From a virus, in IMG/VR virus record IMGVR_UViG_3300017923_000003, positions 1 to 64,000 of that record: a stretch of DNA of 64,000 nt; one strand, given 5' to 3'. Of the stretch, positions 1 to 64,000 are shown in pieces (within the stretch, counting starts at the first letter, position 1; every line of letters begins with the position of its first letter). The notes under the pieces were generated by a model, which was not told the origin of the DNA, ran no database searches, and worked only from the letters and a program-made list of their open reading frames with translations. Both the position numbers and the translations under genes were made by a program.

Positions 1-159
1 GGGGGTACTATATAAATTATTAACATAATTTTTAAATTTATTTTAAAAATTATAAGTTCTTCTTTGTTGTCTGTTTTTACCCCGTCACTTTTCGATTTTT
101 GTCTATAGTTGTTCCCCACATAAAAATATTATTTTTTATTCTTCACATTTTTTTCTGAT

Positions 160-172
160 AACAATATTCTTG
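160..172 (+). promoter_or_regulatory. weak AACA-type (late-like) promoter candidate
   Basis: AACAATATTCTTG lies about 40 nt before the TTG start at 211. It has the AACAA half of the motif found before most units here but ends in TTG instead of TAG. The same variant (AACAATGATTTGAAG) precedes the gene at 33630. Confidence 0.3.
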
Positions 173-210
173 AAGCATTTTTAAAAATAATTTTTGGGAG
201 GTGAAGTCAT

Positions 211-1374
211 TTGAAAAAACCATCAGTTGATTTTTTGTTTGCCACAGAGATCAAAATTCAAGATGTTGAGATCCCATATATGTATTTTGAGAGTTTGGTT
301 GTTAAAAAGAATTTTCTCGATTATAGATTTCCCTTCATGGTTTTAACGATGAATATGCCTCCTAAAATTTTTTATGAGATTTTAAGAGATGTAGATATAT
401 CAGATCCAGTGGTGAAGGTGAACCTAAATACGTTCTATAAGGCAACAGATCTTGAAGAAGACTCCCCTTTTAGATTACATTCATCTGGAGAATACCTTGG
501 TGTGATTGACACACCCTATTTAAGTTACAGCCCATTCTCAGATGGTGAACCAACAGAAAGGGGAATATCACAGGCACAACAGGAAAACCAGGTAATGAGA
601 ATAGCACTTTATAAGAAAAAAGATATTAATGCCTTTAAATACGACTATATCAATACGGTTATGAAGAATTTCACTGTACTTGACGCTTTAGGTTATGGTT
701 TTAATACAGCAACTAATGGTGATATGAAACTCATTATATCTCCACCCGATAATACGACAAGTTATAAACAGGATTTGATAGCACCAATGGGGTTTTACCA
801 ATTCGTTAGATATTTGGATAACGAAATGGGTATTTATGATACCAGTTACAATATCTTTATTGATGACGGTGTTGTTTATATCCTAAATAAGAAAAACGAT
901 CATGGTATAAAATTAAAAAGCACAGATGAATATGAAAAAACTATCAAGATAAAAACTATAGCAGCAGATGAAGGACCAAAGCAAAACTCTTTAGATATGA
1001 GAGATGATTGGACTTATTATGTTCTTGAGGAAAACGATATTAAAAACGAACTTATATTGGAACGTTTTGGCAATGTAGAATCAATAGTCTCTAATATAGA
1101 TCCTGAACTTACAGGTCCTGTTGGACCAAGACCATACGATGAGATAAATGTTTTAGAAATGAAAAGTAATAGATTTAAACACCACAAAAAAACTAAGTTT
1201 GATACCGAACTCATGGATGTTTATTTAGGTAATTTACCATTAGATGTAAAACCATACACTTATTTCAAGTTAGAGGGTAAATTGTCTAACAATAAATATA
1301 GGATTGCAGGATATACAACAGTAATACAAGGTAAACGGTCTTTATCTAAACTTAAGCTGCTAAGGGTGACTTAA
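211..1374 (+). CDS. putative tail/baseplate hub-like virion protein
   Basis: The product has 387 residues. The start is TTG at 211, chosen because GGGAGGTGA (196-204) sits at ideal distance and no ATG fits. The sequence is soluble with mixed alpha/beta character and no signal peptide or membrane segment. Segments such as FPFMVLTMNMP near the N-terminus and DLIAPMGFYQFVRYLDNE near residue 190 recall the hub proteins of contractile tails that join tube and spike, but this is a resemblance by eye. It is the only gene on its strand before a long non-coding stretch. It could equally be another structural protein. Confidence 0.4.
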   Translation: MKKPSVDFLFATEIKIQDVEIPYMYFESLVVKKNFLDYRFPFMVLTMNMPPKIFYEILRDVDISDPVVKVNLNTFYKATDLEEDSPFRLHSSGEYLGVIDTPYLSYSPFSDGEPTERGISQAQQENQVMRIALYKKKDINAFKYDYINTVMKNFTVLDALGYGFNTATNGDMKLIISPPDNTTSYKQDLIAPMGFYQFVRYLDNEMGIYDTSYNIFIDDGVVYILNKKNDHGIKLKSTDEYEKTIKIKTIAADEGPKQNSLDMRDDWTYYVLEENDIKNELILERFGNVESIVSNIDPELTGPVGPRPYDEINVLEMKSNRFKHHKKTKFDTELMDVYLGNLPLDVKPYTYFKLEGKLSNNKYRIAGYTTVIQGKRSLSKLKLLRVT

Positions 1375-1447
1375 GTTTATGATAACATTCTAACGATTTC
1401 TTGGTTGTATACTGGGCGTACAACCAATACAAAAATATAACTTTCTT

Positions 1448-1459
1448 ACAATATATTAT
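1448..1459 (+). promoter_or_regulatory. possible early-type promoter, plus strand
   Basis: ACAATATATTAT matches 10 of 12 positions of the early-type motif ATTATATATTAT and would read into the structured stretch towards the hairpin at 1788. All strong copies of the motif in the window are on the other strand, so this one is weakly supported. Confidence 0.25.
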
Positions 1460-1532
1460 GACAAATAATTCTTGTTTTATCTTTTCTGCCTCTGAGCACC
1501 CTTTAATATAAATAATAGCTTCCTTTATTCAG

Positions 1533-1631
1533 TTAATAAATATAAAATGATTCAGCTCCTGTAAATACAAATGAGACTTTGTATTGCCTAGTATATTCTT
1601 GCAATCTTTTTAATATAAATGTTTTTTGCAT
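1533..1631 (-). CDS. possible 32-residue small protein
   Basis: A short frame starting with ATG at 1631 is preceded by AAAGGAGAG at suitable distance and encodes a basic, aromatic-rich 32-residue peptide beginning MQKTFILKRLQEY. It lies inside the structured stretch. The 8-bp inverted repeat at 1564-1585 falls inside the frame, which argues against coding. It resembles no family I know. Confidence 0.2.
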   Translation of the reverse strand: MQKTFILKRLQEYTRQYKVSFVFTGAESFYIY

Positions 1632-1787
1632 AATATGAATACTCTCCTTTAATAAGTAAAGCTTTTTCACGATAATTGCAAGTCAGAAAAACTGTTCTGT
1701 ACTTGCCACCGATATTTAGGTTATATCATCTCCTAATTAAATAAAAAATATAACCTAAGTATCAACTCCTTTTAAATATTTATTTTA

Positions 1788-1813
1788 CCCAGGGCGCAAT
1801 GCCCTGGGGTTTT
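1788..1813 (+). terminator. hairpin with T-run on the plus strand
   Basis: CCCAGGGC / GCCCTGGG with loop GCAAT is followed by GGTTTT on the plus strand. Unlike nearly all other terminators here there is no T-run in the minus direction, so it suits plus-strand transcripts only. Confidence 0.55.
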
Positions 1814-1816
1814 AAA

Positions 1817-3283
1817 TTACTTTTCGTTATATTTGACATTCTCTAACCATTCGTTATAGAAACCTAATTTAACATACATACCTATATTATAGTTTGCACC
1901 GAAATCTGCACTCTTTTCTTCTATCAATAAATTTTGTGAATCTATAATAAAGGACCTATCCATATTTTCTTCCTCATCTTTAAAATATTTGATCTTTATA
2001 TAATTTTCAACATTCATCGCATATTCGAATCTAACTGTATATTCATTATCACCGTCCACTAAGAGATTACCTGTAGATAAAAAGGTGATTGTATTGTTTT
2101 TATAATTTATTTCATAATCATCACTCTCTTGACCAACCAAAAGTCTTACTGTGTTTTCATTTACATTGAAACCAATATCATAAGGTACATCATATTCTTC
2201 TGGTTTAATAATCTTTTTACCTTTTCTATTTGTCAAAAATCCATAGAAGTTATCGAAATTGTCATATAATAGATTTTTGCAATCTATAGTTTCCTCTGCT
2301 CTATCGAATTTCCAGTCTGCATTGATTACCTGTTTATAATCCTCATCCTCATAAACTTTCCAGTCGTATCTAACCCAATCTCTAACACCAATTTCTAAAG
2401 CGTCATCTGGTGCTTCAGCATCATTGGTCACAAACATTCTAGGTCTATCCAATTTTAGAAAACACATAGAAGGAACATTTATTTCTATTTCAAAAGGTCT
2501 TGTTAACATGAAATCTGTTGTGATGGAACCCTTTCTCATTCCATCTGTTAGATTGGAACCCATACCAGTATAATCTAAAAATGTTTCATATTTTAAAAAT
2601 ATCTCTTGGTTTCCGTTACCGAGATTCTTTTTAAGTTCAACAGGGAAAAAGGATTGTCTTTTGATATGGTGGTAAGCTTCTTCTATATTATCTGGATTTA
2701 TATCGTGTGCATCACAATACTCTAAATAAACATCTTTGGGTATTGGGAAAGGTATAACCACTGTCTTCCTATATAACCTTCCGGGGTATCTTTTAGCTCT
2801 CCAATAGTGATACACATTTATCAACTTAGATCTATAGTCATCTATTACATTGGCCTCAACCGTCAACTTAATTCTTTTAAAAGAAAAAGATACAGCTATA
2901 TTTTTGGCATTGTCTCCTCTGTTGTGTGTTAGTATAAATGGATCTGTAAATGTTCTCACATCCATTATGTGGCTTAAATCTGTATTGTATAAAAGAGGTG
3001 ATAATACACCACCCTCGTAAGATGTATCTATACTAACATTTAAATTCAATATAGGTTTAGGATTAGTCAATAAACTTTTTGGTGTTTTGATTAAATTCTC
3101 TTTAATTGCTATTCGGGTATTTATATTGTCATATTTGAAGTTTAAAATGTCATCCAAATCATCTAATACTGAATATTTAAATATAGAAACTATTTCACCG
3201 TATATGTAGGCTAAATCTATGAGTGCTGTTGACTTATATTCATAATCACTCTCGAAGATATCTTTTTTTATTTTCAAATTCAT
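1817..3283 (-). CDS. unknown protein, probably virion/baseplate component
   Basis: The product has 488 residues. The start is ATG at 3283. The in-frame GTG one codon earlier overlaps the AAGGAG site and is unlikely. The protein is soluble, rich in Asp, Asn and Tyr, with no membrane segment. The C-terminal half looks beta-rich (alternating hydrophobic stretches such as NENTVRLLVGQ). I do not recognise the family. Its own AACA-type promoter and its length would suit a tail or baseplate protein, but that is inference from context. Confidence 0.6.
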   Translation of the reverse strand: MNLKIKKDIFESDYEYKSTALIDLAYIYGEIVSIFKYSVLDDLDDILNFKYDNINTRIAIKENLIKTPKSLLTNPKPILNLNVSIDTSYEGGVLSPLLYNTDLSHIMDVRTFTDPFILTHNRGDNAKNIAVSFSFKRIKLTVEANVIDDYRSKLINVYHYWRAKRYPGRLYRKTVVIPFPIPKDVYLEYCDAHDINPDNIEEAYHHIKRQSFFPVELKKNLGNGNQEIFLKYETFLDYTGMGSNLTDGMRKGSITTDFMLTRPFEIEINVPSMCFLKLDRPRMFVTNDAEAPDDALEIGVRDWVRYDWKVYEDEDYKQVINADWKFDRAEETIDCKNLLYDNFDNFYGFLTNRKGKKIIKPEEYDVPYDIGFNVNENTVRLLVGQESDDYEINYKNNTITFLSTGNLLVDGDNEYTVRFEYAMNVENYIKIKYFKDEEENMDRSFIIDSQNLLIEEKSADFGANYNIGMYVKLGFYNEWLENVKYNEK

Positions 3284-3298
3284 CACTCCTTTATAAAA

Positions 3299-3312
3299 CT
3301 ATTATAATTGTT
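3299..3312 (-). promoter_or_regulatory. AACA-type (late-like) promoter
   Basis: Minus-strand AACAATTATAATAG ends 16 nt before the ATG at 3283. It is divergent with the plus-strand copy at 3332-3345. Confidence 0.55.
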
Positions 3313-3331
3313 TCATTTGGGGGTCAAAGGA

Positions 3332-3345
3332 AACAAACACTATAG
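3332..3345 (+). promoter_or_regulatory. AACA-type (late-like) promoter
   Basis: AACAAACACTATAG ends 26 nt before the ATG at 3371 and would drive the three-gene membrane protein unit 3371-4692. Confidence 0.55.
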
Positions 3346-3370
3346 TGTATAAAAGGAAAGGGTGAACATA

Positions 3371-3670
3371 ATGGATGAAGAAAAAAAGAAGGTTGAAGAA
3401 AACCCTATAGAAAACTATAATGAAAACACAAGCTGGGTTAGTATACTCAAAAGAGTTATAATTTCCACACTAGGAAAAGATGATATAAGAAATGATGTTA
3501 TTTTAACTGCAATAGTATTTTTTTTATTTCTTTTCCTGAAAGAGGGACTTATAGAAGATACTTCATTTTTCAATTCTCTTAAATGGATTTCTTCTTTGAT
3601 AGTTGTAGGTACGGGTGCTAAATATTTCAAAGAAGAAGCACACGAATATTTAAAAAATAAGAAAAAATAG
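3371..3670 (+). CDS. small two-TM membrane protein, holin-like
   Basis: The 99-residue product starts at ATG 3371. A GTG nine bases earlier overlaps the AAAGG ribosome site. A charged N-terminal tail of about 40 residues is followed by two hydrophobic segments (around VILTAIVFFLFLFL and WISSLIVVGTGAKYF) and a lysine-rich end. Size and topology fit phage holins of the two-TM type. It is the first gene of a unit with two coiled-coil membrane proteins. No enzyme domain lies beside it, and the endolysin is at 37239, so the holin role is tentative. Confidence 0.5.
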   Translation: MDEEKKKVEENPIENYNENTSWVSILKRVIISTLGKDDIRNDVILTAIVFFLFLFLKEGLIEDTSFFNSLKWISSLIVVGTGAKYFKEEAHEYLKNKKK

Positions 3671-3683
3671 GAGGTGAGAAAAA

Positions 3684-4205
3684 ATGAAAACTAAATTTAA
3701 ATTATTTCTTGCTAAACTCTCTGAATACAAAGAATATATTCTTTATGGGTTAACCATTGTTTTGTCCATCATAATTAGTGTGTCATTAAATAGTGATGGT
3801 AAAAAAATGAGAGAGAAAAGAAAAAAGAAAGTAGAGGAAAAGAAAGAAAAGACTAAAGAACTAAAAAAAGAAGCTAAAAAGAAAAAGGAAGAAAAAGAAA
3901 CTATTATAAAAGAAAACCAAAAAGAATTAAAAGAGGCAGCTAAAAAAACGGGCATAATAAAAGAGGACCAAGATAAGATAGATCGATTAAGAAAACAGGT
4001 TAAAGAACGGGGAAAAATTATAGATAAAGAAAAAGAATTAGCTGAAGAAACAGCTGAGAGAGTTGAAGAAATAAGAGAAAAAAATGACAAAAAAATAAAG
4101 GAACAGGAAGAGGAATTAAAGAAAGTGAGGGAAGAGGATGTTGAACTCACAGATGAAGAAGTTAGCGATACTTTTGATAGTATTCTTAATGACGATACAA
4201 ATTAG
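3684..4205 (+). CDS. N-terminally anchored coiled-coil protein (spanin-like topology)
   Basis: The 173-residue product starts at ATG 3684 behind AGGAGGTGA. One membrane segment at about residues 17-36 (YILYGLTIVLSIIISVSL) is followed by roughly 120 residues of Lys/Glu-rich heptad-like sequence. Its last 68 bases overlap the next gene in another frame. An N-terminal anchor with a long charged helix, overlapped by a secreted partner, is the layout of inner spanins, but spanins belong to phages of Gram-negative hosts. I therefore describe it only as a membrane-anchored coiled coil. Confidence 0.6.
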   Translation: MKTKFKLFLAKLSEYKEYILYGLTIVLSIIISVSLNSDGKKMREKRKKKVEEKKEKTKELKKEAKKKKEEKETIIKENQKELKEAAKKTGIIKEDQDKIDRLRKQVKERGKIIDKEKELAEETAERVEEIREKNDKKIKEQEEELKKVREEDVELTDEEVSDTFDSILNDDTN

Positions 4206-4692
4206 TCCTGTTGTTTTTGCACATGGTGAACTAAACGAAGAGGAAGAGAAAAAGATAGCCGAGGAAATTGTGAAATTAAGAAATGAAATCGGTGTATTAG
4301 AAACAAATAATGAAGAATTAAAATCTATGCTAGAAGAAGAACGTGAGATACATGATAAAAGAGTTAACGAACTTAAAGGAACCATAAATACACTGGAAAA
4401 ACAAAATGCCGATTTAACCACCATTAAAGATTACTATATGGAATTGGTTGGTGCTTTAATGGAAGAAAACCGATTGTTAAAGGAATCATTAAAAGAAGAA
4501 CGTATAGCTAATGATCAGTACACCATGAAATTAGAAGACATAACCGAAACACAGGATGAGACTATCGTAAATTTAGATGAGATAAACGAATCATTAGAAA
4601 GAGAAAATACAAGATTGAGAATTCAATCCAAAATAAATAAATACTTATACTTTGGTATAGGTGTTGGAATAACTTACCTTATATTAAAATAA
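4138..4692 (+). CDS. secreted coiled-coil protein with C-terminal anchor
   Basis: The frame starts at ATG 4138, or more likely at ATG 4153, which begins a clear signal peptide (MKKLAILLIVFLMTIQISPV, then VFA before a possible cleavage at HGEL). A heptad-like helix of about 130 residues follows, then a hydrophobic C-terminal segment (YLYFGIGVGITYLIL). The 5' end is nested in the preceding gene. The product would be exported and held to the membrane at its C-terminus, so the pair could form an extracytoplasmic helical complex. Its role in lysis or surface modification is unknown. Confidence 0.6.
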   Translation: MLNSQMKKLAILLIVFLMTIQISPVVFAHGELNEEEEKKIAEEIVKLRNEIGVLETNNEELKSMLEEEREIHDKRVNELKGTINTLEKQNADLTTIKDYYMELVGALMEENRLLKESLKEERIANDQYTMKLEDITETQDETIVNLDEINESLERENTRLRIQSKINKYLYFGIGVGITYLILK

Positions 4693-4697
4693 CACAC

Positions 4698-4720
4698 GGT
4701 GGGTTTAAAACCCACCTTTC
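4698..4720 (+). terminator. intrinsic terminator
   Basis: GGTGGG / CCACC-type hairpin (4698-4703 with 4711-4716, loop TTTAAAA) followed by TTTCTTTCT closes the membrane protein unit. Confidence 0.75.
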
Positions 4721-4745
4721 TTTCTCTACGATATAAAACGTCGAG

Positions 4746-4759
4746 AACAATCCAATTAG
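4746..4759 (+). promoter_or_regulatory. AACA-type (late-like) promoter of RNA polymerase beta
   Basis: AACAATCCAATTAG ends 30 nt before the ATG at 4789 and follows directly after a terminator, so it is the only candidate promoter for the beta gene. Confidence 0.55.
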
Positions 4760-4788
4760 ACCACAATGAATTAAAGAGAGGTGTTTAT

Positions 4789-7740
4789 ATGATATTTTTG
4801 GAAGACTTATCAACGATGAAAATAGGCAGAAGAATCTATGCTCTAAGTAGAAAGAAACCATATACAAAAGGTAGATTTATAATACCTATGTTCACTAATT
4901 TTGATGATACATTAAAGTACATAAATGATTCCCAACAGAATTCACCATATCATTTACACTTAAGAAGAGTTAAAGCTATTTATGTTGATAGAATTTATAA
5001 AGAAAAAATTCTTTCACAGAGAGTGTATATGAAAAATGATTTGAAAAAAGTATACGATTATGTTAAAGATAATTGTCCCGAGATAAAATATATGTATAGG
5101 AATTTATCTCAATACTCTAAAAGAAATCTTTTTTATGATGTATCGTTAATAAATGAAATGATTTTTTCTAAAGATATAAAAAATTACAAATTTGTAGATG
5201 AATATTATAAGACAATCATAAAGGATATAATAAATTCAGCAGAAGAATACGATGACAAATACATTTTATTCGATATATCTGATACTGATATTGTGAATGT
5301 TGGGGATATCAAAAAATCAGATTATACAACCCCCAATTTACTATACCTTTTTCTTTATGTTTTAAAATATAATCCTGATTTAAAATACTTAAAAGATGTA
5401 TTCAAAGACACAACCATTGTCTTTACTTCAGAAAAGGGATTATTTAAATTATCATTTGATGAGAGGTTGGATGAATATCTTAAAGAGAGTAACTCTGATG
5501 TGAGTGATCTTTTAAAAGATATACTGTTGCGTTTTAGAAGACTTAAAACTTCAGACGATGATGACGAAGAAACTAAAGAAAACGATAACGACAGGATAAA
5601 ACACGAAGTAACTGACGCTGTTGTAGATACATTAGAAGATGAAGATTCTCCTGATGAAGAGATAGACCCCGAAGGAGAAATAGAAAAAGAAGATAAAGAA
5701 GAGAAAAAAGATGTACCGCTAATAGAGGAAGAAGTTTTAGATAAAGTAATTAATATGACTGATGAACCGGAAAAAGCAAAAGAGATATCTAAAATATTGA
5801 AGGAAGTAAGGACTAAAGCCCTAGAGAGAGTATCTGAAATGGGTGAGAAAGAAAGAAAATATATCGAGGATGTTATGAATGTGGAAATAGATGATATGTC
5901 GTATTCTGAACTTCTAGAAGAAATAAAGGATATAGATGTACCAAAAGATTCATATGATATAACAGCCATAGATAAATACAATGAGAACTCTTTTGTTAAC
6001 TTCAATAAAACATATGATGAAAAATTAAAGAAATTTGATATTACAGAAATAGCACAATCTTTCTCTAATACAGATGTCCCCTTATACATTCAAAAAATAG
6101 AAACAGAAGACTCATCAGATGAGTTAAACTATACTGAAGATATCAAAATGAAATTCAAAGATTTAGAGGGTAATAGGCACAATGTGAAAATAACATTACC
6201 AAAATTGGTTTATGATAAATTTGTGTATCTTGGTGGTTCTAAAAAAAATATCATAGGACAGATCATGAGTAACCCCATAACAAAAAATGAAGAGTACGTT
6301 ATTATAACCTCAAATAGAAATAAATTACGGATGACATATAAAGGTGGAAAATACCTATCTCCTATTTATTCTAAATTTGTCAGAGGTTTTAAAAAGTTTG
6401 AAGATGAAAATAAGTCTGATATAATTAATTTTGAATCAGCTTTTGAAACCAACTTCAATACAGGGGAAACCACTAGAGAATATAATGGTATATCAAGATA
6501 TTTATCAGAAGTAAACACAAATAGCGTTAACCTTATATTCGATTATGAAAAATCAAAACAGTTGTATGAAAACGATAATGAAAATGAAATTGTTCTAGGT
6601 GAGATAGAAGGTAACGAGATAATCCTAAATAAAGAGACAGAAACCATAACCACCGATGGTGATTATAAGGGTATGGTTTTATCAGAATTTCTGATAAAAG
6701 TTTCAGAGGAATATATCCCAAAACTCCATAAGTATATTGAAGAAAAAAACACAGTGCCAAAAACTATCGTTTATACTTCTGTAAAGATACTGGGTAAAGA
6801 TGCACCCTTAGTTCTTATATTAACTTATCTTATGGGCTTAGATTCTTTAATGGAAAAAATGGATATTGATTATAGGTTAGAAACTAAAGAAAAGAAACCA
6901 AAGATAGATAAATTTAAAGAAGGTCTAATTGAATTTGAAGACACATATTTAATTTATAAATATGATTCAATGGCTAATATATCTATTATGAGTTACTTGC
7001 AGAGAATGGATCTTTCTGGATACGAACTAGCAGACTTAGAAGATAAAGATGTTATGGCAAATATATTAGAAGATGAAATGGGTAGTCATAATTTCCCAGT
7101 ATATATTGATAACTACAATAATACGATGATAGATGCAATAACCAAAAATATATTGGTTCATTTTTCCTTACCCACTGAATTCACCGATCTTTTAATTTAT
7201 GCTAATTATCTATTATCCACAGCTGTAAATGAAAAGGACATCGATATAAGAAATTCAAGGGTTAGATATCAGGAATTAATAACTGCGACAATGGCTAATG
7301 TTTTAGCTGATGAATATGAAAAATTCTCTGTTGCTAAAAAAAGAGGTAATACTAAATCTACTTTCTCAATTGATAAAAATGCTGTAATTAAAAAGTTATA
7401 TGAATTACCAAACCTTGAGGAATACTCTACTGTTAATCCAGCTAGAGAGATAGATAAATATTCATCTGCTTCAATGAAAGGTCTATCTGGGTTGAACTTA
7501 GATAGAGCATACACAGCAGATAAGAGATTGTATGATCCTAGTTTCTATGGTAAATTCTCTATGGCTTCTGCTTACTCAGGTTCCATTGGTGTTGTAAAGC
7601 ATTTTGGTGTAGACCCAAAGATATTATCTGCTAGAGGGTTTTTTGAAAACGTAGATATGGAGGATGTGGATGATCTTGATTCTAAAACACTCCTATCTAT
7701 ATCGGAAGTTTTAACTCCTATGACCACCTCAAAAGATGAT
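4789..7740 (+). CDS. phage multisubunit RNA polymerase beta subunit, exon 1
   Basis: Exon 1 gives 984 residues. The start is ATG 4789 behind GAGAGGTG. An in-frame GTG at 4699 lies inside the terminator hairpin and is rejected. Near residues 878-940 it carries the conserved beta region with TVNPAREIDKYSS, KGLSGLNLDRAY and SMASAYSG, matching the NPL..SH/RR..ALGPGG..R and ETPEG segments of cellular beta. An acidic low-complexity insert occupies about residues 253-315. The exon ends at TTSKDD, the start of the conserved DDxxRALM-type motif, where the intron enters. With exon 2 it makes a full-length beta of about 1371 residues, whereas phiKZ and AR9 split beta into two genes. Confidence 0.88.
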
Positions 7741-8047
7741 CAATTTTAGGTCCCACCATATAGTAATATATGAGTGCGTATCCCCTTAACCTTAATCAAG
7801 GGTGTGTTAGATGTATTCTAATGCTAACGGTATCAGTTGAATAAGATCACCTGTGTGACAATCACGGGTATTGACCAAGAGCGAAGGAACTGACTAAGAG
7901 ACCCTAAGACCCAAACATTTGAATATGAATGGGTAGCTGGAAATACCGTGCTACTAAAGAGTGTAACGACTACCTCGCAAGAGGGTACTATTGAATATTG
8001 ATAACCAATAGGAAACAGGGGAATACCAAAAAAAAAAAGGATACAAT

Positions 8048-8860
8048 TTAAATTGTACCCCTTAATTTTCTTAATGTTTGTACAGAAATATTGAATTTTT
8101 TCGCTATCGAATTAAATGAGTAATCGTTATACCCATTCTCTTTATTTTTCAAAACACGTATTATTTCTTTTTGATCTCTAAGAGAAATGGAATTGAAATC
8201 GTTGGTTGCTTTTTTTAAATTATAAGATTTACTTATATGTGTGTATGTTTTTCTTAAACGGATATCGTTTATTTTATAAACGGGAATGTCGGTTATTTCA
8301 CTTATGAAATGATTTCTTTCACCTTCTTCGATAAGCTCACATATCCTTTTTACTTGGGTGACTGAAAGAGATCTGGCGTAACCCTTATCCATTTCTTTAG
8401 GGTCGTATAAACCTGTGTCTAATGCATGCTGGAAATTCTCCGCACTGGTGCACCATTCCAAATTAGTTATATGGTTGTCTTTTTTAATTCCATTCATATG
8501 GTTTACGGTTAGGTTTTCGTGATTTTTATTGTAGTTAAAGAGTAAAGAAACTAACCTATGAGCAGTATATTTATTTCTTTTCTTTGGAAAAGTATCTTTA
8601 AAGGATAACGAATAATAAATATAACCGTAACTATTAATCAATGGTTTTAGCAAACCACCATAAAACTCACTATAGACATACCCGTTTAAACTAATGTAGT
8701 AATAATCTTTAATTTTGTTTATCACGTTATTTATTTTTCTCATAAAATAAATATTAGAATTAACTTTAACAACATATAAGTTTTTTTTAAAATCATCTTT
8801 TAATTCGATAGGAAATATTTCTTGACTTAAGGATACAAATTCTTTTTCATATAAATGCAA
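8048..8860 (-). CDS. HNH homing endonuclease, antisense within beta intron
   Basis: The 270-residue product uses TTG at 8860, preceded by AAAGGAGG (8869-8875). An upstream in-frame GTG at 8929 would run through the intron S element. An HNH_3-type core reads HRLVSLLF, then VNHMNGIKKDN and NLEWCTSAEN about residues 136-170. The C-terminal third contains two helix-turn-helix-like segments (around SVTQVKRICELIEEG and SFNSIAKKFNISVQTLRKL), typical of modular intron endonucleases. It runs opposite to the intron and host gene and has its own early-type promoter at 8885. Confidence 0.82.
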   Translation of the reverse strand: MHLYEKEFVSLSQEIFPIELKDDFKKNLYVVKVNSNIYFMRKINNVINKIKDYYYISLNGYVYSEFYGGLLKPLINSYGYIYYSLSFKDTFPKKRNKYTAHRLVSLLFNYNKNHENLTVNHMNGIKKDNHITNLEWCTSAENFQHALDTGLYDPKEMDKGYARSLSVTQVKRICELIEEGERNHFISEITDIPVYKINDIRLRKTYTHISKSYNLKKATNDFNSISLRDQKEIIRVLKNKENGYNDYSFNSIAKKFNISVQTLRKLRGTI

Positions 8861-8884
8861 TTTGTTTTCCTCCTTTCTGTATAT

Positions 8885-8896
8885 ATAATATATAAT
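8885..8896 (-). promoter_or_regulatory. early-type promoter for the antisense endonuclease
   Basis: An exact minus-strand ATTATATATTAT lies 25 nt before the TTG at 8860, inside the intron, next to the S element of the ribozyme core. Confidence 0.55.
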
Positions 8897-8973
8897 CGTT
8901 TTTTGGTATATAATATAGTCTAGTCCCACTTATTTATTAAGTGTCAAAGTATCTCGAAAGAGAGGGTATATCG

Positions 8974-10137
8974 GCCCCAAGAACTGCTATGAATTTAAGT
9001 CAGACAAACCACCTTATGGGTGTTGAAGATGCAGACCCCCTAATGGTCTCCACTGGTGCAGATGAAGCTTTAGCACATATGTCAAATGAGTTTGTTAGAA
9101 AATCTAAAAAAGACGGCGTGGTATCTAATATATCTGGAAATTATATTACCGTGGAATACTCTGACGGAACAGAAGATAGTTTCCCTATAAATTCTGTAGA
9201 AAAGAATTCAGCTAAAAGTATGTATATATCTAACGAAATGAAGTTGATGCCAAAAATTAAAGTTGGTAAGAAAATAAAAGCCGGCGATGTTTTAGCATAT
9301 AATAAAAACTTCTTTAAAACAGACGGATATTCACTTCATTTTACTCCTGGTCCAATAGTTACTCTAGCATTACATTCAGCACCAGAGACTTATGAGGATT
9401 CCACTATGGTTTCTAGATCACTTACAAAAAGATTAGCAACAAAGGTTATTAAAAAATATGCTGTTCTTTTAAAAAATGATGCTAAAATACATGAGTCTGT
9501 TGCAGAATTCAAAGAGGTGAGATCTGGAGAACCGTTAATGGTTTTCGAATCCATGACTGGTGATGAAGAGGTTGATGAGTTTTTAAATGTAGAGTCATCA
9601 GAATTAAATCAACACGAAAAGAAAGTAAAACGTGGTGGTAGAATAGTTGATATGAGAGTTTATAGAACTTCTAATCTTGACGAATATTCAAACAGTATAC
9701 AATACCATATAAGAAAAATAGATGATTTTTTATTAAATAACAAACAATCTAATGCTAAACAGTTGGAAGAACATGGTTCAACTGAAAGTAAAATTCTTTT
9801 CGGTAAGAAAAATGCTAAGGTAAAGGTTGGTGATAAAATAAATGGTATAAAACTTAATAAAGATGAAGTTTTATTTGAGTATTATGTGGAAAGTTATGAT
9901 ATCTTCTCCACTGGTGATAAGGGTACAAACTATACCTCTTTAAAAGCCATTAATGCCAGAGTTTACGATGACGAGAAGATGCCAACAGGTGTTGAAACTG
10001 GTAGAAATGTTGATGTGGTTTTATCACCAAATTCACCTATGAAAAGAATGACTAACTCTGTTTTTATTTCAGGGCTCCTAACAGGTGCAATGAGAAAACT
10101 TATAAAACAGTGTAAAGAAGATATGGACATCGAATAA
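8974..10137 (+). CDS. phage RNA polymerase beta subunit, exon 2
   Basis: Exon 2 supplies 387 residues, beginning APRTAMNLSQTNHLM, the continuation of the DDxxRALMGxNMQ motif. It goes on through ETYEDSTMVSRSL (the YEDAIVIS-type segment) to GDKGTNYTSLKAINARVYDD and MPTGVETGRNVDVVLSPNSP near the end. These correspond to the GDK..GRHGNKGVV and DGTPVDIVLNPLGVPSRMN segments of cellular beta, where the HGNKG part is degenerate. A reading frame can be opened at GTG 8941 but its first 11 codons are intron sequence. Confidence 0.88.
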   Translation, partial: APRTAMNLSQTNHLMGVEDADPLMVSTGADEALAHMSNEFVRKSKKDGVVSNISGNYITVEYSDGTEDSFPINSVEKNSAKSMYISNEMKLMPKIKVGKKIKAGDVLAYNKNFFKTDGYSLHFTPGPIVTLALHSAPETYEDSTMVSRSLTKRLATKVIKKYAVLLKNDAKIHESVAEFKEVRSGEPLMVFESMTGDEEVDEFLNVESSELNQHEKKVKRGGRIVDMRVYRTSNLDEYSNSIQYHIRKIDDFLLNNKQSNAKQLEEHGSTESKILFGKKNAKVKVGDKINGIKLNKDEVLFEYYVESYDIFSTGDKGTNYTSLKAINARVYDDEKMPTGVETGRNVDVVLSPNSPMKRMTNSVFISGLLTGAMRKLIKQCKEDMDIE

Positions 10138-10164
10138 AAAAAAAATAATTAGGGGATGATAGTA

Positions 10165-10374
10165 ATGGTTAATGGTGTATTTATTAAATCTTCAAGAGAA
10201 ATAGAAAGAGATAAGATTTTACAAAGAATTGAGGAGCTAGAAAAGGATGAAAGAAATAATGCACAAGAATTGATTGAGCTTTGGCGTAGATATAAGAAGT
10301 CAGGTAAAAGTTACACATCTCCAGATGAAGAATTAGCTAATAAAAAGATTAAGTTACTGAGAAAATTTGTTTAA
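10165..10374 (+). CDS. small unknown protein
   Basis: The 69-residue product probably starts at ATG 10165. The ATG at 10156 abuts the AGGGG site. It is highly charged and mostly helical, with a likely coiled coil (LQRIEELEKDERNNAQELIE). It follows beta by 27 bases and ends at a bidirectional terminator, so it is the distal gene of the beta unit. No family is recognised. Confidence 0.6.
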   Translation: MVNGVFIKSSREIERDKILQRIEELEKDERNNAQELIELWRRYKKSGKSYTSPDEELANKKIKLLRKFV

Positions 10375-10380
10375 TAAAAA

Positions 10381-10404
10381 AACCCAGGGTTTTACCCCTG
10401 GGTT
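10381..10404. terminator. bidirectional terminator
   Basis: AACCCAGGG / CCCTGGGTT with T-runs on both sides ends the beta unit and the convergent unit 11665-10409. Confidence 0.85.
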
Positions 10405-10408
10405 TTTA

Positions 10409-10597
10409 TTAGTTGCGAATTAGTAAACCTTTTTCATCGACTGACACATTTAAGTGACCCACATATACTGGTTCATCACCAAAAGAAACTTCCCACCATT
10501 TCTTTTCCTTTTCATTGTAGATACCATACCCCCAAGAAAACTCATGTCTAGTATAAACCTCATTCTCTTTTGATGATTCAAATTTTAATTTAAACAT
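10409..10597 (-). CDS. small unknown protein, FSWG family
   Basis: The 62-residue product starts at ATG 10597 behind AAGGGGG. It shares FSWG, a short charged turn and KKKW-hydrophobic with its upstream neighbour (HEFSWGYGIYNEKEKKWWEV here, AFSWGAATKDMKKDKWLTIV there), so the two look like tandem paralogues. No function is recognised. Confidence 0.6.
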   Translation of the reverse strand: MFKLKFESSKENEVYTRHEFSWGYGIYNEKEKKWWEVSFGDEPVYVGHLNVSVDEKGLLIRN

Positions 10598-10610
10598 GGT
10601 TCATCCCCCT

Positions 10611-10829
10611 TTAATTTCTCCTCTTATTTTTTATGAATCTTATTCCGCCATCGTCAATTACCACATCTCGTTCACTTACATCTAAAGCTGTCTCAGCATC
10701 AAAAACAATAGTTAACCATTTATCTTTTTTCATATCTTTGGTTGCTGCACCCCAACTAAAAGCAAAAACTGCATACCTATCTTTATTATAGTCTTTTCTA
10801 AATTGGTTTAAATTAACTACTTCACCCAT
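10611..10829 (-). CDS. small unknown protein, FSWG family
   Basis: The product has 72 residues if started at ATG 10829. A GTG at 10841 is possible but lies further inside the preceding gene. The first 13 bases overlap the end of thyX, implying translational coupling. It is paralogous to the gene at 10409 through the FSWG...KKDKW block. It is cotranscribed with thyX from the AACA-type promoter at 11687. Function unknown. Confidence 0.6.
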   Translation of the reverse strand: MGEVVNLNQFRKDYNKDRYAVFAFSWGAATKDMKKDKWLTIVFDAETALDVSERDVVIDDGGIRFIKNKRRN

Positions 10830-11665
10830 TTTGTATTGCACCTTTTAGATTCCTTTATCATTTCTTTTACTTCTTCATGGGTTATGATACTACATGCTCC
10901 ATGTTGTCTGCTGTTTTCTGGACAATACCCTAAAGAAACACAACTTGCACCGGCATCCTTAAATAAATCTGGGAATACATCCTTACAGATATCTTTTGTT
11001 TTATTAGCCATATCTCTAACACCATCTTGAGCTGTCATACAACATCTGATTTTAAACCAATCTAAAAGACCATGTGCATTCATACTGAATACACCTTTAA
11101 ATTCTGTAGCTTGTGGTTTCAAATATCTTAAATTCTCTTCAGGAAGACCCAACTCAACACCTTCATCATACCACTTCTCCATCATAGATAATAGGTCATA
11201 CCCATCAAAATCAAATGTAATATCCTCTCTCCCTACATTATCATAACCAGCATCATATAAAATTTCATCTAAGGGTATACCGTCTACAAAAATATCTTCT
11301 GGTTTTAAGTTATATTCGGTATTATGATAAAGAATGTCTTCAGGAACAACAACATCAAATTTTCTTTTCCCATTCTTTTCAACTCTTCCAGATTTTATCA
11401 TGTATGAAGCCAACCGTTTTCTTATTAACTGGGCTTCTGTTACTCTTGCATAACCTTCAACACCAAATATAAAATGATCAAATTCAGTGCAGGCTAAATG
11501 TCCAGATTCTAAAATGTTTTTTATAATTTCTTTATTATAATCGCTCCCTACTATTTCTTCAACATTTCTTTCTGAACCCACAAACCTAGCCACAACATCG
11601 GTAAAACATTTACCACCACCAGATAAAAGATGAACTTTTCCATTACCAACTATATTTACATTCAT
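10817..11665 (-). CDS. thyX: flavin-dependent thymidylate synthase ThyX
   Basis: The 282-residue product makes dTMP from dUMP with methylene-tetrahydrofolate and FAD/NADPH. The start is ATG 11665 behind GGGAGG. The ATG at 11680 precedes that site and is rejected. The ThyX signature appears at residues 82-94 as RKRLASYMIKSGR, which keeps the R-x-R-x7-S spacing but has Lys in place of the usual His of RHR. The upstream HLACTEFDHFIF block matches the H..ExxxFxF segment, and ATEFKGVFSMNAHGLLDW matches the conserved substrate region (TEFYWTVNARSL type). It is slightly longer than cellular ThyX. It heads a unit with the two FSWG genes. Confidence 0.85.
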   Translation of the reverse strand: MNVNIVGNGKVHLLSGGGKCFTDVVARFVGSERNVEEIVGSDYNKEIIKNILESGHLACTEFDHFIFGVEGYARVTEAQLIRKRLASYMIKSGRVEKNGKRKFDVVVPEDILYHNTEYNLKPEDIFVDGIPLDEILYDAGYDNVGREDITFDFDGYDLLSMMEKWYDEGVELGLPEENLRYLKPQATEFKGVFSMNAHGLLDWFKIRCCMTAQDGVRDMANKTKDICKDVFPDLFKDAGASCVSLGYCPENSRQHGACSIITHEEVKEMIKESKRCNTKWVK

Positions 11666-11686
11666 TATATTACCTCCCATTATTTT

Positions 11687-11699
11687 CTATAAACTTGTT
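11687..11699 (-). promoter_or_regulatory. AACA-type (late-like) promoter of thyX
   Basis: Minus-strand AACAAGTTTATAG ends 22 nt before the thyX ATG. Confidence 0.6.
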
Positions 11700-11726
11700 A
11701 CCATAAAATAAAAATATTTTTACTAT

Positions 11727-11739
11727 AACAATATACTAG
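11727..11739 (+). promoter_or_regulatory. AACA-type (late-like) promoter of the leader RNA
   Basis: AACAATATACTAG on the plus strand precedes a structured leader that ends in a terminator. It is divergent with the thyX promoter. Confidence 0.55.
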
Positions 11740-11891
11740 AGGAAGATTAAGAAAAAAATACACTGTGAACTTATTGAAACTATCCCAAGTGTCTTAGATG
11801 AGATCATTTTGTATTTCTCTTAATCCCTTGCCTTGTTTTCTCCATATTAATTCCTTATAAGATGTGGGGGTAAAACCCCACACATTTTTTT
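11740..11891 (+). ncRNA. structured leader or small RNA upstream of the DUF1540-dcd unit
   Basis: About 150 nt lie between an AACA-type promoter and an intrinsic terminator with no convincing reading frame. GATTAAGA (11745-11752) pairs with TCTTAATC (11818-11825) and AAATAC (11756-11761) with GTATTT (11811-11816), giving a long-range stem with a small internal loop. The terminator hairpin at 11863-11882 follows, only 30 nt before the next start codon. This is either a transcription attenuator or riboswitch-like leader for the downstream nucleotide gene, or a free small RNA. No known riboswitch class is recognised. Confidence 0.45.
11863..11891 (+). terminator. intrinsic terminator in leader (possible attenuator)
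   Basis: TGTGGGG / CCCCACA with loop GTAAAA is followed by CA and seven T. It lies before, not after, the coding sequences of its strand, so read-through must be allowed for 11921-12706 to be expressed from the promoter at 11727. Confidence 0.75.
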
Positions 11892-11920
11892 GTTTTGATA
11901 ACAATGAAATGGTGATAAAT

Positions 11921-12148
11921 ATGGATATAGAATTAGAAATGAGAATGTTACTTATGAAAGATAAAATTAAAAGACTCAATAAAAAGGAGATGGACAAAAT
12001 GAAAAACAAAATTAATGACGACATAAAATGTAATGTTCAAGAATGTGTATACAATGGGGAAAAAAATGAATGCAATTATATTGGTGATGCTAGGGTATCG
12101 CCGAATGATAAAGAAAATTGCCCAATGTATGTTAACGGCTTAATTTAA
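11921..12148 (+). CDS. small cysteine protein, DUF1540-like
   Basis: The product has 75 residues from ATG 11921 (weak GGTGA site). An internal ATG at 11999 has a much better AAAAAGGAG and would give a 49-residue form. The C-terminal part has IKCNVQECVYN, then Cys, a valine-centred turn and Cys. This is the CxxxxCxxN...C...V...C layout of DUF1540, a short, probably metal-binding domain common in clostridia and bacilli. Function is unknown. It lies 18 bases upstream of the dCTP deaminase gene and behind the structured leader. Confidence 0.55.
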   Translation: MDIELEMRMLLMKDKIKRLNKKEMDKMKNKINDDIKCNVQECVYNGEKNECNYIGDARVSPNDKENCPMYVNGLI

Positions 12149-12166
12149 TATTAGAGGAGGGGGCTA

Positions 12167-12706
12167 ATGAAATTATCGGATGGTGGAATTTTAGATAGGA
12201 TTGATGAAGGTGATATTTATATAGAGGATTTTGATTTAGAGAGATTAAACCCAAACAGTTATAATCTTAGGTTACATAATGAATTGACTGTTTATGAAAA
12301 TTCCATTAATGGAGAACCACTTGATATGAGAAAGGAAATGAAAACAAAAACCTTTAAGATAGACAAAAAAAATGGGTTTTTAATGGAACCCAATAAATTA
12401 TATTTAGGTAGGACAAGAGAGTACACTAAAACGCATAATTTGGTACCAGGATTGGAAGGAAGAAGTTCTATCGGTAGATTGGGTATTGATATACATGCAA
12501 CCGCAGGATTTGGGGATAATGGCTTTGAGGGGTATTGGACACTTGAGCTCAGTTGTACAGAACCAGTTTTTTTGTATCCTAATATAGAGATATGTCAAAT
12601 CTATTACGAACCGTTGATGGGTCCCGTATTGAAAACATATGATAATGGTAAATATCAAAAAAATAAAGGTATACAGGGTAGTAGAATATACAGAGAATTC
12701 GAATAA
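12167..12706 (+). CDS. dcd: dCTP deaminase (dUTPase-fold family)
   Basis: The 179-residue product starts at ATG 12167 behind AGGAGGGGG. It should deaminate dCTP to dUTP and perhaps also hydrolyse dUTP, as bifunctional relatives do. Visible motifs are LSDGGI at the N-terminus, NPNSYNLRL at 28-36, EGRSSIGRLGIDIHATAGFG at 97-116 and FEGYWTLEL near 120-128, with the catalytic Glu in TLE. Length fits the family (170-190). With ThyX and thymidylate kinase it forms a route to dTTP, or to dUTP if the genome contains uracil. Confidence 0.87.
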   Translation: MKLSDGGILDRIDEGDIYIEDFDLERLNPNSYNLRLHNELTVYENSINGEPLDMRKEMKTKTFKIDKKNGFLMEPNKLYLGRTREYTKTHNLVPGLEGRSSIGRLGIDIHATAGFGDNGFEGYWTLELSCTEPVFLYPNIEICQIYYEPLMGPVLKTYDNGKYQKNKGIQGSRIYREFE

Positions 12707-12710
12707 AAAA

Positions 12711-12731
12711 AGCGAGGGTTAAACCCTCGCT
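12711..12731. terminator. bidirectional terminator
   Basis: AGCGAGGG / CCCTCGCT with loop TTAAA and A/T runs on both sides separates dcd from the convergent gene at 12737. Confidence 0.85.
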
Positions 12732-12736
12732 TTTTA

Positions 12737-13144
12737 TTACATTCTTTCATACACCCCTTTGATAAAGGAACCATAGTCATAGTTATCAAATAACGACTTC
12801 TTATTCTTTAGCTTTTTAAGACCCAAAGCCATCAAAAATTTATCGAAATTATTTAATCTCTCTTTTCTTCTATTACTCTCTATAGAATCAGCCAAATTCT
12901 TTAGTCTTTTTCCAATCATTTCTTCACCAAAAAGGAAGTAGTCTAAAGATAATGCGGCTAACTTTATAGCATCAACATCAATATATTCGGTGTAACCAGA
13001 AAAGAAATTGAATCTTATAAAGTAACTCTTTAAAGTGTTTATTTTATAAGTGTAAAACCTTTCTACATCATCATCTTCAGCTTCTTTTCTTGGATTGTGT
13101 TTTTTATAAAATTTGAGCATGCTATCTATATGTCTTTCGTCCAT
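12737..13144 (-). CDS. unknown protein
   Basis: The 135-residue product starts at ATG 13144 behind GAGGGTGG. The GTG at 13156 overlaps that site. It is helical and basic at the C-terminus. It is the last gene of the run 16733-12737, which is rich in paralogues, but it lacks their motifs. No family is recognised. Confidence 0.55.
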   Translation of the reverse strand: MDERHIDSMLKFYKKHNPRKEAEDDDVERFYTYKINTLKSYFIRFNFFSGYTEYIDVDAIKLAALSLDYFLFGEEMIGKRLKNLADSIESNRRKERLNNFDKFLMALGLKKLKNKKSLFDNYDYGSFIKGVYERM

Positions 13145-13161
13145 TTGTTTATCCACCCTCT

Positions 13162-13731
13162 CTATGATACAGCCATCGGATTCATTGCTAGTGTATTTTT
13201 TTCTTTTCTTAATAAGTGTTCTCCGTTCATTGAATTAATGAATTCTTTAGTTGTAAGACATTCCTTTTCCTTTGTTTTAAGATAATATCTATACAAATAA
13301 TCTGACATGTCTTTTAATATGTTGTCTGTTCTTATTATTGGAAAATAAGCTGGTATGCTATACTCGGTTATTTGATAGTGTATATCCATTACAATTTCTT
13401 TTTTAAATGTTTTATAAAAACCATCCTTACCAAGCACATTTATCAGTTTAACATAGTTCAATTTCTTGAAATTCTCCATATATATTAATGGGTCTTCACT
13501 AGCTGTTGTGATTTCAAAATATCTCCTAATGTTTTTAACTCTTTCTATATAATTATCATCCATGTCGGATTTATCTATATATTCACATAACCAACCAAAC
13601 CCTTTCATTTGAATCTTTTTATTAAATTCTTCTTCGCTTAAATTATTAAACTCCATATCCAGACTCATTTCCTCCGACTTAGTATTGACACCGAAAATAG
13701 TAAGTAAAAATATAATCAATTTCTTTAACAT
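13162..13731 (-). CDS. member of an expanded phage paralogue family, with signal-like N-terminus
   Basis: The 189-residue product starts at ATG 13731 (the ATG at 13740 abuts the AAAGGGG site). The first 15 residues (MLKKLIIFLLTIFGV) look like a signal peptide or anchor, unlike its relatives. Two shared blocks follow: LSEEEFNKKI...GWLCEYIDKS...YIERVKNIRR, and NYVKLINVLGKDGFYKTF...MDI. These correspond to LEFSKLIGEYG...YIN...RIKNL and LDKKKLIDAMGNEDF...LDI of the neighbour at 13815. It lacks the C-terminal region of the longest members. Function unknown. Confidence 0.6.
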   Translation of the reverse strand: MLKKLIIFLLTIFGVNTKSEEMSLDMEFNNLSEEEFNKKIQMKGFGWLCEYIDKSDMDDNYIERVKNIRRYFEITTASEDPLIYMENFKKLNYVKLINVLGKDGFYKTFKKEIVMDIHYQITEYSIPAYFPIIRTDNILKDMSDYLYRYYLKTKEKECLTTKEFINSMNGEHLLRKEKNTLAMNPMAVS

Positions 13732-13785
13732 ATTTAACATCCCCTTTATTAGTTTGTTTTGTTTAATTGAAGTTTGACACTTAAA

Positions 13786-13809
13786 AAAGCAGGGTTTTAC
13801 CCCTGCTTT
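13786..13809. terminator. intrinsic terminator
   Basis: AAAGCAGGG / CCCTGCTTT with loop TTTTAC lies 6 nt after the stop of the gene at 13815. Confidence 0.8.
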
Positions 13810-13814
13810 ATAGT

Positions 13815-14795
13815 TTATGGCATATCAACCATTTCTATTATATAATAGAATAGGTCATCATAATTTGTGAACCTATCATCTTTTTCATAATAGAAAATAT
13901 AATCCAATAACCAACCTTGACTTCTCAAATTAGACATCTCACCTTCAGGGTCATAAAAATATATTAACCCATGTAGGGTTGAATCCATAAAGAATACATC
14001 TAAAGAATATTCATCATTGAAATAATCGTTCGTTTCTGCAATGTGTCTTATGAAGGGATACAGAGGGTGTTGGTACAATATATCCCTGAAATCTTTAAGC
14101 ATTTTTGCAATATTAGCCATATCGATATCTGTTAATGGTGATAGATAAAGTGTATCTTCATCATAAATACCTATACCGTGCTCATCATAATTGGGGTGGT
14201 TTATTAACTCTCCTGTTGATTTATCAAATAAAGCTTTATCATTACTTTCTAAATGACTTTCTTTAAAAAGATAACCCCAAATGTTTTTGGCTTTATCCAT
14301 TATACGTTCAATAAAAACTGAATCATTAATCACAATATTTTCAACACAACTTAATAAAAGATCAGAGTTTTTAATATATTCGATATACCCTGGTAGATTA
14401 ACTAAGATTCCGTTTTCGTCTGTAGAGTATATTATATCTAAAGCTATGAGGTTTGCAAATCTATATACAAAATCTTCATTACCCATAGCATCTATTAATT
14501 TCTTTTTATCCAGATGTTTATAAAAGAAAATCGATTCAAAGAAAGTTCTCACTATTTTATCTTTATCATTGTCTGACCCATATAACCGATCGTAAGGGAA
14601 AGAAATTTTGAGGTTTTTTATCCTTTCACAATATTCTTTATTGGTTTTAGCTTCATTAATATATTTCAATAAAAATATATAACCATACTCTCCAATCAAT
14701 TTAGAAAATTCCAAATTAGATATATTATCAATATTGATAACATCTAATCCTCCTATATCATCTCTTCTTCTTAATGTGTCTGGAAAATTTCCCAT
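13815..14795 (-). CDS. full-length member of the expanded paralogue family
   Basis: The 326-residue product starts at ATG 14795 behind AAAGGAG. Blocks shared with the genes at 13162, 15487, 16365 and 19312 are LEFSKLIGEYGYIFLLKYIN with EYCERIKNL, then LDKKKLIDAMGNEDFVYRF with LDI, and, shared with 19312, a C-terminal LIYFYDPEG and FYYEKDDRFTNYDDL. It is soluble, acidic and has no recognisable catalytic motif. I know no described family with these features. Confidence 0.65.
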   Translation of the reverse strand: MGNFPDTLRRRDDIGGLDVINIDNISNLEFSKLIGEYGYIFLLKYINEAKTNKEYCERIKNLKISFPYDRLYGSDNDKDKIVRTFFESIFFYKHLDKKKLIDAMGNEDFVYRFANLIALDIIYSTDENGILVNLPGYIEYIKNSDLLLSCVENIVINDSVFIERIMDKAKNIWGYLFKESHLESNDKALFDKSTGELINHPNYDEHGIGIYDEDTLYLSPLTDIDMANIAKMLKDFRDILYQHPLYPFIRHIAETNDYFNDEYSLDVFFMDSTLHGLIYFYDPEGEMSNLRSQGWLLDYIFYYEKDDRFTNYDDLFYYIIEMVDMP

Positions 14796-14811
14796 TGTAC
14801 ACACACTCCTT

Positions 14812-15474
14812 TTATAACAGTTTATTAACCATTATTTTTATTATTCTATAATTATCATCTTCTTGTACCACACCCTCTTGATTTTTCTTTTTTAATATAC
14901 TTTTCCTGTGTTTTTTGTTCAACTCTCCTCTCAAATATTTCAATTCATATTTGTGTAGTCTTTCATAGAGAGTTTTATATTGGTTACTTTCTTTTAATGC
15001 CATAAACATTTTAACTTTATTTAAAAAAGGATATTCATCCAAAGTAACATCCCCCAAACCCCTCTGGAAGAAATCTCCTTCTAATGAGTTATAATAGAAA
15101 ACCACACTCTGTACCCCTAAAGGGAGAACAGATGTTGCAATTCTCTTTTTTACAAATTCAATATAATCATTATATTTTCTTTTTGTGGGATAACGGCCAT
15201 AAACCCAAACAGCATCTTTTACAACTTCATAAATGTTATCTTCTAAACCATTATCTTCAATAAATGTTTTCACAAACCTTTTCAATCTTTTTGTGAAGGC
15301 ATTATATAATTCTTTATCATCTCTAAACATCATACCAACTTTCACTACCCTTGTTTTTTTATCCGAATTTTTTAGTTCTAAATATTTTTCTTCTGATATC
15401 AAGCCACCTGAAAATAAGACATTGATGTTAGCTTTCCTTATATCATATTCAGTGATCTTTATTTTTTGGTACAT
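14812..15474 (-). CDS. unknown protein with polymerase motif A-like segment
   Basis: The 220-residue product starts at ATG 15474 (AGGATGTGA upstream). The N-terminal segment ITEYDIRKANINVLFSGGLI resembles, by eye only, the D-x-x-S/A-x-Y/N-P/x motif A of DNA polymerases. A later VVKDAVWVYGRY is reminiscent of an aspartate-bearing strand. The C-terminus is basic. It does not share the motifs of the surrounding paralogue family. I do not assign a function. Confidence 0.5.
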   Translation of the reverse strand: MYQKIKITEYDIRKANINVLFSGGLISEEKYLELKNSDKKTRVVKVGMMFRDDKELYNAFTKRLKRFVKTFIEDNGLEDNIYEVVKDAVWVYGRYPTKRKYNDYIEFVKKRIATSVLPLGVQSVVFYYNSLEGDFFQRGLGDVTLDEYPFLNKVKMFMALKESNQYKTLYERLHKYELKYLRGELNKKHRKSILKKKNQEGVVQEDDNYRIIKIMVNKLL

Positions 15475-15486
15475 TCACATCACATC

Positions 15487-16359
15487 CTAAACTCGTTTAT
15501 AATATTTACTTTCCATCAGTTCCTCATATAAATTTTGATATATGATGTCTATGTTTTTGTCATTTGTTTCTATCATAAATAGTGGTGAGGTTAAAAGATT
15601 ATATTTTTCTTTATCAACCCCTTGAACATGTATAAAATTTTTTAACATCTTTATTATTAGTTTTTCGATAAGTTTATCTTTATCATCTATCAACTCATAA
15701 TATTTTATAGTTGGTATTATTTCATCTATGAAGTTTTTGAAATTACCTTCATCTAAATTCTTTAGTATTTTACCAAAATCATCATTTCCAAGAGGTAACA
15801 TGCCCCCACCAATTCTTTCGCTATTAAGTTCGGGTTTATATTTATTCTCAAATAATCTCTTATAAAGACCGTACAATGTTGATTTGATTTTCTTATTCCC
15901 AATAAAATTCGAATAGATAAATTCATATATTATTTTTTTAGATGATTCATCATTCAACATCCCAAAATACTCTGGAAGCGAGTCACCCTTAAAAGAACGC
16001 ATATCTATAATAATAGCATGTAAAAATATATCTACAAATTTCTCATCACCTATAATCTTTATTATTTTTTCTTTATCAAGTTTATCAAATAAACCCACCA
16101 ATTCATTATGGATTCTCGAACAACTTTTTTTATAATGAGATTTCACGTCACCATTTTCAACTAAAAGCATCTTTTGAAAAGAAAGATACCTGTTACATTC
16201 TTTTAATTTTTCAAAATTCCTTTTTAAAGAATTTATTCTTCTTCCAACTTCCTTTTCATTTTGACATTTATTTATATAGTCTGCTATAAAATCAAAACCA
16301 TACATCCCATACAAATTTCTATATTCTTTATCTGTTAAAACTCCACCAGAATTATACAT
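15487..16359 (-). CDS. member of the expanded paralogue family
   Basis: The 290-residue product starts at ATG 16359. The ATG at 16368 overlaps the GGGAG site. Shared blocks are TDKEYRNLYGMYGFDFIADYIN with RRINSLKRNF near the N-terminus, and LDKEKIIKIIGDEKFVDIF followed by IIIDM and LPEYFGML in the middle. The C-terminal region differs from 13815 and 19312. It is cotranscribed with the short member just upstream. Confidence 0.6.
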   Translation of the reverse strand: MYNSGGVLTDKEYRNLYGMYGFDFIADYINKCQNEKEVGRRINSLKRNFEKLKECNRYLSFQKMLLVENGDVKSHYKKSCSRIHNELVGLFDKLDKEKIIKIIGDEKFVDIFLHAIIIDMRSFKGDSLPEYFGMLNDESSKKIIYEFIYSNFIGNKKIKSTLYGLYKRLFENKYKPELNSERIGGGMLPLGNDDFGKILKNLDEGNFKNFIDEIIPTIKYYELIDDKDKLIEKLIIKMLKNFIHVQGVDKEKYNLLTSPLFMIETNDKNIDIIYQNLYEELMESKYYKRV

Positions 16360-16364
16360 TGAAA

Positions 16365-16733
16365 TCATCTCCCATTATGATATCTATATTTTTCATATGC
16401 AATATAATCTATTAAGTTATATTTTTCTATACCCACATTAAGATCGAATGTTAACCCTTCAATCAAATCGTTTAAGAAGATTTCATCTCCCAAAATTTTA
16501 TGAAGGTTATCCTTACGCATATTCATAAGATGATCTATTAATTTCCTTGCATCATTCTCGTCTTTTATCTTTTCCATTTTTCTATAATAAAAGATTTTAA
16601 CACTCTCTCCACTACAAGGAGCGTACAAATAATACAAAAAATCATTTTCCATCAATAACCTAACCCTTGTTTTTGGTAGGATATCGTTGGGGTTCATACA
16701 CCCCAATAGATCTTTATGATCGTATATATACAT
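16365..16733 (-). CDS. short member of the expanded paralogue family
   Basis: The 122-residue product starts at ATG 16733. It retains only the second block (DNLHKILGDEIFLNDLIEGLTFDL) after a unique N-terminus, so it is either truncated or a minimal version. It begins 9 nt after the stop of the beta-prime N-terminal gene, so it is probably read from the same transcript, downstream of the intron. Confidence 0.55.
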   Translation of the reverse strand: MYIYDHKDLLGCMNPNDILPKTRVRLLMENDFLYYLYAPCSGESVKIFYYRKMEKIKDENDARKLIDHLMNMRKDNLHKILGDEIFLNDLIEGLTFDLNVGIEKYNLIDYIAYEKYRYHNGR

Positions 16734-16741
16734 AACCACAC

Positions 16742-16909
16742 CTACTCTTCTAAACTAGATTTAAATATTAATGACTGAGATTTTATTAGACTTAACCCCT
16801 CATTAACTTTCCTTTTATAATCTACTATGTGTACTTTAGGTTGCATATACACATGGATGTCCATATATAAATCTCTATCTTGGTGTGTCATAGTAAGTGC
16901 ATCACCATC
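16742..16909 (-). CDS. RNA polymerase beta-prime N-terminal half, exon 2
   Basis: Exon 2 encodes 55 residues beginning DGDALTMTHQDRDLYMDIHV and ending at TAG 16742-16744. It has no start codon of its own. It completes the metal-binding motif of the active site: joined to exon 1 it reads YNGDHDGDALTM, equivalent to NADFDGDQM of cellular beta-prime. The frame is kept exactly by splicing 17964 to 16909. Confidence 0.85.
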   Translation of the reverse strand, partial: DGDALTMTHQDRDLYMDIHVYMQPKVHIVDYKRKVNEGLSLIKSQSLIFKSSLEE

Positions 16910-17963
16910 CGTTTACACCCTGGTTTTCACCAAATTTATCTTACTAGGGACTAGACTATATCATCAGCATCTCAGCTGCTCTGCTTTTGGGTACTCAATT
17001 TCTCTTTCCCTACTCTACTAAGTTCTCATCGGCCATATCATTCAACCGAATCCCTTTTCGATAGTCGTTGAACGTTTTGTTTTGTGTTATTTTTTAAATA
17101 GATATCCCTAACATCATACACCCTATGTCTATTGGTATTATGTCTTTTAGCGATATCTTTTATACTCAATTTATCATTTATGAGATCATCGATGATACTT
17201 TTTATCTGATCCAGATTCAGAGAACGAAACTTATGCATTTTACCAAAGGTATACTGTTTTGTAATGTCAGTATAGTTGGTTTTATTACATATTTTTTTTA
17301 CAGCTTCATATGAAACATCGAATTTATCTGCTATATGTTTGGGTCTTTCTCCTTTTTCTCTTTCTTCGCATATTTTGTGAATTAAACCTAAATCTTTTAT
17401 ATAATCACCGTATTCGTCACGAACACCGTTTTTAATTGAATGTCTCCAATTTTCTCTATTTGTCACCCATTCTAAATTATATAGATAATTATTTTTCTTA
17501 TCTAGATCTTTATGGTTCACCACCATGTTGTCGTGATTGTCTATATAATTGAATACTAACATCAATAAACGATGCACACCAAAAGATTTTTTATTACCGG
17601 TTTTATCATACAGGTCAACTTTCAAATAGCCACGTTTGTGGTCATCATGTGTTGATAAGAAACCACCTGTATATTCACTATAAACGAACCCACCATCACA
17701 TATATAATAGATGTCTTTTATATCGAAAAGAATATCCGATATACGTCTCATATAAAACTCTTTTTCGTTCTCTTTATAAAATATAGTATTTTTAGTAAAA
17801 TTATCGTTAAATAATTCATGTGTCATAGAAATCACCCCTTTTCCACACACACAAAACAACTTCGCTGCTGATTACCCACACCATTAGTGTTTGGGCTTCC
17901 CAGCAATTAACAGAGTTTTTCATAGCATCTTCTTTTATTCGATTGCTATGCCACTTTTTTCAA
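16910..17963 (-). mobile_element. group I intron in RNA polymerase beta-prime
   Basis: This 1054-nt intron has canonical core signals on the minus strand: P (AATTGCTGGGAAGCCC), Q (AATCAGCAGCGAAG), R (GTTCAACGACTATCG, 17059-17073) and S (GATATAGTCTAGTCC). The 5' splice site is supported by P1: exon CCAT pairs with intron GTGG, leaving the required U-G pair at the exon end. The last intron base is G. A sense-oriented HNH endonuclease lies inside, and its final codons overlap R. Confidence 0.9.
17038..17826 (-). CDS. HNH homing endonuclease in beta-prime intron
   Basis: The 262-residue product starts at ATG 17826 behind AAAGGGGTGA. The HNH core is HRLLMLVFNY, VVNHKDLDKKNN and NLEWVTNRENWRH at about residues 85-130. 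Helix-turn-helix-like segments follow (RPKHIADKFDVSYEAVKKI, and KDIAKRHNTNRHRVYDVRD near the end). It is in the same direction as the intron, unlike the other two endonucleases. Its last codons double as the R element of the ribozyme, which constrains both protein and RNA. It is homologous to the endonucleases at 8048 and 49237. Confidence 0.82.
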   Translation of the reverse strand: MTHELFNDNFTKNTIFYKENEKEFYMRRISDILFDIKDIYYICDGGFVYSEYTGGFLSTHDDHKRGYLKVDLYDKTGNKKSFGVHRLLMLVFNYIDNHDNMVVNHKDLDKKNNYLYNLEWVTNRENWRHSIKNGVRDEYGDYIKDLGLIHKICEEREKGERPKHIADKFDVSYEAVKKICNKTNYTDITKQYTFGKMHKFRSLNLDQIKSIIDDLINDKLSIKDIAKRHNTNRHRVYDVRDIYLKNNTKQNVQRLSKRDSVE

Positions 17964-19166
17964 ATGGTCGCCATTGTATCCTTCAAGCAGAACAGAAGGT
18001 ATCCTTAATACATTTTCATCTTCGAGACTTGATATCCTCAATGATTTGGTGGATTCAAATTTTAATGTCGGTTGTCTATTGACGAGAACATAATTGTTCT
18101 CGATATCTTTTTCCAGTATCTCATCAAGAACTTTCTTATCGTCTTCTCTTAGATCGATATTAATATCAATAAACCTATAAGCTCTATCTACTGGCATCCC
18201 ATTATTGACTAGAACATCAAATATCTCTCTTCTAAATATACCTCTAAAGACATCATAAGGTACAGTTATCGCATCAATATGTTTGGTGACATGTGGCACA
18301 ATCACACAACGTGAAGTAAAGGGTAATCTTGTTGCGAATATCTCGTTACGTAATATCTTTTCTTTACCCCCACCGACTATTTCTGTTATTAAGTTGTCGT
18401 TTAAATCCCAGTATTTTCTCTGTATAGCTCTAACAGTATTTTCTGTAATCTTTGGGGTATTTTCTCTATCACAGTAATCCCTTAGAGTTTGTATGTCACC
18501 AGATATTGATGTGTATATACTATTCATATCATGAATTGTATAATGGGGAACGATATTCTCGCTCCTGTGTAGATACCTTGTTTTCTTACTTATCACAGGT
18601 ATATACGATGTGAAGAAATCTTCTTTGTGTTTTAAAAGAAATTTAGTGGTGTCTGATTTAGATGATTTACCTACCTTCTTTAAAACTATATCAAATTTCT
18701 CATATAATTCTGTAACCTTTATTTTACTTCCGTCCTCTGTTTTTAACTTCCCATTCAAAAATTTCTTAAAGTTCTTTCTCCCAAGTACAGTTCTAAAGTG
18801 TAGTAAACCTGCATAAGTCATTATTTTATGTGGTGCTATTTTACCCCAAGCTCTTATCGTTATTGGGAACTCTTGTTTTTTTACTTTATAACCACACTCA
18901 GGACAAACTCTCCCTTTATTATTCTGACCTAATAAATTCTCACATTTACATGTGTAAAGATAAGCCAGTATACTTTTAGGATCTGATTCACTTATTCCAA
19001 ATTTTCTAGAATAAATAGAATCACTCATTAACATTTCCTCTTTGTACAAATAAAGGTAGTTTATACTGGTATCTAACATGAAACCAGTTTCATTCTTAAT
19101 GTCTTTTTTAACTAATTTTTCTAAATTCAAAAATGAAAAACTAAGTCCTTTTCTACCCATCTCCAT
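17964..19166 (-). CDS. RNA polymerase beta-prime N-terminal half, exon 1
   Basis: Exon 1 encodes 401 residues from ATG 19166 (AAGGAG seven bases upstream). A zinc-type site CKC...CPEC lies at residues 73-91. The segment NRQPTLKFESTKSLRI at 363-378 matches the NRAPTLHRLGIQAF motif of beta-prime, and it ends at LLEGYNGDH, half of the NADFDGD metal site. The protein stops shortly after the catalytic loop. The C-terminal half is a separate gene at 43569, the split arrangement known from phiKZ and AR9. An early-type promoter lies at 19229. Confidence 0.9.
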
Positions 19167-19228
19167 ATCATCTCCTTATTATGATAAATAAATTGTTTTC
19201 CTTTCAATATTTTATTTGTTTCGTCTAT

Positions 19229-19240
19229 ATAATATATAAT
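19229..19240 (-). promoter_or_regulatory. early-type promoter of beta-prime N-terminal gene
   Basis: Exact minus-strand ATTATATATTAT, 63 nt before the ATG at 19166. Confidence 0.6.
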
Positions 19241-19291
19241 CAAAAGGAATTTGTACAATCCTTCAAAAGATTGTTACTGAAAAATAAAAAA

Positions 19292-19313
19292 AAGCTGAGT
19301 GTAAACCCAGCTT
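19292..19313. terminator. intrinsic terminator
   Basis: AAGCTG / CAGCTT hairpin with an A-run to its left (T-run in the minus direction). It overlaps the stop codon of the gene at 19312. Confidence 0.65.
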
Positions 19314-20271
19314 ATGATACATAACCCATTATTGCATCAATCAAGTCACTTTTATTTTCGAAACCTTCATCTTTCTCATAATAGAATATAGGTGAAACAC
19401 CGATATGGATGGATAGAGACTCATCTGTATAGCCATCGTAAAAACTAATATTTCCTTCTTCATGGAAATATATGAGATTATCAACTATAGCTCTATATAA
19501 TTTATTAGTTAAACCATCCATATCTCCACCTAGAAATTTATATTTATTTATTATTTTTAAATCTTCCACTTCTTCTAAAACATGTATATACCAACCCACT
19601 ATATCTTTCATGTACGGTTTAGATAATTCTTCTAACACAACAACACCATCGAAATCTATTTCTTCTGCTTCTTTTTTTGTTATCTTTAAACCTTTATTTT
19701 TATATTTATTTTCTAAATCAAAATATCCTGGATTCTCCTGTAAATTAAAACTATTCATATTGTAATCGTAAAACTCAAAAATTTCAAACGCAAATTGATA
19801 TATTTTTTCATTATTAGATATTTCTTTTACTATGGTTTCTAAAAACAAATCTTCCAGCAATTCATTTTTTTTTTCTGTGAATAGATACTCTAAGTATTTT
19901 GGTATGTCTTCTTTTACTATTAAATCAACCTTAATAGGGAAATTGAAATTATTTAAGAAACTAACATCCCCTATGGAATCAATCACCTTTATCTTATCCA
20001 TATTTTTAAAAACACTCAGTGCATCTAAAATAGAAAAACCATCAGGCAATATATCTTTAGAGCGGTGATGAAATACTTCTAATTCCTTGTGGGATAGTAT
20101 TATATCTTCACTTACTAAATTGATCATAGAAAGTCTTCTTACATATTCTTCATTTGGTTCAGCATTATTGATATAATAGACTAAGAAACTCCCACCCCAT
20201 GTACCGATAGCTTTGTAAAAAGAAAGATCACTCATATTGTCTATATCTCGAACATTAATATCTCTATTCAT
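19312..20271 (-). CDS. full-length member of the expanded paralogue family
   Basis: The 319-residue product starts at ATG 20271 (GGTGGTGAG site). It carries LSFYKAIGTWGGSFLVYYIN with EYVRRLSMI, then MDKIKVIDSIGDVSFLNNF with VDL, and the C-terminal LIYFHEEG and FYYEKDEGFENKSDLIDAI shared with 13815. It is the distal gene of a three-gene unit behind an early-type promoter (20837), which suggests expression early in infection. No biochemical function is recognised. Confidence 0.65.
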   Translation of the reverse strand: MNRDINVRDIDNMSDLSFYKAIGTWGGSFLVYYINNAEPNEEYVRRLSMINLVSEDIILSHKELEVFHHRSKDILPDGFSILDALSVFKNMDKIKVIDSIGDVSFLNNFNFPIKVDLIVKEDIPKYLEYLFTEKKNELLEDLFLETIVKEISNNEKIYQFAFEIFEFYDYNMNSFNLQENPGYFDLENKYKNKGLKITKKEAEEIDFDGVVVLEELSKPYMKDIVGWYIHVLEEVEDLKIINKYKFLGGDMDGLTNKLYRAIVDNLIYFHEEGNISFYDGYTDESLSIHIGVSPIFYYEKDEGFENKSDLIDAIMGYVS

Positions 20272-20497
20272 TTTTCTCACCACCGTCATATATCTTTTTT
20301 AAAACATTACACTTACATATAATGTAATCGGTATTAGCTGTTGTATCCAACACTACATCGTCAATTCTAAGAATATAAATGACATTTTTGTGGTTTACTT
20401 TTAATGCCCATTTCAATTCAGGTTTAACTCTCGAGTGAACAACAATTTCTTTTTCATCATTATCTTTACCATCGAACCTTAAACTGACAGTATACAT
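20264..20497 (-). CDS. small unknown protein
   Basis: The 77-residue product starts at ATG 20497 (AAGGAGTGG). Its end overlaps the next gene by 8 bases. The pattern of short charged and beta-prone segments (MYTVSLRFDGKD, VIYILRIDDVVLDT) suggests a small beta-rich fold. No family is recognised. Confidence 0.55.
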   Translation of the reverse strand: MYTVSLRFDGKDNDEKEIVVHSRVKPELKWALKVNHKNVIYILRIDDVVLDTTANTDYIICKCNVLKKIYDGGEKNE

Positions 20498-20812
20498 TTA
20501 TTCACCACTCCTTCTTGATTCATCTAAAAGTGTATTACCTAAATCCCATATTGCCTTTTCATTAAAATTTTCATTACCTAACATCTTTACTAGACTACAC
20601 TTTTTAATAGTGTGCTCAAACACTTCATCAAAACTGAAATCCAAATCATCATTAGATAATCTAACTACCCTGTCGATTTGTTCGATAGTATCATAAAGTT
20701 CTCTGTCCTCTTCTCTTATTTCATTTCTGATTCCATCTAAATCTTCTACCGCGTTTCTAAAATTTTCAACCTTTTCGATATACTCTTTAATAAACTTAGC
20801 TCTCTTTTCCAT
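20498..20812 (-). CDS. small unknown protein with the paralogue-family block
   Basis: The 104-residue product starts at ATG 20812 behind AGAAGGAG. It is largely helical and ends with KKCSLVKMLGNENFNEKAIWDL, which resembles the KKLIDAMGNEDF block of the larger paralogues. It may therefore be a reduced member. It is the first gene after the early-type promoter at 20837. Confidence 0.55.
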   Translation of the reverse strand: MEKRAKFIKEYIEKVENFRNAVEDLDGIRNEIREEDRELYDTIEQIDRVVRLSNDDLDFSFDEVFEHTIKKCSLVKMLGNENFNEKAIWDLGNTLLDESRRSGE

Positions 20813-20836
20813 TTATAATCATCTCCTTCTACCCTT

Positions 20837-20848
20837 ATAATATATAAC
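20837..20848 (-). promoter_or_regulatory. early-type promoter (one mismatch)
   Basis: Minus-strand GTTATATATTAT, 25 nt before the ATG at 20812. Confidence 0.55.
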
Positions 20849-20874
20849 TGTTATAGAATAATAAAAATAAATAA

Positions 20875-20894
20875 GGTAGGGTTTTACCCCTACC
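20875..20894. terminator. intrinsic terminator
   Basis: GGTAGGG / CCCTACC with loop TTTTAC follows the stop of the gene at 20902. Confidence 0.75.
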
Positions 20895-20901
20895 GTATAT
20901 T

Positions 20902-21888
20902 TTAAAGACTAAAACCGTCTTCATCTTCAACTTCAACTTTGTCTTTTTTAATCTGTTTTTCAGTATCACTTACTGCTTCAATAGTTGAAACCTTATATTG
21001 TCTATCTTCTTTAGAGGCTTCATCCATTGCTCTTTTTCTTTTCTCACTATCTTTTTCACTGTATAAATCTAATGTATCATTAATCTTTTCAATTTTCTTT
21101 TCTAGAGAAAATTTAGCATAGAAGAAAAGATATACTATGTATCTTAAAAAAGCTGTTATCTTATATAACAAATATGCAAGTCCCATAGAGAAAATTCTAA
21201 GTGTATCATTTAAAGAAGCCTCTGAATACATAGTGATAAATTCACCATTGAAAATATCAGATTCACCGATCAATTCTTTAGAGAAATCAATCTTAAAGAA
21301 TTTCTTTAAACCATCATCACTCAATATATCTTCAGTTTTAATGAAAGGAGTTTTGAATTCCTTTTTATTACCAATCGTTTTATCTAAATCTTCACCTTCT
21401 TTAGCCCACTCTAAAAGAGCAGATGATAACACTGTCGCCATTTCTATCATATAAAGAATAAGTCCTGCATAAAATAAGGACATAACATTTTCCTCGTTAT
21501 TCTTAAAAGATTTCCTGAAATCTCTTCTATGTTTCATCATGAAATCGAAAGTGTCTAAATAAATATTCGCATATTTGGATTTATTCTTCATACCCTTTTG
21601 ATATGATTCTAAAAGTTTATTTAAACGTGTAAAATCTTTATAGTAGTTTATCTTTTTAATATCACCTTTAGATTCCATAATTTCATGTACCTTTATCTTC
21701 TTCATCTTTTTGGTGATTGCCGAAATAAGTTTTACTGAAACCTTACCAACAACAGAATCCGAAGCGTTACCTTTTTTACCAAAGTCACTAGGGGATTCTT
21801 TTACTAATGTTGAATAATAGTTTCTATAACTTTTTTCAGACAACTCACTTGCATACAATGTATAAGCATCTTCATTAGTGATAGCCAT
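20902..21888 (-). CDS. unknown protein with hydrophobic segments, possibly virion-associated
   Basis: The 328-residue product starts at ATG 21888 behind AGGAGG. Two hydrophobic stretches stand out (about residues 138-162, SLFYAGLILYMIEMATVLSS, and about 230-255, MGLAYLLYKITAFLRYIVYL), followed by a highly charged, probably coiled-coil tail. It is 18 bases after the gene at 21907 and shares its late-type promoter, so it may be structural or assembly-related. No family is recognised. Confidence 0.55.
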   Translation of the reverse strand: MAITNEDAYTLYASELSEKSYRNYYSTLVKESPSDFGKKGNASDSVVGKVSVKLISAITKKMKKIKVHEIMESKGDIKKINYYKDFTRLNKLLESYQKGMKNKSKYANIYLDTFDFMMKHRRDFRKSFKNNEENVMSLFYAGLILYMIEMATVLSSALLEWAKEGEDLDKTIGNKKEFKTPFIKTEDILSDDGLKKFFKIDFSKELIGESDIFNGEFITMYSEASLNDTLRIFSMGLAYLLYKITAFLRYIVYLFFYAKFSLEKKIEKINDTLDLYSEKDSEKRKRAMDEASKEDRQYKVSTIEAVSDTEKQIKKDKVEVEDEDGFSL

Positions 21889-21906
21889 ATATGTTAACCT
21901 CCTTTA

Positions 21907-22974
21907 TTATTTATTTAGTCTAACTAACTGTTTCAATTCCTTTTCATACCTACTGGTATCTTTGGCAACCTCATCAAATGGGTATTTTGTAAAAACTTTA
22001 TCTCCATCATATTTAATTTCTACTAAGTCAGTATCTGTATCATAAATATAAATACCCATTGCCATCAATTTTTTCATAATCATCTGACTTTCATTATACA
22101 TATCCATTTTTTCGGAAGACTCCAACTTATCCACAAAATCTTTAGTTACTAAAAATACTGAGAATGGGTATTTTTGTAAACCCATATCCTTTTTGAGTCT
22201 AGCTTGTTCTATTTCTTTAAACACACTATTTTTCTTAGTTCTTTCTTTAGCCATTTCTTTCATAACATCGTAGTCAATTAAAAAGTCTTTAACGAAATGT
22301 TTTTCTGGATTTGTTAAAGAAACGAATCTTTTAAAAAATCTCTTTGTATCATATGTTGACAACTTCATTCTTAATGTAGTCGCTGGCACATATCTAGGTA
22401 CAGCTTGAATAGCCATATTATATCTTATTGATTTGATTTCGTTTTTATTACCACCAGTAACATATTTAACTTCTATTTCAATATTGGTTGGTTCAGAACC
22501 TCTTTCTTTAATAAGATAAGATTTAGCTTCTGAATAAACTTCAACATTGACGTCTTTAATTCTGGAAGCTACGTAATCAATAGCCTCTCTCTCTAATGTG
22601 ATCTTAGCATCTAATTCACTATTTTTTAAACCATTAAGTGTTGCCAAATCAACAGCACCAGAGTTATCAAAAGGAAGCATTTCTACTACGGATTGATAGT
22701 TTACCTTATCTGGTCCAGATGCAATATCTCTTTCTAAAATTCTTTTAATATCATATGCAATTTTAACTTCTGCTGATTTCGCTAATTCCATAGTAACATC
22801 TTTTGTGATGTCATCTGTGGCGATAACAGGAAACACAATAGAACTACCCTGAGCAGAACGTGTGATGCTAGTGTTTTTTGATATGGTATTAAATAATGTT
22901 TTTTTGATAGATAGAGAAACCTTAGAAGATAAAATGGTACCGAGAATCTCACCTATTTGCTGTTCTACAATCAT
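21907..22974 (-). CDS. unknown protein, candidate virion component
   Basis: The 355-residue product starts at ATG 22974 behind AAGGAGG. It is soluble and mixed alpha/beta. An N-terminal SARSQG-like Ser/Gly stretch with VFPVIATDDITKDVT is followed by beta-rich middle segments and a basic helical region. The AACA-type promoter and the pairing with 20902 fit a late structural gene, but I recognise no domain. Confidence 0.55.
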   Translation of the reverse strand: MIVEQQIGEILGTILSSKVSLSIKKTLFNTISKNTSITRSAQGSSIVFPVIATDDITKDVTMELAKSAEVKIAYDIKRILERDIASGPDKVNYQSVVEMLPFDNSGAVDLATLNGLKNSELDAKITLEREAIDYVASRIKDVNVEVYSEAKSYLIKERGSEPTNIEIEVKYVTGGNKNEIKSIRYNMAIQAVPRYVPATTLRMKLSTYDTKRFFKRFVSLTNPEKHFVKDFLIDYDVMKEMAKERTKKNSVFKEIEQARLKKDMGLQKYPFSVFLVTKDFVDKLESSEKMDMYNESQMIMKKLMAMGIYIYDTDTDLVEIKYDGDKVFTKYPFDEVAKDTSRYEKELKQLVRLNK

Positions 22975-23008
22975 CTATTTTTCCTCCTTAAATAAAAGTA
23001 ATCGATAT

Positions 23009-23022
23009 CTAATATAGTTGTT
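23009..23022 (-). promoter_or_regulatory. AACA-type (late-like) promoter
   Basis: Minus-strand AACAACTATATTAG, 35 nt before the ATG at 22974. Confidence 0.55.
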
Positions 23023-23044
23023 GAATACTGCTTAATTCACAAAA

Positions 23045-23065
23045 AAAGAGGGTACACCCCTCTTT
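23045..23065. terminator. bidirectional-type terminator
   Basis: AAAGAGGG / CCCTCTTT with loop TACAC, after the stop of the gene at 23082. Confidence 0.8.
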
Positions 23066-23081
23066 AAATTTAACCAACCTA

Positions 23082-23939
23082 TTAGAATTTAGACTTATTT
23101 ACAATATCTAAAAGTGTCTGGTATTCTTCTTCATCTAAGTTTTCAATAAATAAATCAAAATCGAATATCTTTATATATGGGTGTATCTTTTCATCTTCAC
23201 CATCCACTATTCTATCAAGATTACTTTCAATATATTTAATAGTCCTCTTTCTTCCTTTACCCCTCACACCTGGATAATCATATTTTTTTATACCCCGGAT
23301 AGTATAATAATATTTTAAGAACTCTATATCTATATTAGGTAATTTCTTAACTGTATTTTCACAGAAGTTTTCTTTTGTATATGATTCTTGCCCATCAAAC
23401 ATTGTCACGTTTTCATTTATTAAGTTTAAGAAATCCAACCTATCTCTTGAAATCAAAAGTATTTCTTTTTTGTAATCTCTTAGTAATATGAAAGCGTGTG
23501 TGAAAACAGCCGGGTCAAACTGTTTGGTATTAATGATTTCTATAAGTGGACTTGCTTTTTTCAATTGGTTGAATATATCCACAAAATGTTCGAAAATCAT
23601 CTTTGCAAATTCATTCTTCTTTTTATTATCGTATCTGTTGTGTCTCCATTTAGGGTATATTTTAACAAAGTTAGAAACCTCATTTGAATATATAAGTATT
23701 ACCCTTTTGGTTCTAAGTGATGTTAAAACCAATTTAAACATCTCACTAACTGAAGACACATATTCTGACATCTTATCTTCATCTACCAGAAATTCATTAA
23801 TCATACTCTCATAAAATGTTGTAGAGAAGACACTATTTAGATTAATTATTACTGTATTGTATTCATCCATATGGATGTTTTCATTATCTTTAAATTTTAA
23901 AAGATCAAACATTATTCTTCTAGATAAATCAATATCCAT
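23082..23939 (-). CDS. FEN/5'-3' exonuclease-like (PIN-type) protein, apparently degenerate
   Basis: The 285-residue product starts at ATG 23939 and overlaps the previous gene by 11 bases. The segment order resembles phage and bacterial 5'-3' exonucleases: an N-terminal hydrophobic strand, IYPKWRHNRYDNKKKNEF (like FRKEIYPEYKANR), ILLISRDRLDFLNLINENV (like the VSGDKDLLQLV strand) and YPGVRGKGRKRTIKYI (like IPGVPGIGPKTA). Several acidic residues expected at metal sites are missing (INLNS for the first Asp, no D-x-D before YPGV). The protein may be inactive, or structural and binding. This is motif reading only. Confidence 0.5.
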   Translation of the reverse strand: MDIDLSRRIMFDLLKFKDNENIHMDEYNTVIINLNSVFSTTFYESMINEFLVDEDKMSEYVSSVSEMFKLVLTSLRTKRVILIYSNEVSNFVKIYPKWRHNRYDNKKKNEFAKMIFEHFVDIFNQLKKASPLIEIINTKQFDPAVFTHAFILLRDYKKEILLISRDRLDFLNLINENVTMFDGQESYTKENFCENTVKKLPNIDIEFLKYYYTIRGIKKYDYPGVRGKGRKRTIKYIESNLDRIVDGEDEKIHPYIKIFDFDLFIENLDEEEYQTLLDIVNKSKF

Positions 23940-24696
23940 TGTGACCACCACTCAAAATATATTTTACTTTATTTTCTTTTAGATAATCTTCTTTCACAAT
24001 TTCTTCAACTTCTTTCATATGAACACCGGATCCCCTATCCATTAAAGTTTCTATAAAATGATAATAGATTTCTAGTATATCATTTAAATTGCTATTGTCT
24101 AAATATAAGGCATTCATTTCTGCTGGAGAATACCTATTGAATTTATGGAACAAAAACAAAACCTCTTCTCTTTGGAAGAATCTATAAAATAAATCAACCT
24201 CTTCTCTTACATCCTTATTCTTTATTTTATAGAGGAAATCCATTTTATTATCTTGATTTAAAAACCCAAGGTCATCATGATATAAATCATACCATGTTTT
24301 TGTGTGTTGCATATTGTTTTCTTTTTCAAGTTGGATTATATCGTCCATGCCTCTGTTGTGTAAAATAGAAACGACAAGTCTAACTTCAGTCTCCAAGTAA
24401 TAAAATAAAGTTGACTTCACCCTCTCTTTTAAAACTACATCATCCAGCTTCCTTAATGAAGGTATTTCAACAGACCACAAATACATTTTGAAATCTTTTA
24501 GAAATTCTTCAAACCCTAATCTATATATTATCTTTTCAACATCTATTTTATTTACTGTCTTAGGGCTGAGTCTTTTAGATTTTATATACTCTCTAGATAT
24601 TTCATCATCATAATTGCTTATGTGTTTTGCAATGAAGTTATATTTGTCTTCTGAAATACCTAAATTTTTAAAGAAATTTTTTCTGTATACATCCAT
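23929..24696 (-). CDS. unknown protein, paralogue of the gene at 46564
   Basis: The 255-residue product starts at ATG 24696 (AAAGGGGTG). It aligns along its length with the gene at 46564: NLGISEDKYNFIAKHISNYD with NLGKGGVNYLVDYINTNYD, WYDLYHDDLGFLNQDNKMDF with WAYLYHPEFGEYLGDYKMGDF, and ALYLDNSNLNDILEIYYHFI with LIYLDPENMKEVIDIYSEFL. A central VEKIIYRLGFEEFLKDF recalls the MGNEDF block of the larger family, so all may be distantly related. Function unknown. Confidence 0.6.
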   Translation of the reverse strand: MDVYRKNFFKNLGISEDKYNFIAKHISNYDDEISREYIKSKRLSPKTVNKIDVEKIIYRLGFEEFLKDFKMYLWSVEIPSLRKLDDVVLKERVKSTLFYYLETEVRLVVSILHNRGMDDIIQLEKENNMQHTKTWYDLYHDDLGFLNQDNKMDFLYKIKNKDVREEVDLFYRFFQREEVLFLFHKFNRYSPAEMNALYLDNSNLNDILEIYYHFIETLMDRGSGVHMKEVEEIVKEDYLKENKVKYILSGGHNGY

Positions 24697-24734
24697 TATT
24701 CAACACCCCTTTCATCTTTTGGTTAAAAAAATAA

Positions 24735-24756
24735 TCTGGGGAACTAAATCCCCAGA
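24735..24756. terminator. intrinsic terminator
   Basis: TCTGGGG / CCCCAGA with loop AACTAAAT and A-run to the left, after the gene at 24798. Confidence 0.75.
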
Positions 24757-24797
24757 ATTATTTAATTTATTATAATAAATTAAACTATTTGATATAC

Positions 24798-25592
24798 TTA
24801 AATTCTTTGTAGTAAATCAAATAATCTATCATCTAGAAACTTATTATTTGCAATAGCAATTTTAAAGTTTCTAGATTGTGGTTGCTGCTTTGTATATAAG
24901 AATAACTTGTTTCTTTCACTAGGTCTACCGAATCTAGCAGGATCATAACCTAATGCAGAAACGATCACCGAAATGATGTTAACATTAACTGACACCAATT
25001 CGTTGACTTTATCCACACTAGCAACCATACCGTGGCTTGGGAAAAATCTACGATTCTTCTGCTTAATCTTAGAGAAATCAATTTCATATTCTTCTCTAGA
25101 CAGTGCTCCTAAATCTTCATCTACAGATAACTTCTCAACAACATCCAATTTCTTAAATACTAAAATAGGAATAGCATCGAAGAAATCTGTGAATCTTCCA
25201 TCACGGTAATTTGCACCACTGATTTTACAGATGGTATCGATAGCTGCCTCACTGTCAACTTGGATTTGACTAGCTAGACTTTCAATATCAAATCTCTCCC
25301 AATTAACCTTTTCAGGTTTAATTTCCTGTATGTTCTCAAGCAGGAAATCTGAGATTGCTTGATAGCTTAAGTTTGTAACTAGTAATTCAGGTTCATCATA
25401 TTCTTTAACTGAACCTAAATTGACACCACTGTGTTGTGGGCTGAAATCTCTGTCAGTGAAACTATCTTTCAAACTTGTTTTCTTTGGTCTCTCGTTGCTC
25501 ATTTTTTTATTCCCCCTACTTTGATTATTGTCCTTTTCTTTTTTACCATTAACATTGTTGTCATTTTCAAAATTGTCCATATCTTTTTTCAT
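24798..25592 (-). CDS. unknown protein with disordered N-terminus
   Basis: The 264-residue product starts at ATG 25592 behind AAAAGGAG. The first 55 residues are Asn/Lys/Asp-rich and probably disordered. The rest is a compact alpha/beta domain ending AIANNKFLDDRLFDLLQRI. It stands alone between a terminator and an early-type promoter (25634). No family is recognised. Confidence 0.55.
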   Translation of the reverse strand: MKKDMDNFENDNNVNGKKEKDNNQSRGNKKMSNERPKKTSLKDSFTDRDFSPQHSGVNLGSVKEYDEPELLVTNLSYQAISDFLLENIQEIKPEKVNWERFDIESLASQIQVDSEAAIDTICKISGANYRDGRFTDFFDAIPILVFKKLDVVEKLSVDEDLGALSREEYEIDFSKIKQKNRRFFPSHGMVASVDKVNELVSVNVNIISVIVSALGYDPARFGRPSERNKLFLYTKQQPQSRNFKIAIANNKFLDDRLFDLLQRI

Positions 25593-25633
25593 TTGTCCAT
25601 CTCCTTTTAATAATAGTTGTTTGGTTCAACTTA

Positions 25634-25645
25634 ATAATATATAAT
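25634..25645 (-). promoter_or_regulatory. early-type promoter
   Basis: Exact minus-strand ATTATATATTAT, 42 nt before the ATG at 25592. A weaker AACA-like site (AACAACTATTATTAA) lies between it and the gene. Confidence 0.6.
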
Positions 25646-25686
25646 TATATTTCCTTATCTATTTTTTTGTTATAGGCTAAGGAAAT

Positions 25687-26790
25687 TTATTTTAAATCTT
25701 CGTTGTTCTTCTCAATGTCCATATCCTCGCTGACATTAGAATTTGTGTCGTTATCAATCAAATCTAAAAGATATACTTCTTTTTGAACATCATAAAAACC
25801 TTCCACATTAAAATCGAGTATGTTGTCTTTGATATATTTATATACTGCCACTCTTCTTAAACCATTCTCATGTGTGAGTTCTTGAACCACATCGATAATT
25901 TCAATATCATCATATTTGATATCCTCATATTCATTATCTATTCTCTTTTCTAAATAATCATAAAGACTATCAATTATCTCCATCTGAGCAGACTCTTCGT
26001 CTCTATCTGAAGGCAGTTCGTATTCAAATTTATCAATATAGAATTTAGATGTTCTCTCCATCGACTTAATATAAACGATAGTTTTTAATATGGTATCTGT
26101 ATCCACTGTTGTGGTGCATTCACAAATGGAATCTTTTATCTCTTCCATTAAAACTTTTCTTTCTCCTCTATCAATTATATCATCACCATAGTAAAGTCTC
26201 ACGAAAATATGCATCAAAGCCACAAGTAAATCTAGATAGACTCCCATGTATGGTGCCATGTTAATCATTGTCTGAGATAATTCAAACACAGCAGTGTGTA
26301 ACGTGGACTTATAAAATAAATTATCCACGAATTCTGTTGTGTCCATAAAGCCTTTGAAAGCAACATCCGTAAGAAAATCATAATCCTCAAAGAATGGACA
26401 TTCAGCATATAATCTATAAATATCAAACACAAAAGACATATCTAATTTCTTTGTGTTATGTGTTGGTTCTATCTCCTTACAGATATCTATAATCATTTCC
26501 AGTCCTTCTGTATCAGAGGTGGATTTTGTTATCTTTTCTTTAGATGCTCTAAAATCATTAACCAACATCTTAAATATTTCTTCTCTGAATTTTAATTTCC
26601 TAGCTGATTCTTTATTTATTAAACCAGGATTCTTTTTAATCAGTGTAGCTGCAACTGAATACTCTTTTAAATATAAAGCTCCCTCTATACCGTACTCAAA
26701 ATAAATCACAGCTTTATGGAAAGGGTTACCACTTAACTGGTATCTTTCCACTAAATCTCTTATCTTCTCCACATCCCTCAATGTCAGCAT
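25687..26790 (-). CDS. unknown helical protein
   Basis: The 367-residue product starts at ATG 26790, sharing one base with the upstream stop (TGATG), so translation is coupled. It is mainly helical with an acidic C-terminal tail of about 30 residues. It is the last gene of a three-gene unit 28182-25687 behind an early-type promoter. No domain is recognised. Confidence 0.55.
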   Translation of the reverse strand: MLTLRDVEKIRDLVERYQLSGNPFHKAVIYFEYGIEGALYLKEYSVAATLIKKNPGLINKESARKLKFREEIFKMLVNDFRASKEKITKSTSDTEGLEMIIDICKEIEPTHNTKKLDMSFVFDIYRLYAECPFFEDYDFLTDVAFKGFMDTTEFVDNLFYKSTLHTAVFELSQTMINMAPYMGVYLDLLVALMHIFVRLYYGDDIIDRGERKVLMEEIKDSICECTTTVDTDTILKTIVYIKSMERTSKFYIDKFEYELPSDRDEESAQMEIIDSLYDYLEKRIDNEYEDIKYDDIEIIDVVQELTHENGLRRVAVYKYIKDNILDFNVEGFYDVQKEVYLLDLIDNDTNSNVSEDMDIEKNNEDLK

Positions 26791-27647
26791 CAATATCCTC
26801 CTCTCAATTTCTCTGTTATATCCTTTGCTAAAATTTTATTGTCTGTTTTAGAATCCACATAATATGGTAACATGTCTGTTAAGGAACGCACAAATTTTTC
26901 AAAATTATCATTTATATAAGAAATAATGTAGTCCCTTGACTTATAATCTAAAAGCCACTCAAACATAAGTTCCAACATATGTTCCTTATATGTTTGATAG
27001 AATTCATCACAAAGTATAGGTACAACTCTGTATTTCTCGTAATCAATAGGCGTATCCTTATCAACCACGAATCTTTCTTCATTGAATTTGTCGTCACTTT
27101 CAGCTGTTATACCCTGCATATTTTTATACATCATAAGGTAATCAACTGGTGAACCCAACCATTCTATAACTTGACCAACCCATATTGCAACGGTTTCTAC
27201 AAGTGTATTTAAAACCATCTTTTCATTTAAGAGTTCAACAAATTCACCCGGAACCTCATTTAAATAATAGATGGCTAGATTGGGGCACTGCTCAATTAAC
27301 ATATTATCATTAAAACTTTCTATTAATTCATCCAAAAGTTTTTTGTCTTTTGGGTATCCTCTATAAAAAGGCAGATACATAATATCAATAGCCTTCTCAC
27401 AATATATATGGCACTTACCGCAGTCTTCGTCACAATCCATCCATGATTTTTTATTTTTAAAATTTAAAACATCTATTATCTCTTCTATATATTCATGTAT
27501 TAGATCCTCATGACGAAACACCTCAAAGAAAAATGGTGTCTTTTCAATAAGTTCATATAACCCGTCTCCTATTTCTCTAAAAACTTTAGGATCGTTTGTA
27601 ACATCGTATAAATTTTTAAAATACATATAATCTTTTACATTTACCAT
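26790..27647 (-). CDS. unknown protein with a four-cysteine cluster
   Basis: The 285-residue product starts at ATG 27647 behind GGGAGGTGA. The ATG at 27674 precedes that site and is rejected. About residues 70-85 there is WMDCDEDCGKCHIYC (C-x3-C-x2-C-x3-C), a spacing that could bind zinc or an iron-sulfur cluster. The rest is helical, with a partly hydrophobic segment around LVETVAIWVGQVIEWLG. No family is recognised. Confidence 0.55.
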   Translation of the reverse strand: MVNVKDYMYFKNLYDVTNDPKVFREIGDGLYELIEKTPFFFEVFRHEDLIHEYIEEIIDVLNFKNKKSWMDCDEDCGKCHIYCEKAIDIMYLPFYRGYPKDKKLLDELIESFNDNMLIEQCPNLAIYYLNEVPGEFVELLNEKMVLNTLVETVAIWVGQVIEWLGSPVDYLMMYKNMQGITAESDDKFNEERFVVDKDTPIDYEKYRVVPILCDEFYQTYKEHMLELMFEWLLDYKSRDYIISYINDNFEKFVRSLTDMLPYYVDSKTDNKILAKDITEKLRGGY

Positions 27648-27666
27648 TTCTTCACCTCCCAATTTC

Positions 27667-28182
27667 TCAATCATGTACCTTACATTCCTCTATTATAGTG
27701 TTAAGATTGCGAGAAAATTTATTCTTAATGGTTTTGGTATCCAAAATCAATTCAGCCATCTTAATGAGCTCTTTTAAAAGCGTATTCTCATTCTTATCTT
27801 TTATTAAGGATAGAAAATCACGTAAATGTGATTCATCGACCTCATGTAATATTTGGATTAAGAATTTTACTACACTTTCTTTATTATCTATTGAGTCCAT
27901 TATATTTTTTATGAGCATATATAATTCCTTACCCATTAAACACTGTATCTTTAATGAATCCAAAAGCATCTCAATATTATCCTTACTGTTTGCTTTTTTT
28001 ATTACCTCTTTAATTAGCTCCTCGTCATTTTCCCTCAATATTTTAGAATGTCTGGACTCATTTAAATGTTTCACTATATTAAAATTGATATTCTTAGCTA
28101 TTTCTAAAACTTCTTCATCTTCAATATTTTCTATTTCTTTTGGATCATTTAAAACTCTTAAAAAACTATAAACTGCATTCAT
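27667..28182 (-). CDS. unknown helical protein
   Basis: The 171-residue product starts at ATG 28182 behind AGGAGATG. It consists of leucine- and lysine-rich amphipathic helices and no motif is recognised. It is the first gene of the unit driven by the early-type promoter at 28228. Confidence 0.55.
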   Translation of the reverse strand: MNAVYSFLRVLNDPKEIENIEDEEVLEIAKNINFNIVKHLNESRHSKILRENDEELIKEVIKKANSKDNIEMLLDSLKIQCLMGKELYMLIKNIMDSIDNKESVVKFLIQILHEVDESHLRDFLSLIKDKNENTLLKELIKMAELILDTKTIKNKFSRNLNTIIEECKVHD

Positions 28183-28227
28183 CAATAATCATCTCCTAAT
28201 TAATATTATTATTACCGTTCTAATATA

Positions 28228-28239
28228 ATAATATATAAT
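28228..28239 (-). promoter_or_regulatory. early-type promoter
   Basis: Exact minus-strand ATTATATATTAT, 46 nt before the ATG at 28182. It lies directly after the stop of the late-type gene at 28252, with no terminator between. Confidence 0.6.
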
Positions 28240-28251
28240 TGAAGAAAAATA

Positions 28252-28626
28252 CTAGAGTGTGTGTTTTAAATTATCATACACTGCTAATAACTCCGGGATA
28301 TTCTCTGGATTCATTATAAACACATCACTCGTACAATCAAAGTCATCGGGATGTGAAACCCCATTTAATTTCATGAGTATAAACCAAAGATCTGGAGTAC
28401 CATAAAGTGTGTTGGATAATATCTTTGGTTTATTATCGAAAGTTTTTACTTCATCTCTATCAAATGTTAAAACCATCTTGTTTTTTTGGATGATATCGGA
28501 ACACAAATCCAAAATATGTTCATTTTTTAATTTTTTTATTTTACAGTTATCAAAGTTGAATATACTTTCATCCAATAAATTAACATATTCAGAATAACTT
28601 GAAAAATCCTCTTTATTTAGATACAT
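28252..28626 (-). CDS. putative baseplate wedge protein, gp53-like
   Basis: The 124-residue product starts at ATG 28626 (GAAAGGGG). The segment NTLYGTPDLWFILMKLNGVSHPDDF resembles the YG...W.LLLLNN...P.DW signature of T4 gp53-type wedge proteins, a short domain found in many contractile tails. It follows a virion-like gene by three bases and shares its late-type promoter. The assignment rests on one motif. Confidence 0.45.
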   Translation of the reverse strand: MYLNKEDFSSYSEYVNLLDESIFNFDNCKIKKLKNEHILDLCSDIIQKNKMVLTFDRDEVKTFDNKPKILSNTLYGTPDLWFILMKLNGVSHPDDFDCTSDVFIMNPENIPELLAVYDNLKHTL

Positions 28627-28629
28627 TTA

Positions 28630-29388
28630 TTAATCCCCTTTCATTGGTATAATATCGGGTATATGCATAATTCTAAAATCATTTAAATCACCGGAAATAA
28701 AACAACCTATCATTTCGTGACCATATTTTATAACCCTATCGTTTAACCCCTCATATTTAACATTGAAAAATTGGAAAGGTTTTATAATTGGGTGCACATG
28801 TTTTCTATGTGGTTGTGGTGGGTGTCCATCCCCTCTTGAATCTACAAGATGATCGTGTTTTAAATCCATTGAGGAAAAGGAGAAGTTTATTGGCCTACTT
28901 ACACCATTTTGCTCAAACGGTTTAAAAACAAAATCCGGAAGATCTTTAACGACAGCATTTCTAATAGCCGGTGGTGAAGATTTTATTGTGGGACTAGGTG
29001 AGGAAACCTCCGTTGTTTCTATTTCGTCTACCCTTTCTTTAAATGGTGGTTTTGCATAACTACCACCAACAGGTACAACTTCAGTTTCTGTTATACAATG
29101 TGAGTGTGTCATCTTATATATCTGACCAAACATCCAACTTCTATAATCTGTCATGGCTTTTGCTTTTAAAAAATTAGCTGTCGATACATTCTTAGCCATG
29201 TTTGTTTTATTTAAAACGTGAGAACTTTCGTTTGTTGGTTCGTTCTTTGTTATTGGTGGTAATTTTTCTAACTTTGGCATTAACCTAGGTATACTTATCT
29301 CAAATTCCTTTGAGGTTATATGTGCTCTAGGTGTGAGTAATATGCATTTTTCTATGCTGGTTGGTTCAAAATACTCGTTATTAAACAT
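28630..29388 (-). CDS. unknown protein, probably virion-associated
   Basis: The 252-residue product starts at ATG 29388 behind TAGGAGG. It is rich in Pro, Ser and His (a cluster DGHPPQPHRKHVHP about residue 195), with no helix-rich core, which suits an extended structural or baseplate protein. It pairs with the gp53-like gene behind a late-type promoter. No family is recognised. Confidence 0.5.
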   Translation of the reverse strand: MFNNEYFEPTSIEKCILLTPRAHITSKEFEISIPRLMPKLEKLPPITKNEPTNESSHVLNKTNMAKNVSTANFLKAKAMTDYRSWMFGQIYKMTHSHCITETEVVPVGGSYAKPPFKERVDEIETTEVSSPSPTIKSSPPAIRNAVVKDLPDFVFKPFEQNGVSRPINFSFSSMDLKHDHLVDSRGDGHPPQPHRKHVHPIIKPFQFFNVKYEGLNDRVIKYGHEMIGCFISGDLNDFRIMHIPDIIPMKGD

Positions 29389-29442
29389 TTAAAAACCTCC
29401 TAATACTTTTGTACCTCCAAATGTCGGAAACAAAATAATGTA

Positions 29443-29456
29443 CTAATTTAATTGTT
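29443..29456 (-). promoter_or_regulatory. AACA-type (late-like) promoter
   Basis: Minus-strand AACAATTAAATTAG, 55 nt before the ATG at 29388. Confidence 0.55.
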
Positions 29457-29502
29457 TCATGCGGTATTATATTTCAATATTATCAGTGGGAGGCTCAAAA
29501 TT

Positions 29503-30600
29503 ATGGATATCGTAAAAAAATATGAAAAAACAATAAATTCTAATAATAGAGTTATGACAGTAGATGCAATACACGGTGTTAATGTTTATGAGACAGTAAT
29601 AGAACCTTTAATGAATTTGTATTCCAATAAAGGTGTTAAAGTTTTAGCTTCAGGTGTGGAGCAAGAAAGAATTTTGGATCACTATGATGTGGATTACGAG
29701 AGAATAACAGATTTCTATGAGTTGAAGAAAAAGGAAAGCGGCATGCAATACGAGCTAAAAGAAAACGACACTACAGCTGACTTAACTTTCATATGGTCTT
29801 CTAATTTTACCGGTGTAGAACATATACATGAAATCAAAAGAAATTTTAAAACTTCAGTTGTTGATATAGGAGATTCTTTTTTAGTTGATTATTTTTCAAA
29901 CGGGGATGTAATAAAACATATTAGAAACTGTGACCTTTACTTAGATAAAATAAATAAACTACCAAAGTATTCTCAGGAGTTAGTTTATTTTGCCAATAGA
30001 ATAAGAAACGGCACAATGGAAGAATTGGAAAATATAAATAACAGATCATATGTTGTATCAGATAAAAAACCAGAACTTGAAGAAATTTTTGATTATGATG
30101 TTGCTGTTGTTTCAAAATTCTATGTTGGGGATACTAATAAAAAGATAAGAAGTTACATATTTGATTATCACGGTGCCGAACCAAGAAAAGGCGAGAGAAT
30201 GATTGCATACCAACCAATCAAAACAAAAGACTCAAAAGGAAATGAAATAGAAATACAACTTGGGGAAGAATTGATAGTAAAGGATGCCAGAATGAATAAT
30301 GATGGATGTTTCTATGGTGTCTTTGATTTCAAAGGAAAAGAAGTGGAACTTTGGATCGACATGAACTTTATTAATGTTTTGTATGGTTTAGATTATGATG
30401 AGTATATGGCTGGTGGTGTTAGGTTATATTATTCTTACGTTATTCCACCAAAGATGGTGGTAGATAAATCTTATGATACTTTATTTTTTGAAATGAAAAA
30501 TAACGATATAAATAATAAGAGGGTTTTTTATTCTGTAGCCCGTGCAGCAAGAAGAGATATAAAAGTGGTTTATGATAGTGACAATAGATTTGTATATTAA
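29503..30600 (+). CDS. unknown protein
   Basis: The 365-residue product starts at ATG 29503, with GGGAGG nine bases upstream. A longer frame from 29452 runs through the promoter region and is rejected. It is a soluble mixed alpha/beta protein. A weak AACA-like site (AACAAAATAATGTAC, 29429-29443) lies upstream. It ends at a terminator shared with the tail tube gene. No domain is recognised. Confidence 0.6.
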   Translation: MDIVKKYEKTINSNNRVMTVDAIHGVNVYETVIEPLMNLYSNKGVKVLASGVEQERILDHYDVDYERITDFYELKKKESGMQYELKENDTTADLTFIWSSNFTGVEHIHEIKRNFKTSVVDIGDSFLVDYFSNGDVIKHIRNCDLYLDKINKLPKYSQELVYFANRIRNGTMEELENINNRSYVVSDKKPELEEIFDYDVAVVSKFYVGDTNKKIRSYIFDYHGAEPRKGERMIAYQPIKTKDSKGNEIEIQLGEELIVKDARMNNDGCFYGVFDFKGKEVELWIDMNFINVLYGLDYDEYMAGGVRLYYSYVIPPKMVVDKSYDTLFFEMKNNDINNKRVFYSVARAARRDIKVVYDSDNRFVY

Positions 30601-30610
30601 AAATAAAAAG

Positions 30611-30630
30611 GCAGGGGTGTGAGCCCCTGC
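30611..30630. terminator. bidirectional terminator
   Basis: GCAGGGG / CCCCTGC with loop TGTGAG and A/T runs on both sides separates convergent genes. Confidence 0.85.
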
Positions 30631-30641
30631 TTAATTTTTAT

Positions 30642-31463
30642 TTAAGGAAATTCAATGTTATCTGCTTTAGATGTTACTCCACCAATTTCACCGTTCATTT
30701 CTTCTAAGAACTCATAACACTTATCGGTTATCATTTTATTATTAGTAATAAACTGACAACTGTAAGGTGTGGTAATCTCTGGTGGTGTGTTCTCACCTTT
30801 GTTTTTGTTATTGATGCTAAGCTGTGCATTTTTAGGCATCATATTTAACAGATAAGCTGAAAATTCAATAGCGGATTCACTTGGGTCTAATGTAAAATAA
30901 ACACCACTCATTGTATGGTTAGCGTTGGTGTATTCTAAATCAGCACCATGATATCTTCCTCTATCTGTATAAGGATCCATAATACCTGTCATCCAGTTGT
31001 ACTGATAACGGGTTAGGAATTGCCCTCTAAGTTCAGCAGGGAATCTCATTGTCACTTCTCTTGTCAAACCTGTAACATTATTTGCAACATCCATGGTCTG
31101 AGATTCAACACCACTAGTAACTTCTGAGAAGTTCATAGTAGGATCTGTGATACCATCAAACCCAACACAATACCCAATCAATAAAGTTTTAAAGAATTTA
31201 GTTTGATCTTCAAATTGATCCTCCATAAACTTGGGCATTCTGGTTGGGATAAAGTATCCTCTACCTGGTTGGTAGGGTGTTAACTTTTTAAGGTTAACCA
31301 TATCAAGCTGCAAAAGATCAGTATATATTCTATTTGCAATATCGTCTTCTTTATAATTAGCTAAAAAATGATTGTTTACACCACCGGCATTAAACTGATC
31401 GCCTTTTAGTGATGAACCATTAATAGTATTTTGATAAGCTGTGCTGGCTTCATCTTTGGCCAT
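30642..31463 (-). CDS. tail tube protein
   Basis: The 273-residue product starts at ATG 31463 behind AGAGAGGTGAG. It lies directly downstream of the sheath gene (32-base gap), which is the usual sheath-tube order of myophages. Its size and its beta-prone segments (MDVANNVTGLTREVTMRFPA, MSGVYFTLDPSES) fit a tube protein that polymerises inside the sheath. The call relies mainly on position and size. Confidence 0.65.
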   Translation of the reverse strand: MAKDEASTAYQNTINGSSLKGDQFNAGGVNNHFLANYKEDDIANRIYTDLLQLDMVNLKKLTPYQPGRGYFIPTRMPKFMEDQFEDQTKFFKTLLIGYCVGFDGITDPTMNFSEVTSGVESQTMDVANNVTGLTREVTMRFPAELRGQFLTRYQYNWMTGIMDPYTDRGRYHGADLEYTNANHTMSGVYFTLDPSESAIEFSAYLLNMMPKNAQLSINNKNKGENTPPEITTPYSCQFITNNKMITDKCYEFLEEMNGEIGGVTSKADNIEFP

Positions 31464-31495
31464 TTAAATCTCACCTCTCTTTATAAATTTATATA

Positions 31496-33493
31496 TTATA
31501 GCTTCTCCTTTGGCATTGTGTATAGATATGCTCTATAACGTTTAATAGACCCATTAGGCCACCAATAGAGTGCCATAGTAACATCGCCACGAGCTTCTTC
31601 TTGTTCGTTTTTAAAGTAAGCTTCAACCTGAATCTTAGCACACTTTCCACCGAATCTATCGTTCATTAGTTCTTCTAATTCTCTACGAACAGATTCAATG
31701 TTTTGTGGGGTATCCAGTTTATGTTTTCTAGCTTCTAATAAAGGCACATAGTATTTAATGATTCTGCCTTTAATCATAATGTTGAATGCTTCTTTTAATT
31801 TAGAGTATTGACCGATAATATTTGTCATCTGACCGTTTAAGAAAATTCCGTCGGAATCTCTTGAAACTATATTGAAGTTCATGTCATCCATTCTTTGTTT
31901 ATCATCAAGTGTATTAATTGATGGTAGAATGTTATCGGATTCAATTCCACTAATATATACATTGTCTCCAGCAAATGGTTCTTTAAAACCATTCATATAA
32001 TGATCGATTAAGTTCAGATATAGTAAAATAGAGATAGGAACTCTATATATCTTACCATTATCATCTGATCTATAAGGTACTGTTTCACCCAGTTTCATCA
32101 TTTGCTGGTTTTCTGGGTTGAATGTCATATTCCATGTTTCCAGCATGTCGATTGTTTTTGCTGTAACTGGAACACCAGCTAAATACAACATATCCAATCT
32201 TGACTTTTTAACAAGTCCAGAAATAGCTTCTTTTACTACAGTTGGGTATCCAGGGTCAAGAATAATATCACCGGACACTTTCTGAATATCAAATAAAACA
32301 GGATCAATAGCACCTGACCAAGCATCTGCAAATAACTTTTCTACAACCTTATCGCCAGTTGCATTTTCATATTCCCAATCAAACCTTTTCATTTTAGCCA
32401 GTTCCCCATCACTACCTTCAGCCAAAGTAATATTTGTATCAATATTATTTGGGAAGATAAGATTTAGGTTAATACCTTCCTCTTCAGGGAAGATTGAATC
32501 ACTAAATAAGTCAAGATTATTAAGGAATGATTCATCTAATAATGAAACGAATGTTTTTAATTCGTTTAAACGATCAACTAAGTTTGTGATAGGATTAGTT
32601 GTAGTGAGTGCATTAAGGTTTGTGATGACCTCATCAATCATATCTTCAAAAAGATCGTTAAACAGTTCGTAATTATCCTCATACATTGTTACACCCAATT
32701 TAGCACTGTAATTATTAATTACGGTGTCAAAAGCTACCGGAATATCATTATCAGTTAAATCAGGTACATGAGAAACCTCATAGTCATCGATAACATTACC
32801 CGTTTTCATATCGGCTAACATATAATTTTTAAGAGGATACCCTTGTGCATCTTTAATAGTATCGTTAAGAATTATCTGATAAGCGTTACCGAATTTACCT
32901 CTACCTAGAACGGAAAAACCGTAAATAGGAAGAACTGCTGGTGAACCAGCTGCTGGTAAACTATCGTCCATATCTAAGGCTGCTGTAACATCCAGTTCCC
33001 CAGAGTTTTGGACTGAAGCTATATGTTTGATTAATGTGTTGAATTCATATGAACTAACAACCACCTCTTCTAGATCACCAGCATCATTTTGACTTTCAAA
33101 AACTGCACCAGTATCATCTAAGTAAAAGGTAACATCTGTTTTCTCAGAAATTTCTAGTTCATATAATGCATTGGCTAAAGCTGCATCTTCAGCTGTTAGT
33201 CTTCTTGCAATTAAACGACCACCAGCTATAATATGTTTTCTAGCAAATTCCATCATAAGACCATATTTCTTTGTGTTTAAATCACCAAAGGCTTCATCAA
33301 AGTCTCTTAAAGCTGTGGATCCACTAAATTCTAAAAATCCATCATCTAAACCCTCTCCCGACAAAATAAACATAACCAGAGTTGCTGTATCAGGTAAAGC
33401 AGGCAATGGATCGTCCTGTCTTGTTCTATCTACTTCATAATATGTGGTATGTGGAAATGAGTATTGAAAATTCTCACCATAAATTAGTTCCAT
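31496..33493 (-). CDS. contractile tail sheath protein
   Basis: The 665-residue product starts at ATG 33493 behind AAAGGAGG. It is of myophage sheath size. The N-terminal part has LPALPDTATLVMFILSGEG and a glycine-rich ARRLTAEDA region. The C-terminal third has DMNFNIVSRDSDGIFLNGQMT and VRRELEELMNDRFGG, followed by a basic end, as in sheath C-terminal domains that hold the contractile fold. The middle (about 230-400) is an acidic insertion domain. A late-type promoter precedes it, with the tube gene next in the unit. Confidence 0.8.
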   Translation of the reverse strand: MELIYGENFQYSFPHTTYYEVDRTRQDDPLPALPDTATLVMFILSGEGLDDGFLEFSGSTALRDFDEAFGDLNTKKYGLMMEFARKHIIAGGRLIARRLTAEDAALANALYELEISEKTDVTFYLDDTGAVFESQNDAGDLEEVVVSSYEFNTLIKHIASVQNSGELDVTAALDMDDSLPAAGSPAVLPIYGFSVLGRGKFGNAYQIILNDTIKDAQGYPLKNYMLADMKTGNVIDDYEVSHVPDLTDNDIPVAFDTVINNYSAKLGVTMYEDNYELFNDLFEDMIDEVITNLNALTTTNPITNLVDRLNELKTFVSLLDESFLNNLDLFSDSIFPEEEGINLNLIFPNNIDTNITLAEGSDGELAKMKRFDWEYENATGDKVVEKLFADAWSGAIDPVLFDIQKVSGDIILDPGYPTVVKEAISGLVKKSRLDMLYLAGVPVTAKTIDMLETWNMTFNPENQQMMKLGETVPYRSDDNGKIYRVPISILLYLNLIDHYMNGFKEPFAGDNVYISGIESDNILPSINTLDDKQRMDDMNFNIVSRDSDGIFLNGQMTNIIGQYSKLKEAFNIMIKGRIIKYYVPLLEARKHKLDTPQNIESVRRELEELMNDRFGGKCAKIQVEAYFKNEQEEARGDVTMALYWWPNGSIKRYRAYLYTMPKEKL

Positions 33494-33521
33494 TTATGTT
33501 ATTCCTCCTTTCAATTATTGA

Positions 33522-33535
33522 CTATAAAAATTGTT
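33522..33535 (-). promoter_or_regulatory. AACA-type (late-like) promoter of sheath/tube unit
   Basis: Minus-strand AACAATTTTTATAG, 29 nt before the ATG at 33493. Confidence 0.6.
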
Positions 33536-33591
33536 AAATTGTGACGCTTATATAAGATAACCCTATGGATAAAATATTTTTTCATAATTGA

Positions 33592-33604
33592 AACAATGAT
33601 TTGA
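33592..33604 (+). promoter_or_regulatory. weak AACA-type promoter candidate
   Basis: AACAATGATTTGA lies 26 nt before the ATG at 33630. It shares AACAA and TTGAAG with the site at 160 rather than the common TAG end. Confidence 0.35.
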
Positions 33605-33629
33605 AGCAAAAATAAAAGGAGGGATTGTT

Positions 33630-34265
33630 ATGTTAGTGAATATGATAGCCAGACAATTAAATAATTTAGAATATACTTATATTGACGAAAACTGTTTTCC
33701 AGACAATGAAAGGGTTGGTGATTATAATTACCATATAGAAAGGTATCGTGATGACAATATCACAAAATCAAAAGAAGTCGTAAATGAGATTATCTCAATT
33801 AAATCTGTAATAGAAAGATTTTTTGGGATAAACATCAATAGTAATGACCCAAAAATAATATCGAAAGTTTACCGTTTTTTAGTATCAAAGAGGTTAAACA
33901 ATGTAGCTGATATAGTTGCAAGTTATATAATGTTTAATGAGGACAGACTTTATGAACAGTATCGTGACCGTGTTAAAAGAGAAGATGTAGATCATACAGC
34001 AAATATATATGGTGTGAGTAGAAAAGAATCAGTTATAAGAAATAGTCTATCATATATAGTTTCTGACTGTCTTATGGATGACCTATCTGAATTTATTCCA
34101 AATGATCAGCTTTCTTTTATTGAGGATTATATCGAAATAAAAGATGACATCTCTCCGTACCATCTATTGGTGTCAACTGTTTATGGGGATGACATTCATT
34201 ATCTTGTGAATATATCAGAAAAGGTTAGATTAAGATTAAAAAATAGAGAATTACAAAATAACTAA
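33630..34265 (+). CDS. unknown protein in post-sheath unit
   Basis: The 211-residue product starts at ATG 33630 behind AAAAGGAGGG. It is mostly helical and charged, with no motif recognised. It is the first of four closely spaced plus-strand genes (33630-36092) divergent from the sheath gene. A role in tail assembly is possible from position only. Confidence 0.55.
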   Translation: MLVNMIARQLNNLEYTYIDENCFPDNERVGDYNYHIERYRDDNITKSKEVVNEIISIKSVIERFFGININSNDPKIISKVYRFLVSKRLNNVADIVASYIMFNEDRLYEQYRDRVKREDVDHTANIYGVSRKESVIRNSLSYIVSDCLMDDLSEFIPNDQLSFIEDYIEIKDDISPYHLLVSTVYGDDIHYLVNISEKVRLRLKNRELQNN

Positions 34266-34281
34266 TAAGGGGATGGATAAA

Positions 34282-34917
34282 ATGGAAGAATTAGCTGTTT
34301 ATAATGACGAAAAAGAAATGATGGAGCAGATTAATAAAGATTTAAAAGATGAAAACACAATGGAATATCAGGATGCTAACTTTTATGAATTAAACGAATA
34401 TATAAAAGAGTGGGTTCTTGAATATGAGAAAAATATGAAAGAAGCTTTTGAAGATGAAGATAAAAAAGAGGTAACTGATGAAGTATACGATAAAGCAATG
34501 GGTGTAGTAGAAAGTGTTAAAGAAAGAAATGTTAGTGATGAGTATGTCCAAGGTATAGTGTCATATCTTGATACACTTGATTTATCATTCTTAGATAATT
34601 ATGATAAGATAAAAGAACATAATGCTTTATTTTTAGCCTTCATTCAGAACACATGCAACGAAAAAGGTGTAGATTATAAAATGTTTACTAAATTGGTAAA
34701 GGCTAATATTAATTCAATAGCAGAGTCAAGAAGAGAAGAAAAAACATTTGGTGCATTCTGTTACCTGATCACAAAAGAAGAAAGTGTAAACGAGAACTTA
34801 GAAACAAGATATAAATTTATTAAACTATTTTTAAACTCCATGGTTGATACTTATGGTAAAAAGGTATTTAAAAAAATAATCGAACTCTACAATCAGTACA
34901 CCTCTAAAAAAGAGTAG
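34282..34917 (+). CDS. unknown helical acidic protein
   Basis: The 211-residue product starts at ATG 34282, nine bases after AAGGGG. An ATG at 34273 abuts the site. The first half is strongly acidic (EYEKNMKEAFEDEDKKEVTD). The second half is helical. It is the second gene of the post-sheath unit. No family is recognised. Confidence 0.55.
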   Translation: MEELAVYNDEKEMMEQINKDLKDENTMEYQDANFYELNEYIKEWVLEYEKNMKEAFEDEDKKEVTDEVYDKAMGVVESVKERNVSDEYVQGIVSYLDTLDLSFLDNYDKIKEHNALFLAFIQNTCNEKGVDYKMFTKLVKANINSIAESRREEKTFGAFCYLITKEESVNENLETRYKFIKLFLNSMVDTYGKKVFKKIIELYNQYTSKKE

Positions 34918-34928
34918 GAGGGGAATGA

Positions 34929-35606
34929 ATGGAAAAACATCTTAAATTAATAGATGGAAATTGGTGTGTGAATGAACCTATTATAGAAATGATATTGAAC
35001 GAAGAAAACATATTAGAGGATAAAGAAATAATGAGTATTTTTGGTTTTGGTCCTTTAATCATAGTTGAAGATGAGAACAAAAAAGTAGTGGATGAGAGAG
35101 CATTGGTTTTAGCAACAGTTTTTACTACTAAGCCAGTGGAAGTGGAAAGAAATAAAGAAGAAGGAACATACACTTTAAAATACGATATGAAACATCAAAA
35201 ATCTCATCCCTTTTGTATGGGACAAAAAGTTATCTCCGATATAACTAATGTGGAGAAGATGTTTGATTTACTGTCCTCAGGAAAATTAACGAACAAAATA
35301 GATCCAGATTTGTATCTTGATATCATATTAAACAATATGAATTTAAATGAAAGATTAAATGTTTCAGAAAGAGATATAGAATTATTATTGGCAAACTATA
35401 TAAGAGATGCTAAAGATCCGTCTAAACCATTACGCACAACAGGAAAAGAAGACTATGTTCTATTATCTTATAAAAATCTTGTAGCCCAACAGTCCACATT
35501 TGCGGCTATGACATATGAAGATCCCAAGACAATGATGTCTGTATCCCTCGTTAAAGATGACAGTAAAGAAGCACCTTCTCCACTAGAAAAATATATGAAA
35601 TTATAA
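34929..35606 (+). CDS. unknown protein in post-sheath unit
   Basis: The 225-residue product starts at ATG 34929 behind TAGGAGGGG. The N-terminal half is beta-prone (IMSIFGFGPLIIVEDENKKV, ALVLATVFTTKPVEVERN). The C-terminal half is helical with AAMTYEDPKTMMSVSLV. No family is recognised. The order after sheath/tube would suit a tail assembly or virion protein. Confidence 0.55.
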   Translation: MEKHLKLIDGNWCVNEPIIEMILNEENILEDKEIMSIFGFGPLIIVEDENKKVVDERALVLATVFTTKPVEVERNKEEGTYTLKYDMKHQKSHPFCMGQKVISDITNVEKMFDLLSSGKLTNKIDPDLYLDIILNNMNLNERLNVSERDIELLLANYIRDAKDPSKPLRTTGKEDYVLLSYKNLVAQQSTFAAMTYEDPKTMMSVSLVKDDSKEAPSPLEKYMKL

Positions 35607-35627
35607 AAATAGGGAAGGTGCCTTAAA

Positions 35628-36092
35628 ATGGAAATGTATCTAGTATTGAACGCAGAAGATGAGAAAGAACTTTATTTTAACCAGAAAGAAGACAGATTAA
35701 TAAAAGAGGGAACAAAAAAAGAACTTGAAACGATTCCTGTAAATGTAAACGATTTTAATATAGATAACTTAGAAGAATTAAAACACGATATCAAAAATAA
35801 AATCCACAAGACAGGAAAACATATACACCATTCATTAACCAGTATTGAAAAAGCAAATGGAACTATAGATGAAGCATCACAAACAAGTTTCGTTTTGGAT
35901 GCGGATATCAACAACACAGAATCCAGACATCTAATAGTAGAAATTGACGAAAATGATGGTGTGAAATTATCAGAAAACAACACAAACCATATCGAAATAG
36001 ATGATATACATCTGGATGATATGGTAAAGATCAAAGAAGCAGTTAATAAATATTCTATGATGTATGATATAGTTTCTGAAAATTTAGAATAA
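35628..36092 (+). CDS. unknown small acidic protein
   Basis: The 154-residue product starts at ATG 35628 behind AGGGAAGG. It is acidic and Asn/Ile-rich, with a His-rich turn (KTGKHIHHSLTS). It is the last gene of the post-sheath unit and ends at a bidirectional terminator. No family is recognised. Confidence 0.55.
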   Translation: MEMYLVLNAEDEKELYFNQKEDRLIKEGTKKELETIPVNVNDFNIDNLEELKHDIKNKIHKTGKHIHHSLTSIEKANGTIDEASQTSFVLDADINNTESRHLIVEIDENDGVKLSENNTNHIEIDDIHLDDMVKIKEAVNKYSMMYDIVSENLE

Positions 36093-36100
36093 AAATAAGG

Positions 36101-36118
36101 GGAGGGTGTTAACCCTCC
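36101..36118. terminator. bidirectional terminator
   Basis: GGAGGG / CCCTCC with loop TGTTAA, between convergent units. Confidence 0.8.
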
Positions 36119-36123
36119 TCATT

Positions 36124-36573
36124 TTATCTATGAAATCGAATATAATAAACATAAGTAACTAGTAATGGGAAATAAACAAGCCAGCTTATTCCTAAAATAT
36201 TTAATGTTGTAAAACCTTTATCGAATATTATTATAGTTGTGATGCTCACCATTATAAATAAAGCTTTAACGGCATAGATGTGCACTATAGATCTTACAGT
36301 CTTTAATACCTCTACATCGTAATAACTGTGTAATAGATTGGTAAGCATTATTGTGTTCAATATAAAAGGTGTTATTAATAGCAATTGTAAATGAATATCC
36401 AGATTTGACAGAGGAAAATAAAACAAACAAAAAATGAATGTTAGCCCAACCAAAATCTGCTTATCTTCCTTGATCAACCTATTCCATTTATTCTGTCTTT
36501 TTGTTACAAAGTATACTATGACGAATTGCTCAGGAACCGATACAAGTAAATAAAGTAGGAGATTATATTTCAT
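36124..36573 (-). CDS. polytopic membrane protein in lysis-type unit
   Basis: The 149-residue product starts at ATG 36573 behind TAAGGAG. About five hydrophobic segments cover most of its length. It is the last gene of a four-gene unit that begins with the endolysin. It might be an accessory holin or a membrane-modifying protein. No family is recognised. Confidence 0.55.
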   Translation of the reverse strand: MKYNLLLYLLVSVPEQFVIVYFVTKRQNKWNRLIKEDKQILVGLTFIFCLFYFPLSNLDIHLQLLLITPFILNTIMLTNLLHSYYDVEVLKTVRSIVHIYAVKALFIMVSITTIIIFDKGFTTLNILGISWLVYFPLLVTYVYYIRFHR

Positions 36574-36842
36574 TATAAATTCTCCTTAGTTATTCTTTTA
36601 GTAAGTGCATCAGTTTCTTTGATTATGGCTATTCTTTCATTCATCATTTTTTTCCACCCATAAATCACGTTTAAAACAGTGTAAAAGAAAATCAGAAAAA
36701 ATATGAAAACAAATGTCGTTGTAAATAACCATATGACTGAACTTATAGCTAGTGAAACTGTAAATGGAGATAAGTTAAAAAGCCAAACCCACGATATACC
36801 CATCAGTATCGTGATTAGGGTTAGTATCATAAGTTCAAGCAT
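36573..36842 (-). CDS. small two-TM membrane protein, holin candidate
   Basis: The 89-residue product starts at ATG 36842 (GGGGCGA upstream) and abuts the next gene by one shared base. Two hydrophobic segments (MLILTLITILMGISWVWLF-like and the stretch around FVFIFFLIFFYTVLNVIY) are followed by a charged tail, a topology used by class II holins. It is cotranscribed with the amidase. Confidence 0.5.
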   Translation of the reverse strand: MLELMILTLITILMGISWVWLFNLSPFTVSLAISSVIWLFTTTFVFIFFLIFFYTVLNVIYGWKKMMNERIAIIKETDALTKRITKENL

Positions 36843-36848
36843 TTTTCT

Positions 36849-37208
36849 TTAATCGCCCCCCTCTTTATTAATAGTTTTGGTGGCTTGGTTTTCCCCATTT
36901 TCTTCCATTTGTTTATTATGTGTTTCGAGTTGTAAGCTTAATTTGTCTAATTTATCGTTGGTCTTTTCTATCTCCTTTAGAGTGCTTTTGTCTTTTTCCA
37001 TATCAAGATTAATGGCTAAAGAAAGATCATTTATAGCCTTAGACCATTCTTTATTTATCTTAAATTGGTTTCTATTATTTATTAACATTATCACCAATAA
37101 AAAAATAAAAATTGTAAAAAAAATAAATAAAGTAAGTGGTATAATATCAGCACTCCCAAAGAGTTTCAAAATTCCTTCGTTTGAAAGGATCTTTTCTGCT
37201 GTGGCCAC
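36849..37208 (-). CDS. membrane-anchored coiled-coil protein in lysis-type unit
   Basis: The 119-residue product starts at GTG 37208, seven bases after GGGAGGT. One strong membrane segment (about 22-44, IIPLTLFIFFTIFIFLLVIML) is followed by a heptad-rich helix of about 60 residues (EKDKSTLKEIEKTNDKLDKL). Its topology resembles the gene at 3684. It lies between the amidase and a holin-like gene. Confidence 0.55.
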   Translation of the reverse strand: MATAEKILSNEGILKLFGSADIIPLTLFIFFTIFIFLLVIMLINNRNQFKINKEWSKAINDLSLAINLDMEKDKSTLKEIEKTNDKLDKLSLQLETHNKQMEENGENQATKTINKEGGD

Positions 37209-37238
37209 ATTATACCTCCCCTCTTTATATTGGGATAT

Positions 37239-37817
37239 TTAAGTAAAGTTTTTATAGATAGCACTCAGCAATAGGTCGCTTACAATTTCAGCGTTTTCAT
37301 TCATTTCTTCTTCAGTTTCTATAGAGTCTATAAAAAATGGTTCCACAATAACACAAGGTTTAGCTGTGTTTATCAACATGTGACCACCTCTATCAGATCT
37401 CTTTTTGGCTTTAATTCCTCTATCATTATAACCTAGTCTTAGGAGTTCTTTTTGTGTTAATTCTGCTAATAGTTCAGAGGCTGAGGATTTCTCGTAATAA
37501 AGGGTTTCTGTCCCCTGTGCTTCGGAATTAAATGCATTAAGATGTAAGGAAATAATAAAATCTGGTCTTAAATAATTTAATTCATCAGGTAATTTAGAAT
37601 AAGAATTTCTTGAAGTCAATATGAGACTTAATGACTTGTCTTTTTCTTTCTTTAACATTTGGGTTGCTATATCCATCACTACATCGTGTTCACTAATACC
37701 CAACTTATCATTATATGCACCAGGTTTGTCTATACTATGTCCTGGTATAATCAAAACCCTAATGATGTCATTATGGGGTTTTCTACCAACTATTTTTCTA
37801 TAAGCATTCTCGTTCAA
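37239..37817 (-). CDS. N-acetylmuramoyl-L-alanine amidase (amidase_3), endolysin
   Basis: The 192-residue product uses TTG at 37817, seven bases after AAGGAGGT. It should cut the bond between muramic acid and the peptide stem of peptidoglycan. Zinc and catalytic residues are visible in order: His27 in IIPGHSIDKPGA, Glu43 in ISEHDVV, His92 in SLHLNAF and Glu159 in VEPFF. The length is a bare catalytic domain, with no cell-wall-binding module and no signal peptide, so release would need a holin. The three genes after it in the unit are small membrane proteins. Confidence 0.85.
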   Translation of the reverse strand: MNENAYRKIVGRKPHNDIIRVLIIPGHSIDKPGAYNDKLGISEHDVVMDIATQMLKKEKDKSLSLILTSRNSYSKLPDELNYLRPDFIISLHLNAFNSEAQGTETLYYEKSSASELLAELTQKELLRLGYNDRGIKAKKRSDRGGHMLINTAKPCVIVEPFFIDSIETEEEMNENAEIVSDLLLSAIYKNFT

Positions 37818-37852
37818 GTTATTTACCTCCTTCTTTTATTTTTATTAGTTCT

Positions 37853-37866
37853 CTAAACGAATTGTT
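37853..37866 (-). promoter_or_regulatory. AACA-type (late-like) promoter of the lysis unit
   Basis: Minus-strand AACAATTCGTTTAG, 36 nt before the TTG at 37817. Confidence 0.55.
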
Positions 37867-37893
37867 GATTAGCCTTTCAAAACGTAAATAAAG

Positions 37894-37914
37894 GGTGGGG
37901 TTACAAACCCCACC
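37894..37914. terminator. intrinsic terminator
   Basis: GGTGGGG / CCCCACC with loop TTACAAA, after the gene at 37938. Confidence 0.75.
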
Positions 37915-37937
37915 TTTATATTGTGTCGATTTCTTAA

Positions 37938-38228
37938 TTATTCTTGAAGTTTTTTTTCAAAGTCATCGTATCTATCATTTTCTGTTAATTTTTTGTATTC
38001 TTCACTGACACTCACATAGTCTTCTTTATCACCATTCATTAACATGGTCTCTAACTTGTGTATACTGTAACCATGGCTAATATGTAGCTCACAGGCATAA
38101 AAGGCTTCGTCTAAATCTTTAGCTGCTTTAGCAATCTTTCTTAACTGGTATTCTTTAAATTTGTCTTCTTTTCCCCCAAACCCTAAAGAATCTGTTAAAT
38201 AATCGAAAATATAGTTTTTAGTTTTCAT
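37938..38228 (-). CDS. small unknown protein
   Basis: The 96-residue product starts at ATG 38228 behind GGAGATGG. It is helical and charged, with no motif recognised. It is cotranscribed with the HTH protein at 38251. Confidence 0.55.
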   Translation of the reverse strand: MKTKNYIFDYLTDSLGFGGKEDKFKEYQLRKIAKAAKDLDEAFYACELHISHGYSIHKLETMLMNGDKEDYVSVSEEYKKLTENDRYDDFEKKLQE

Positions 38229-38250
38229 CTAAACCATCTCCATTTTTATA

Positions 38251-38646
38251 TTATTTGGATAGTTGTTTTACTACCCTAGAAACCGTAGACTGACTAACAC
38301 CAAATATTCTACCTAACTGGTGTTGTGAAAATAAACCAGACATATAGAAATGATATATCTTTTTCTTCATTTCTAAACTTATTAACCCTCTCCTCTTTTT
38401 TTCTAAATTGATATTTAAAGTCTCCAATTTACTATAGAAGTTATTGACTATTTTAATAAGTTCTTTAAGTTCTTTTTTATCCTCTTTATTTATGTCATCT
38501 TCTTCAATAGCTTCTTTTAAAACATTATCGAGATTATTGGATGTTGCCTCAGAAATAACCAGACACCTATGTATGTTATCTCTTTTATCCTCATCCAGTT
38601 CTTTTAAATTGGAGTTTTTAGAAAAATCAAACTGAGTTTGTTCCAT
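38251..38646 (-). CDS. helix-turn-helix DNA-binding protein
   Basis: The 131-residue product starts at ATG 38646 behind GGGTGG. An N-terminal acidic helical region is followed at about residues 100-129 by a clear helix-turn-helix: SGLFSQHQLGRIFGVSQSTV then SRVVKQ, the pattern seen in resolvase-type and sigma-like HTHs and in small terminase subunits. It could be a transcription factor or a terminase small subunit. No large terminase is in the window to decide. Confidence 0.6.
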   Translation of the reverse strand: MEQTQFDFSKNSNLKELDEDKRDNIHRCLVISEATSNNLDNVLKEAIEEDDINKEDKKELKELIKIVNNFYSKLETLNINLEKKRRGLISLEMKKKIYHFYMSGLFSQHQLGRIFGVSQSTVSRVVKQLSK

Positions 38647-38684
38647 TTATTTTTTCACCACCCATAAAAAGTAGAATACGACGA

Positions 38685-38697
38685 CTATCTCAATGTT
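38685..38697 (-). promoter_or_regulatory. AACA-type (late-like) promoter
   Basis: Minus-strand AACATTGAGATAG, 39 nt before the ATG at 38646. Confidence 0.45.
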
Positions 38698-38741
38698 AAA
38701 TCTCTTCATATATATGTTGGGAGTTTTATAATATTCACAAA

Positions 38742-38769
38742 AAAATAGGGAGATTATAATCCCTATTTT
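38742..38769. terminator. intrinsic terminator
   Basis: AAAATAGGG / CCCTATTTT with loop AGATTATAAT overlaps the stop codon of the gene at 38763. Confidence 0.7.
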
Positions 38770-39044
38770 CTATATACCTCCTCAGGTATGATGAGAGTTT
38801 GTCCGACTCTCAACATACTGTTTTCTAAATTATTCATTTCCTTTATTAAGGAAACCAACATATGTCCATCTATATTTTCTCGACCCTTAATAGTATTTAA
38901 TGCCTCCCAAATTGTATCATTTGGTCCTACTGTAAACTGAACAGTGTCGTTAAAACCTATTTCATAAGACATAGATTCATAAACAATACCACCTAGACCA
39001 AAAAGTAAACTAACCATGACTATCAAAATAATTATGTTTTTCAT
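38763..39044 (-). CDS. YneA-like membrane-anchored LysM protein
   Basis: The 93-residue product starts at ATG 39044 (the ATG at 39053 overlaps the GGGAG site). It has one N-terminal membrane segment (IIILIVMVSLLFGLGGIVY) and a single LysM-like domain: FTVGPNDTIWEALNTIKGRE, then LVSLIKEMNNLENSMLRVGQ and TLIIPEE. Size and layout match YneA of bacilli, the SOS-induced inhibitor of cell division. As the only gene behind an early-type promoter, it could block host septation early in infection. That role is inferred. A peptidoglycan-binding function other than division control is also possible. Confidence 0.65.
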   Translation of the reverse strand: MKNIIILIVMVSLLFGLGGIVYESMSYEIGFNDTVQFTVGPNDTIWEALNTIKGRENIDGHMLVSLIKEMNNLENSMLRVGQTLIIPEEVYRK

Positions 39045-39091
39045 TCTCTTCATCTCCCTTTTTTTATTATGTAGTGTTTCCTTTCACTTTT

Positions 39092-39103
39092 ATAATATAT
39101 AAT
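39092..39103 (-). promoter_or_regulatory. early-type promoter of the YneA-like gene
   Basis: Exact minus-strand ATTATATATTAT, 48 nt before the ATG at 39044. Confidence 0.6.
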
Positions 39104-39125
39104 TATAATTTATATAGTAGTTTAC

Positions 39126-39147
39126 CCCAGGGTTTTTACACCCTGGG
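39126..39147. terminator. intrinsic terminator
   Basis: CCCAGGG / CCCTGGG with loop TTTTTACA, after the chaperonin gene. T-runs are short. Confidence 0.65.
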
Positions 39148-39156
39148 ATTTATATA

Positions 39157-40809
39157 CTACATTCCTGTTTTATCGAAATGGTTTGTAACATACACATCTG
39201 AGAAGATAATCTGATTAGCTGTAATAAAAATCTTTACAATCTCTAATGCCGCTAATAAAATAACCTTTTCAGATTGGAAAGGATTTGTTATGGTATAAGT
39301 TAATTCCTCATCTTTAACATCATATGTCTTTAGTATGCTCTTTTTATCTTCAGGGTCTAAATGAGTGATCTCTTCTACAATATCATCTGAGACATCTCTT
39401 CTAGACATATCAACAATGACATCAAATAATTTTTTATAGGAATCTTTAATTGCATTTGCGATTTCAGCAATACCTTCATCTTTATATTCAAATGAATTGA
39501 TTGTTTTAATCATTGCTGTGTTCATACCAGACACAATACCTTCTTTAGCATAATTCATAGCCAGTGTGGCATCCATAAACATAGAATAAATCCTTCTAGC
39601 TTCTTCTGGAATATTACCACCAACTTTGATATCAGCAACCTTACTTGTCATTTTATTATATCTATAAGTTGCTTTCTTTCTATCTTCAAGACTACCGTTT
39701 TCCATTTGTCTTTCTATCAAACTAATCCTATCGTTGTATAGTAGGTCATTATTTCGTTTTTTAATCATGAAAGTTGTGCTATATGTCCCCACTTTAATGT
39801 CAGCGACCGATAATTTATTGAAGTTTTCTTTAAATGTATCCATAAAGTCTTCAGCATCGTGTAGATTAAGCACAACAGTACCAAGGTATGCCATGACATC
39901 TCCATAATGGTCTCGTCCATCCATGGTACCACCTCTGTCCACACTTAAAAAGAATACACCCAGATTTTTTTGTTCCATATTCATTTTCTGTAATCTTTGT
40001 TTAATTTTTCTTGTTGCTGTTGCAGAATATTCTGGTGCAATAAACATGAGTTTAGAATTGGTATCAGAAACATAATCTAAGACATCGTATATTTTTTCGA
40101 TTTGTTCTACTGATTCTATTTTTTCTCCAGCCACAAATACTTTACATTCTTTAAGTACGGCATTATTTAAAGCACTACCAATACCAAACATTAAAGAAGA
40201 CCTAATGTCCATACCTTTTGAAACATCAACTTTGATTTTATCAGACCCTTCATTAATAGATGCGACTATGTTCATATCCTTTGGGTCATCAAAAACTTCT
40301 AGTGCTTCTTTAACATAATTGGTTAATTCTTTATCGTTATTTAAAGAAGTGTAAGCTATATTCAAAAACTCTTCTTTATTTTCTGGAACATACTTAATTT
40401 TATCCAAAGAGTCTATTAAAGCATGTCCTAAACCGTTCACATCACCTATAAAATCTTGTGGTGTTTTGCCACGGTAACTTTCTTCAAAGACTTCATTTAA
40501 GTTTTCAAAAAGTGCCTCAGCAAGAAGTACAGCTGTTGTCTTACCATCACCAGAAGTTAATAATGTTTTATTTGTTAAGCTCCTCACCATATTAGTGACC
40601 CAGACTGCAAGTTCACTTTCTGGTTTTAAAGAATTCAGTATACTGTAACCATCCTTAGTCACCTTGTGTTCATCAATAATGATAGAACTGCTCCCGAAAG
40701 GAGAGTAAGATTTAGCTAATATACCACTCATCTCTTTTAGAATCTCACCGATTTTTTCTTTAGTGTCTATTTCGTTTCCTGTTGCATTGAAGTTTTTAAA
40801 TGTACTCAT
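39157..40809 (-). CDS. GroEL-like group I chaperonin of phage type
   Basis: The 550-residue product starts at ATG 40809 behind GGGAGG. Features of GroEL are TKDGYSIL at 51-58 (GroEL TKDGVSVA), GDGKTTAVLLAEAL at 87-100 (GDGTTTATVLA, with Lys replacing one Thr), IKVGGNIPEEARR followed by FMDATLAMNYAKEGIVSGM (VGAATEVEMKEK...[20 protein letters not shown], keeping the hydrolytic Asp) and a C-terminal region ending ITANQIIFSDVYV. The nucleotide loop GPKG is replaced by SPFGSS. The C-terminal GGM repeat is absent. No GroES is seen in the window. Phage chaperonins are known from EL, OBP and AR9. They fold phage proteins and can work without a co-chaperonin. Confidence 0.88.
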   Translation of the reverse strand: MSTFKNFNATGNEIDTKEKIGEILKEMSGILAKSYSPFGSSSIIIDEHKVTKDGYSILNSLKPESELAVWVTNMVRSLTNKTLLTSGDGKTTAVLLAEALFENLNEVFEESYRGKTPQDFIGDVNGLGHALIDSLDKIKYVPENKEEFLNIAYTSLNNDKELTNYVKEALEVFDDPKDMNIVASINEGSDKIKVDVSKGMDIRSSLMFGIGSALNNAVLKECKVFVAGEKIESVEQIEKIYDVLDYVSDTNSKLMFIAPEYSATATRKIKQRLQKMNMEQKNLGVFFLSVDRGGTMDGRDHYGDVMAYLGTVVLNLHDAEDFMDTFKENFNKLSVADIKVGTYSTTFMIKKRNNDLLYNDRISLIERQMENGSLEDRKKATYRYNKMTSKVADIKVGGNIPEEARRIYSMFMDATLAMNYAKEGIVSGMNTAMIKTINSFEYKDEGIAEIANAIKDSYKKLFDVIVDMSRRDVSDDIVEEITHLDPEDKKSILKTYDVKDEELTYTITNPFQSEKVILLAALEIVKIFITANQIIFSDVYVTNHFDKTGM

Positions 40810-40841
40810 TTTATTCCTCCCTTAGTAATTTAATTTTCTGT

Positions 40842-40854
40842 CTACATTTTTGTT
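40842..40854 (-). promoter_or_regulatory. AACA-type (late-like) promoter of the chaperonin
   Basis: Minus-strand AACAAAAATGTAG, 33 nt before the ATG at 40809. Confidence 0.6.
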
Positions 40855-40868
40855 GTACAATATAGTTT

Positions 40869-41705
40869 TTACCAAACTCCGGTTTCTAGTATTCTGTTTG
40901 TGGGGAAATCATCTTTATTTATAAAACCATAATTGGTTGGTAGAAGTATTAATACATTTGAAAAATATTCTTCTAAATATTTTTCAATTATTTCTTTATC
41001 AACTGTTGATATATATATTAAAGCTTCATCTTCTGTTTTCAATTCTTCCGATATATCTTCTTCTAAATCATCTATATATAAGAAATCTAAAACTATATCG
41101 TATTCCAATTCCAAAGTGTTTACTGGTGAGACAATATTTTTATATATATTATATTCCAGTTTGTTTTTAAAAACTATCTTATGTGTTTTTTTAAATTGAT
41201 TGGGAAACGACACCATACCATCGCATACACCGGATGTTATAGTTTTTAATTGTAACGGAAACCCATCATAAATACTAAAGAGGTCCTCTAAAGTAATGAA
41301 GACCTCATCCTCTCTCAATAGTATTTTCTCATGAATTTCATCAGGGTTTTCTATTCCGAGTTTCCCCTTTATATCATTTAATAATTCACTACATTGATCA
41401 TATATTTTTTCTAACCTATCATCACCACTGGCGTAGTCTTTAAATAGTTCTACCAAATCATCATCTTCTGGCAGTTCTATATCAATATCGTTTGGATCAT
41501 GGTCTCTTTTATTTTTTTCTTCTTCTGATAGATTATTAAACTCTTCGATATTTTCTAAAGCTTCAAAAAAATTTTCTATATCTAGCATGAAACTTGTCAA
41601 AGAATAAAGAAGAGTAAATTGTGTAGAAAAAAGTATATCATCAGCAAAAAAATAATACTTTTCTATATTTTCTAAATCATGGATGTTATCAAATTTAGTT
41701 TTCAT
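40869..41705 (-). CDS. unknown acidic protein
   Basis: The 278-residue product starts at ATG 41705 behind TTGGAGATGG, 17 bases after the helicase gene, so it shares its transcript. It is very acidic (clusters such as DPNDIDIELPEDDDL), with alternating helical and beta-prone stretches. No family is recognised. Confidence 0.6.
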   Translation of the reverse strand: MKTKFDNIHDLENIEKYYFFADDILFSTQFTLLYSLTSFMLDIENFFEALENIEEFNNLSEEEKNKRDHDPNDIDIELPEDDDLVELFKDYASGDDRLEKIYDQCSELLNDIKGKLGIENPDEIHEKILLREDEVFITLEDLFSIYDGFPLQLKTITSGVCDGMVSFPNQFKKTHKIVFKNKLEYNIYKNIVSPVNTLELEYDIVLDFLYIDDLEEDISEELKTEDEALIYISTVDKEIIEKYLEEYFSNVLILLPTNYGFINKDDFPTNRILETGVW

Positions 41706-41722
41706 ATATATCCATCTCCAAG

Positions 41723-43198
41723 TTATTTTTCTAATTTTTGATATTCAACTTCATCGAATTCGCTATGAATATATTTTTTTAATTCTTTATAATAAAAATA
41801 ATTTCTATAAAAAGATGTATCAAACATCTTATACCATCTTCCTCTTAATCCCCCCACACGACCGACACGACCTATTAGCTGCACAAATATAGATGCACTC
41901 CTATAGGTTTCCATATCAACCAGTGTTTCTAGGTTTTTAATATCTAATGCTCTACCCATACTAGAAGAGATAGAAATTATTACCGATTTATTTAAAGCTT
42001 CATCTTTTTCTTTTTTATCAACGTCAGAATTATATATCCCAATTATCGAGGGATCGATATTATAATCCTTTATCAATAAACCTTTTATTAATTCGCAGTT
42101 TTCTATTTTACCAGTAAAGAATATATGTTTTCTTTCTGGATTATTTTTTAATTCTTTTTTGATGTGTTTTAAAGGAATATCTAAAAAGCTTTTTAAAACT
42201 TTTTTCTTTTTAATTATATACTGGTGATATTTATCAGGGTCAAAGAAAGGTTCCCACCTTTGTCCAGTATTTTTATATGTGTAACATTTTTTCTTCTCCT
42301 TTTTCTCTGGATCAGATTTCAAAAATACGATATGAGCATCTCTATTGGGTGTTTCATTTGCATATAAATCTTTACCCAATTGGTATACTCTATTAAATGC
42401 GTATTTAAAAACTTGGTTATCGTAATATCCAGATTTAAAAGGTGTAGCTGTTAAATATAAGTTATATCTAAAAGAGGAATGACAATCTATTCTGAACATA
42501 TTTTCTACAGCCAAATCAAACTCATCAAATATCTTTAGGTTAACACCCATAGCTAGAAACCATTGGTTTAATTTTTTATAACCGTTATCTCTTATAAAGT
42601 TTGAGACTGTCCTGTGTGTTGTTATAAACACATCATAGTCATCACCATTTTCAAATAGATAGTGTACCCTGGTTTTACCTCTGGCTATATATATCCTATC
42701 CTCATCTATATGGGTATGCTCTACAAAACCTTTTGCCCACTGTTTACACTGTCTACCGTTTTTAACGAATATAATGGGTTTTCTATTTAGCTTATGGGTT
42801 AGGTAAATGGCAGCAAATGTCTTACCTCTACCAGTTGGCATATCCACAATAGCTTGTGTGTCTCCTCTTTTAAAATTGTCATGAACATTATTGATTATCT
42901 TAGACTGTTTTTTAAATGGGTTATTTTTCATTTTAAAACCAAGTTTATCCCCCACATCTAAAAACCCACCCATTTGGGTTTTATTTGTTTTCAAATATTT
43001 AAAAAGTTCAGACTTACCTATACCTTTTGGTACCGAATAGGCATCTTTTTCTCTATTGTAAAAATACCCCAAAGGTACTTTTTCTCTAGTATGATAGTCT
43101 ATAGTTTCTAAATTCTCTAAAAGATCTTCTATACCTTTATTAGGGTTTATTATTTTATAACTTGCACCATACTCTAATATTTTCATTTCTTTTGACAT
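41723..43198 (-). CDS. SF2 DEAD/DEAH-type helicase, UvsW/RecG-like
   Basis: The 491-residue product starts at ATG 43198 (GGAAGGTGG). Motif I is DMPTGRGKTFAA at 119-130, motif II is DEFD at 225-228, motif III is LTATP at 249-253, and motif VI is FVQLIGRVGRVGG in the C-terminal RecA domain, with a preceding KHIFFTGKIENCE strand. This is the core of phage UvsW-type helicases, which unwind branched DNA in recombination-dependent replication and repair. An RNA helicase role cannot be excluded. It is the first gene after a late-type promoter. Confidence 0.85.
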   Translation of the reverse strand: MSKEMKILEYGASYKIINPNKGIEDLLENLETIDYHTREKVPLGYFYNREKDAYSVPKGIGKSELFKYLKTNKTQMGGFLDVGDKLGFKMKNNPFKKQSKIINNVHDNFKRGDTQAIVDMPTGRGKTFAAIYLTHKLNRKPIIFVKNGRQCKQWAKGFVEHTHIDEDRIYIARGKTRVHYLFENGDDYDVFITTHRTVSNFIRDNGYKKLNQWFLAMGVNLKIFDEFDLAVENMFRIDCHSSFRYNLYLTATPFKSGYYDNQVFKYAFNRVYQLGKDLYANETPNRDAHIVFLKSDPEKKEKKKCYTYKNTGQRWEPFFDPDKYHQYIIKKKKVLKSFLDIPLKHIKKELKNNPERKHIFFTGKIENCELIKGLLIKDYNIDPSIIGIYNSDVDKKEKDEALNKSVIISISSSMGRALDIKNLETLVDMETYRSASIFVQLIGRVGRVGGLRGRWYKMFDTSFYRNYFYYKELKKYIHSEFDEVEYQKLEK

Positions 43199-43234
43199 GG
43201 TTTATAATTCACCACCTTCCAGACATTTAAAAGT

Positions 43235-43247
43235 CTATAGACTTGTT
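43235..43247 (-). promoter_or_regulatory. AACA-type (late-like) promoter of the helicase unit
   Basis: Minus-strand AACAAGTCTATAG, 37 nt before the ATG at 43198. Confidence 0.6.
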
Positions 43248-43271
43248 TCAACACCATAATTTTAAATAAAA

Positions 43272-43297
43272 AAAACAAGGGTTTTACCCCTTGTTTT
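43272..43297. terminator. intrinsic terminator
   Basis: AAAACAAGGG / CCCTTGTTTT with loop TTTTAC, after the ChaB-like gene. Confidence 0.8.
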
Positions 43298-43300
43298 AAT

Positions 43301-43549
43301 TTACGGTATATCCATAAAGATTTCTACGGACTCTTTAATCTTTTTACTCTTTGATTTTTTGACCCACTTATCATCTTTATTCTTTTTATATATTCTTTTT
43401 ACAGCAGACCAAGCTATAGCGTGTGATTCAGCTTCATCCCCATTATCGTCAAAGGAACTATTGAATGCTGCTATATAGACATCCTGTGCGTGTTTAGGTA
43501 GGTTCTCCTTAACACTGTCTGGTAAATCTTTCTTTTTTTTATACGGCAT
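43301..43549 (-). CDS. ChaB family protein
   Basis: The 82-residue product starts at ATG 43549 behind GGGGGG. It matches the ChaB pattern: MPYKKKKDLPDSVKENLPKH near the start, then AQDVYIAAFNSSFDD and SHAIAWSAVKRIYKKN. ChaB was named a cation transport regulator in E. coli, but its molecular role is unclear, and homologues are frequent in phages and plasmids. It is 19 bases downstream of the beta-prime C-terminal gene and would be cotranscribed with it. Confidence 0.8.
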   Translation of the reverse strand: MPYKKKKDLPDSVKENLPKHAQDVYIAAFNSSFDDNGDEAESHAIAWSAVKRIYKKNKDDKWVKKSKSKKIKESVEIFMDIP

Positions 43550-43568
43550 TTTTTATACCCCCCATTCT

Positions 43569-45392
43569 CTACTGTTTATCTTTTCTTCTACTTTCAAATA
43601 GTATATCGAATTTAGAAGGTTTAGTTTTCTCGTAGTTTCTCAAATCAGAAAGCATAGATTTAAAGAACCCGATATTCAATTTAAGACCGAGTTCTTTAAA
43701 GTTTCTTATCGCTGTCTGCATTGTTAGTATCTCCTCTTTTGGTTCTTCTTTAGAATAATCAGGTCTCTCCTCATTTTGACCCTCTTTTCTAATGATGTTT
43801 CTAATTAAGAGATATGGCACAATTGCTTTTTCCTTTTTCATCAGCTGTTTTAATTCTTTCATTGCCTTTTGTATGTTACCATTGTTTTTATTGAATACCT
43901 TATCCAATTCATGGTATCCAGATGAAACGGGGTTATTTATAATCTCGATATGGATTTTTTCTATATCATCTACTAATCCAGACTCGTAATCTATATTCGG
44001 TTTTTCAGTATAAAATACAGAGTTAGTTTGGAATTCCATTGTGTCACCATTTTTCATTTTGATTTCCATTTTTCTTCTGAATCTGGCTTTCCTTTTACCC
44101 TTATCCTTTATCTTAATCAACCTTATCTCATCGATGTTCTTTTTAAACCCTTCTTTAAAAACCAATTTATTTATATACTTTAAATCGAAATAATCGTGCC
44201 AGTTTTTCTTTCCATTTATTCTGGTTAAAGGTTTCCCATCTTTGTCAAAGAGTTTCGCTACAATATTGTGCTTAGCAGATAGGTGACCCTGAACCTTTGG
44301 TGCAACTTTCTTTTTAGATATAGCAACACCGAAGTTTCTTTCTCCACCATGATAACCTTGAAGATTATCGTAATATAATTTTTCACCGATACAGTAATGA
44401 CAAACACCATCATCACTATTACATGTGTAAGGTTGTCTTAGTAATATTTTTTTACCAATCAAATGTGTGTCCTTTTCTGTTATCAGTTGTGGTTTACCAT
44501 CGACTTGATGGTATAAATCTATAAATCTTTGGAAGTCCTTTTCATCTTCTATCTTCTCTTCTGCAAAATGAATGGTGTCACAACAGTAATCAGGGTCTGG
44601 ATTTAAATAATTTGGTTGTGCCAACATTGTAGAACGCTTATTGAATGTACCAGTTTTTCTTATATCCAGTTTCTGGATTATTAAAGCATTTCTTGCTGAA
44701 TCATTTTCAGCCCAAAAGGAATCTTTATTGGTGAGACCATTGAGCCAATTCTCGTTAATAAGGAAAGGATAGACACTATCTTTATTATTGGGTCTTATAC
44801 CAACACCTACCACTATATCATGAAACTGTGGCTTACGCATAGCAGCTTCAGCAGTAAGGAAGGTATACATAGGATCTATCTTTTCTTTTAAAATAAAATC
44901 TTCAATCTCTTTAGATAACTTCTGCTTTTTTCTCATTATCTCAAAGGCATTCATTTCTTCATTAAAATTATTCCCACTTAAAATTTCTCTCATTCTGTCA
45001 GATTTCTTCATCATTTTTATGAAGTCATATAAAGATATATCAACTGATAATCTAAAATTAAATATCAGTGTATACTCATTAACTCTTTCTTGAACTTCAT
45101 AAATTAAATCTTTGGTTTCATCGACCGTTTTCCCAAGTCTAAAACATTCGTCGATAATTCTCTGTTTGTAATTGGTTAAGTTGCTACTTGAACCAGTTTC
45201 TAAAAATAAGAATTCTTTCACTCTTAATTTTTTGGGTAACACATCAAATACAAGTGCATTCAAACCAGCTCTAGCAATAGTTAATTTTATTTCCTCATTA
45301 TTTAAACTGAACATCTTTTTTTGTTTGTAGTTTTTTATGTTTAATTTTAGATCTCTTACAATCTCTTCTCCATCTTTAACTATATCTAACAT
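43569..45392 (-). CDS. RNA polymerase beta-prime C-terminal half
   Basis: The 607-residue product starts at ATG 45392. A GTG at 45404 falls inside the ribosome site. The segment NDSARNALIIQKLDIRKTGT with NKRSTMLA matches the trigger-loop and bridge-helix region of beta-prime ([26 protein letters not shown]). It is followed by a zinc-type cysteine set (CCDT, then CNSDDGVCHYC) and a conserved VAPKVQGHLSAKHN block. It complements the N-terminal half at 16742-19166. Both an AACA-type site (45427) and an early-type site (45510) lie upstream, so it may be made throughout infection. Confidence 0.85.
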   Translation of the reverse strand: MLDIVKDGEEIVRDLKLNIKNYKQKKMFSLNNEEIKLTIARAGLNALVFDVLPKKLRVKEFLFLETGSSSNLTNYKQRIIDECFRLGKTVDETKDLIYEVQERVNEYTLIFNFRLSVDISLYDFIKMMKKSDRMREILSGNNFNEEMNAFEIMRKKQKLSKEIEDFILKEKIDPMYTFLTAEAAMRKPQFHDIVVGVGIRPNNKDSVYPFLINENWLNGLTNKDSFWAENDSARNALIIQKLDIRKTGTFNKRSTMLAQPNYLNPDPDYCCDTIHFAEEKIEDEKDFQRFIDLYHQVDGKPQLITEKDTHLIGKKILLRQPYTCNSDDGVCHYCIGEKLYYDNLQGYHGGERNFGVAISKKKVAPKVQGHLSAKHNIVAKLFDKDGKPLTRINGKKNWHDYFDLKYINKLVFKEGFKKNIDEIRLIKIKDKGKRKARFRRKMEIKMKNGDTMEFQTNSVFYTEKPNIDYESGLVDDIEKIHIEIINNPVSSGYHELDKVFNKNNGNIQKAMKELKQLMKKEKAIVPYLLIRNIIRKEGQNEERPDYSKEEPKEEILTMQTAIRNFKELGLKLNIGFFKSMLSDLRNYEKTKPSKFDILFESRRKDKQ

Positions 45393-45426
45393 CTTATCCC
45401 TCACCTCATGTTTTTATATTTTCAGA

Positions 45427-45439
45427 CTATTAAATTGTT
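45427..45439 (-). promoter_or_regulatory. AACA-type (late-like) promoter of beta-prime C-terminal gene
   Basis: Minus-strand AACAATTTAATAG, 35 nt before the ATG at 45392. Confidence 0.6.
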
Positions 45440-45509
45440 AACAACAATTATTTTTTATTCATATTAATATCATCTCCTTATTAAAAAATATTTTTTTCTA
45501 TTCGAATAT

Positions 45510-45521
45510 ATAATATATAAT
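45510..45521 (-). promoter_or_regulatory. early-type promoter upstream of beta-prime C-terminal gene
   Basis: Exact minus-strand ATTATATATTAT, 118 nt before the ATG at 45392 and 83 bases upstream of the AACA-type site, giving a tandem early/late arrangement. Confidence 0.55.
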
Positions 45522-45532
45522 CATAAAAAAAA

Positions 45533-45556
45533 AGCAGGTGGTTTTAAACACCTGCT
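45533..45556. terminator. intrinsic terminator
   Basis: AGCAGGTG / CACCTGCT with loop GTTTTAAA, after the gene at 45565. Confidence 0.8.
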
Positions 45557-45564
45557 ATATTTTT

Positions 45565-46452
45565 TTATATTTCTTCATCATATGGTAGTATTGAGAATAG
45601 AACTTGGGACTTAGGTTGTAAGTCCATATCGTAATTTGAATCTTGTGCTTGGATATAAATACTATAGTCTTCCATCTCAAATAACTCGTGGTTGATGTTG
45701 TTTATTAACACATCATAGACATATTCTTTTAACTGTGCTATTTCTTTAGGATCCATCACATCTTCTATTTCTTCGTAGTTATCTATTCTCATACCGAGGG
45801 TCATATCGTAATTGAATTTTTCTAATACGATTTCTCTAACAACGAGATCTTCTCTTAAACCTTTATAAATGTTTTCTACTGCGTTGTGAAAATCAATGAA
45901 TGCTATGTCTAAAACATCCATTTTTTCTAGGTCGATATTTTCTTCTTTTTGATTATTGCTTTTGGCAGAAGAAATTATATTACTTATATCCAGTGTATCA
46001 CTCTCGTCATCAGCAGAAACATTATTTTTGTTTACGTCACCTTCTACCATATTCTTTTTTCTATCATAAGCGTCAACTAATTCTTTATTATTCATTGACT
46101 CTATCTCTTCTTTTGAGTATTGACCTTCGAAGAATTCTAGAAGGTTAGTGTTTCTTATTTCTCTAGGTACCATAACACCTGTACCATCTACAACACTTCT
46201 TCCGTCATTAGAATTTCTTTTGGTGCTGGTATTTGTGGTCTGTTTAACTTTTTCTACCCCACCACTTTTATTGAATTTCGCATTTAATAATTCCTGAACT
46301 TCTTTAGGTGTGAAGGGTCTATTACCCAAGTCAACTTTGAAGTTTTCTGAATTTAAAGACCAAAGTTTATTTATTTCCTCAGGTTTGATTTCTGCTTCTT
46401 CAATACTAATTACTTCACCATTAATTTCTAATTTCAAATTGTTTAATTTCAT
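45565..46452 (-). CDS. unknown protein with disordered linker
   Basis: The 295-residue product starts at ATG 46452 behind AAAAAGGAG. A small N-terminal domain of about 60 residues is followed by a Ser/Thr/Asn-rich linker and an acidic helical C-terminal domain (from about residue 180). It is the last gene of a unit that starts at the early-type promoter 47854. No family is recognised. Confidence 0.55.
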   Translation of the reverse strand: MKLNNLKLEINGEVISIEEAEIKPEEINKLWSLNSENFKVDLGNRPFTPKEVQELLNAKFNKSGGVEKVKQTTNTSTKRNSNDGRSVVDGTGVMVPREIRNTNLLEFFEGQYSKEEIESMNNKELVDAYDRKKNMVEGDVNKNNVSADDESDTLDISNIISSAKSNNQKEENIDLEKMDVLDIAFIDFHNAVENIYKGLREDLVVREIVLEKFNYDMTLGMRIDNYEEIEDVMDPKEIAQLKEYVYDVLINNINHELFEMEDYSIYIQAQDSNYDMDLQPKSQVLFSILPYDEEI

Positions 46453-46472
46453 TTGACCATCTCCTTTTTATG

Positions 46473-46571
46473 TTATCTCCATTTACTAGAATCTCCAAAA
46501 TAACCTTTCTTTATTAAATAGACACAATAAACAAAAGCCATTAAACCAAGAATAATATTTGATTTATCCAT
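46473..46571 (-). CDS. 32-residue single-TM small protein
   Basis: This frame starts at ATG 46571, overlapping the stop of the preceding gene, and encodes MDKSNIILGLMAFVYCVYLI followed by a basic end. It fills an otherwise empty gap of about 110 bases between two genes of the same unit. The helix is strongly hydrophobic. Its AGGAG is rather far upstream, so translation would depend on coupling. Confidence 0.5.
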   Translation of the reverse strand: MDKSNIILGLMAFVYCVYLIKKGYFGDSSKWR

Positions 46572-47460
46572 CATACATCACACTCCTATTGTGATTTAAT
46601 ACGAGATCACTTTTAATTTCCATGACACCCAACTCCCCCATAAGTTCTTTTTTAAGAGGTGTCTCGTAATCAATAGTTTGAGAACTGAATATCAGTAATC
46701 TCAAAAACTCACTGTAAATGTCTATCACCTCTTTCATATTTTCAGGATCCAAATAGATTAAATTCTTTGCCTCTATAAATGTATCCAAATATTCAGGATG
46801 AATTAACTCATTGATAACATGTGATAAGTTTTCTTTGTTATCGGAGTACCTCCCAGCATATTCATCAATAATGAATTTAAATTCCAAGTTATTAACTTCA
46901 TAATCATCGGGATGATTATAACTTGTCCCGGGATAATTACCAGCTCCCTCTATATAAAAGAACCACTCATTAATTAGTTCTTTTATTCTGGGTAAATATT
47001 TTTTAAAATCTCCCATTTTATAATCGCCCAAATACTCTCCAAATTCTGGGTGGTATAAATAGGCCCATGGAACTCTACCTCTTTTTTTCATTTCAAAGAT
47101 GAACGATTCCAAACCTTTGAAAAATAGATCCCTGTAGACAGCGTGAACCTTACCCAAAAGATCCGATAATAAAAGATTTTTGATTCTCGCTTTTACATCG
47201 GGGTTTTCTAAAGAGGATAGATTTGGCATCAGAGTATTTCTTGGTACATTACCATAATGCTTTATGAATTTATCGTAGTCCGATAAATAACTTACTACAT
47301 TTTCTAAATCTAATTCCTCATGAGTGATAACCGTCTCATTTAATTTATTGTCTAAATACTCAAATGTTATTTCATCATAATTTGTATTGATATAATCAAC
47401 TAAATAATTAACACCCCCTTTCCCTAAATTAACATAAAAGTTTTTCTTTTTAGGCTCCAT
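46564..47460 (-). CDS. unknown protein, paralogue of the gene at 23929
   Basis: The 298-residue product starts at ATG 47460, nine bases after AAGGAG. It aligns with the gene at 23929 throughout (see there): NFYVNLGKGGVNYLVDYIN at the start, WAYLYHPEFGEYLGDYKMGD in the middle and LDPENMKEVIDIYSEF near the end. Its LVDYIN block also recalls the FLVYYIN block of the larger family at 13162-20271. It lies in an early-type unit. Confidence 0.6.
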   Translation of the reverse strand: MEPKKKNFYVNLGKGGVNYLVDYINTNYDEITFEYLDNKLNETVITHEELDLENVVSYLSDYDKFIKHYGNVPRNTLMPNLSSLENPDVKARIKNLLLSDLLGKVHAVYRDLFFKGLESFIFEMKKRGRVPWAYLYHPEFGEYLGDYKMGDFKKYLPRIKELINEWFFYIEGAGNYPGTSYNHPDDYEVNNLEFKFIIDEYAGRYSDNKENLSHVINELIHPEYLDTFIEAKNLIYLDPENMKEVIDIYSEFLRLLIFSSQTIDYETPLKKELMGELGVMEIKSDLVLNHNRSVMYDG

Positions 47461-47473
47461 AAATATCAACTCC

Positions 47474-47827
47474 TTAAAACTTAAACTTATTTAATTTCTT
47501 TATAAGATATTCTGTTGAAAATCGTACTATCTCCTTTATACTATTTGTGGTTAATATACTTTCTTTATCGTATTCCTCCTTTTTGAATACATCAAATATA
47601 TTTGACCTTTCATCATTTGTGATCATTATGGTATCTAATACTTTCTCTCCCTTTTTAATCTGTATTGAAAAACCATAAAATTTTTTTGATTCACTTTCTA
47701 TATTCACCTCCAGTTTCAATTTATCATCGATTGCTAGTTCTGGGTGTCTAGCTTTATAACTATTAATGTTTTCTAAAACTGTCTCCAAAATCTCCTCTAC
47801 TACTGAATATTTTTTCAGTATCAACAT
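47474..47827 (-). CDS. small unknown protein
   Basis: The 117-residue product probably starts at ATG 47827, nine bases after AAGGAG. Two earlier in-frame ATG codons overlap the site. A helical N-terminus is followed by a beta-prone middle (LEVNIESESKKFYGFSIQIK). It is the first gene behind the early-type promoter at 47854. No family is recognised. Confidence 0.55.
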   Translation of the reverse strand: MLILKKYSVVEEILETVLENINSYKARHPELAIDDKLKLEVNIESESKKFYGFSIQIKKGEKVLDTIMITNDERSNIFDVFKKEEYDKESILTTNSIKEIVRFSTEYLIKKLNKFKF

Positions 47828-47853
47828 TTTTTCCATCTCCTTCATTCATTTTA

Positions 47854-47865
47854 ATAATATATAAT
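47854..47865 (-). promoter_or_regulatory. early-type promoter
   Basis: Exact minus-strand ATTATATATTAT, 27 nt before the ATG at 47827. Confidence 0.6.
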
Positions 47866-47881
47866 CGTAAACACATAGCCT

Positions 47882-47900
47882 CCACATCTTTATGATGTGG
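47882..47900. repeat. perfect inverted repeat beside early-type promoter
   Basis: CCACATC / GATGTGG with loop TTTAT has no adjacent T-run. It lies 17 bases upstream of an early-type promoter, so it is not an ordinary terminator and may be an operator-like site or chance. Confidence 0.3.
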
Positions 47901-47932
47901 TCTAAATGATTGTTAATGGCAAATAAAAAAAA

Positions 47933-47952
47933 ATGTGGGTTTTACCCCACAT
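47933..47952. terminator. intrinsic terminator
   Basis: ATGTGGG / CCCACAT with loop TTTTAC and a run of eight T in the minus direction, after the gene at 47958. Confidence 0.85.
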
Positions 47953-47957
47953 GATTT

Positions 47958-48389
47958 TTATACATCTAGCTTATCTAATTTCTCAATTTTTTCTGCTTTC
48001 TCTATAACTTCATTCAAAGTAACAGCTGCATCTTCAGCATAGTCTTCATACAGATTATCAAGCATAGATTTAAATTCACTATACTGTTCTTCAATAACCT
48101 TCACATTTTCATCTCCACGTTTTTGTGCAATTAAAAATGCAGTAAGTTTTAAAAGTTCGATATCATATGTTTTATGTTCTTCATCCTCTTTTGAAACTAA
48201 CCCCTCTATTGTTGGGATTTCAAATTCGGTGTTCTTTTTTACTTTCTTTGAAAGCTGAGCTGTCATTGGTGCACCTTTTTTAATAAGCAATAGAGAAAGA
48301 AGGATATCATCCACACTTTTAAGACTTGTAAAGCCTTTCTCTTTTGCGTCCAGTTGTTTTTCTATTTCATTTGTAGATAGCAATTCCAT
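47958..48389 (-). CDS. small unknown protein
   Basis: The 143-residue product starts at ATG 48389 behind AGGAGG. The longer frame from 48431 has no ribosome site. It is helical, with LLSTNEIEKQLDAKEKGF at the start and an acidic coiled end. It is a single-gene unit divergent from the DNA polymerase gene. No family is recognised. Confidence 0.55.
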   Translation of the reverse strand: MELLSTNEIEKQLDAKEKGFTSLKSVDDILLSLLLIKKGAPMTAQLSKKVKKNTEFEIPTIEGLVSKEDEEHKTYDIELLKLTAFLIAQKRGDENVKVIEEQYSEFKSMLDNLYEDYAEDAAVTLNEVIEKAEKIEKLDKLDV

Positions 48390-48442
48390 TATATAATGAC
48401 CTCCTAGATAATTTTTTATCATCGTAAACAATTTAATGTGAG

Positions 48443-48455
48443 CTAAAATATTGTT
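48443..48455 (-). promoter_or_regulatory. AACA-type (late-like) promoter
   Basis: Minus-strand AACAATATTTTAG, 54 nt before the ATG at 48389. A weaker plus-strand site (AACAATTTAATGT, 48427-48439) faces the DNA polymerase gene. Confidence 0.55.
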
Positions 48456-48473
48456 CTAAGGAGATGATTGTCA

Positions 48474-48912
48474 ATGAGTAGATGGTCAAGAGGGTATTTG
48501 GAATTTGCAAAAAATTTCGAGAATGAAGATGTTTTTAGAGACGCTTGGATAGAGGATGTTTCTAGAAAATTAGAATTAGAAGATGACACAAAATTATACG
48601 GATTATTTAAAGATAAGTTTGTAAATAGAAGCGTAGAATTAATCAATACAGTTCGAGGTAAAAACTATAAATTGGATGCGTTGGATTTTATTGAAGATGT
48701 TTATTCAACCCCTTATCTTATGGTTGAAAATGGCACATTCTTTTTAAACCAAGATATCAAAACACCACCAGTTGTTAGTGGTGAGATGAGATTGTTTGAT
48801 GATAGAGCTGAGATAAAGAAGTTGGGTAATTACTACTTAACAGAAGGTGATGACCCCATACTTGGTAAGTTGTATGATTTAAGACAAAAGGATAAAAAGT
48901 GTGTCCTACCAT
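48474..48912 (+). CDS. DNA polymerase family B (polymerase fragment), exon 1
   Basis: Exon 1 encodes 146 residues plus one base of the next codon, from ATG 48474 (AAGGAG ten bases upstream; a TTG at 48468 is too close). It ends LYDLRQKDKKCVLP, the stretch just before motif B in family B polymerases. Neither a 3'-5' exonuclease domain nor a motif A (D-x-x-S-L-Y-P) is visible, so the N-terminal part of the polymerase is probably encoded by another gene outside the window. Confidence 0.75.
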
Positions 48913-49236
48913 ACTGGAAACAGTGTGGTTAAAATTGCCTTAAATGCTGGGAGTTCTTAACGCCCCTGTACCAAAATATGCGGTGAAAACCCATACAAAG
49001 GTGACGAAAGTCAGAAACAAGTTAGGGGATTCTCTATGGTGAAATAAAAACACCACCCAATTAAGGATGGTGCCCTAAGGAGAGTTATAATGGATAATCA
49101 GCAGCCGAACATCTAAAATGACTTTTATATAGGTCATCATGGTGTGGGTTCAGAGACTAGGGTATCTTTTTAGATATAGTACAGCCCTCGAAAGGTTCAC
49201 TAAAAACCCATGTGATTAAATGGAAACAGGCAAATC

Positions 49237-50172
49237 CTAATCATTTTTAAACATTCTTTGGAAATTTTTATTATTCAATGTATACCCTATGGTGGAAATA
49301 TTTTTGTGATCGATTCTTTTTGAGATTTCAGAATATGAATAGCCTTTTTCTTTTAATTTGAATATTTTTTCAACTTCTAATAAATTGAAAGAAGTTCTGT
49401 TAATAAAGTCGGGAGAATGGTTGGCATGTTTTTCTATTATATACCTAACCGTATTATAATTGATACCTAATCTTTCTGAGATATGTTTTCTTCCCTCCCC
49501 ACCATAGTATAAGGTCAAAATAGGTTCTATTGTTTCGGGCCCAAATGTCTCAATTAACCCAGTATTGATAGCGTGCATTGAGTTTTCTCTTGTGGTCACC
49601 TGCTCTAAGTTACTGAGGGTATTGTTTGACTTAATGCCGTCTTTATGGTTTATAACTAGATCAGGATCCATGGGTTCAACGTATGTGCTATATAAAATAC
49701 GATGCATCATTCTTGTCTTTAAATTTAATGTCACAAAGACATATCCCTGAGGGGTTTGATGCTCAGATAATATTTTATATGTTTCGGTGTTGAATACACG
49801 ACCATCTATATCCACGATATATTTGGTGTATTTTTTATCATCGTATTTTAAAAATTTGGGTTTTTTGAAACCATGTCTATTTTCAACGTAATCGAAAACA
49901 TTGGATATCTTCACGTTGTTCAGTTTGGTTTTTTTATTAGGGTAATAAGATATTATTGTGTCTTCACTCTTTTCATATTCCAAAAAAGTATACGCAATTA
50001 GCTCATGTATATGAAAAGATTTTGAAGACCCCTCATGATACATTTTGACAAACTCACCTTTACCATTTTTATATATAGTTAAAGGTCTATCGTATTGTCC
50101 ATAAATGAAACCATCCTTATCAATGTGATAATCAAATAAAGTTTCCTCAGTATTAATTTTTACATTTTTCAA
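49237..50172 (-). CDS. HNH homing endonuclease, antisense within DNA polymerase intron
   Basis: The 311-residue product starts at TTG 50172 behind a GGGGG site. Two repeats of a DNA-binding module precede the nuclease (IDKDGFIYGQY and VDIDGRVFNTE). The HNH core is MMHRILYSTYV, LVINHKDGIKSNNTLSNLEQ and VTTRENSMHA at about residues 155-205. Two helix-turn-helix-like segments follow (GGEGRKHISERLGINYNTVR and YSYSEISKRI). It is opposite to the intron and host gene, as at 8048, and a late-type promoter lies just upstream. Confidence 0.82.
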   Translation of the reverse strand: MKNVKINTEETLFDYHIDKDGFIYGQYDRPLTIYKNGKGEFVKMYHEGSSKSFHIHELIAYTFLEYEKSEDTIISYYPNKKTKLNNVKISNVFDYVENRHGFKKPKFLKYDDKKYTKYIVDIDGRVFNTETYKILSEHQTPQGYVFVTLNLKTRMMHRILYSTYVEPMDPDLVINHKDGIKSNNTLSNLEQVTTRENSMHAINTGLIETFGPETIEPILTLYYGGEGRKHISERLGINYNTVRYIIEKHANHSPDFINRTSFNLLEVEKIFKLKEKGYSYSEISKRIDHKNISTIGYTLNNKNFQRMFKND

Positions 50173-50217
50173 ATGAATCGCCCCCTGTTTAAGAATGTAC
50201 GGATATGATATAGTCCA

Positions 50218-50231
50218 CTAAGCTATTTGTT
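50218..50231 (-). promoter_or_regulatory. AACA-type promoter for the antisense endonuclease
   Basis: Minus-strand AACAAATAGCTTAG, 46 nt before the TTG at 50172, inside the 3' end of the intron. Confidence 0.45.
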
Positions 50232-50245
50232 ATGAATAGCAACAG

Positions 50246-52416
50246 TGACAAAAATTATCATGAATACATTATATGGTGTTTTAATAAATATGTATTGTAA
50301 ACTCTTCTCCCCAGATTTGGGAGCTGCAATAACATCTAAGGGTAGAAGTATCATTTCTATTTCTGCATTGACTGTAGAGGCTGCTTTGGGTGGTTATTTC
50401 CCAAAGAAATACGATGCATTGATGTATACTTTGGATGAGATAATAAAAGAGGAAGATGAATACTATGGTGTTTTATTTGCTAATTCAGTAAGAAGAGCAA
50501 AAGAAAATGATATCACATGGGTTAATGAAAAAGAGCGCGATTCAAAATTAAAGGATATGTATATAAAAAAGGTTATAGACCATATCGGTATTGATGAAAA
50601 ATATTACGCATATGATGGTGTGGTAAGAAAGATTAATAAAATATCTTTAGAATCTTTAATAAAAATATATTACAAAAACAACATAGACGCATTTTTAAGT
50701 ATTGATGAAGTAAAAGATTTATTTAAAGAGTCTTTAGATACGATTGATGATAATAGAAAAGATAATGAAGATAGTGTTTTCGTTGATCCTTACGAACCAC
50801 CTGAAGCTGTAAAAGAAAAAATTGATAAATTACAGGATATGACAGAACAGATTCTTTGTGGTTATTACTGGTATGGCGGGGATCTTATAGAAGAAGCAAA
50901 TAAAATAACAACCAACACACAGGGTACAATTAAAAACATTATGAGAAGTTTAATATTATTAATCGATACTGACAGTAATATGGTTGCCATAGATGAGTTA
51001 AATAAAGACATAAATGATTTGTATAATAAAGGATATAAAAATTTATCAGAAGATGAGATATGGTTTACCCTATCTAATTTATCGACTATGGTTGCTGTAA
51101 GTTGTGTTGATTATTCGTTGGAAAGATATAAAGACCACACCAATGTATTGGAAAGATACAAATCTAGAATCAATATGAAAAACGAATATCTGTATAAACG
51201 TTTTGTACTGACATCTAGAAAGAAAAACTATATAGGTTTGAATAAACTTAAAGAAGGTAATGTTTTTGAAGTTGCTGATTTGGATGTCAAAGGTCTTTCT
51301 TTTACCAAATCTAATTTCAATCAAAAACTTTGTAGCAATGTAGAAGATATTGTAGAAAATGATATCATGAGAGAAGAAGATATCAAATTAGATAAGATAT
51401 TAAATAAACTAAGAGATATCGATAATGAAGTATTGGAGATGATGAAAGGTGAAACCGCACAGGAGTTCTTTGATGTGCATAAGCTAAATGGTGTATTCGA
51501 AGATTTCCCTATCTCCGACCACAGAGTTACTGCTATAAAACTCTGGAACGATTTGGGTTTAGATGATGAGATTGAAGCACCAGCAACATTTTACACAGCG
51601 TATTTGGATATGACCGATATAGAGGGTATGAAAAGAGATTATCCTGAAATGTTTAAGAAACTCTCGTATCATATAATAGATAGAATGATAGAATCAAACG
51701 AGGATAAATTAAATGGGTATAGAGTAGATATTTCAGATAGAATAAATTTCAATTACGAAGAACTTGATTTTATAGAGTTAAAAGAAAAAGGTAAATCAGG
51801 TTTAATGTTTCGTGGAGAAGTTTCAGTAAAAAATAACTCAGTCTTTTTAAAGGTATCTGATGATATCGATTTAGACCAAGATCTACTGGATGTTATAATT
51901 CAAAAATTCAACGCCAAATTTAGAAGTCAATATGACCTTTATAAAACAAAGAAAGTAGTAGAGATGATGGATAATAACATTATGGTTATAAATGACGGTG
52001 AATATTTATATTTAAAAATTAATGATGTTTATGACCAGGGTATCGAAAAAATGGCTATGGATGTTTTAGATATTTATACTGATACTTTCCGTTTAGTCTC
52101 CAATGAATTTATGAAAAGAAAAGGTTTAAAGATAAAAGAGAAACTAATAGAAAGAGGTGCAAAAGAATCTGAATTAAAAAGGTTTAGGCTTGATAGTTTA
52201 TCCTCAATCCAAAAAAGATATCGTGATATTAAAAAGATAGCACTCCCATATGATATAACTTATATACCGGATTTCATTTTGGATTTTTTAAATACAACAC
52301 CAGTTATCACACAAACATCAAATCTAATTGCACCTGTGATTGACCCGCTGGGATTGATAACTATTAGAGATAGTAAAAAAAGAAGACATGTTACAAACGT
52401 AATAGATTACTATTAA
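50246..52416 (+). CDS. DNA polymerase family B (polymerase fragment), exon 2
   Basis: Exon 2 completes an 869-residue spliced protein. It begins in the split Leu codon and runs TKIIMNTLYGVLINMYCKLF, motif B of family B polymerases (KxxxNSxYG), then GAAITSKGRSII. Motif C is LLIDTDSNMVAI, with the two metal-binding Asp at about residues 387 and 389 of the spliced product (usual form YGDTDS). The last 400 residues resemble a large thumb or unknown extension. The gene is followed 13 bases later by thymidylate kinase. Confidence 0.82.
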
Positions 52417-52429
52417 AGGAGTGGTAAAA

Positions 52430-53158
52430 ATGGAATCCAAAATAATAGCAATTGATGGTGTGGATGGTTCAGGAAAAGAAACACAAACTAGACGTTTATA
52501 TGATTATTTAAATGGAAGATATGATAAAGTCAAAAGAATATCTTTTCCTTTCTATGATGATGAGTCATCTCATTTAGTGAAGATGTATTTAAATGGGGAG
52601 ATATCTGAAAAAGCAGAAGATGTCAATGGGTATTCTGCATCTTTATTTTATGCCACCGATAGATTCATATCTTTTAAAAGGATATGGGAGAAGTATATAG
52701 ACGAAGGATATATCATAATAATGGATAGATATGTATCATCTAATATGATACACCAAAGCTCTAAATTTGATACGGTAAAAGAAAAAGAATATTTCCTAGA
52801 TTGGGTATATGATTTAGAATATAATAAATTGGGTTTACCAAAACCCGACATCACCCTCTTTCTCCATATGGATTTTGATATCCGAGAAGCCTTGATAACC
52901 GATAGAGCAAATAAGATTGACGGTTCTAAAGAAAAAGATATTCATGAGATAGATAAAGGATATATGAGAAAGACACATGAGAATTCTACATTTGTGGCTA
53001 AAAGACAGAATTGGAATATAATAGAGTGTGTTGAGAATGGTGAATTAAAGGGTATAGAAACTATACTTGGTGAGATATGTGATACAATAAAAAGGGAAAA
53101 TATTTTAAAACCACCTGCTTGGATAACACGTGGAAGAAACATAGAGGAAGGTGTATGA
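52430..53158 (+). CDS. tmk: thymidylate (dTMP) kinase
   Basis: The 242-residue product starts at ATG 52430, about ten bases after AAAGGAG. A GTG at 52421 abuts the site. It phosphorylates dTMP (or dUMP in some phages) to the diphosphate. The P-loop is GVDGSGKETQ at 10-19, the DRY motif (MDRYVSSN) is at 98-105, and PDITLFLHMD is the strand before the lid. The length is somewhat above the 200-215 of bacterial enzymes. It forms a unit with DNA polymerase upstream and a membrane protein downstream (4-base overlap). Confidence 0.87.
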   Translation: MESKIIAIDGVDGSGKETQTRRLYDYLNGRYDKVKRISFPFYDDESSHLVKMYLNGEISEKAEDVNGYSASLFYATDRFISFKRIWEKYIDEGYIIIMDRYVSSNMIHQSSKFDTVKEKEYFLDWVYDLEYNKLGLPKPDITLFLHMDFDIREALITDRANKIDGSKEKDIHEIDKGYMRKTHENSTFVAKRQNWNIIECVENGELKGIETILGEICDTIKRENILKPPAWITRGRNIEEGV

Positions 53159-53559
53159 TGGAAAAGTGGAAATGCAAATCAAACCCCAAAAAGAAAGTTT
53201 TTGTTTTAGATAAAACAATAGGTAGGGTGGGAACCGTTTATGAAGGTAAAAGAATCTTCATCATAAGAGATACCTATGATTTAAAGGGGACTTTAAGATT
53301 ACTGTTCTTTATTCTACTAGGACTATTTACTATAACCATGAGCATTAAAACAAGAACAGGGAATGTTAGGTTGGTATGGATATTCACCACTGTGGCTATT
53401 TTATATACCGTACACTTAGAACACAAATACATTACCCGAAGGGTGGTGCTGGAAGATATGTTTAAAAAAGATTATATAAAAGAATGTGTACAACATAATA
53501 TACTATTTGAATTTTTTGTTCAGTTCAAAAAAAATGTAGAAAGATTTTTCAAAGAATAA
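53155..53559 (+). CDS. small membrane protein
   Basis: The 134-residue product starts at ATG 53155, overlapping the tmk stop (ATGATGG). Two hydrophobic segments (RLLFFILLGLFTITMSI and RLVWIFTTVAILYTVHL) lie in the middle, between basic N- and C-terminal parts. No family is recognised. The coupling to tmk may only reflect gene packing. Confidence 0.6.
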   Translation: MMEKWKCKSNPKKKVFVLDKTIGRVGTVYEGKRIFIIRDTYDLKGTLRLLFFILLGLFTITMSIKTRTGNVRLVWIFTTVAILYTVHLEHKYITRRVVLEDMFKKDYIKECVQHNILFEFFVQFKKNVERFFKE

Positions 53560-53563
53560 AATA

Positions 53564-53588
53564 AAAGGCAGGGTTAACCCCTGCCTTT
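53564..53588. terminator. bidirectional terminator
   Basis: AAAGGCAGGG / CCCTGCCTTT with loop TTAAC, between the DNA polymerase unit and the portal gene. Confidence 0.85.
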
Positions 53589-53594
53589 TTTAAT

Positions 53595-55757
53595 TTAGAA
53601 TCTACTTCCACCTGAATCTTCTTCGTTATCGTCTGGTGTTTCTGATTTATATTTGTTTAAGATTTTATCTATCTGGAACCAGTCAATTGAAGAACCTGTT
53701 TCTTTTCTAAATAATTTTTCTCTTAAATAATCTCTCTTTTCTTCGTTTCTATCTTCCACAACATGTTCGACTATACTGTTTATCTTATCTGTTATTCTAT
53801 TTAAAGCATCACCCTGTAACCCCTGTGTTAAAGTTTTAGGTAAAGGTAAATTGGATTTAATAACTATACTGTCATCGTCTTTTTCATACCTTGCAACCTT
53901 TGTGACAAATTCAGATATCTGTTTTTCTAATTCTATCTGATATGTTATTGATGATGATACTTGATGTATATCTTGACTTATCAAGTTTGTAGCATAATCA
54001 GTATTAGCCTGTGTATCTGTCATAGAAAAAGGAACACCAACTAAAGCTGTTGCGATATGTTCTAAGTCTTTTTTGAAATCATAGTTTTCCTCTATAGCTT
54101 GACCCTGCATTCTTTCTATATCAAGAGCCTTGGTTCCATTTCTTGCTTGAGGCATTATGACCCTTGCTATGTCAGCCATCCTACCGTGTGTCTTAGATAA
54201 GTCCAGTATTTCATTTGGCATAGGATATATTTTTTTAACAGCTTCCAATGCTCTTTTTGCAACTGAACCTAAATCTTTACTTACTGAAGCTCTTGCATTT
54301 ACAAGCATTTTGTCTTTTTCAAAAAACAATTTGTTCATCAAGTTAGAATAATTTAAAAGAATCCACATGTGTGCCATTATTCTTGAACGGTGTAACTGTG
54401 AACGTCCAAGACCCATATTATCTTTATTTACCATAAAGGGTGTGATATATTTTCTTGGGATATATCTAACTTTATAATCAGAAGTTTCAGATGCTTTTAA
54501 AATATGTTCAATAGTATCTAGAATCTTTTTATTTTTCTTTATTAATTTTTTATCGAGATTCTTTTTTATGACACCTCTTAATTTTTTGGTAACCATATTC
54601 TTTGTCATGTTATTTCTTTCATTATAAACGTCATTGGTATCATTTATATAATTAGACCCAGTCATATTGGATATGTTATAACTTGTTCTCCCCCCTGCTG
54701 CATTTAATACCTCAGGTTTCTCAATATAATAAATACCAATAACCTCTCTATTAACAACCACAGGTATACATCTTTCGTTTTCTAAAACCTCAACATGACA
54801 ACCTGTCATTTTACTAAATTTCGATCTAGCTTCACCAATCAATATTCCATCCTTTTCAGATAAGAAGTCATTACCTTCTTCAAATTTTTTATTAAGCTCA
54901 TAAGCTATAGAATCTTTAGCTTCATCGATTAAAGGGTTTTCTGTCAGCATCATCTCTGATTTATTTTCTTCACTGGTGTCAAAGGAAACACTCTCACCAT
55001 AATAATCGACAAATTCCTCATCGTCATCTGAAAAGACTATCTCTTCTATTGATTCTCTAAAAAGAGAGCTATCCAATTCTTTATCTTCAAGGTCTGCTTC
55101 AGCTATCATACCACCAACAGATTCCTTTTCTAAATATCTGGAATAAATCCTTTCTGCAATTCTTCTGTATGGTACAGTATATACATATTTATTACCACTA
55201 ATAAATGTCTTGGTATAAATATCTTTAACCATTGGTTCTAATTCCTTGGTATCTGTTATATCTTTTAGTTCCTGTTGAGAGATAACACTATCCCCACGCA
55301 CAATATCATTTTGAATAAATCTCTTAGAAGTGCCATCAGGAGATAAAATATTATTTACTTTTATTTCTATGGAATTTAAAAGCTGTGGCATTTGTGCACA
55401 CATGTAATTGTATTCCTGTTCTAAAAGTATCCTTTCCTGGTATGTTGGAGATGAGGTTATGTAATCACCAATATCATTTAACGCATCCTCCATAGCGTCC
55501 TCTAATGGTACCCTAGTATCACTATCTTTACCAACGATATCTAGAAGGTGTTTTCTTGAAGAACGGTATGAAGAGGAACCTAAGCCTTCTAGGAAGTTAT
55601 TAGGTAGGTCATCACTTATATCCACAAGGTTTCTAACTTTAGTACCAACACCATATACTTTTCTATTGAGCTTATCCTCTAATTTATTATAATCTTCATC
55701 AATGTTTTCTATTTTTTTCTGAAATTTCGTTTTCAACTCATTATCTTTATCAGCCAT
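53595..55757 (-). CDS. portal protein
   Basis: The 720-residue product starts at ATG 55757 behind AAAGGAGG. It should form the dodecameric DNA channel at the head vertex. Evidence is size, order next to other virion genes and segments typical of T4-like portals: VVVNREVIGIYYIEKPE, YIPRKYITPFMVNK with GLGRSQLHRSR, and MPQARNGTKALDIERMQGQA in the C-terminal half. A disordered acidic N-terminal region and a C-terminal acidic tail flank the core. No head protease or capsid gene is in the window. Confidence 0.7.
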   Translation of the reverse strand: MADKDNELKTKFQKKIENIDEDYNKLEDKLNRKVYGVGTKVRNLVDISDDLPNNFLEGLGSSSYRSSRKHLLDIVGKDSDTRVPLEDAMEDALNDIGDYITSSPTYQERILLEQEYNYMCAQMPQLLNSIEIKVNNILSPDGTSKRFIQNDIVRGDSVISQQELKDITDTKELEPMVKDIYTKTFISGNKYVYTVPYRRIAERIYSRYLEKESVGGMIAEADLEDKELDSSLFRESIEEIVFSDDDEEFVDYYGESVSFDTSEENKSEMMLTENPLIDEAKDSIAYELNKKFEEGNDFLSEKDGILIGEARSKFSKMTGCHVEVLENERCIPVVVNREVIGIYYIEKPEVLNAAGGRTSYNISNMTGSNYINDTNDVYNERNNMTKNMVTKKLRGVIKKNLDKKLIKKNKKILDTIEHILKASETSDYKVRYIPRKYITPFMVNKDNMGLGRSQLHRSRIMAHMWILLNYSNLMNKLFFEKDKMLVNARASVSKDLGSVAKRALEAVKKIYPMPNEILDLSKTHGRMADIARVIMPQARNGTKALDIERMQGQAIEENYDFKKDLEHIATALVGVPFSMTDTQANTDYATNLISQDIHQVSSSITYQIELEKQISEFVTKVARYEKDDDSIVIKSNLPLPKTLTQGLQGDALNRITDKINSIVEHVVEDRNEEKRDYLREKLFRKETGSSIDWFQIDKILNKYKSETPDDNEEDSGGSRF

Positions 55758-55789
55758 TTATAAACCTCCTTTAATAAACGGTTAAATTT

Positions 55790-55803
55790 CTATTTAAATT
55801 GTT
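55790..55803 (-). promoter_or_regulatory. AACA-type (late-like) promoter of the portal gene
   Basis: Minus-strand AACAATTTAAATAG, 33 nt before the ATG at 55757. Confidence 0.6.
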
Positions 55804-55832
55804 TCGGTAGGTTTATCTTTAGAATAAATAAA

Positions 55833-55852
55833 GGCAGGGTTTTAGCCCTGCC
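55833..55852. terminator. intrinsic terminator
   Basis: GGCAGGG / CCCTGCC with loop TTTTAG, after the PhoH gene. Confidence 0.75.
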
Positions 55853-55859
55853 ATAATTT

Positions 55860-56783
55860 TTAGTATTTTTTAGACTTATATTCTTCATGTGAAAAGTTGT
55901 TTATTACAAACTTTGTGAGTTCACCTTTTCTTGATGTTACAGGATTATTGATATGAGATGCAAACCTCTGTCCCTCTGTTTTCTTTATAGTATAAACTAA
56001 CGGTATATTGTTTTTAGAGAATGTTTTGTCGTCAATTTGTTTTATGTCACCACTTAAAATAACCTTGGCATTATCAGATCTTGTAAGTAAAGACTCAACT
56101 TCCCTATATCTCATATCCTCACTTTCATCAATGATAACTATGGCGTTAGCGTAACTTCTTCCTTTTATCTTTTCTAGGGGTTGAAATTCTATCCCCATTA
56201 CATCGTCTCCACGCCCAACCATTCTTCTAAAACTTTGGGTAGCACCCATAGCTTTAGCGTTATCATAAAAAGGCATCATATAAGCTTTTATTTTATCATC
56301 ATCATCACCTGGTACTGCACCGTCTTTTCTTTCTAGTGTTTGTTTTGGTCTGGATAAAACTATCCTATTATATTTATTCTCACAGTCAGGATTGTCTATC
56401 ATATTTAAGGCATATGCTAATGCCAAAAATGTTTTACCACTACCAGCAACACCAGTTAAAATAATGAGTTCTTTTTCTGGTCTAAGTAAAGAATCTATAG
56501 CCATCCATTGGTAAGGGTTTTTCCCTTTTTGACCATAAACACATCTATTTCTATCTACAGCTTTTAATATTGTTCCATCATAATAAGCCATTAGACCATT
56601 GGGGTAAAAATAATTAGTTCTTGAGAATTCAGAATACATGTCATCCTTTGATAAATATTCGGTTGGTTCTTTATGTTTGTATAAATGATAATAACCTATA
56701 TCTGTAATTGGAAGATCACATGCTATCTCTTTTTTTTCTTCTAAATCTTCTATTATATTTTCATCTACTTTATAATGTCTCAC
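55860..56783 (-). CDS. PhoH-like P-loop ATPase
   Basis: The 307-residue product starts at GTG 56783, about eight bases after GAGGGGG. Walker A is GVAGSGKT at 111-118, preceded by NPYQWMAIDSLL. PGDDDDKIKAYMMPFYDN at 158-175 is the PhoH-specific segment. IEFQPLEKIKGRSYANAIVI runs into Walker B IDESED at about 218-223, and VILSGDIKQID follows. This is an RNA helicase-like ATPase fold, common in phages but of uncertain role. The N-terminal 80 residues resemble the extension seen in longer PhoH proteins. It is a single-gene unit. Confidence 0.88.
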   Translation of the reverse strand: MRHYKVDENIIEDLEEKKEIACDLPITDIGYYHLYKHKEPTEYLSKDDMYSEFSRTNYFYPNGLMAYYDGTILKAVDRNRCVYGQKGKNPYQWMAIDSLLRPEKELIILTGVAGSGKTFLALAYALNMIDNPDCENKYNRIVLSRPKQTLERKDGAVPGDDDDKIKAYMMPFYDNAKAMGATQSFRRMVGRGDDVMGIEFQPLEKIKGRSYANAIVIIDESEDMRYREVESLLTRSDNAKVILSGDIKQIDDKTFSKNNIPLVYTIKKTEGQRFASHINNPVTSRKGELTKFVINNFSHEEYKSKKY

Positions 56784-56821
56784 ATTTTTTCCCCCTCAAA
56801 TACTATATAAATATAAAAACA

Positions 56822-56834
56822 CTACAGTATTGTT
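56822..56834 (-). promoter_or_regulatory. AACA-type (late-like) promoter of PhoH
   Basis: Minus-strand AACAATACTGTAG, 39 nt before the GTG at 56783. Confidence 0.6.
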
Positions 56835-56864
56835 TTTGACATATCACCATAAAAAGGTAAGAGG

Positions 56865-56878
56865 AACAAAGTAAATAG
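56865..56878 (+). promoter_or_regulatory. AACA-type (late-like) promoter of the tape-measure-like gene
   Basis: AACAAAGTAAATAG, 37 nt before the TTG at 56915, divergent with the PhoH promoter. Confidence 0.6.
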
Positions 56879-56914
56879 TTTAAACAAATAAGTTTATAAA
56901 GGGGTGAAGACACT

Positions 56915-59900
56915 TTGGCTTATATAAAAAACCTTAAAAAAAGCTTCGAGTATTTGGTTAAGGATTTATCAGAAAGTTATGCACCGAATACAATGGAAGC
57001 TGGTAGAAATTTAAATAAGACTTTACAAGATAGTAAAAAATTATACCATAAATCAGGTTCGATAAGAAATGTAAAAAAGCAAATATTAAATACCTCAATG
57101 TTTAGAGATATCAATAATGCCTCTAGGAAATATTTTAAAGAATTAAAAAGAGGTAATGTATATAAAGGAAAAGACCAAGCATTTGAAGAACAAATGGGTT
57201 TATCAAATGTTAATGATATGATATATGATGACGGTGAGGGTGACGATATCCCACAGGGTGGTAGTGTTTCTGTAGATGATGAACAAGCATCCGGCAGAAC
57301 AAACATAAACACATCATCAGACACCAATGAAGATTCAGGATTATTAGGTAAACTCAGACAAAATAATTCTGTTAAAGACGGGATGGATATGAAAACACCC
57401 GATGCCGTCATAGATAGTAATGAAGCTTTAGCTTTATCTTTAAGTGATGTCATGCAGGCTTTACATATAGATAGTAAAATCGCATCCAACATACACTTCG
57501 ATAAATTAGATAATAAAATGGATACGATGAATGATAACCTTGAAACCCTGGTTAAATTTAATGACGAGATCCAAAAAGATTTCATAGATAAGACAACCAA
57601 ATTCTATCAAGACCATATGAGTTTAATGACCGAGATAAGATCCATATTAGAAGAGAATGTTGTTATAGAAGAAAACCCAATGGGTCAAATGATGGGTGGT
57701 CAAAATAAAAACCGTGGAATGATGGACTTCATAAGAGAAGGAAACTATAAAGGTGCAGCTCAAGATGCTGGTTATAAATTATTAAATGCAATGGACCCAA
57801 CAGGTTCTTTTGCTATGATGGCATCTATGGCTCCCACTTTCATGCAAGAATATATGTCAAACCCATCTATGATTTTAAAGGATGTTACTGAAGCAGGATT
57901 GAATCGTTTCTTAGGATTTGATGTTGTAGAGAAATTAGATGGGCTTTTTGATCAAGCAAAAGCTGGTAAGAACTCTTTATTCAATAAGATGTCCTTATCC
58001 GATAATAAACTTGTCAAGATGTTGGGTGATACCTTAAGAGATAAAGGTGATATAAACAGGGGCATCCAAACTGGCAATTATAATAAAGGTAGAACTTTCT
58101 TCGATGGTGTAACTAAAAAAGCAATAACTGAAGTTATACCAACATACCTAAGAAAGATACTTTCAACACTTTCTGGTAATGAAGAGATGGTATTCAATTA
58201 TGATACCGGTCAATATAAAGATGTGTCTGAAGTAGCAAAAGAATTTTACGATATGCGTCCAGATTTTAAAGGACAGTATGGTAGAATAACCAGTCTAGTA
58301 GAAAGTAACCTAGATAAAGACCGTGTTGGTGAAGTGGACTCAGATGCTTTAGAAGCCACAATGACAAAAATAACTGATAATCTTTTAGACCGTTCATACA
58401 CTTTAGACGATATGTCGGTTATGAAATACAATAAGTTCATAAATATGATGGGTATGTCCCCAGATGAAATATCTAAATCTGAATATCAGTTAATTAGAAA
58501 TGCAATAATGAAAGCCAAATCTGGAAAAGACCAAACTTCAGCCAGTGAGTTCAGAGATATCCAAAATGCAATGGGTGACTATAATGTTCAGATGTCAGAT
58601 TATTATGCTGAGCAATCCCAAAGAGCTAATATGACTGGTGTTAACACTTTAGTCGACGGTTCATTTAGATCTCAAAGTTACGGTGTAAACGGTATGGGTT
58701 CAAATGGAGAACCTCTAGCTGAAGATGATAAAAGAAAATATAAAAGTTTAAGTCAATATGACCCAACCAGAAATAGAAAAGATTTATCTGAGATGGGTAA
58801 TAATTTTGACATCAATATGACAGAGGAAGATAAAAAAGTTTTAGAAGAGTCATATGATAAATTCAATACCCTTGATTATATTAATGCTTCTATGATGGGG
58901 GTTACAAATTTACCGTTCCTAGATAAAATCGGGGTAAACGACATTAAAGAAATAAAGGAATGGAAAGATAATAACCCATATGATTTAGATAATATTATAA
59001 AATCTGGTGGACAAAGTATAGATGATATACATTCATCCTATATGGATAACAAATTGGGACAGATTTTAACTGGTGTTAAAGATGCAACTGATGATTTTGA
59101 ATCACCCAATATCAATATAGAAGATGAAAAAGATATAGAAGATGAGGTCACAAAACAACTATCCAAAGGTGTATCCAAATTATTTTCTAAAGCAGCTGGT
59201 TCTCCCAGTTCAAATCCAGCTGTTGAAGCTCTTAAATCGGGTGGAGGATCCTCTGGTGATGACGGTTGGGATTTATTTAAAGATTATAACCCCAATGTAA
59301 TGAAAGGGTTAGATTTTGGTGCTGGTGCTATGGGTGGTATCGGTATTGGTGCAATAGCTTCTACCGTTTTAACCGGTTCTCCTTTTATGGGTACTATGTT
59401 GACTTCCCTAATAGGTATTGGTTCAGGTATGATGGCAAACAACTCTAAATTAAAAGAGAGATTATTTGGTGCCAAAAATAAAGATAAATCAATGATAACC
59501 AATATATCTGAGAAGTTTTTTGGGAAAGAGAGAACAGATAAAATCCATAAATCAATTATGGATGCATATAAAGGTTTTAAAGACACTTTCCTAACACCAA
59601 TTGGGGAGTGGCTTAAAAAACCAATAAATTGGGTTAAGGGTAAACTCGGTATCGGGGATGATATGACAGAACCTAAAAGTGAAAATATCTCCCAAACCGA
59701 CAGTGTAAATTTAGATGAAATAGATAACGAAGTAAAAAGAGATGATGAAGGTGAAGAATACGGAGAAGGGGTAAATAGAGTTAAGGGTTTATATAGTGGT
59801 AAATCCAATAGAGCTTTATTTGGAAAAGGTATTCATTTCTTCTCACAAAAGGACGGCGATTATTCTTCTATTCCTTTAAGTGGTGGTTCAACAGTTGGTG

Positions 59901-62900
59901 AATCTGGTTGTGGTTTATTGACAGCTGCAATGGCTGTATCAAATATACTTGATGTTGAAATAAAACCAGATGAACTAACAAATATAGCTAAAAAATATAA
60001 AGTCAAAAATGACGGTATATCTTTTGGTTTCTTCAGAGATGTTGGATACAGATTCGATATCTCAACTAACATATTCTCAAGAGAAGAGGTATCCCTTAAA
60101 GCATTAGATAATACCATATCAAGTGGTGCAATGGTTATCTCTTTATATGAAGATAAGTCGGGTTCCCTACATTATATATTAGTAAGAAACGGTAAGCAAA
60201 AACATTTTGCTGTAGATGATCCGATGAGAGGCAAAGGAATCGATATACCAAAAAATCTAATATATGCTAAATCTAGAAACTTCATTGTATTCTATCCAGA
60301 TACAGCATCTGAATCTAAAGAAAGAGATAATGAATTAAAAAATTCAAAATCTATAAAGGAATTTTTCGGTGGTATGTTTAAAAAAAGTGGACTATCTAAA
60401 AAGATTTCTGATTTAGATGTCATGGGTAGTTTAAATAAATTATCCAGTAAAGTATCAAACACCACAATGGAAAGTGTATTAAGTGATATCCAAAAGTCAG
60501 ATACAGTTGTGGATATGAACGAATACAAAAAAGCTGCCGGTGGTGGTTCTGTACAAAAAAGAAATGAAGAGATATCAGAATCACCTATCAAAAAGTTCTC
60601 AAATAAAATAATGAGAAAACAAGAAGAACTTTTAAATGGTGTTGCATACAATATAGAATACATTAAAAGATTACTGGTTGGTCAATTTGGTGATTTGGAT
60701 CCTTCACTAAGACCAGATAAAGAAGGTGTGTTCGGTGGTGTATTCAAAAAAAGAAATGCCTTAATGTTAAAATTTAAAAATATGATGGGTAATTTCAAAG
60801 ACCAATATATATCACCCATAACTGATTACTTGGGTAAGATAAAAGAGAATATAACCAAACCATTTACATTTTTAAAGAACCTACCATCAACTATCAAGGA
60901 CAAAATAGATGGTCTGTTACCCTCCAAAGAGGATATCAAAAACAAATGGAACGAATACACTGATAAATTAAAAGACTTAAGTGAAACGGTTTATCTATAT
61001 GGTTTAGAATTCAAAGATAAGTTATCTGATGCAGCTAAATCTATGAAAGAATCCGCTATAGAATTCATGAAAGATATGAAAAAGAGATCTGCCTCGGCTT
61101 GGGAAAGATGGAAAGAAGACATCTACCCATCAATTAAAGAGTCAATGGGTGAGTTTAAAGAAAGAGGAAAAGAATTCTTCACATCAGCTAAGGAACATTT
61201 AGCAAGTGGTATCTCTAAATTGTGGGGTGGAATAAAATCTGCTGGTAAGTGGGGTTTGGATAAAGCACTATCTGTTGGTAGTTTATTTTCTGATAAAGCT
61301 GGAAAGATAAAAGATAAGTTATTTTCCAAAAGGGTTCAGAAAGTATATGTTGATGGTGGTCATCTAGATGCTATTGGTGCTGTGGGTGCTATCGATGCTG
61401 ATGCTTACAATGCAGCCAAAGATGATTTAGATAAAACTGAGAATGCACAAAACCACGAAGGTAGAGATATTGATTTTGATTCTTCTACGGCTTTAACGGT
61501 TGCCGATAGACAACAGGAAATGGACATTTCAAATGAATCCAAAAGAACATCTTTACTTGGAAAAATAAAAGATAAACTCGGAAGTAAAAAAGGAAGTAAA
61601 GATGAAGGTGGGTTAATAGATGGTGTTTTACAAGAATCCATAGCTGAATTATTAGGTGGAACTGTCGGTGGTACTGTTGCCGGTGTCGCCACCAATGCTG
61701 TTGCAACTCACGGTGCTGGAGGAATATTGGCTGGTGCAGGTATGGCAGCTTCTGGTGCGGCTGGTGCTGGTATGAGTGTCTGGGATGCCATTAAAGGTTT
61801 TATTCATGCAAGCGATATGCTTGATAAAGATGTTGATGAAACCACATTTATAGATAAGGTGCTAACTGGTATGTCATCTGTTCTAGGTGGTACAGGTGAT
61901 GGTGTATCAAATATTGTTTGGAATGCAGTTAAGTGGGGATTAATAGGTACAGCTATAGGACCAGGGGTCGGTACAATAGCTGGTGCAGTATTGGGTGCTG
62001 GTATGGGTGCCGTAAATGGTTCAAGGATAGCTAAATTCCAAACCGGAGTAAAAGATGCTATTTTTGGGTTTGGTAGTAAAATAACAACAAGTGTCAAAGA
62101 ATTCTTTGTCGGTAATGATGGAGAAGGCGAAGATGCTAAAAAAGGTATCTTTGAGAAAATGGGTGAAAATGACGGGATAGTTGGTGCAATAAAAGGTGGT
62201 GCAGCTGGTGGTGCAATGGGTGGTCCATTGGGATTACTTATTGGTGCTGGTGTTGGTGCTTATGGTCCAGGTAAATTCTTAAAGAAAATTGCCAACCCAA
62301 TTGAAACAATCGGTGATGTTGGTGGATGGATCGGTGATAAACTAATAGGTATCAAAGATGCAATCTGGGATTCTAAATTTGGCTCTTTCCTAGAAGCTGC
62401 TGGAAAAACTGCCGGTGATGTTGTAGACCAATTCATTAATGTTGACGAGATAGTCCAGGGTGTTAAAGAGAATGTGGAAGAAGCTAAATTAAAGATATCC
62501 GATACAGCTCAATCCATAAAAGATGGTTTACATGAAAAGATAGTCAAACCACTAGATGATAATATAGTAAGTCCTGTTCAAGAATCATTTACTGAATTCA
62601 AAAACAAAATAGTCGGTATAGGTGATAATGTAAAATCAAAGGTTGAAACAGCCTATGATGAATTTACCAAAAAAGTCACTGACTTGGGTGATGCCATATA
62701 TGATAACACAATAGGTAAGGTTAAAGAATCATTTGAAACCATTGCTGAAAAGTTGGGCGAATTTAAAGATACAATTGTAGAGATTGTAACAAACCCTGGT
62801 GACTTTATTAAAAAGACTGCAGGTGGTTTTATAAATAGATATACACCTAACTGGATGCAAAGTGCATACCAAAACACAACCGGGTTCTTTGGTAATATTG

Positions 62901-63991
62901 GAAATACATTCTCCAATGTATGGGGTGCTTTAGGAAACTTTGGTAGTTATTATGATCAAGCCGAAGCTAAAAGAGGAAGGGGTCAAACCCAACCTATTAT
63001 GGGTCCAAGTGGTTACCCTGCAGCACATGGTGATGGTAGAGATAATTTTGTTAACCAAAAATCCAATAAGTTTAAAAACTTAATGATCGGTTCTAAGAAA
63101 TTCTCTAATAGTGGTTGTGCACCATCTGTATTATCAATGCTCCTTTCTAATTATGGTAAAAAGGTTCCAGTTGAAGTCCTAGCTAAAGATGCTGCACCTT
63201 ACACAAGTAACGGCGGTGTTGTTATAGATTACTTTAAACACCAATTCGAAAAACATAATTTAGAAGGAGATATGTATACTGAAAATATACCTGATCTAAT
63301 GAATAATATGGCAGAAGGATCACAATCCGTGTTATTAACCAAAGCACAAAACGGAAATGACCATTATGTTCTGGTTAAAAAATCTGGTGGAAAATTGATG
63401 TTATTTGATCCACTTAAAAACAACACCAAAATGATTTCAGTAAACGACAAAATAATAAGAGATGCTTCATTAGCTTATATGTCTCAACCTAAAATGGACC
63501 CCGAGAAGATGTTTAGTTTAAGTGATTTTAAAACCAGAGTTGGGGCAGGATTAGGTGCAGGTGTTGATTTATTAACTGGACAAAAAAGAGATAAGATAAA
63601 ATCCATGGTCAACACACAAAGAGCAGATCAACTAAATAAGATAAGAAGTCTAAAAGACAGGGTATCTTATGGTAGGGATATCGAAAGAGAAATAAATAAT
63701 ACCACTTATAATAATTCCTCTAATTCTGAAACTATAAAAGACTTATCAGTTGATAATTCTAAAGTTGAAGAGAAATTAGATACTCTAATAGATGAGATTA
63801 AAAAATTGGCCGGAGTGTTCTCAACAGTAGGTAAAGAGATAGTTCAAAACTCCAACACCAATAATATAACCAGCAACAATAACACAAATAATGTTAATGC
63901 TGGTGGTAAAGATGAACAGAATTTAGACAAAAATAAAAGAGATTCATTTATGGAAACAATCAACAAAATATCATCAGGGGTCTTAACTTAA
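56915..63991 (+). CDS. giant tape-measure-like tail protein with two C39-type peptidase domains
   Basis: The 2358-residue product starts at TTG 56915 behind AAAGGGGTGA. Long helical, amphipathic repeats (for example FKDKLSDAAKSMKESAIEFM) and Gly/Ala-rich hydrophobic stretches near 1590-1640 and 1680-1720 are typical of tape measure proteins, which set tail length and enter the cell at ejection. Two papain-like C39-type domains are present. The first has Cys999 in ESGCGLLTAAMAV and His1086 in HYILV before VDDP. The second has Cys2068 in NSGCAPSVLSMLLSNYG and His2150 in DHYVLVKK before FDPL. They probably cut peptidoglycan cross-links during entry. It could be a non-tape-measure ejected protein. 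No other tape measure is in the window. Confidence 0.75.
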   Translation: MAYIKNLKKSFEYLVKDLSESYAPNTMEAGRNLNKTLQDSKKLYHKSGSIRNVKKQILNTSMFRDINNASRKYFKELKRGNVYKGKDQAFEEQMGLSNVNDMIYDDGEGDDIPQGGSVSVDDEQASGRTNINTSSDTNEDSGLLGKLRQNNSVKDGMDMKTPDAVIDSNEALALSLSDVMQALHIDSKIASNIHFDKLDNKMDTMNDNLETLVKFNDEIQKDFIDKTTKFYQDHMSLMTEIRSILEENVVIEENPMGQMMGGQNKNRGMMDFIREGNYKGAAQDAGYKLLNAMDPTGSFAMMASMAPTFMQEYMSNPSMILKDVTEAGLNRFLGFDVVEKLDGLFDQAKAGKNSLFNKMSLSDNKLVKMLGDTLRDKGDINRGIQTGNYNKGRTFFDGVTKKAITEVIPTYLRKILSTLSGNEEMVFNYDTGQYKDVSEVAKEFYDMRPDFKGQYGRITSLVESNLDKDRVGEVDSDALEATMTKITDNLLDRSYTLDDMSVMKYNKFINMMGMSPDEISKSEYQLIRNAIMKAKSGKDQTSASEFRDIQNAMGDYNVQMSDYYAEQSQRANMTGVNTLVDGSFRSQSYGVNGMGSNGEPLAEDDKRKYKSLSQYDPTRNRKDLSEMGNNFDINMTEEDKKVLEESYDKFNTLDYINASMMGVTNLPFLDKIGVNDIKEIKEWKDNNPYDLDNIIKSGGQSIDDIHSSYMDNKLGQILTGVKDATDDFESPNINIEDEKDIEDEVTKQLSKGVSKLFSKAAGSPSSNPAVEALKSGGGSSGDDGWDLFKDYNPNVMKGLDFGAGAMGGIGIGAIASTVLTGSPFMGTMLTSLIGIGSGMMANNSKLKERLFGAKNKDKSMITNISEKFFGKERTDKIHKSIMDAYKGFKDTFLTPIGEWLKKPINWVKGKLGIGDDMTEPKSENISQTDSVNLDEIDNEVKRDDEGEEYGEGVNRVKGLYSGKSNRALFGKGIHFFSQKDGDYSSIPLSGGSTVGESGCGLLTAAMAVSNILDVEIKPDELTNIAKKYKVKNDGISFGFFRDVGYRFDISTNIFSREEVSLKALDNTISSGAMVISLYEDKSGSLHYILVRNGKQKHFAVDDPMRGKGIDIPKNLIYAKSRNFIVFYPDTASESKERDNELKNSKSIKEFFGGMFKKSGLSKKISDLDVMGSLNKLSSKVSNTTMESVLSDIQKSDTVVDMNEYKKAAGGGSVQKRNEEISESPIKKFSNKIMRKQEELLNGVAYNIEYIKRLLVGQFGDLDPSLRPDKEGVFGGVFKKRNALMLKFKNMMGNFKDQYISPITDYLGKIKENITKPFTFLKNLPSTIKDKIDGLLPSKEDIKNKWNEYTDKLKDLSETVYLYGLEFKDKLSDAAKSMKESAIEFMKDMKKRSASAWERWKEDIYPSIKESMGEFKERGKEFFTSAKEHLASGISKLWGGIKSAGKWGLDKALSVGSLFSDKAGKIKDKLFSKRVQKVYVDGGHLDAIGAVGAIDADAYNAAKDDLDKTENAQNHEGRDIDFDSSTALTVADRQQEMDISNESKRTSLLGKIKDKLGSKKGSKDEGGLIDGVLQESIAELLGGTVGGTVAGVATNAVATHGAGGILAGAGMAASGAAGAGMSVWDAIKGFIHASDMLDKDVDETTFIDKVLTGMSSVLGGTGDGVSNIVWNAVKWGLIGTAIGPGVGTIAGAVLGAGMGAVNGSRIAKFQTGVKDAIFGFGSKITTSVKEFFVGNDGEGEDAKKGIFEKMGENDGIVGAIKGGAAGGAMGGPLGLLIGAGVGAYGPGKFLKKIANPIETIGDVGGWIGDKLIGIKDAIWDSKFGSFLEAAGKTAGDVVDQFINVDEIVQGVKENVEEAKLKISDTAQSIKDGLHEKIVKPLDDNIVSPVQESFTEFKNKIVGIGDNVKSKVETAYDEFTKKVTDLGDAIYDNTIGKVKESFETIAEKLGEFKDTIVEIVTNPGDFIKKTAGGFINRYTPNWMQSAYQNTTGFFGNIGNTFSNVWGALGNFGSYYDQAEAKRGRGQTQPIMGPSGYPAAHGDGRDNFVNQKSNKFKNLMIGSKKFSNSGCAPSVLSMLLSNYGKKVPVEVLAKDAAPYTSNGGVVIDYFKHQFEKHNLEGDMYTENIPDLMNNMAEGSQSVLLTKAQNGNDHYVLVKKSGGKLMLFDPLKNNTKMISVNDKIIRDASLAYMSQPKMDPEKMFSLSDFKTRVGAGLGAGVDLLTGQKRDKIKSMVNTQRADQLNKIRSLKDRVSYGRDIEREINNTTYNNSSNSETIKDLSVDNSKVEEKLDTLIDEIKKLAGVFSTVGKEIVQNSNTNNITSNNNTNNVNAGGKDEQNLDKNKRDSFMETINKISSGVLT

Positions 63992-63999
63992 AGCCCCTG
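63975..63999 (+). terminator. terminator overlapping the end of the tape-measure-like gene
   Basis: CAGGGG (63975-63980) pairs with CCCCTG (63994-63999) around the stop codon. Any T-run lies beyond the window edge. Confidence 0.5.
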
Positions 64000-64000
64000 T

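Follow-up and report, generated by a model that had tools for sequence, protein, structure and literature searches.

A group I intron with an HNH gene among the catalytic aspartate codons of a putative phage non-virion RNA polymerase β′ gene

The catalytic Mg2+ of RNA polymerase (RNAP) is held by three Asp residues of a DxDGD motif (PMC7598289, PMC8287921). Introns have been proposed as the cause of split RNAP genes in jumbo phages (PMC7598289), and the portions of the literature available to us describe several cases. In phage PhiPA3 an intron joins two ORFs into one protein (PMC10449902), and the HNH enzyme of an RNAP intron of this phage nicks the intron-less gene and disadvantages the rival phage phiKZ (PMC11620839). 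Group I and group II introns occur in the virion RNAP β′ N-terminal gene (PMC12350094), and AR9 g189 contains an intron (PMC5312081). In the same openly accessible portions no passage was found that treats introns at the DxDGD codons of non-virion RNAP (nvRNAP) or staggered intron positions there, and a prior description is possible. The AR9 case is documented in record annotation and the phiKZ case in PDB chain names, the chain sequence 7ogp_A being named both PHIKZ055 and PHIKZ056.1. The AR9 and Machias genes were probably first described in Lavysh 2016 and Korn 2021.

Here we analyzed a β′ gene interrupted at this motif in a stretch of 64,000 nucleotides (hereafter, the window) of an IMG/VR virus record (IMGVR_UViG_3300017923_000003, positions 1 to 64,000). 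The exon 1 protein matches β′ subunits of both phage and cellular origin, through PF00623 (E 7.8e-8) and phrog_2987 (E 5.8e-30). With the intron-less protein of a sister phage as a query, the top match among solved structures was to the RNAP of AR9 (chains 7s00_d and 7s01_d, both at E about 2e-13; E 2.5e-13 for the nvRNAP chain 7s00_d), and phiKZ PHIKZ055 was matched at E 3e-5. The NGDHDGD sequence aligns with SGDYDGD of AR9 nvRNAP and with NADFDGD of cellular-type β′, which bears out an earlier sequence-only reading of this DNA as to the nature of the motif. Both hallmarks of a jumbo-phage nvRNAP β′ N-terminal subunit were found: a DxDGD motif with kinship to AR9 and phiKZ, and a separate gene for the β′ C-terminal part (Table 1). 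Because of the AR9/phiKZ-type matches and this partner gene, the interrupted gene is taken as the β′ N-terminal gene of an AR9/phiKZ-type nvRNAP.

Table 1. Positions of the exons, the intron with its predicted helices and ORF, and related features of the window
Feature	Position	Strand	Remarks
Exon 1, nvRNAP β′ N-terminal gene (putative)	17964..19166	minus	1,203 nt, 401 codons; ends ..GYNGDH
Group I intron	16910..17963	minus	1,054 nt; without counterpart in sister contigs L002 and L003
Exon 2	16742..16909	minus	168 nt, 55 codons and stop; starts DGDALTMTH
Terminal intron G	16910..16910	minus	from splice-frame and empty-site comparison
Intron ORF, HNH homing endonuclease with C-terminal helix-turn-helix	17038..17826	minus	262 aa from ATG 17826; 273 aa from TTG 17859
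P1	17951..17967	minus	exon CCAU^UU with AAGUGG, U.G pair at 5′ splice site; present in MFE fold too
P2 hairpin CATAGC/GCTATG	17921..17950	minus	6 of 7 pairs tried
P3 5′ strand (ACTCT)	17912..17916	minus	pairs with 17016-17012 (AGAGT), 5/5
P4	17866..17905	minus	17905-17901/17870-17866, 5/5 pairs; encloses P5 (4/4) and P5a
P6a 3′ strand (ACACAAAAC)	17079..17087	minus	pairs with 17857-17849, 9/9
P7 (R and S)	16954..17066	minus	17066-17061/16959-16954, 6/6 pairs
P7.1	17049-17046/17032-17029	minus	inside P7
P8	17010-17008/16991-16989	minus	inside P7, 3/3 pairs
Second intron-like insert, RNAP β gene	7741..8973	plus	after two Asp codons of KDD^APR; exons 4699-7740 and 8974-10137
nvRNAP β′ C-terminal partner gene (putative)	43569..45404	minus	AR9 7s00_D E 1.1e-14; PHIKZ074 E 1.4e-8

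Read from its start at 19166, the gene is open up to ..LLEGYNGDH and then continues as LKKVA before a stop. The frame of exon 1 resumes 1,054 nt further on, at 16909, as DGDALTMTHQDRD.., and ends at 16742; the second and third Asp of the triad are encoded in exon 2. Joining of the exons yields a single open frame (..GYNGDH^DGDALTMTH.., where ^ marks the intron position), while a shift of exon 2 by one base in either direction leads to stops. The intron ends in G and its exons are in frame, as is the rule for group I introns. The junction expected in spliced RNA is predicted to be CAT-GATGGTGAT. When 341,865 pairs of exon end and exon start were tried, with the end of exon 1 varied over gene nucleotides 900-1220, an open DxDGD-type motif was obtained in 18, and only one of the 18, the proposed pair, also had an exon-final T and an intron-final G, a criterion picked post hoc.

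Translation of unspliced mRNA would give ..GDHLKKVA and terminate after five intron codons, ahead of the second and third Asp; the in-frame stop occupies intron nucleotides 16-18. Such a stop is viewed, in the accessible text of one review, as stalling the ribosome and so giving the intron time to fold (PMC3984707). We infer, on sound grounds, that the nvRNAP of this phage would need splicing to obtain its metal site. The sequence-only reading had called the phage polymerase inactive unless the intron is removed; this agrees with the truncation predicted for the unspliced product but is too wide, since it should apply to the non-virion enzyme only. A scan for σ70-like sites between 16700 and 18100 returned five, against a mean of 8.1 in shuffled sequences, and hence no sign of a promoter of this type, phage-type promoters lying outside the scan.

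With exon 1 as the query, two contigs at 100% protein identity were retrieved from viral_contigs: L002 belongs to a record of 146 kb and L003 to one of 195 kb. In both, the β′ gene is uninterrupted and encodes a 456-aa protein identical to the joined window protein. Matches of the sister contigs to the window in blastn end at 17964 and restart at 16909, which places the intron to the base. L002 and L003 are the same over all 9,203 bases compared and therefore represent one phage, one witness and not two. The exons of the window differ from those of the sister at 7 of 1,203 nt in exon 1 and 1 of 168 in exon 2 (8 of 1,371 overall), with no amino-acid change. The intron that had been noticed in the β′ gene was confirmed by this analysis, and so was the claim that its spliced frame is exact.

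Three of the eight exon differences flank the insertion, at −7, −4 and +3, which fits a short conversion tract, but also chance or selection. Comparison of the window with the sister genome G001 in 300-nt bins revealed 99.7–100% identity over the first 11 kb, 83–97% over 11.1–16.5 kb, 98–100% in the β′ gene bins and 98.7–100% over 22.5–24.0 kb. Such patchy identity shows that recent exchange has left these phages mosaic, and the high-identity island at the β′ gene was for this reason not accepted as proof of a conversion tract.

The window comes from a 77.5-kb virus record and the intron-less contigs stand under two other IMG/VR record numbers, so that the difference between them might be ascribed to an assembly chimera or an annotation artefact. 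We regard this as having next to no probability: the boundaries follow group I rules and restore an exact frame, and the isolated phages AR9, with an intron, and Goe21, with none, show the same kind of difference.

The predicted fold includes a P1 helix with a U.G pair and a P3–P8 core with P/Q and R/S pairing, as defines group I introns (Table 1). P7 also encloses the 3′ strand of P3; a hairpin forms in the P9 region, and P9 proper pairs at three of four positions. Window positions 17860-17923 match Staphylococcus phage DNA at 78–80%, among the matches listed.

A covariance search against Rfam had been proposed as a check, and it did not recognize the intron: no match was found in the window at gathering thresholds, nor over 16700-18200 at E ≤ 5. 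The 3′ half of the intron alone scored 21.1 bits (E 0.0015) with RF00028, below its gathering score of 50 bits, a cut-off set for the database and not a property by which group I introns are defined. The annotated AR9 intron likewise escaped Rfam at E ≤ 1, while the phiKZ intron was found (RF00028, 75.6 bits). We therefore turned to models built from other phage introns. Collection of loci with a 20-nt R word of the window intron gave 42, which were reduced to 26 by dereplication and a search for S, and to 21 aligned; L047, L057, L066, L069 and L084 were omitted by hand because their stretch from the word to P8 was longer or had diverged more. The resulting model, R1, matched the window at 16948-17073 with 71.5 bits (E 7.8e-12; next best 15.2). 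Since R1 includes the word by which its members were picked, a second model, R2, was rebuilt without it as a fairer test and scored 35.2 bits (E 5.9e-4; next best 20.4) on the window intron. Both E-values are rough, and both models were built from loci chosen by the same word. The training set is linked to genuine group I introns by one of its members, L046, for which RF00028 gives 97.3 bits. Given the R1 and R2 matches, a chance origin of the core is unlikely. Together with P1 and the core helices, they uphold the earlier assignment, and the element from 17963 to 16910 is confirmed, at the level of sequence, as a group I intron.

When R1 was applied to other interrupted β′ loci, introns were detected in five of six (AR9, W10-2, Ab1-TPeters, phiKZ and, twice, Machias). 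PB50 gave no R1 match at E ≤ 1, and its intron is placed by the split gene and R- and S-like words.

The ORF within the intron encodes an apparent HNH homing endonuclease. Its 273-aa form matches HNH_3 (E 1.9e-6, above the curated cut-off), phrog_59 (E 3.2e-33) and, just below the cut-off at 24 versus 24.6 bits, HTH_23 (E 3.3e-5). The 262-aa form matches PDB entry 1u3e, ‘HNH homing endonuclease’ (E 2.6e-10), which we take to be I-HmuI. An HNH domain and a DNA-binding module are thus encoded inside the intron, and a relative with an intron-less allele exists, as expected for a homing endonuclease. The ORF shares sequence with P6a (3′ strand) and with P7 and P7.1 (5′ strand of each); overlap of this kind is described for the T4 td intron in the available part of PMC3073962. 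No relatives of the HNH protein were found in the phages collection at E ≤ 1e-20.

Failure of Rfam to detect the element could be taken as a sign of a decayed intron that no longer splices and leaves the β′ gene dead. This is highly improbable given that the core helices, the U.G pair and the terminal G are all present, the HNH gene has an open frame, the spliced frame is exact, and the exons are nearly unchanged relative to the sister and encode the same protein.

Further inserts were found in the window and its sisters. The second intron-like insert of the window, in an RNAP β gene (phrog_3148, phrog_14872), carries an HNH gene at 8048-8929 on the opposite strand and is missing from the sister genomes G001 and G002. 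No Rfam match was found at E ≤ 1 in 7700-8050, and R2 gave 17.6 bits (E 0.89) at 8879-8926; assignment of this insert to group I is supported by neither Rfam nor R1 or R2. The DNA polymerase gene of G001 contains a related 1,051-nt intron after IDTDS (IDTDS^NMVA), presumably motif C, at a site that is empty in the window, so that the window and G001 each have an intron absent from the other. The two introns are 73% identical over the 3′ core. In the G001 intron, P6a (10/10), P7.1 (4/4), P8 (2/2) and the P9-region hairpin (4/4) pair by different bases; the proposed P3 strands pair at only four of five positions.

An uninterrupted second β′ gene serving the same enzyme would have spoken against dependence on splicing, according to the sequence-only reading. 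In G002 there is a second β′-type gene with an intact NGDYDGD, which touches this point superficially: its family is phrog_2986 (E 2.8e-58, with the match reaching position 490 of 539), not phrog_2987, and we rejected it as a stand-in for the same enzyme. It should serve the other, virion polymerase. Its product had no PDB match at E ≤ 1. The gene is followed by an R1 match adjoining a short HNH-like ORF, and a β′ C-type gene of G002 is split into two parts (phrog_2962, 72-294 and 296-423) with another R1 match between them; Rfam found neither at E ≤ 0.5. Altogether, Rfam missed the window intron, the AR9 intron and both of these R1-positive stretches (L102).

We next surveyed β′ genes in 26 records of the phage collection. 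One, Efs 1-1-1, was dropped as bacterial rpoC-like, and 25 were counted. These records were hand-picked among the tblastn matches listed, many because the match broke near the motif, so the counts are not frequencies: the motif is interrupted in 13, one gene is interrupted elsewhere only, and 11 have the motif intact. The bias affects proportions but not the existence of several positions. The break is at N^AD in phiKZ, 9-Ps-8B, U5, 30-1 and SL2, and at the matching position, G^AD, lies the first intron of Machias and AH12. AD^FDGD or AD^YDGD is broken in Ab1-TPeters and by the second intron of Machias and AH12. AR9 and PB50 are broken at DG^D, as probably is Serratia phage 2050HW, for which the start of exon 2 is approximate, and W10-2 and phiLBG22 at DGD^Q. 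None of the 13 other motif-interrupted records shares the window position, GDH^DGD. With the window included, there are five staggered insertion points within eight codons. An exon-final T and intron-final G are found in AR9, PB50, Machias (twice), phiKZ, W10-2, Ab1-TPeters, 9-Ps-8B, U5, 30-1, SL2 and phiLBG22. In LY01 the only interruption lies away from the motif (ILNR^NPSIS), and a further break occurs in SL2 near HRN^PTL. Records with an intact motif are those of JD-Fnp4, LPJP1, Proteus 10, SPLA10, JM-2012, MarsHill, BpSp, phiR1-37, EP_H11, Goe21 and PhiPA3. Of the single-protein scans of viral_contigs for β′, one returned one AR9 copy and another none. For 8 of the 13 records with an interrupted motif (PB50, phiKZ, 9-Ps-8B, U5, W10-2, SL2, 2050HW and 30-1), the second piece is annotated as its own protein. 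Annotators should be warned that such second pieces are listed as proteins and that Rfam can miss introns of this kind.

The best explanation, which we hold with high confidence, is that a mobile group I intron, parasite-like, sits at the catalytic codons. It is supported by a sister phage that encodes the identical protein and has the site empty to the base, by the covariance-model matches and core helices, by the HNH domain and 1u3e match of the intron ORF, by the interruption of AR9, phiKZ and other homologues at neighbouring positions, and by the window and G001 each holding an intron that the other lacks. From the boundaries, empty site, fold, HNH family and presence or absence between near-identical phages observed here, we infer the following course. 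At the RNA level, P1–P9 would fold around the HNH gene, guanosine would attack after ..GACCAU, and the exons would be ligated to encode an nvRNAP β′ N-terminal subunit with a complete NGDHDGD metal site. At the DNA level, the HNH enzyme would cut or nick the catalytic codons of intron-less alleles in co-infecting relatives, and repair would copy the intron in. Catalytic codons may be a good landing site, being nearly invariant and such that imprecise loss would be lethal, and splicing would render the insertion nearly neutral. The same rationale, low variation and death of the gene upon sloppy deletion, is stated in the accessible parts of reviews (PMC12908238, PMC3984707).

The sequence-only reading had also suggested that splicing acts as a switch on transcription, whereby the early-to-late change would await excision of the intron or sense the state of the host through it. 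The metal site should indeed require splicing, introns occur at the same motif in several jumbo phages, and T4 intron splicing reportedly correlates with growth state, to judge by the title of a 2007 report by Sandegren and Sjoberg. However, the sister phage makes an identical protein with no intron, and splicing control is therefore dispensable there. AR9, too, has an intron-less match in Goe21, 11 of the 25 records (a biased choice) keep the motif whole, and the intron encodes a homing-type enzyme, which is the anatomy of a parasite. We could not uphold the switch, and consider it decidedly unlikely. A broader version is that the DxDGD codons of phage RNA polymerases offer a common landing site to different group I introns, which arrived independently at five or more staggered points, and that this convergence is partly adaptive: in some jumbo phages, dependence of the non-virion polymerase on splicing would provide a timer for the early-to-late transition or, at that stage, a weapon against rivals. 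This too we consider unlikely, if a little less so.

As a homing intron, the element appears to be a further case of a known kind of insertion at a hot spot. The window and its sister form a clean pair, one with the intron and one without, at a motif that ranks among the most conserved in biology. With five insertion points in a modest set of phages, an intron in the metal site of RNAP is not a lone curiosity. The question is opened why mobile introns choose catalytic codons, and what they cost or bring to a transcription enzyme.

Among known systems, the PhiPA3 gp210 intron resembles that of the window in being an HNH intron that lies beside conserved Asp codons in the RNAP gene of a jumbo phage, but interrupts β, not β′, of the virion enzyme; in the accessible description, it is the second insert of the window that looks like its counterpart, at the corresponding DD^ position. 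In Acinetobacter phage Ab1-TPeters β′ is interrupted in the motif as well (R1 46.4 bits), but at NAD^FDGD and by 360 nt, with the pieces annotated as hypothetical proteins. In Staphylococcus phages Machias and AH12 the same gene is likewise interrupted by introns at this motif; unlike the window, each phage has two, of 182 and 180 nt, around a 6-nt exon GCC GAT (Ala-Asp) in GMG^AD^YDGD, and an HNH gene is not annotated between the pieces. In phiKZ (PHIKZ055, HNH PHIKZ056, PHIKZ056.1) nvRNAP β′ N likewise contains an HNH-bearing group I intron, which is 1,372 nt long and lies ahead of the first Asp (N^ADFDGD). AR9 BI022_gp269, annotated as a two-piece join with HNH gene gp270 and matched by R1 at 80.3 bits, shares with the window the gene, the HNH ORF inside the intron and the broken aspartate triad; its 897-nt intron is inserted 6 nt further downstream, at SGDYDG^D. 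PBS1 gave the same tblastn rows as AR9 among the matches listed. Goe21 is an intron-less relative of AR9 with the same flanking protein sequence.

A second intron-like insert lies in the window, in another RNAP beta gene, and carries an antisense HNH gene. Sequence comparison showed that it is missing in both sister-phage sequences (G001 and G002), the surrounding DNA being otherwise near-identical. Group I identity of the insert was supported neither by Rfam (window 7700-8050, E<=1) nor by covariance models. Identity to G001 is about 100% over window positions 1-11000 and drops sharply to 83-97% over 11100-16500, a step that points to recent recombination between phages.

An antisense HNH gene (region 49237-50240) is located directly upstream of the DNA polymerase ORF (50245-52416). 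Covariance-model searches with R1 and R2, built from 21 other phage introns (R2 without the 20-nt R word used for selection), gave weak plus-strand matches ending at 50221. Together, the HNH gene and these matches suggest a further intron in DNA polymerase. The G001 DNA-polymerase locus gave a similarly weak match. The 1,051-nt intron of that locus is kin of the window's beta' intron, and the corresponding window site is empty.

Features of the window and related loci
Feature	Location	Strand	Remarks
Intron-like insert, another RNAP beta gene	window 7741-8973	+	after KDD|APR
HNH gene of this insert	window 8048-8929	-	antisense to insert
GroEL-like chaperonin gene	window 39157-40809		PF00118 E 2.1e-15; phrog_5725
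G001 DNA polymerase intron, 1,051 nt	L025 2672..1622	-	immediately 3' of IDTDS
G002 genes, beta'-type then beta' C-type	L102 1200-4945	-	
1,515-nt ORF inside PB50 beta' intron	L039 3631-5145		annotated homing endonuclease
Tandem group I introns, 182 + 180 nt, Machias	L036 2798-3167		
Tandem group I introns, 182 + 180 nt, AH12	L037 3550-3919		

In G002, a second beta'-type gene (NGDYDGD) is followed by an R1 match, a short HNH-like ORF and a beta' C-type gene split in two, with another R1 match between the pieces. The beta' intron of phage PB50 occupies the position of the insertion in Bacillus phage AR9 (SGDYDG|D). In Staphylococcus phages Machias and AH12, the 6-nt exon between the tandem introns encodes Ala-Asp of the catalytic motif.
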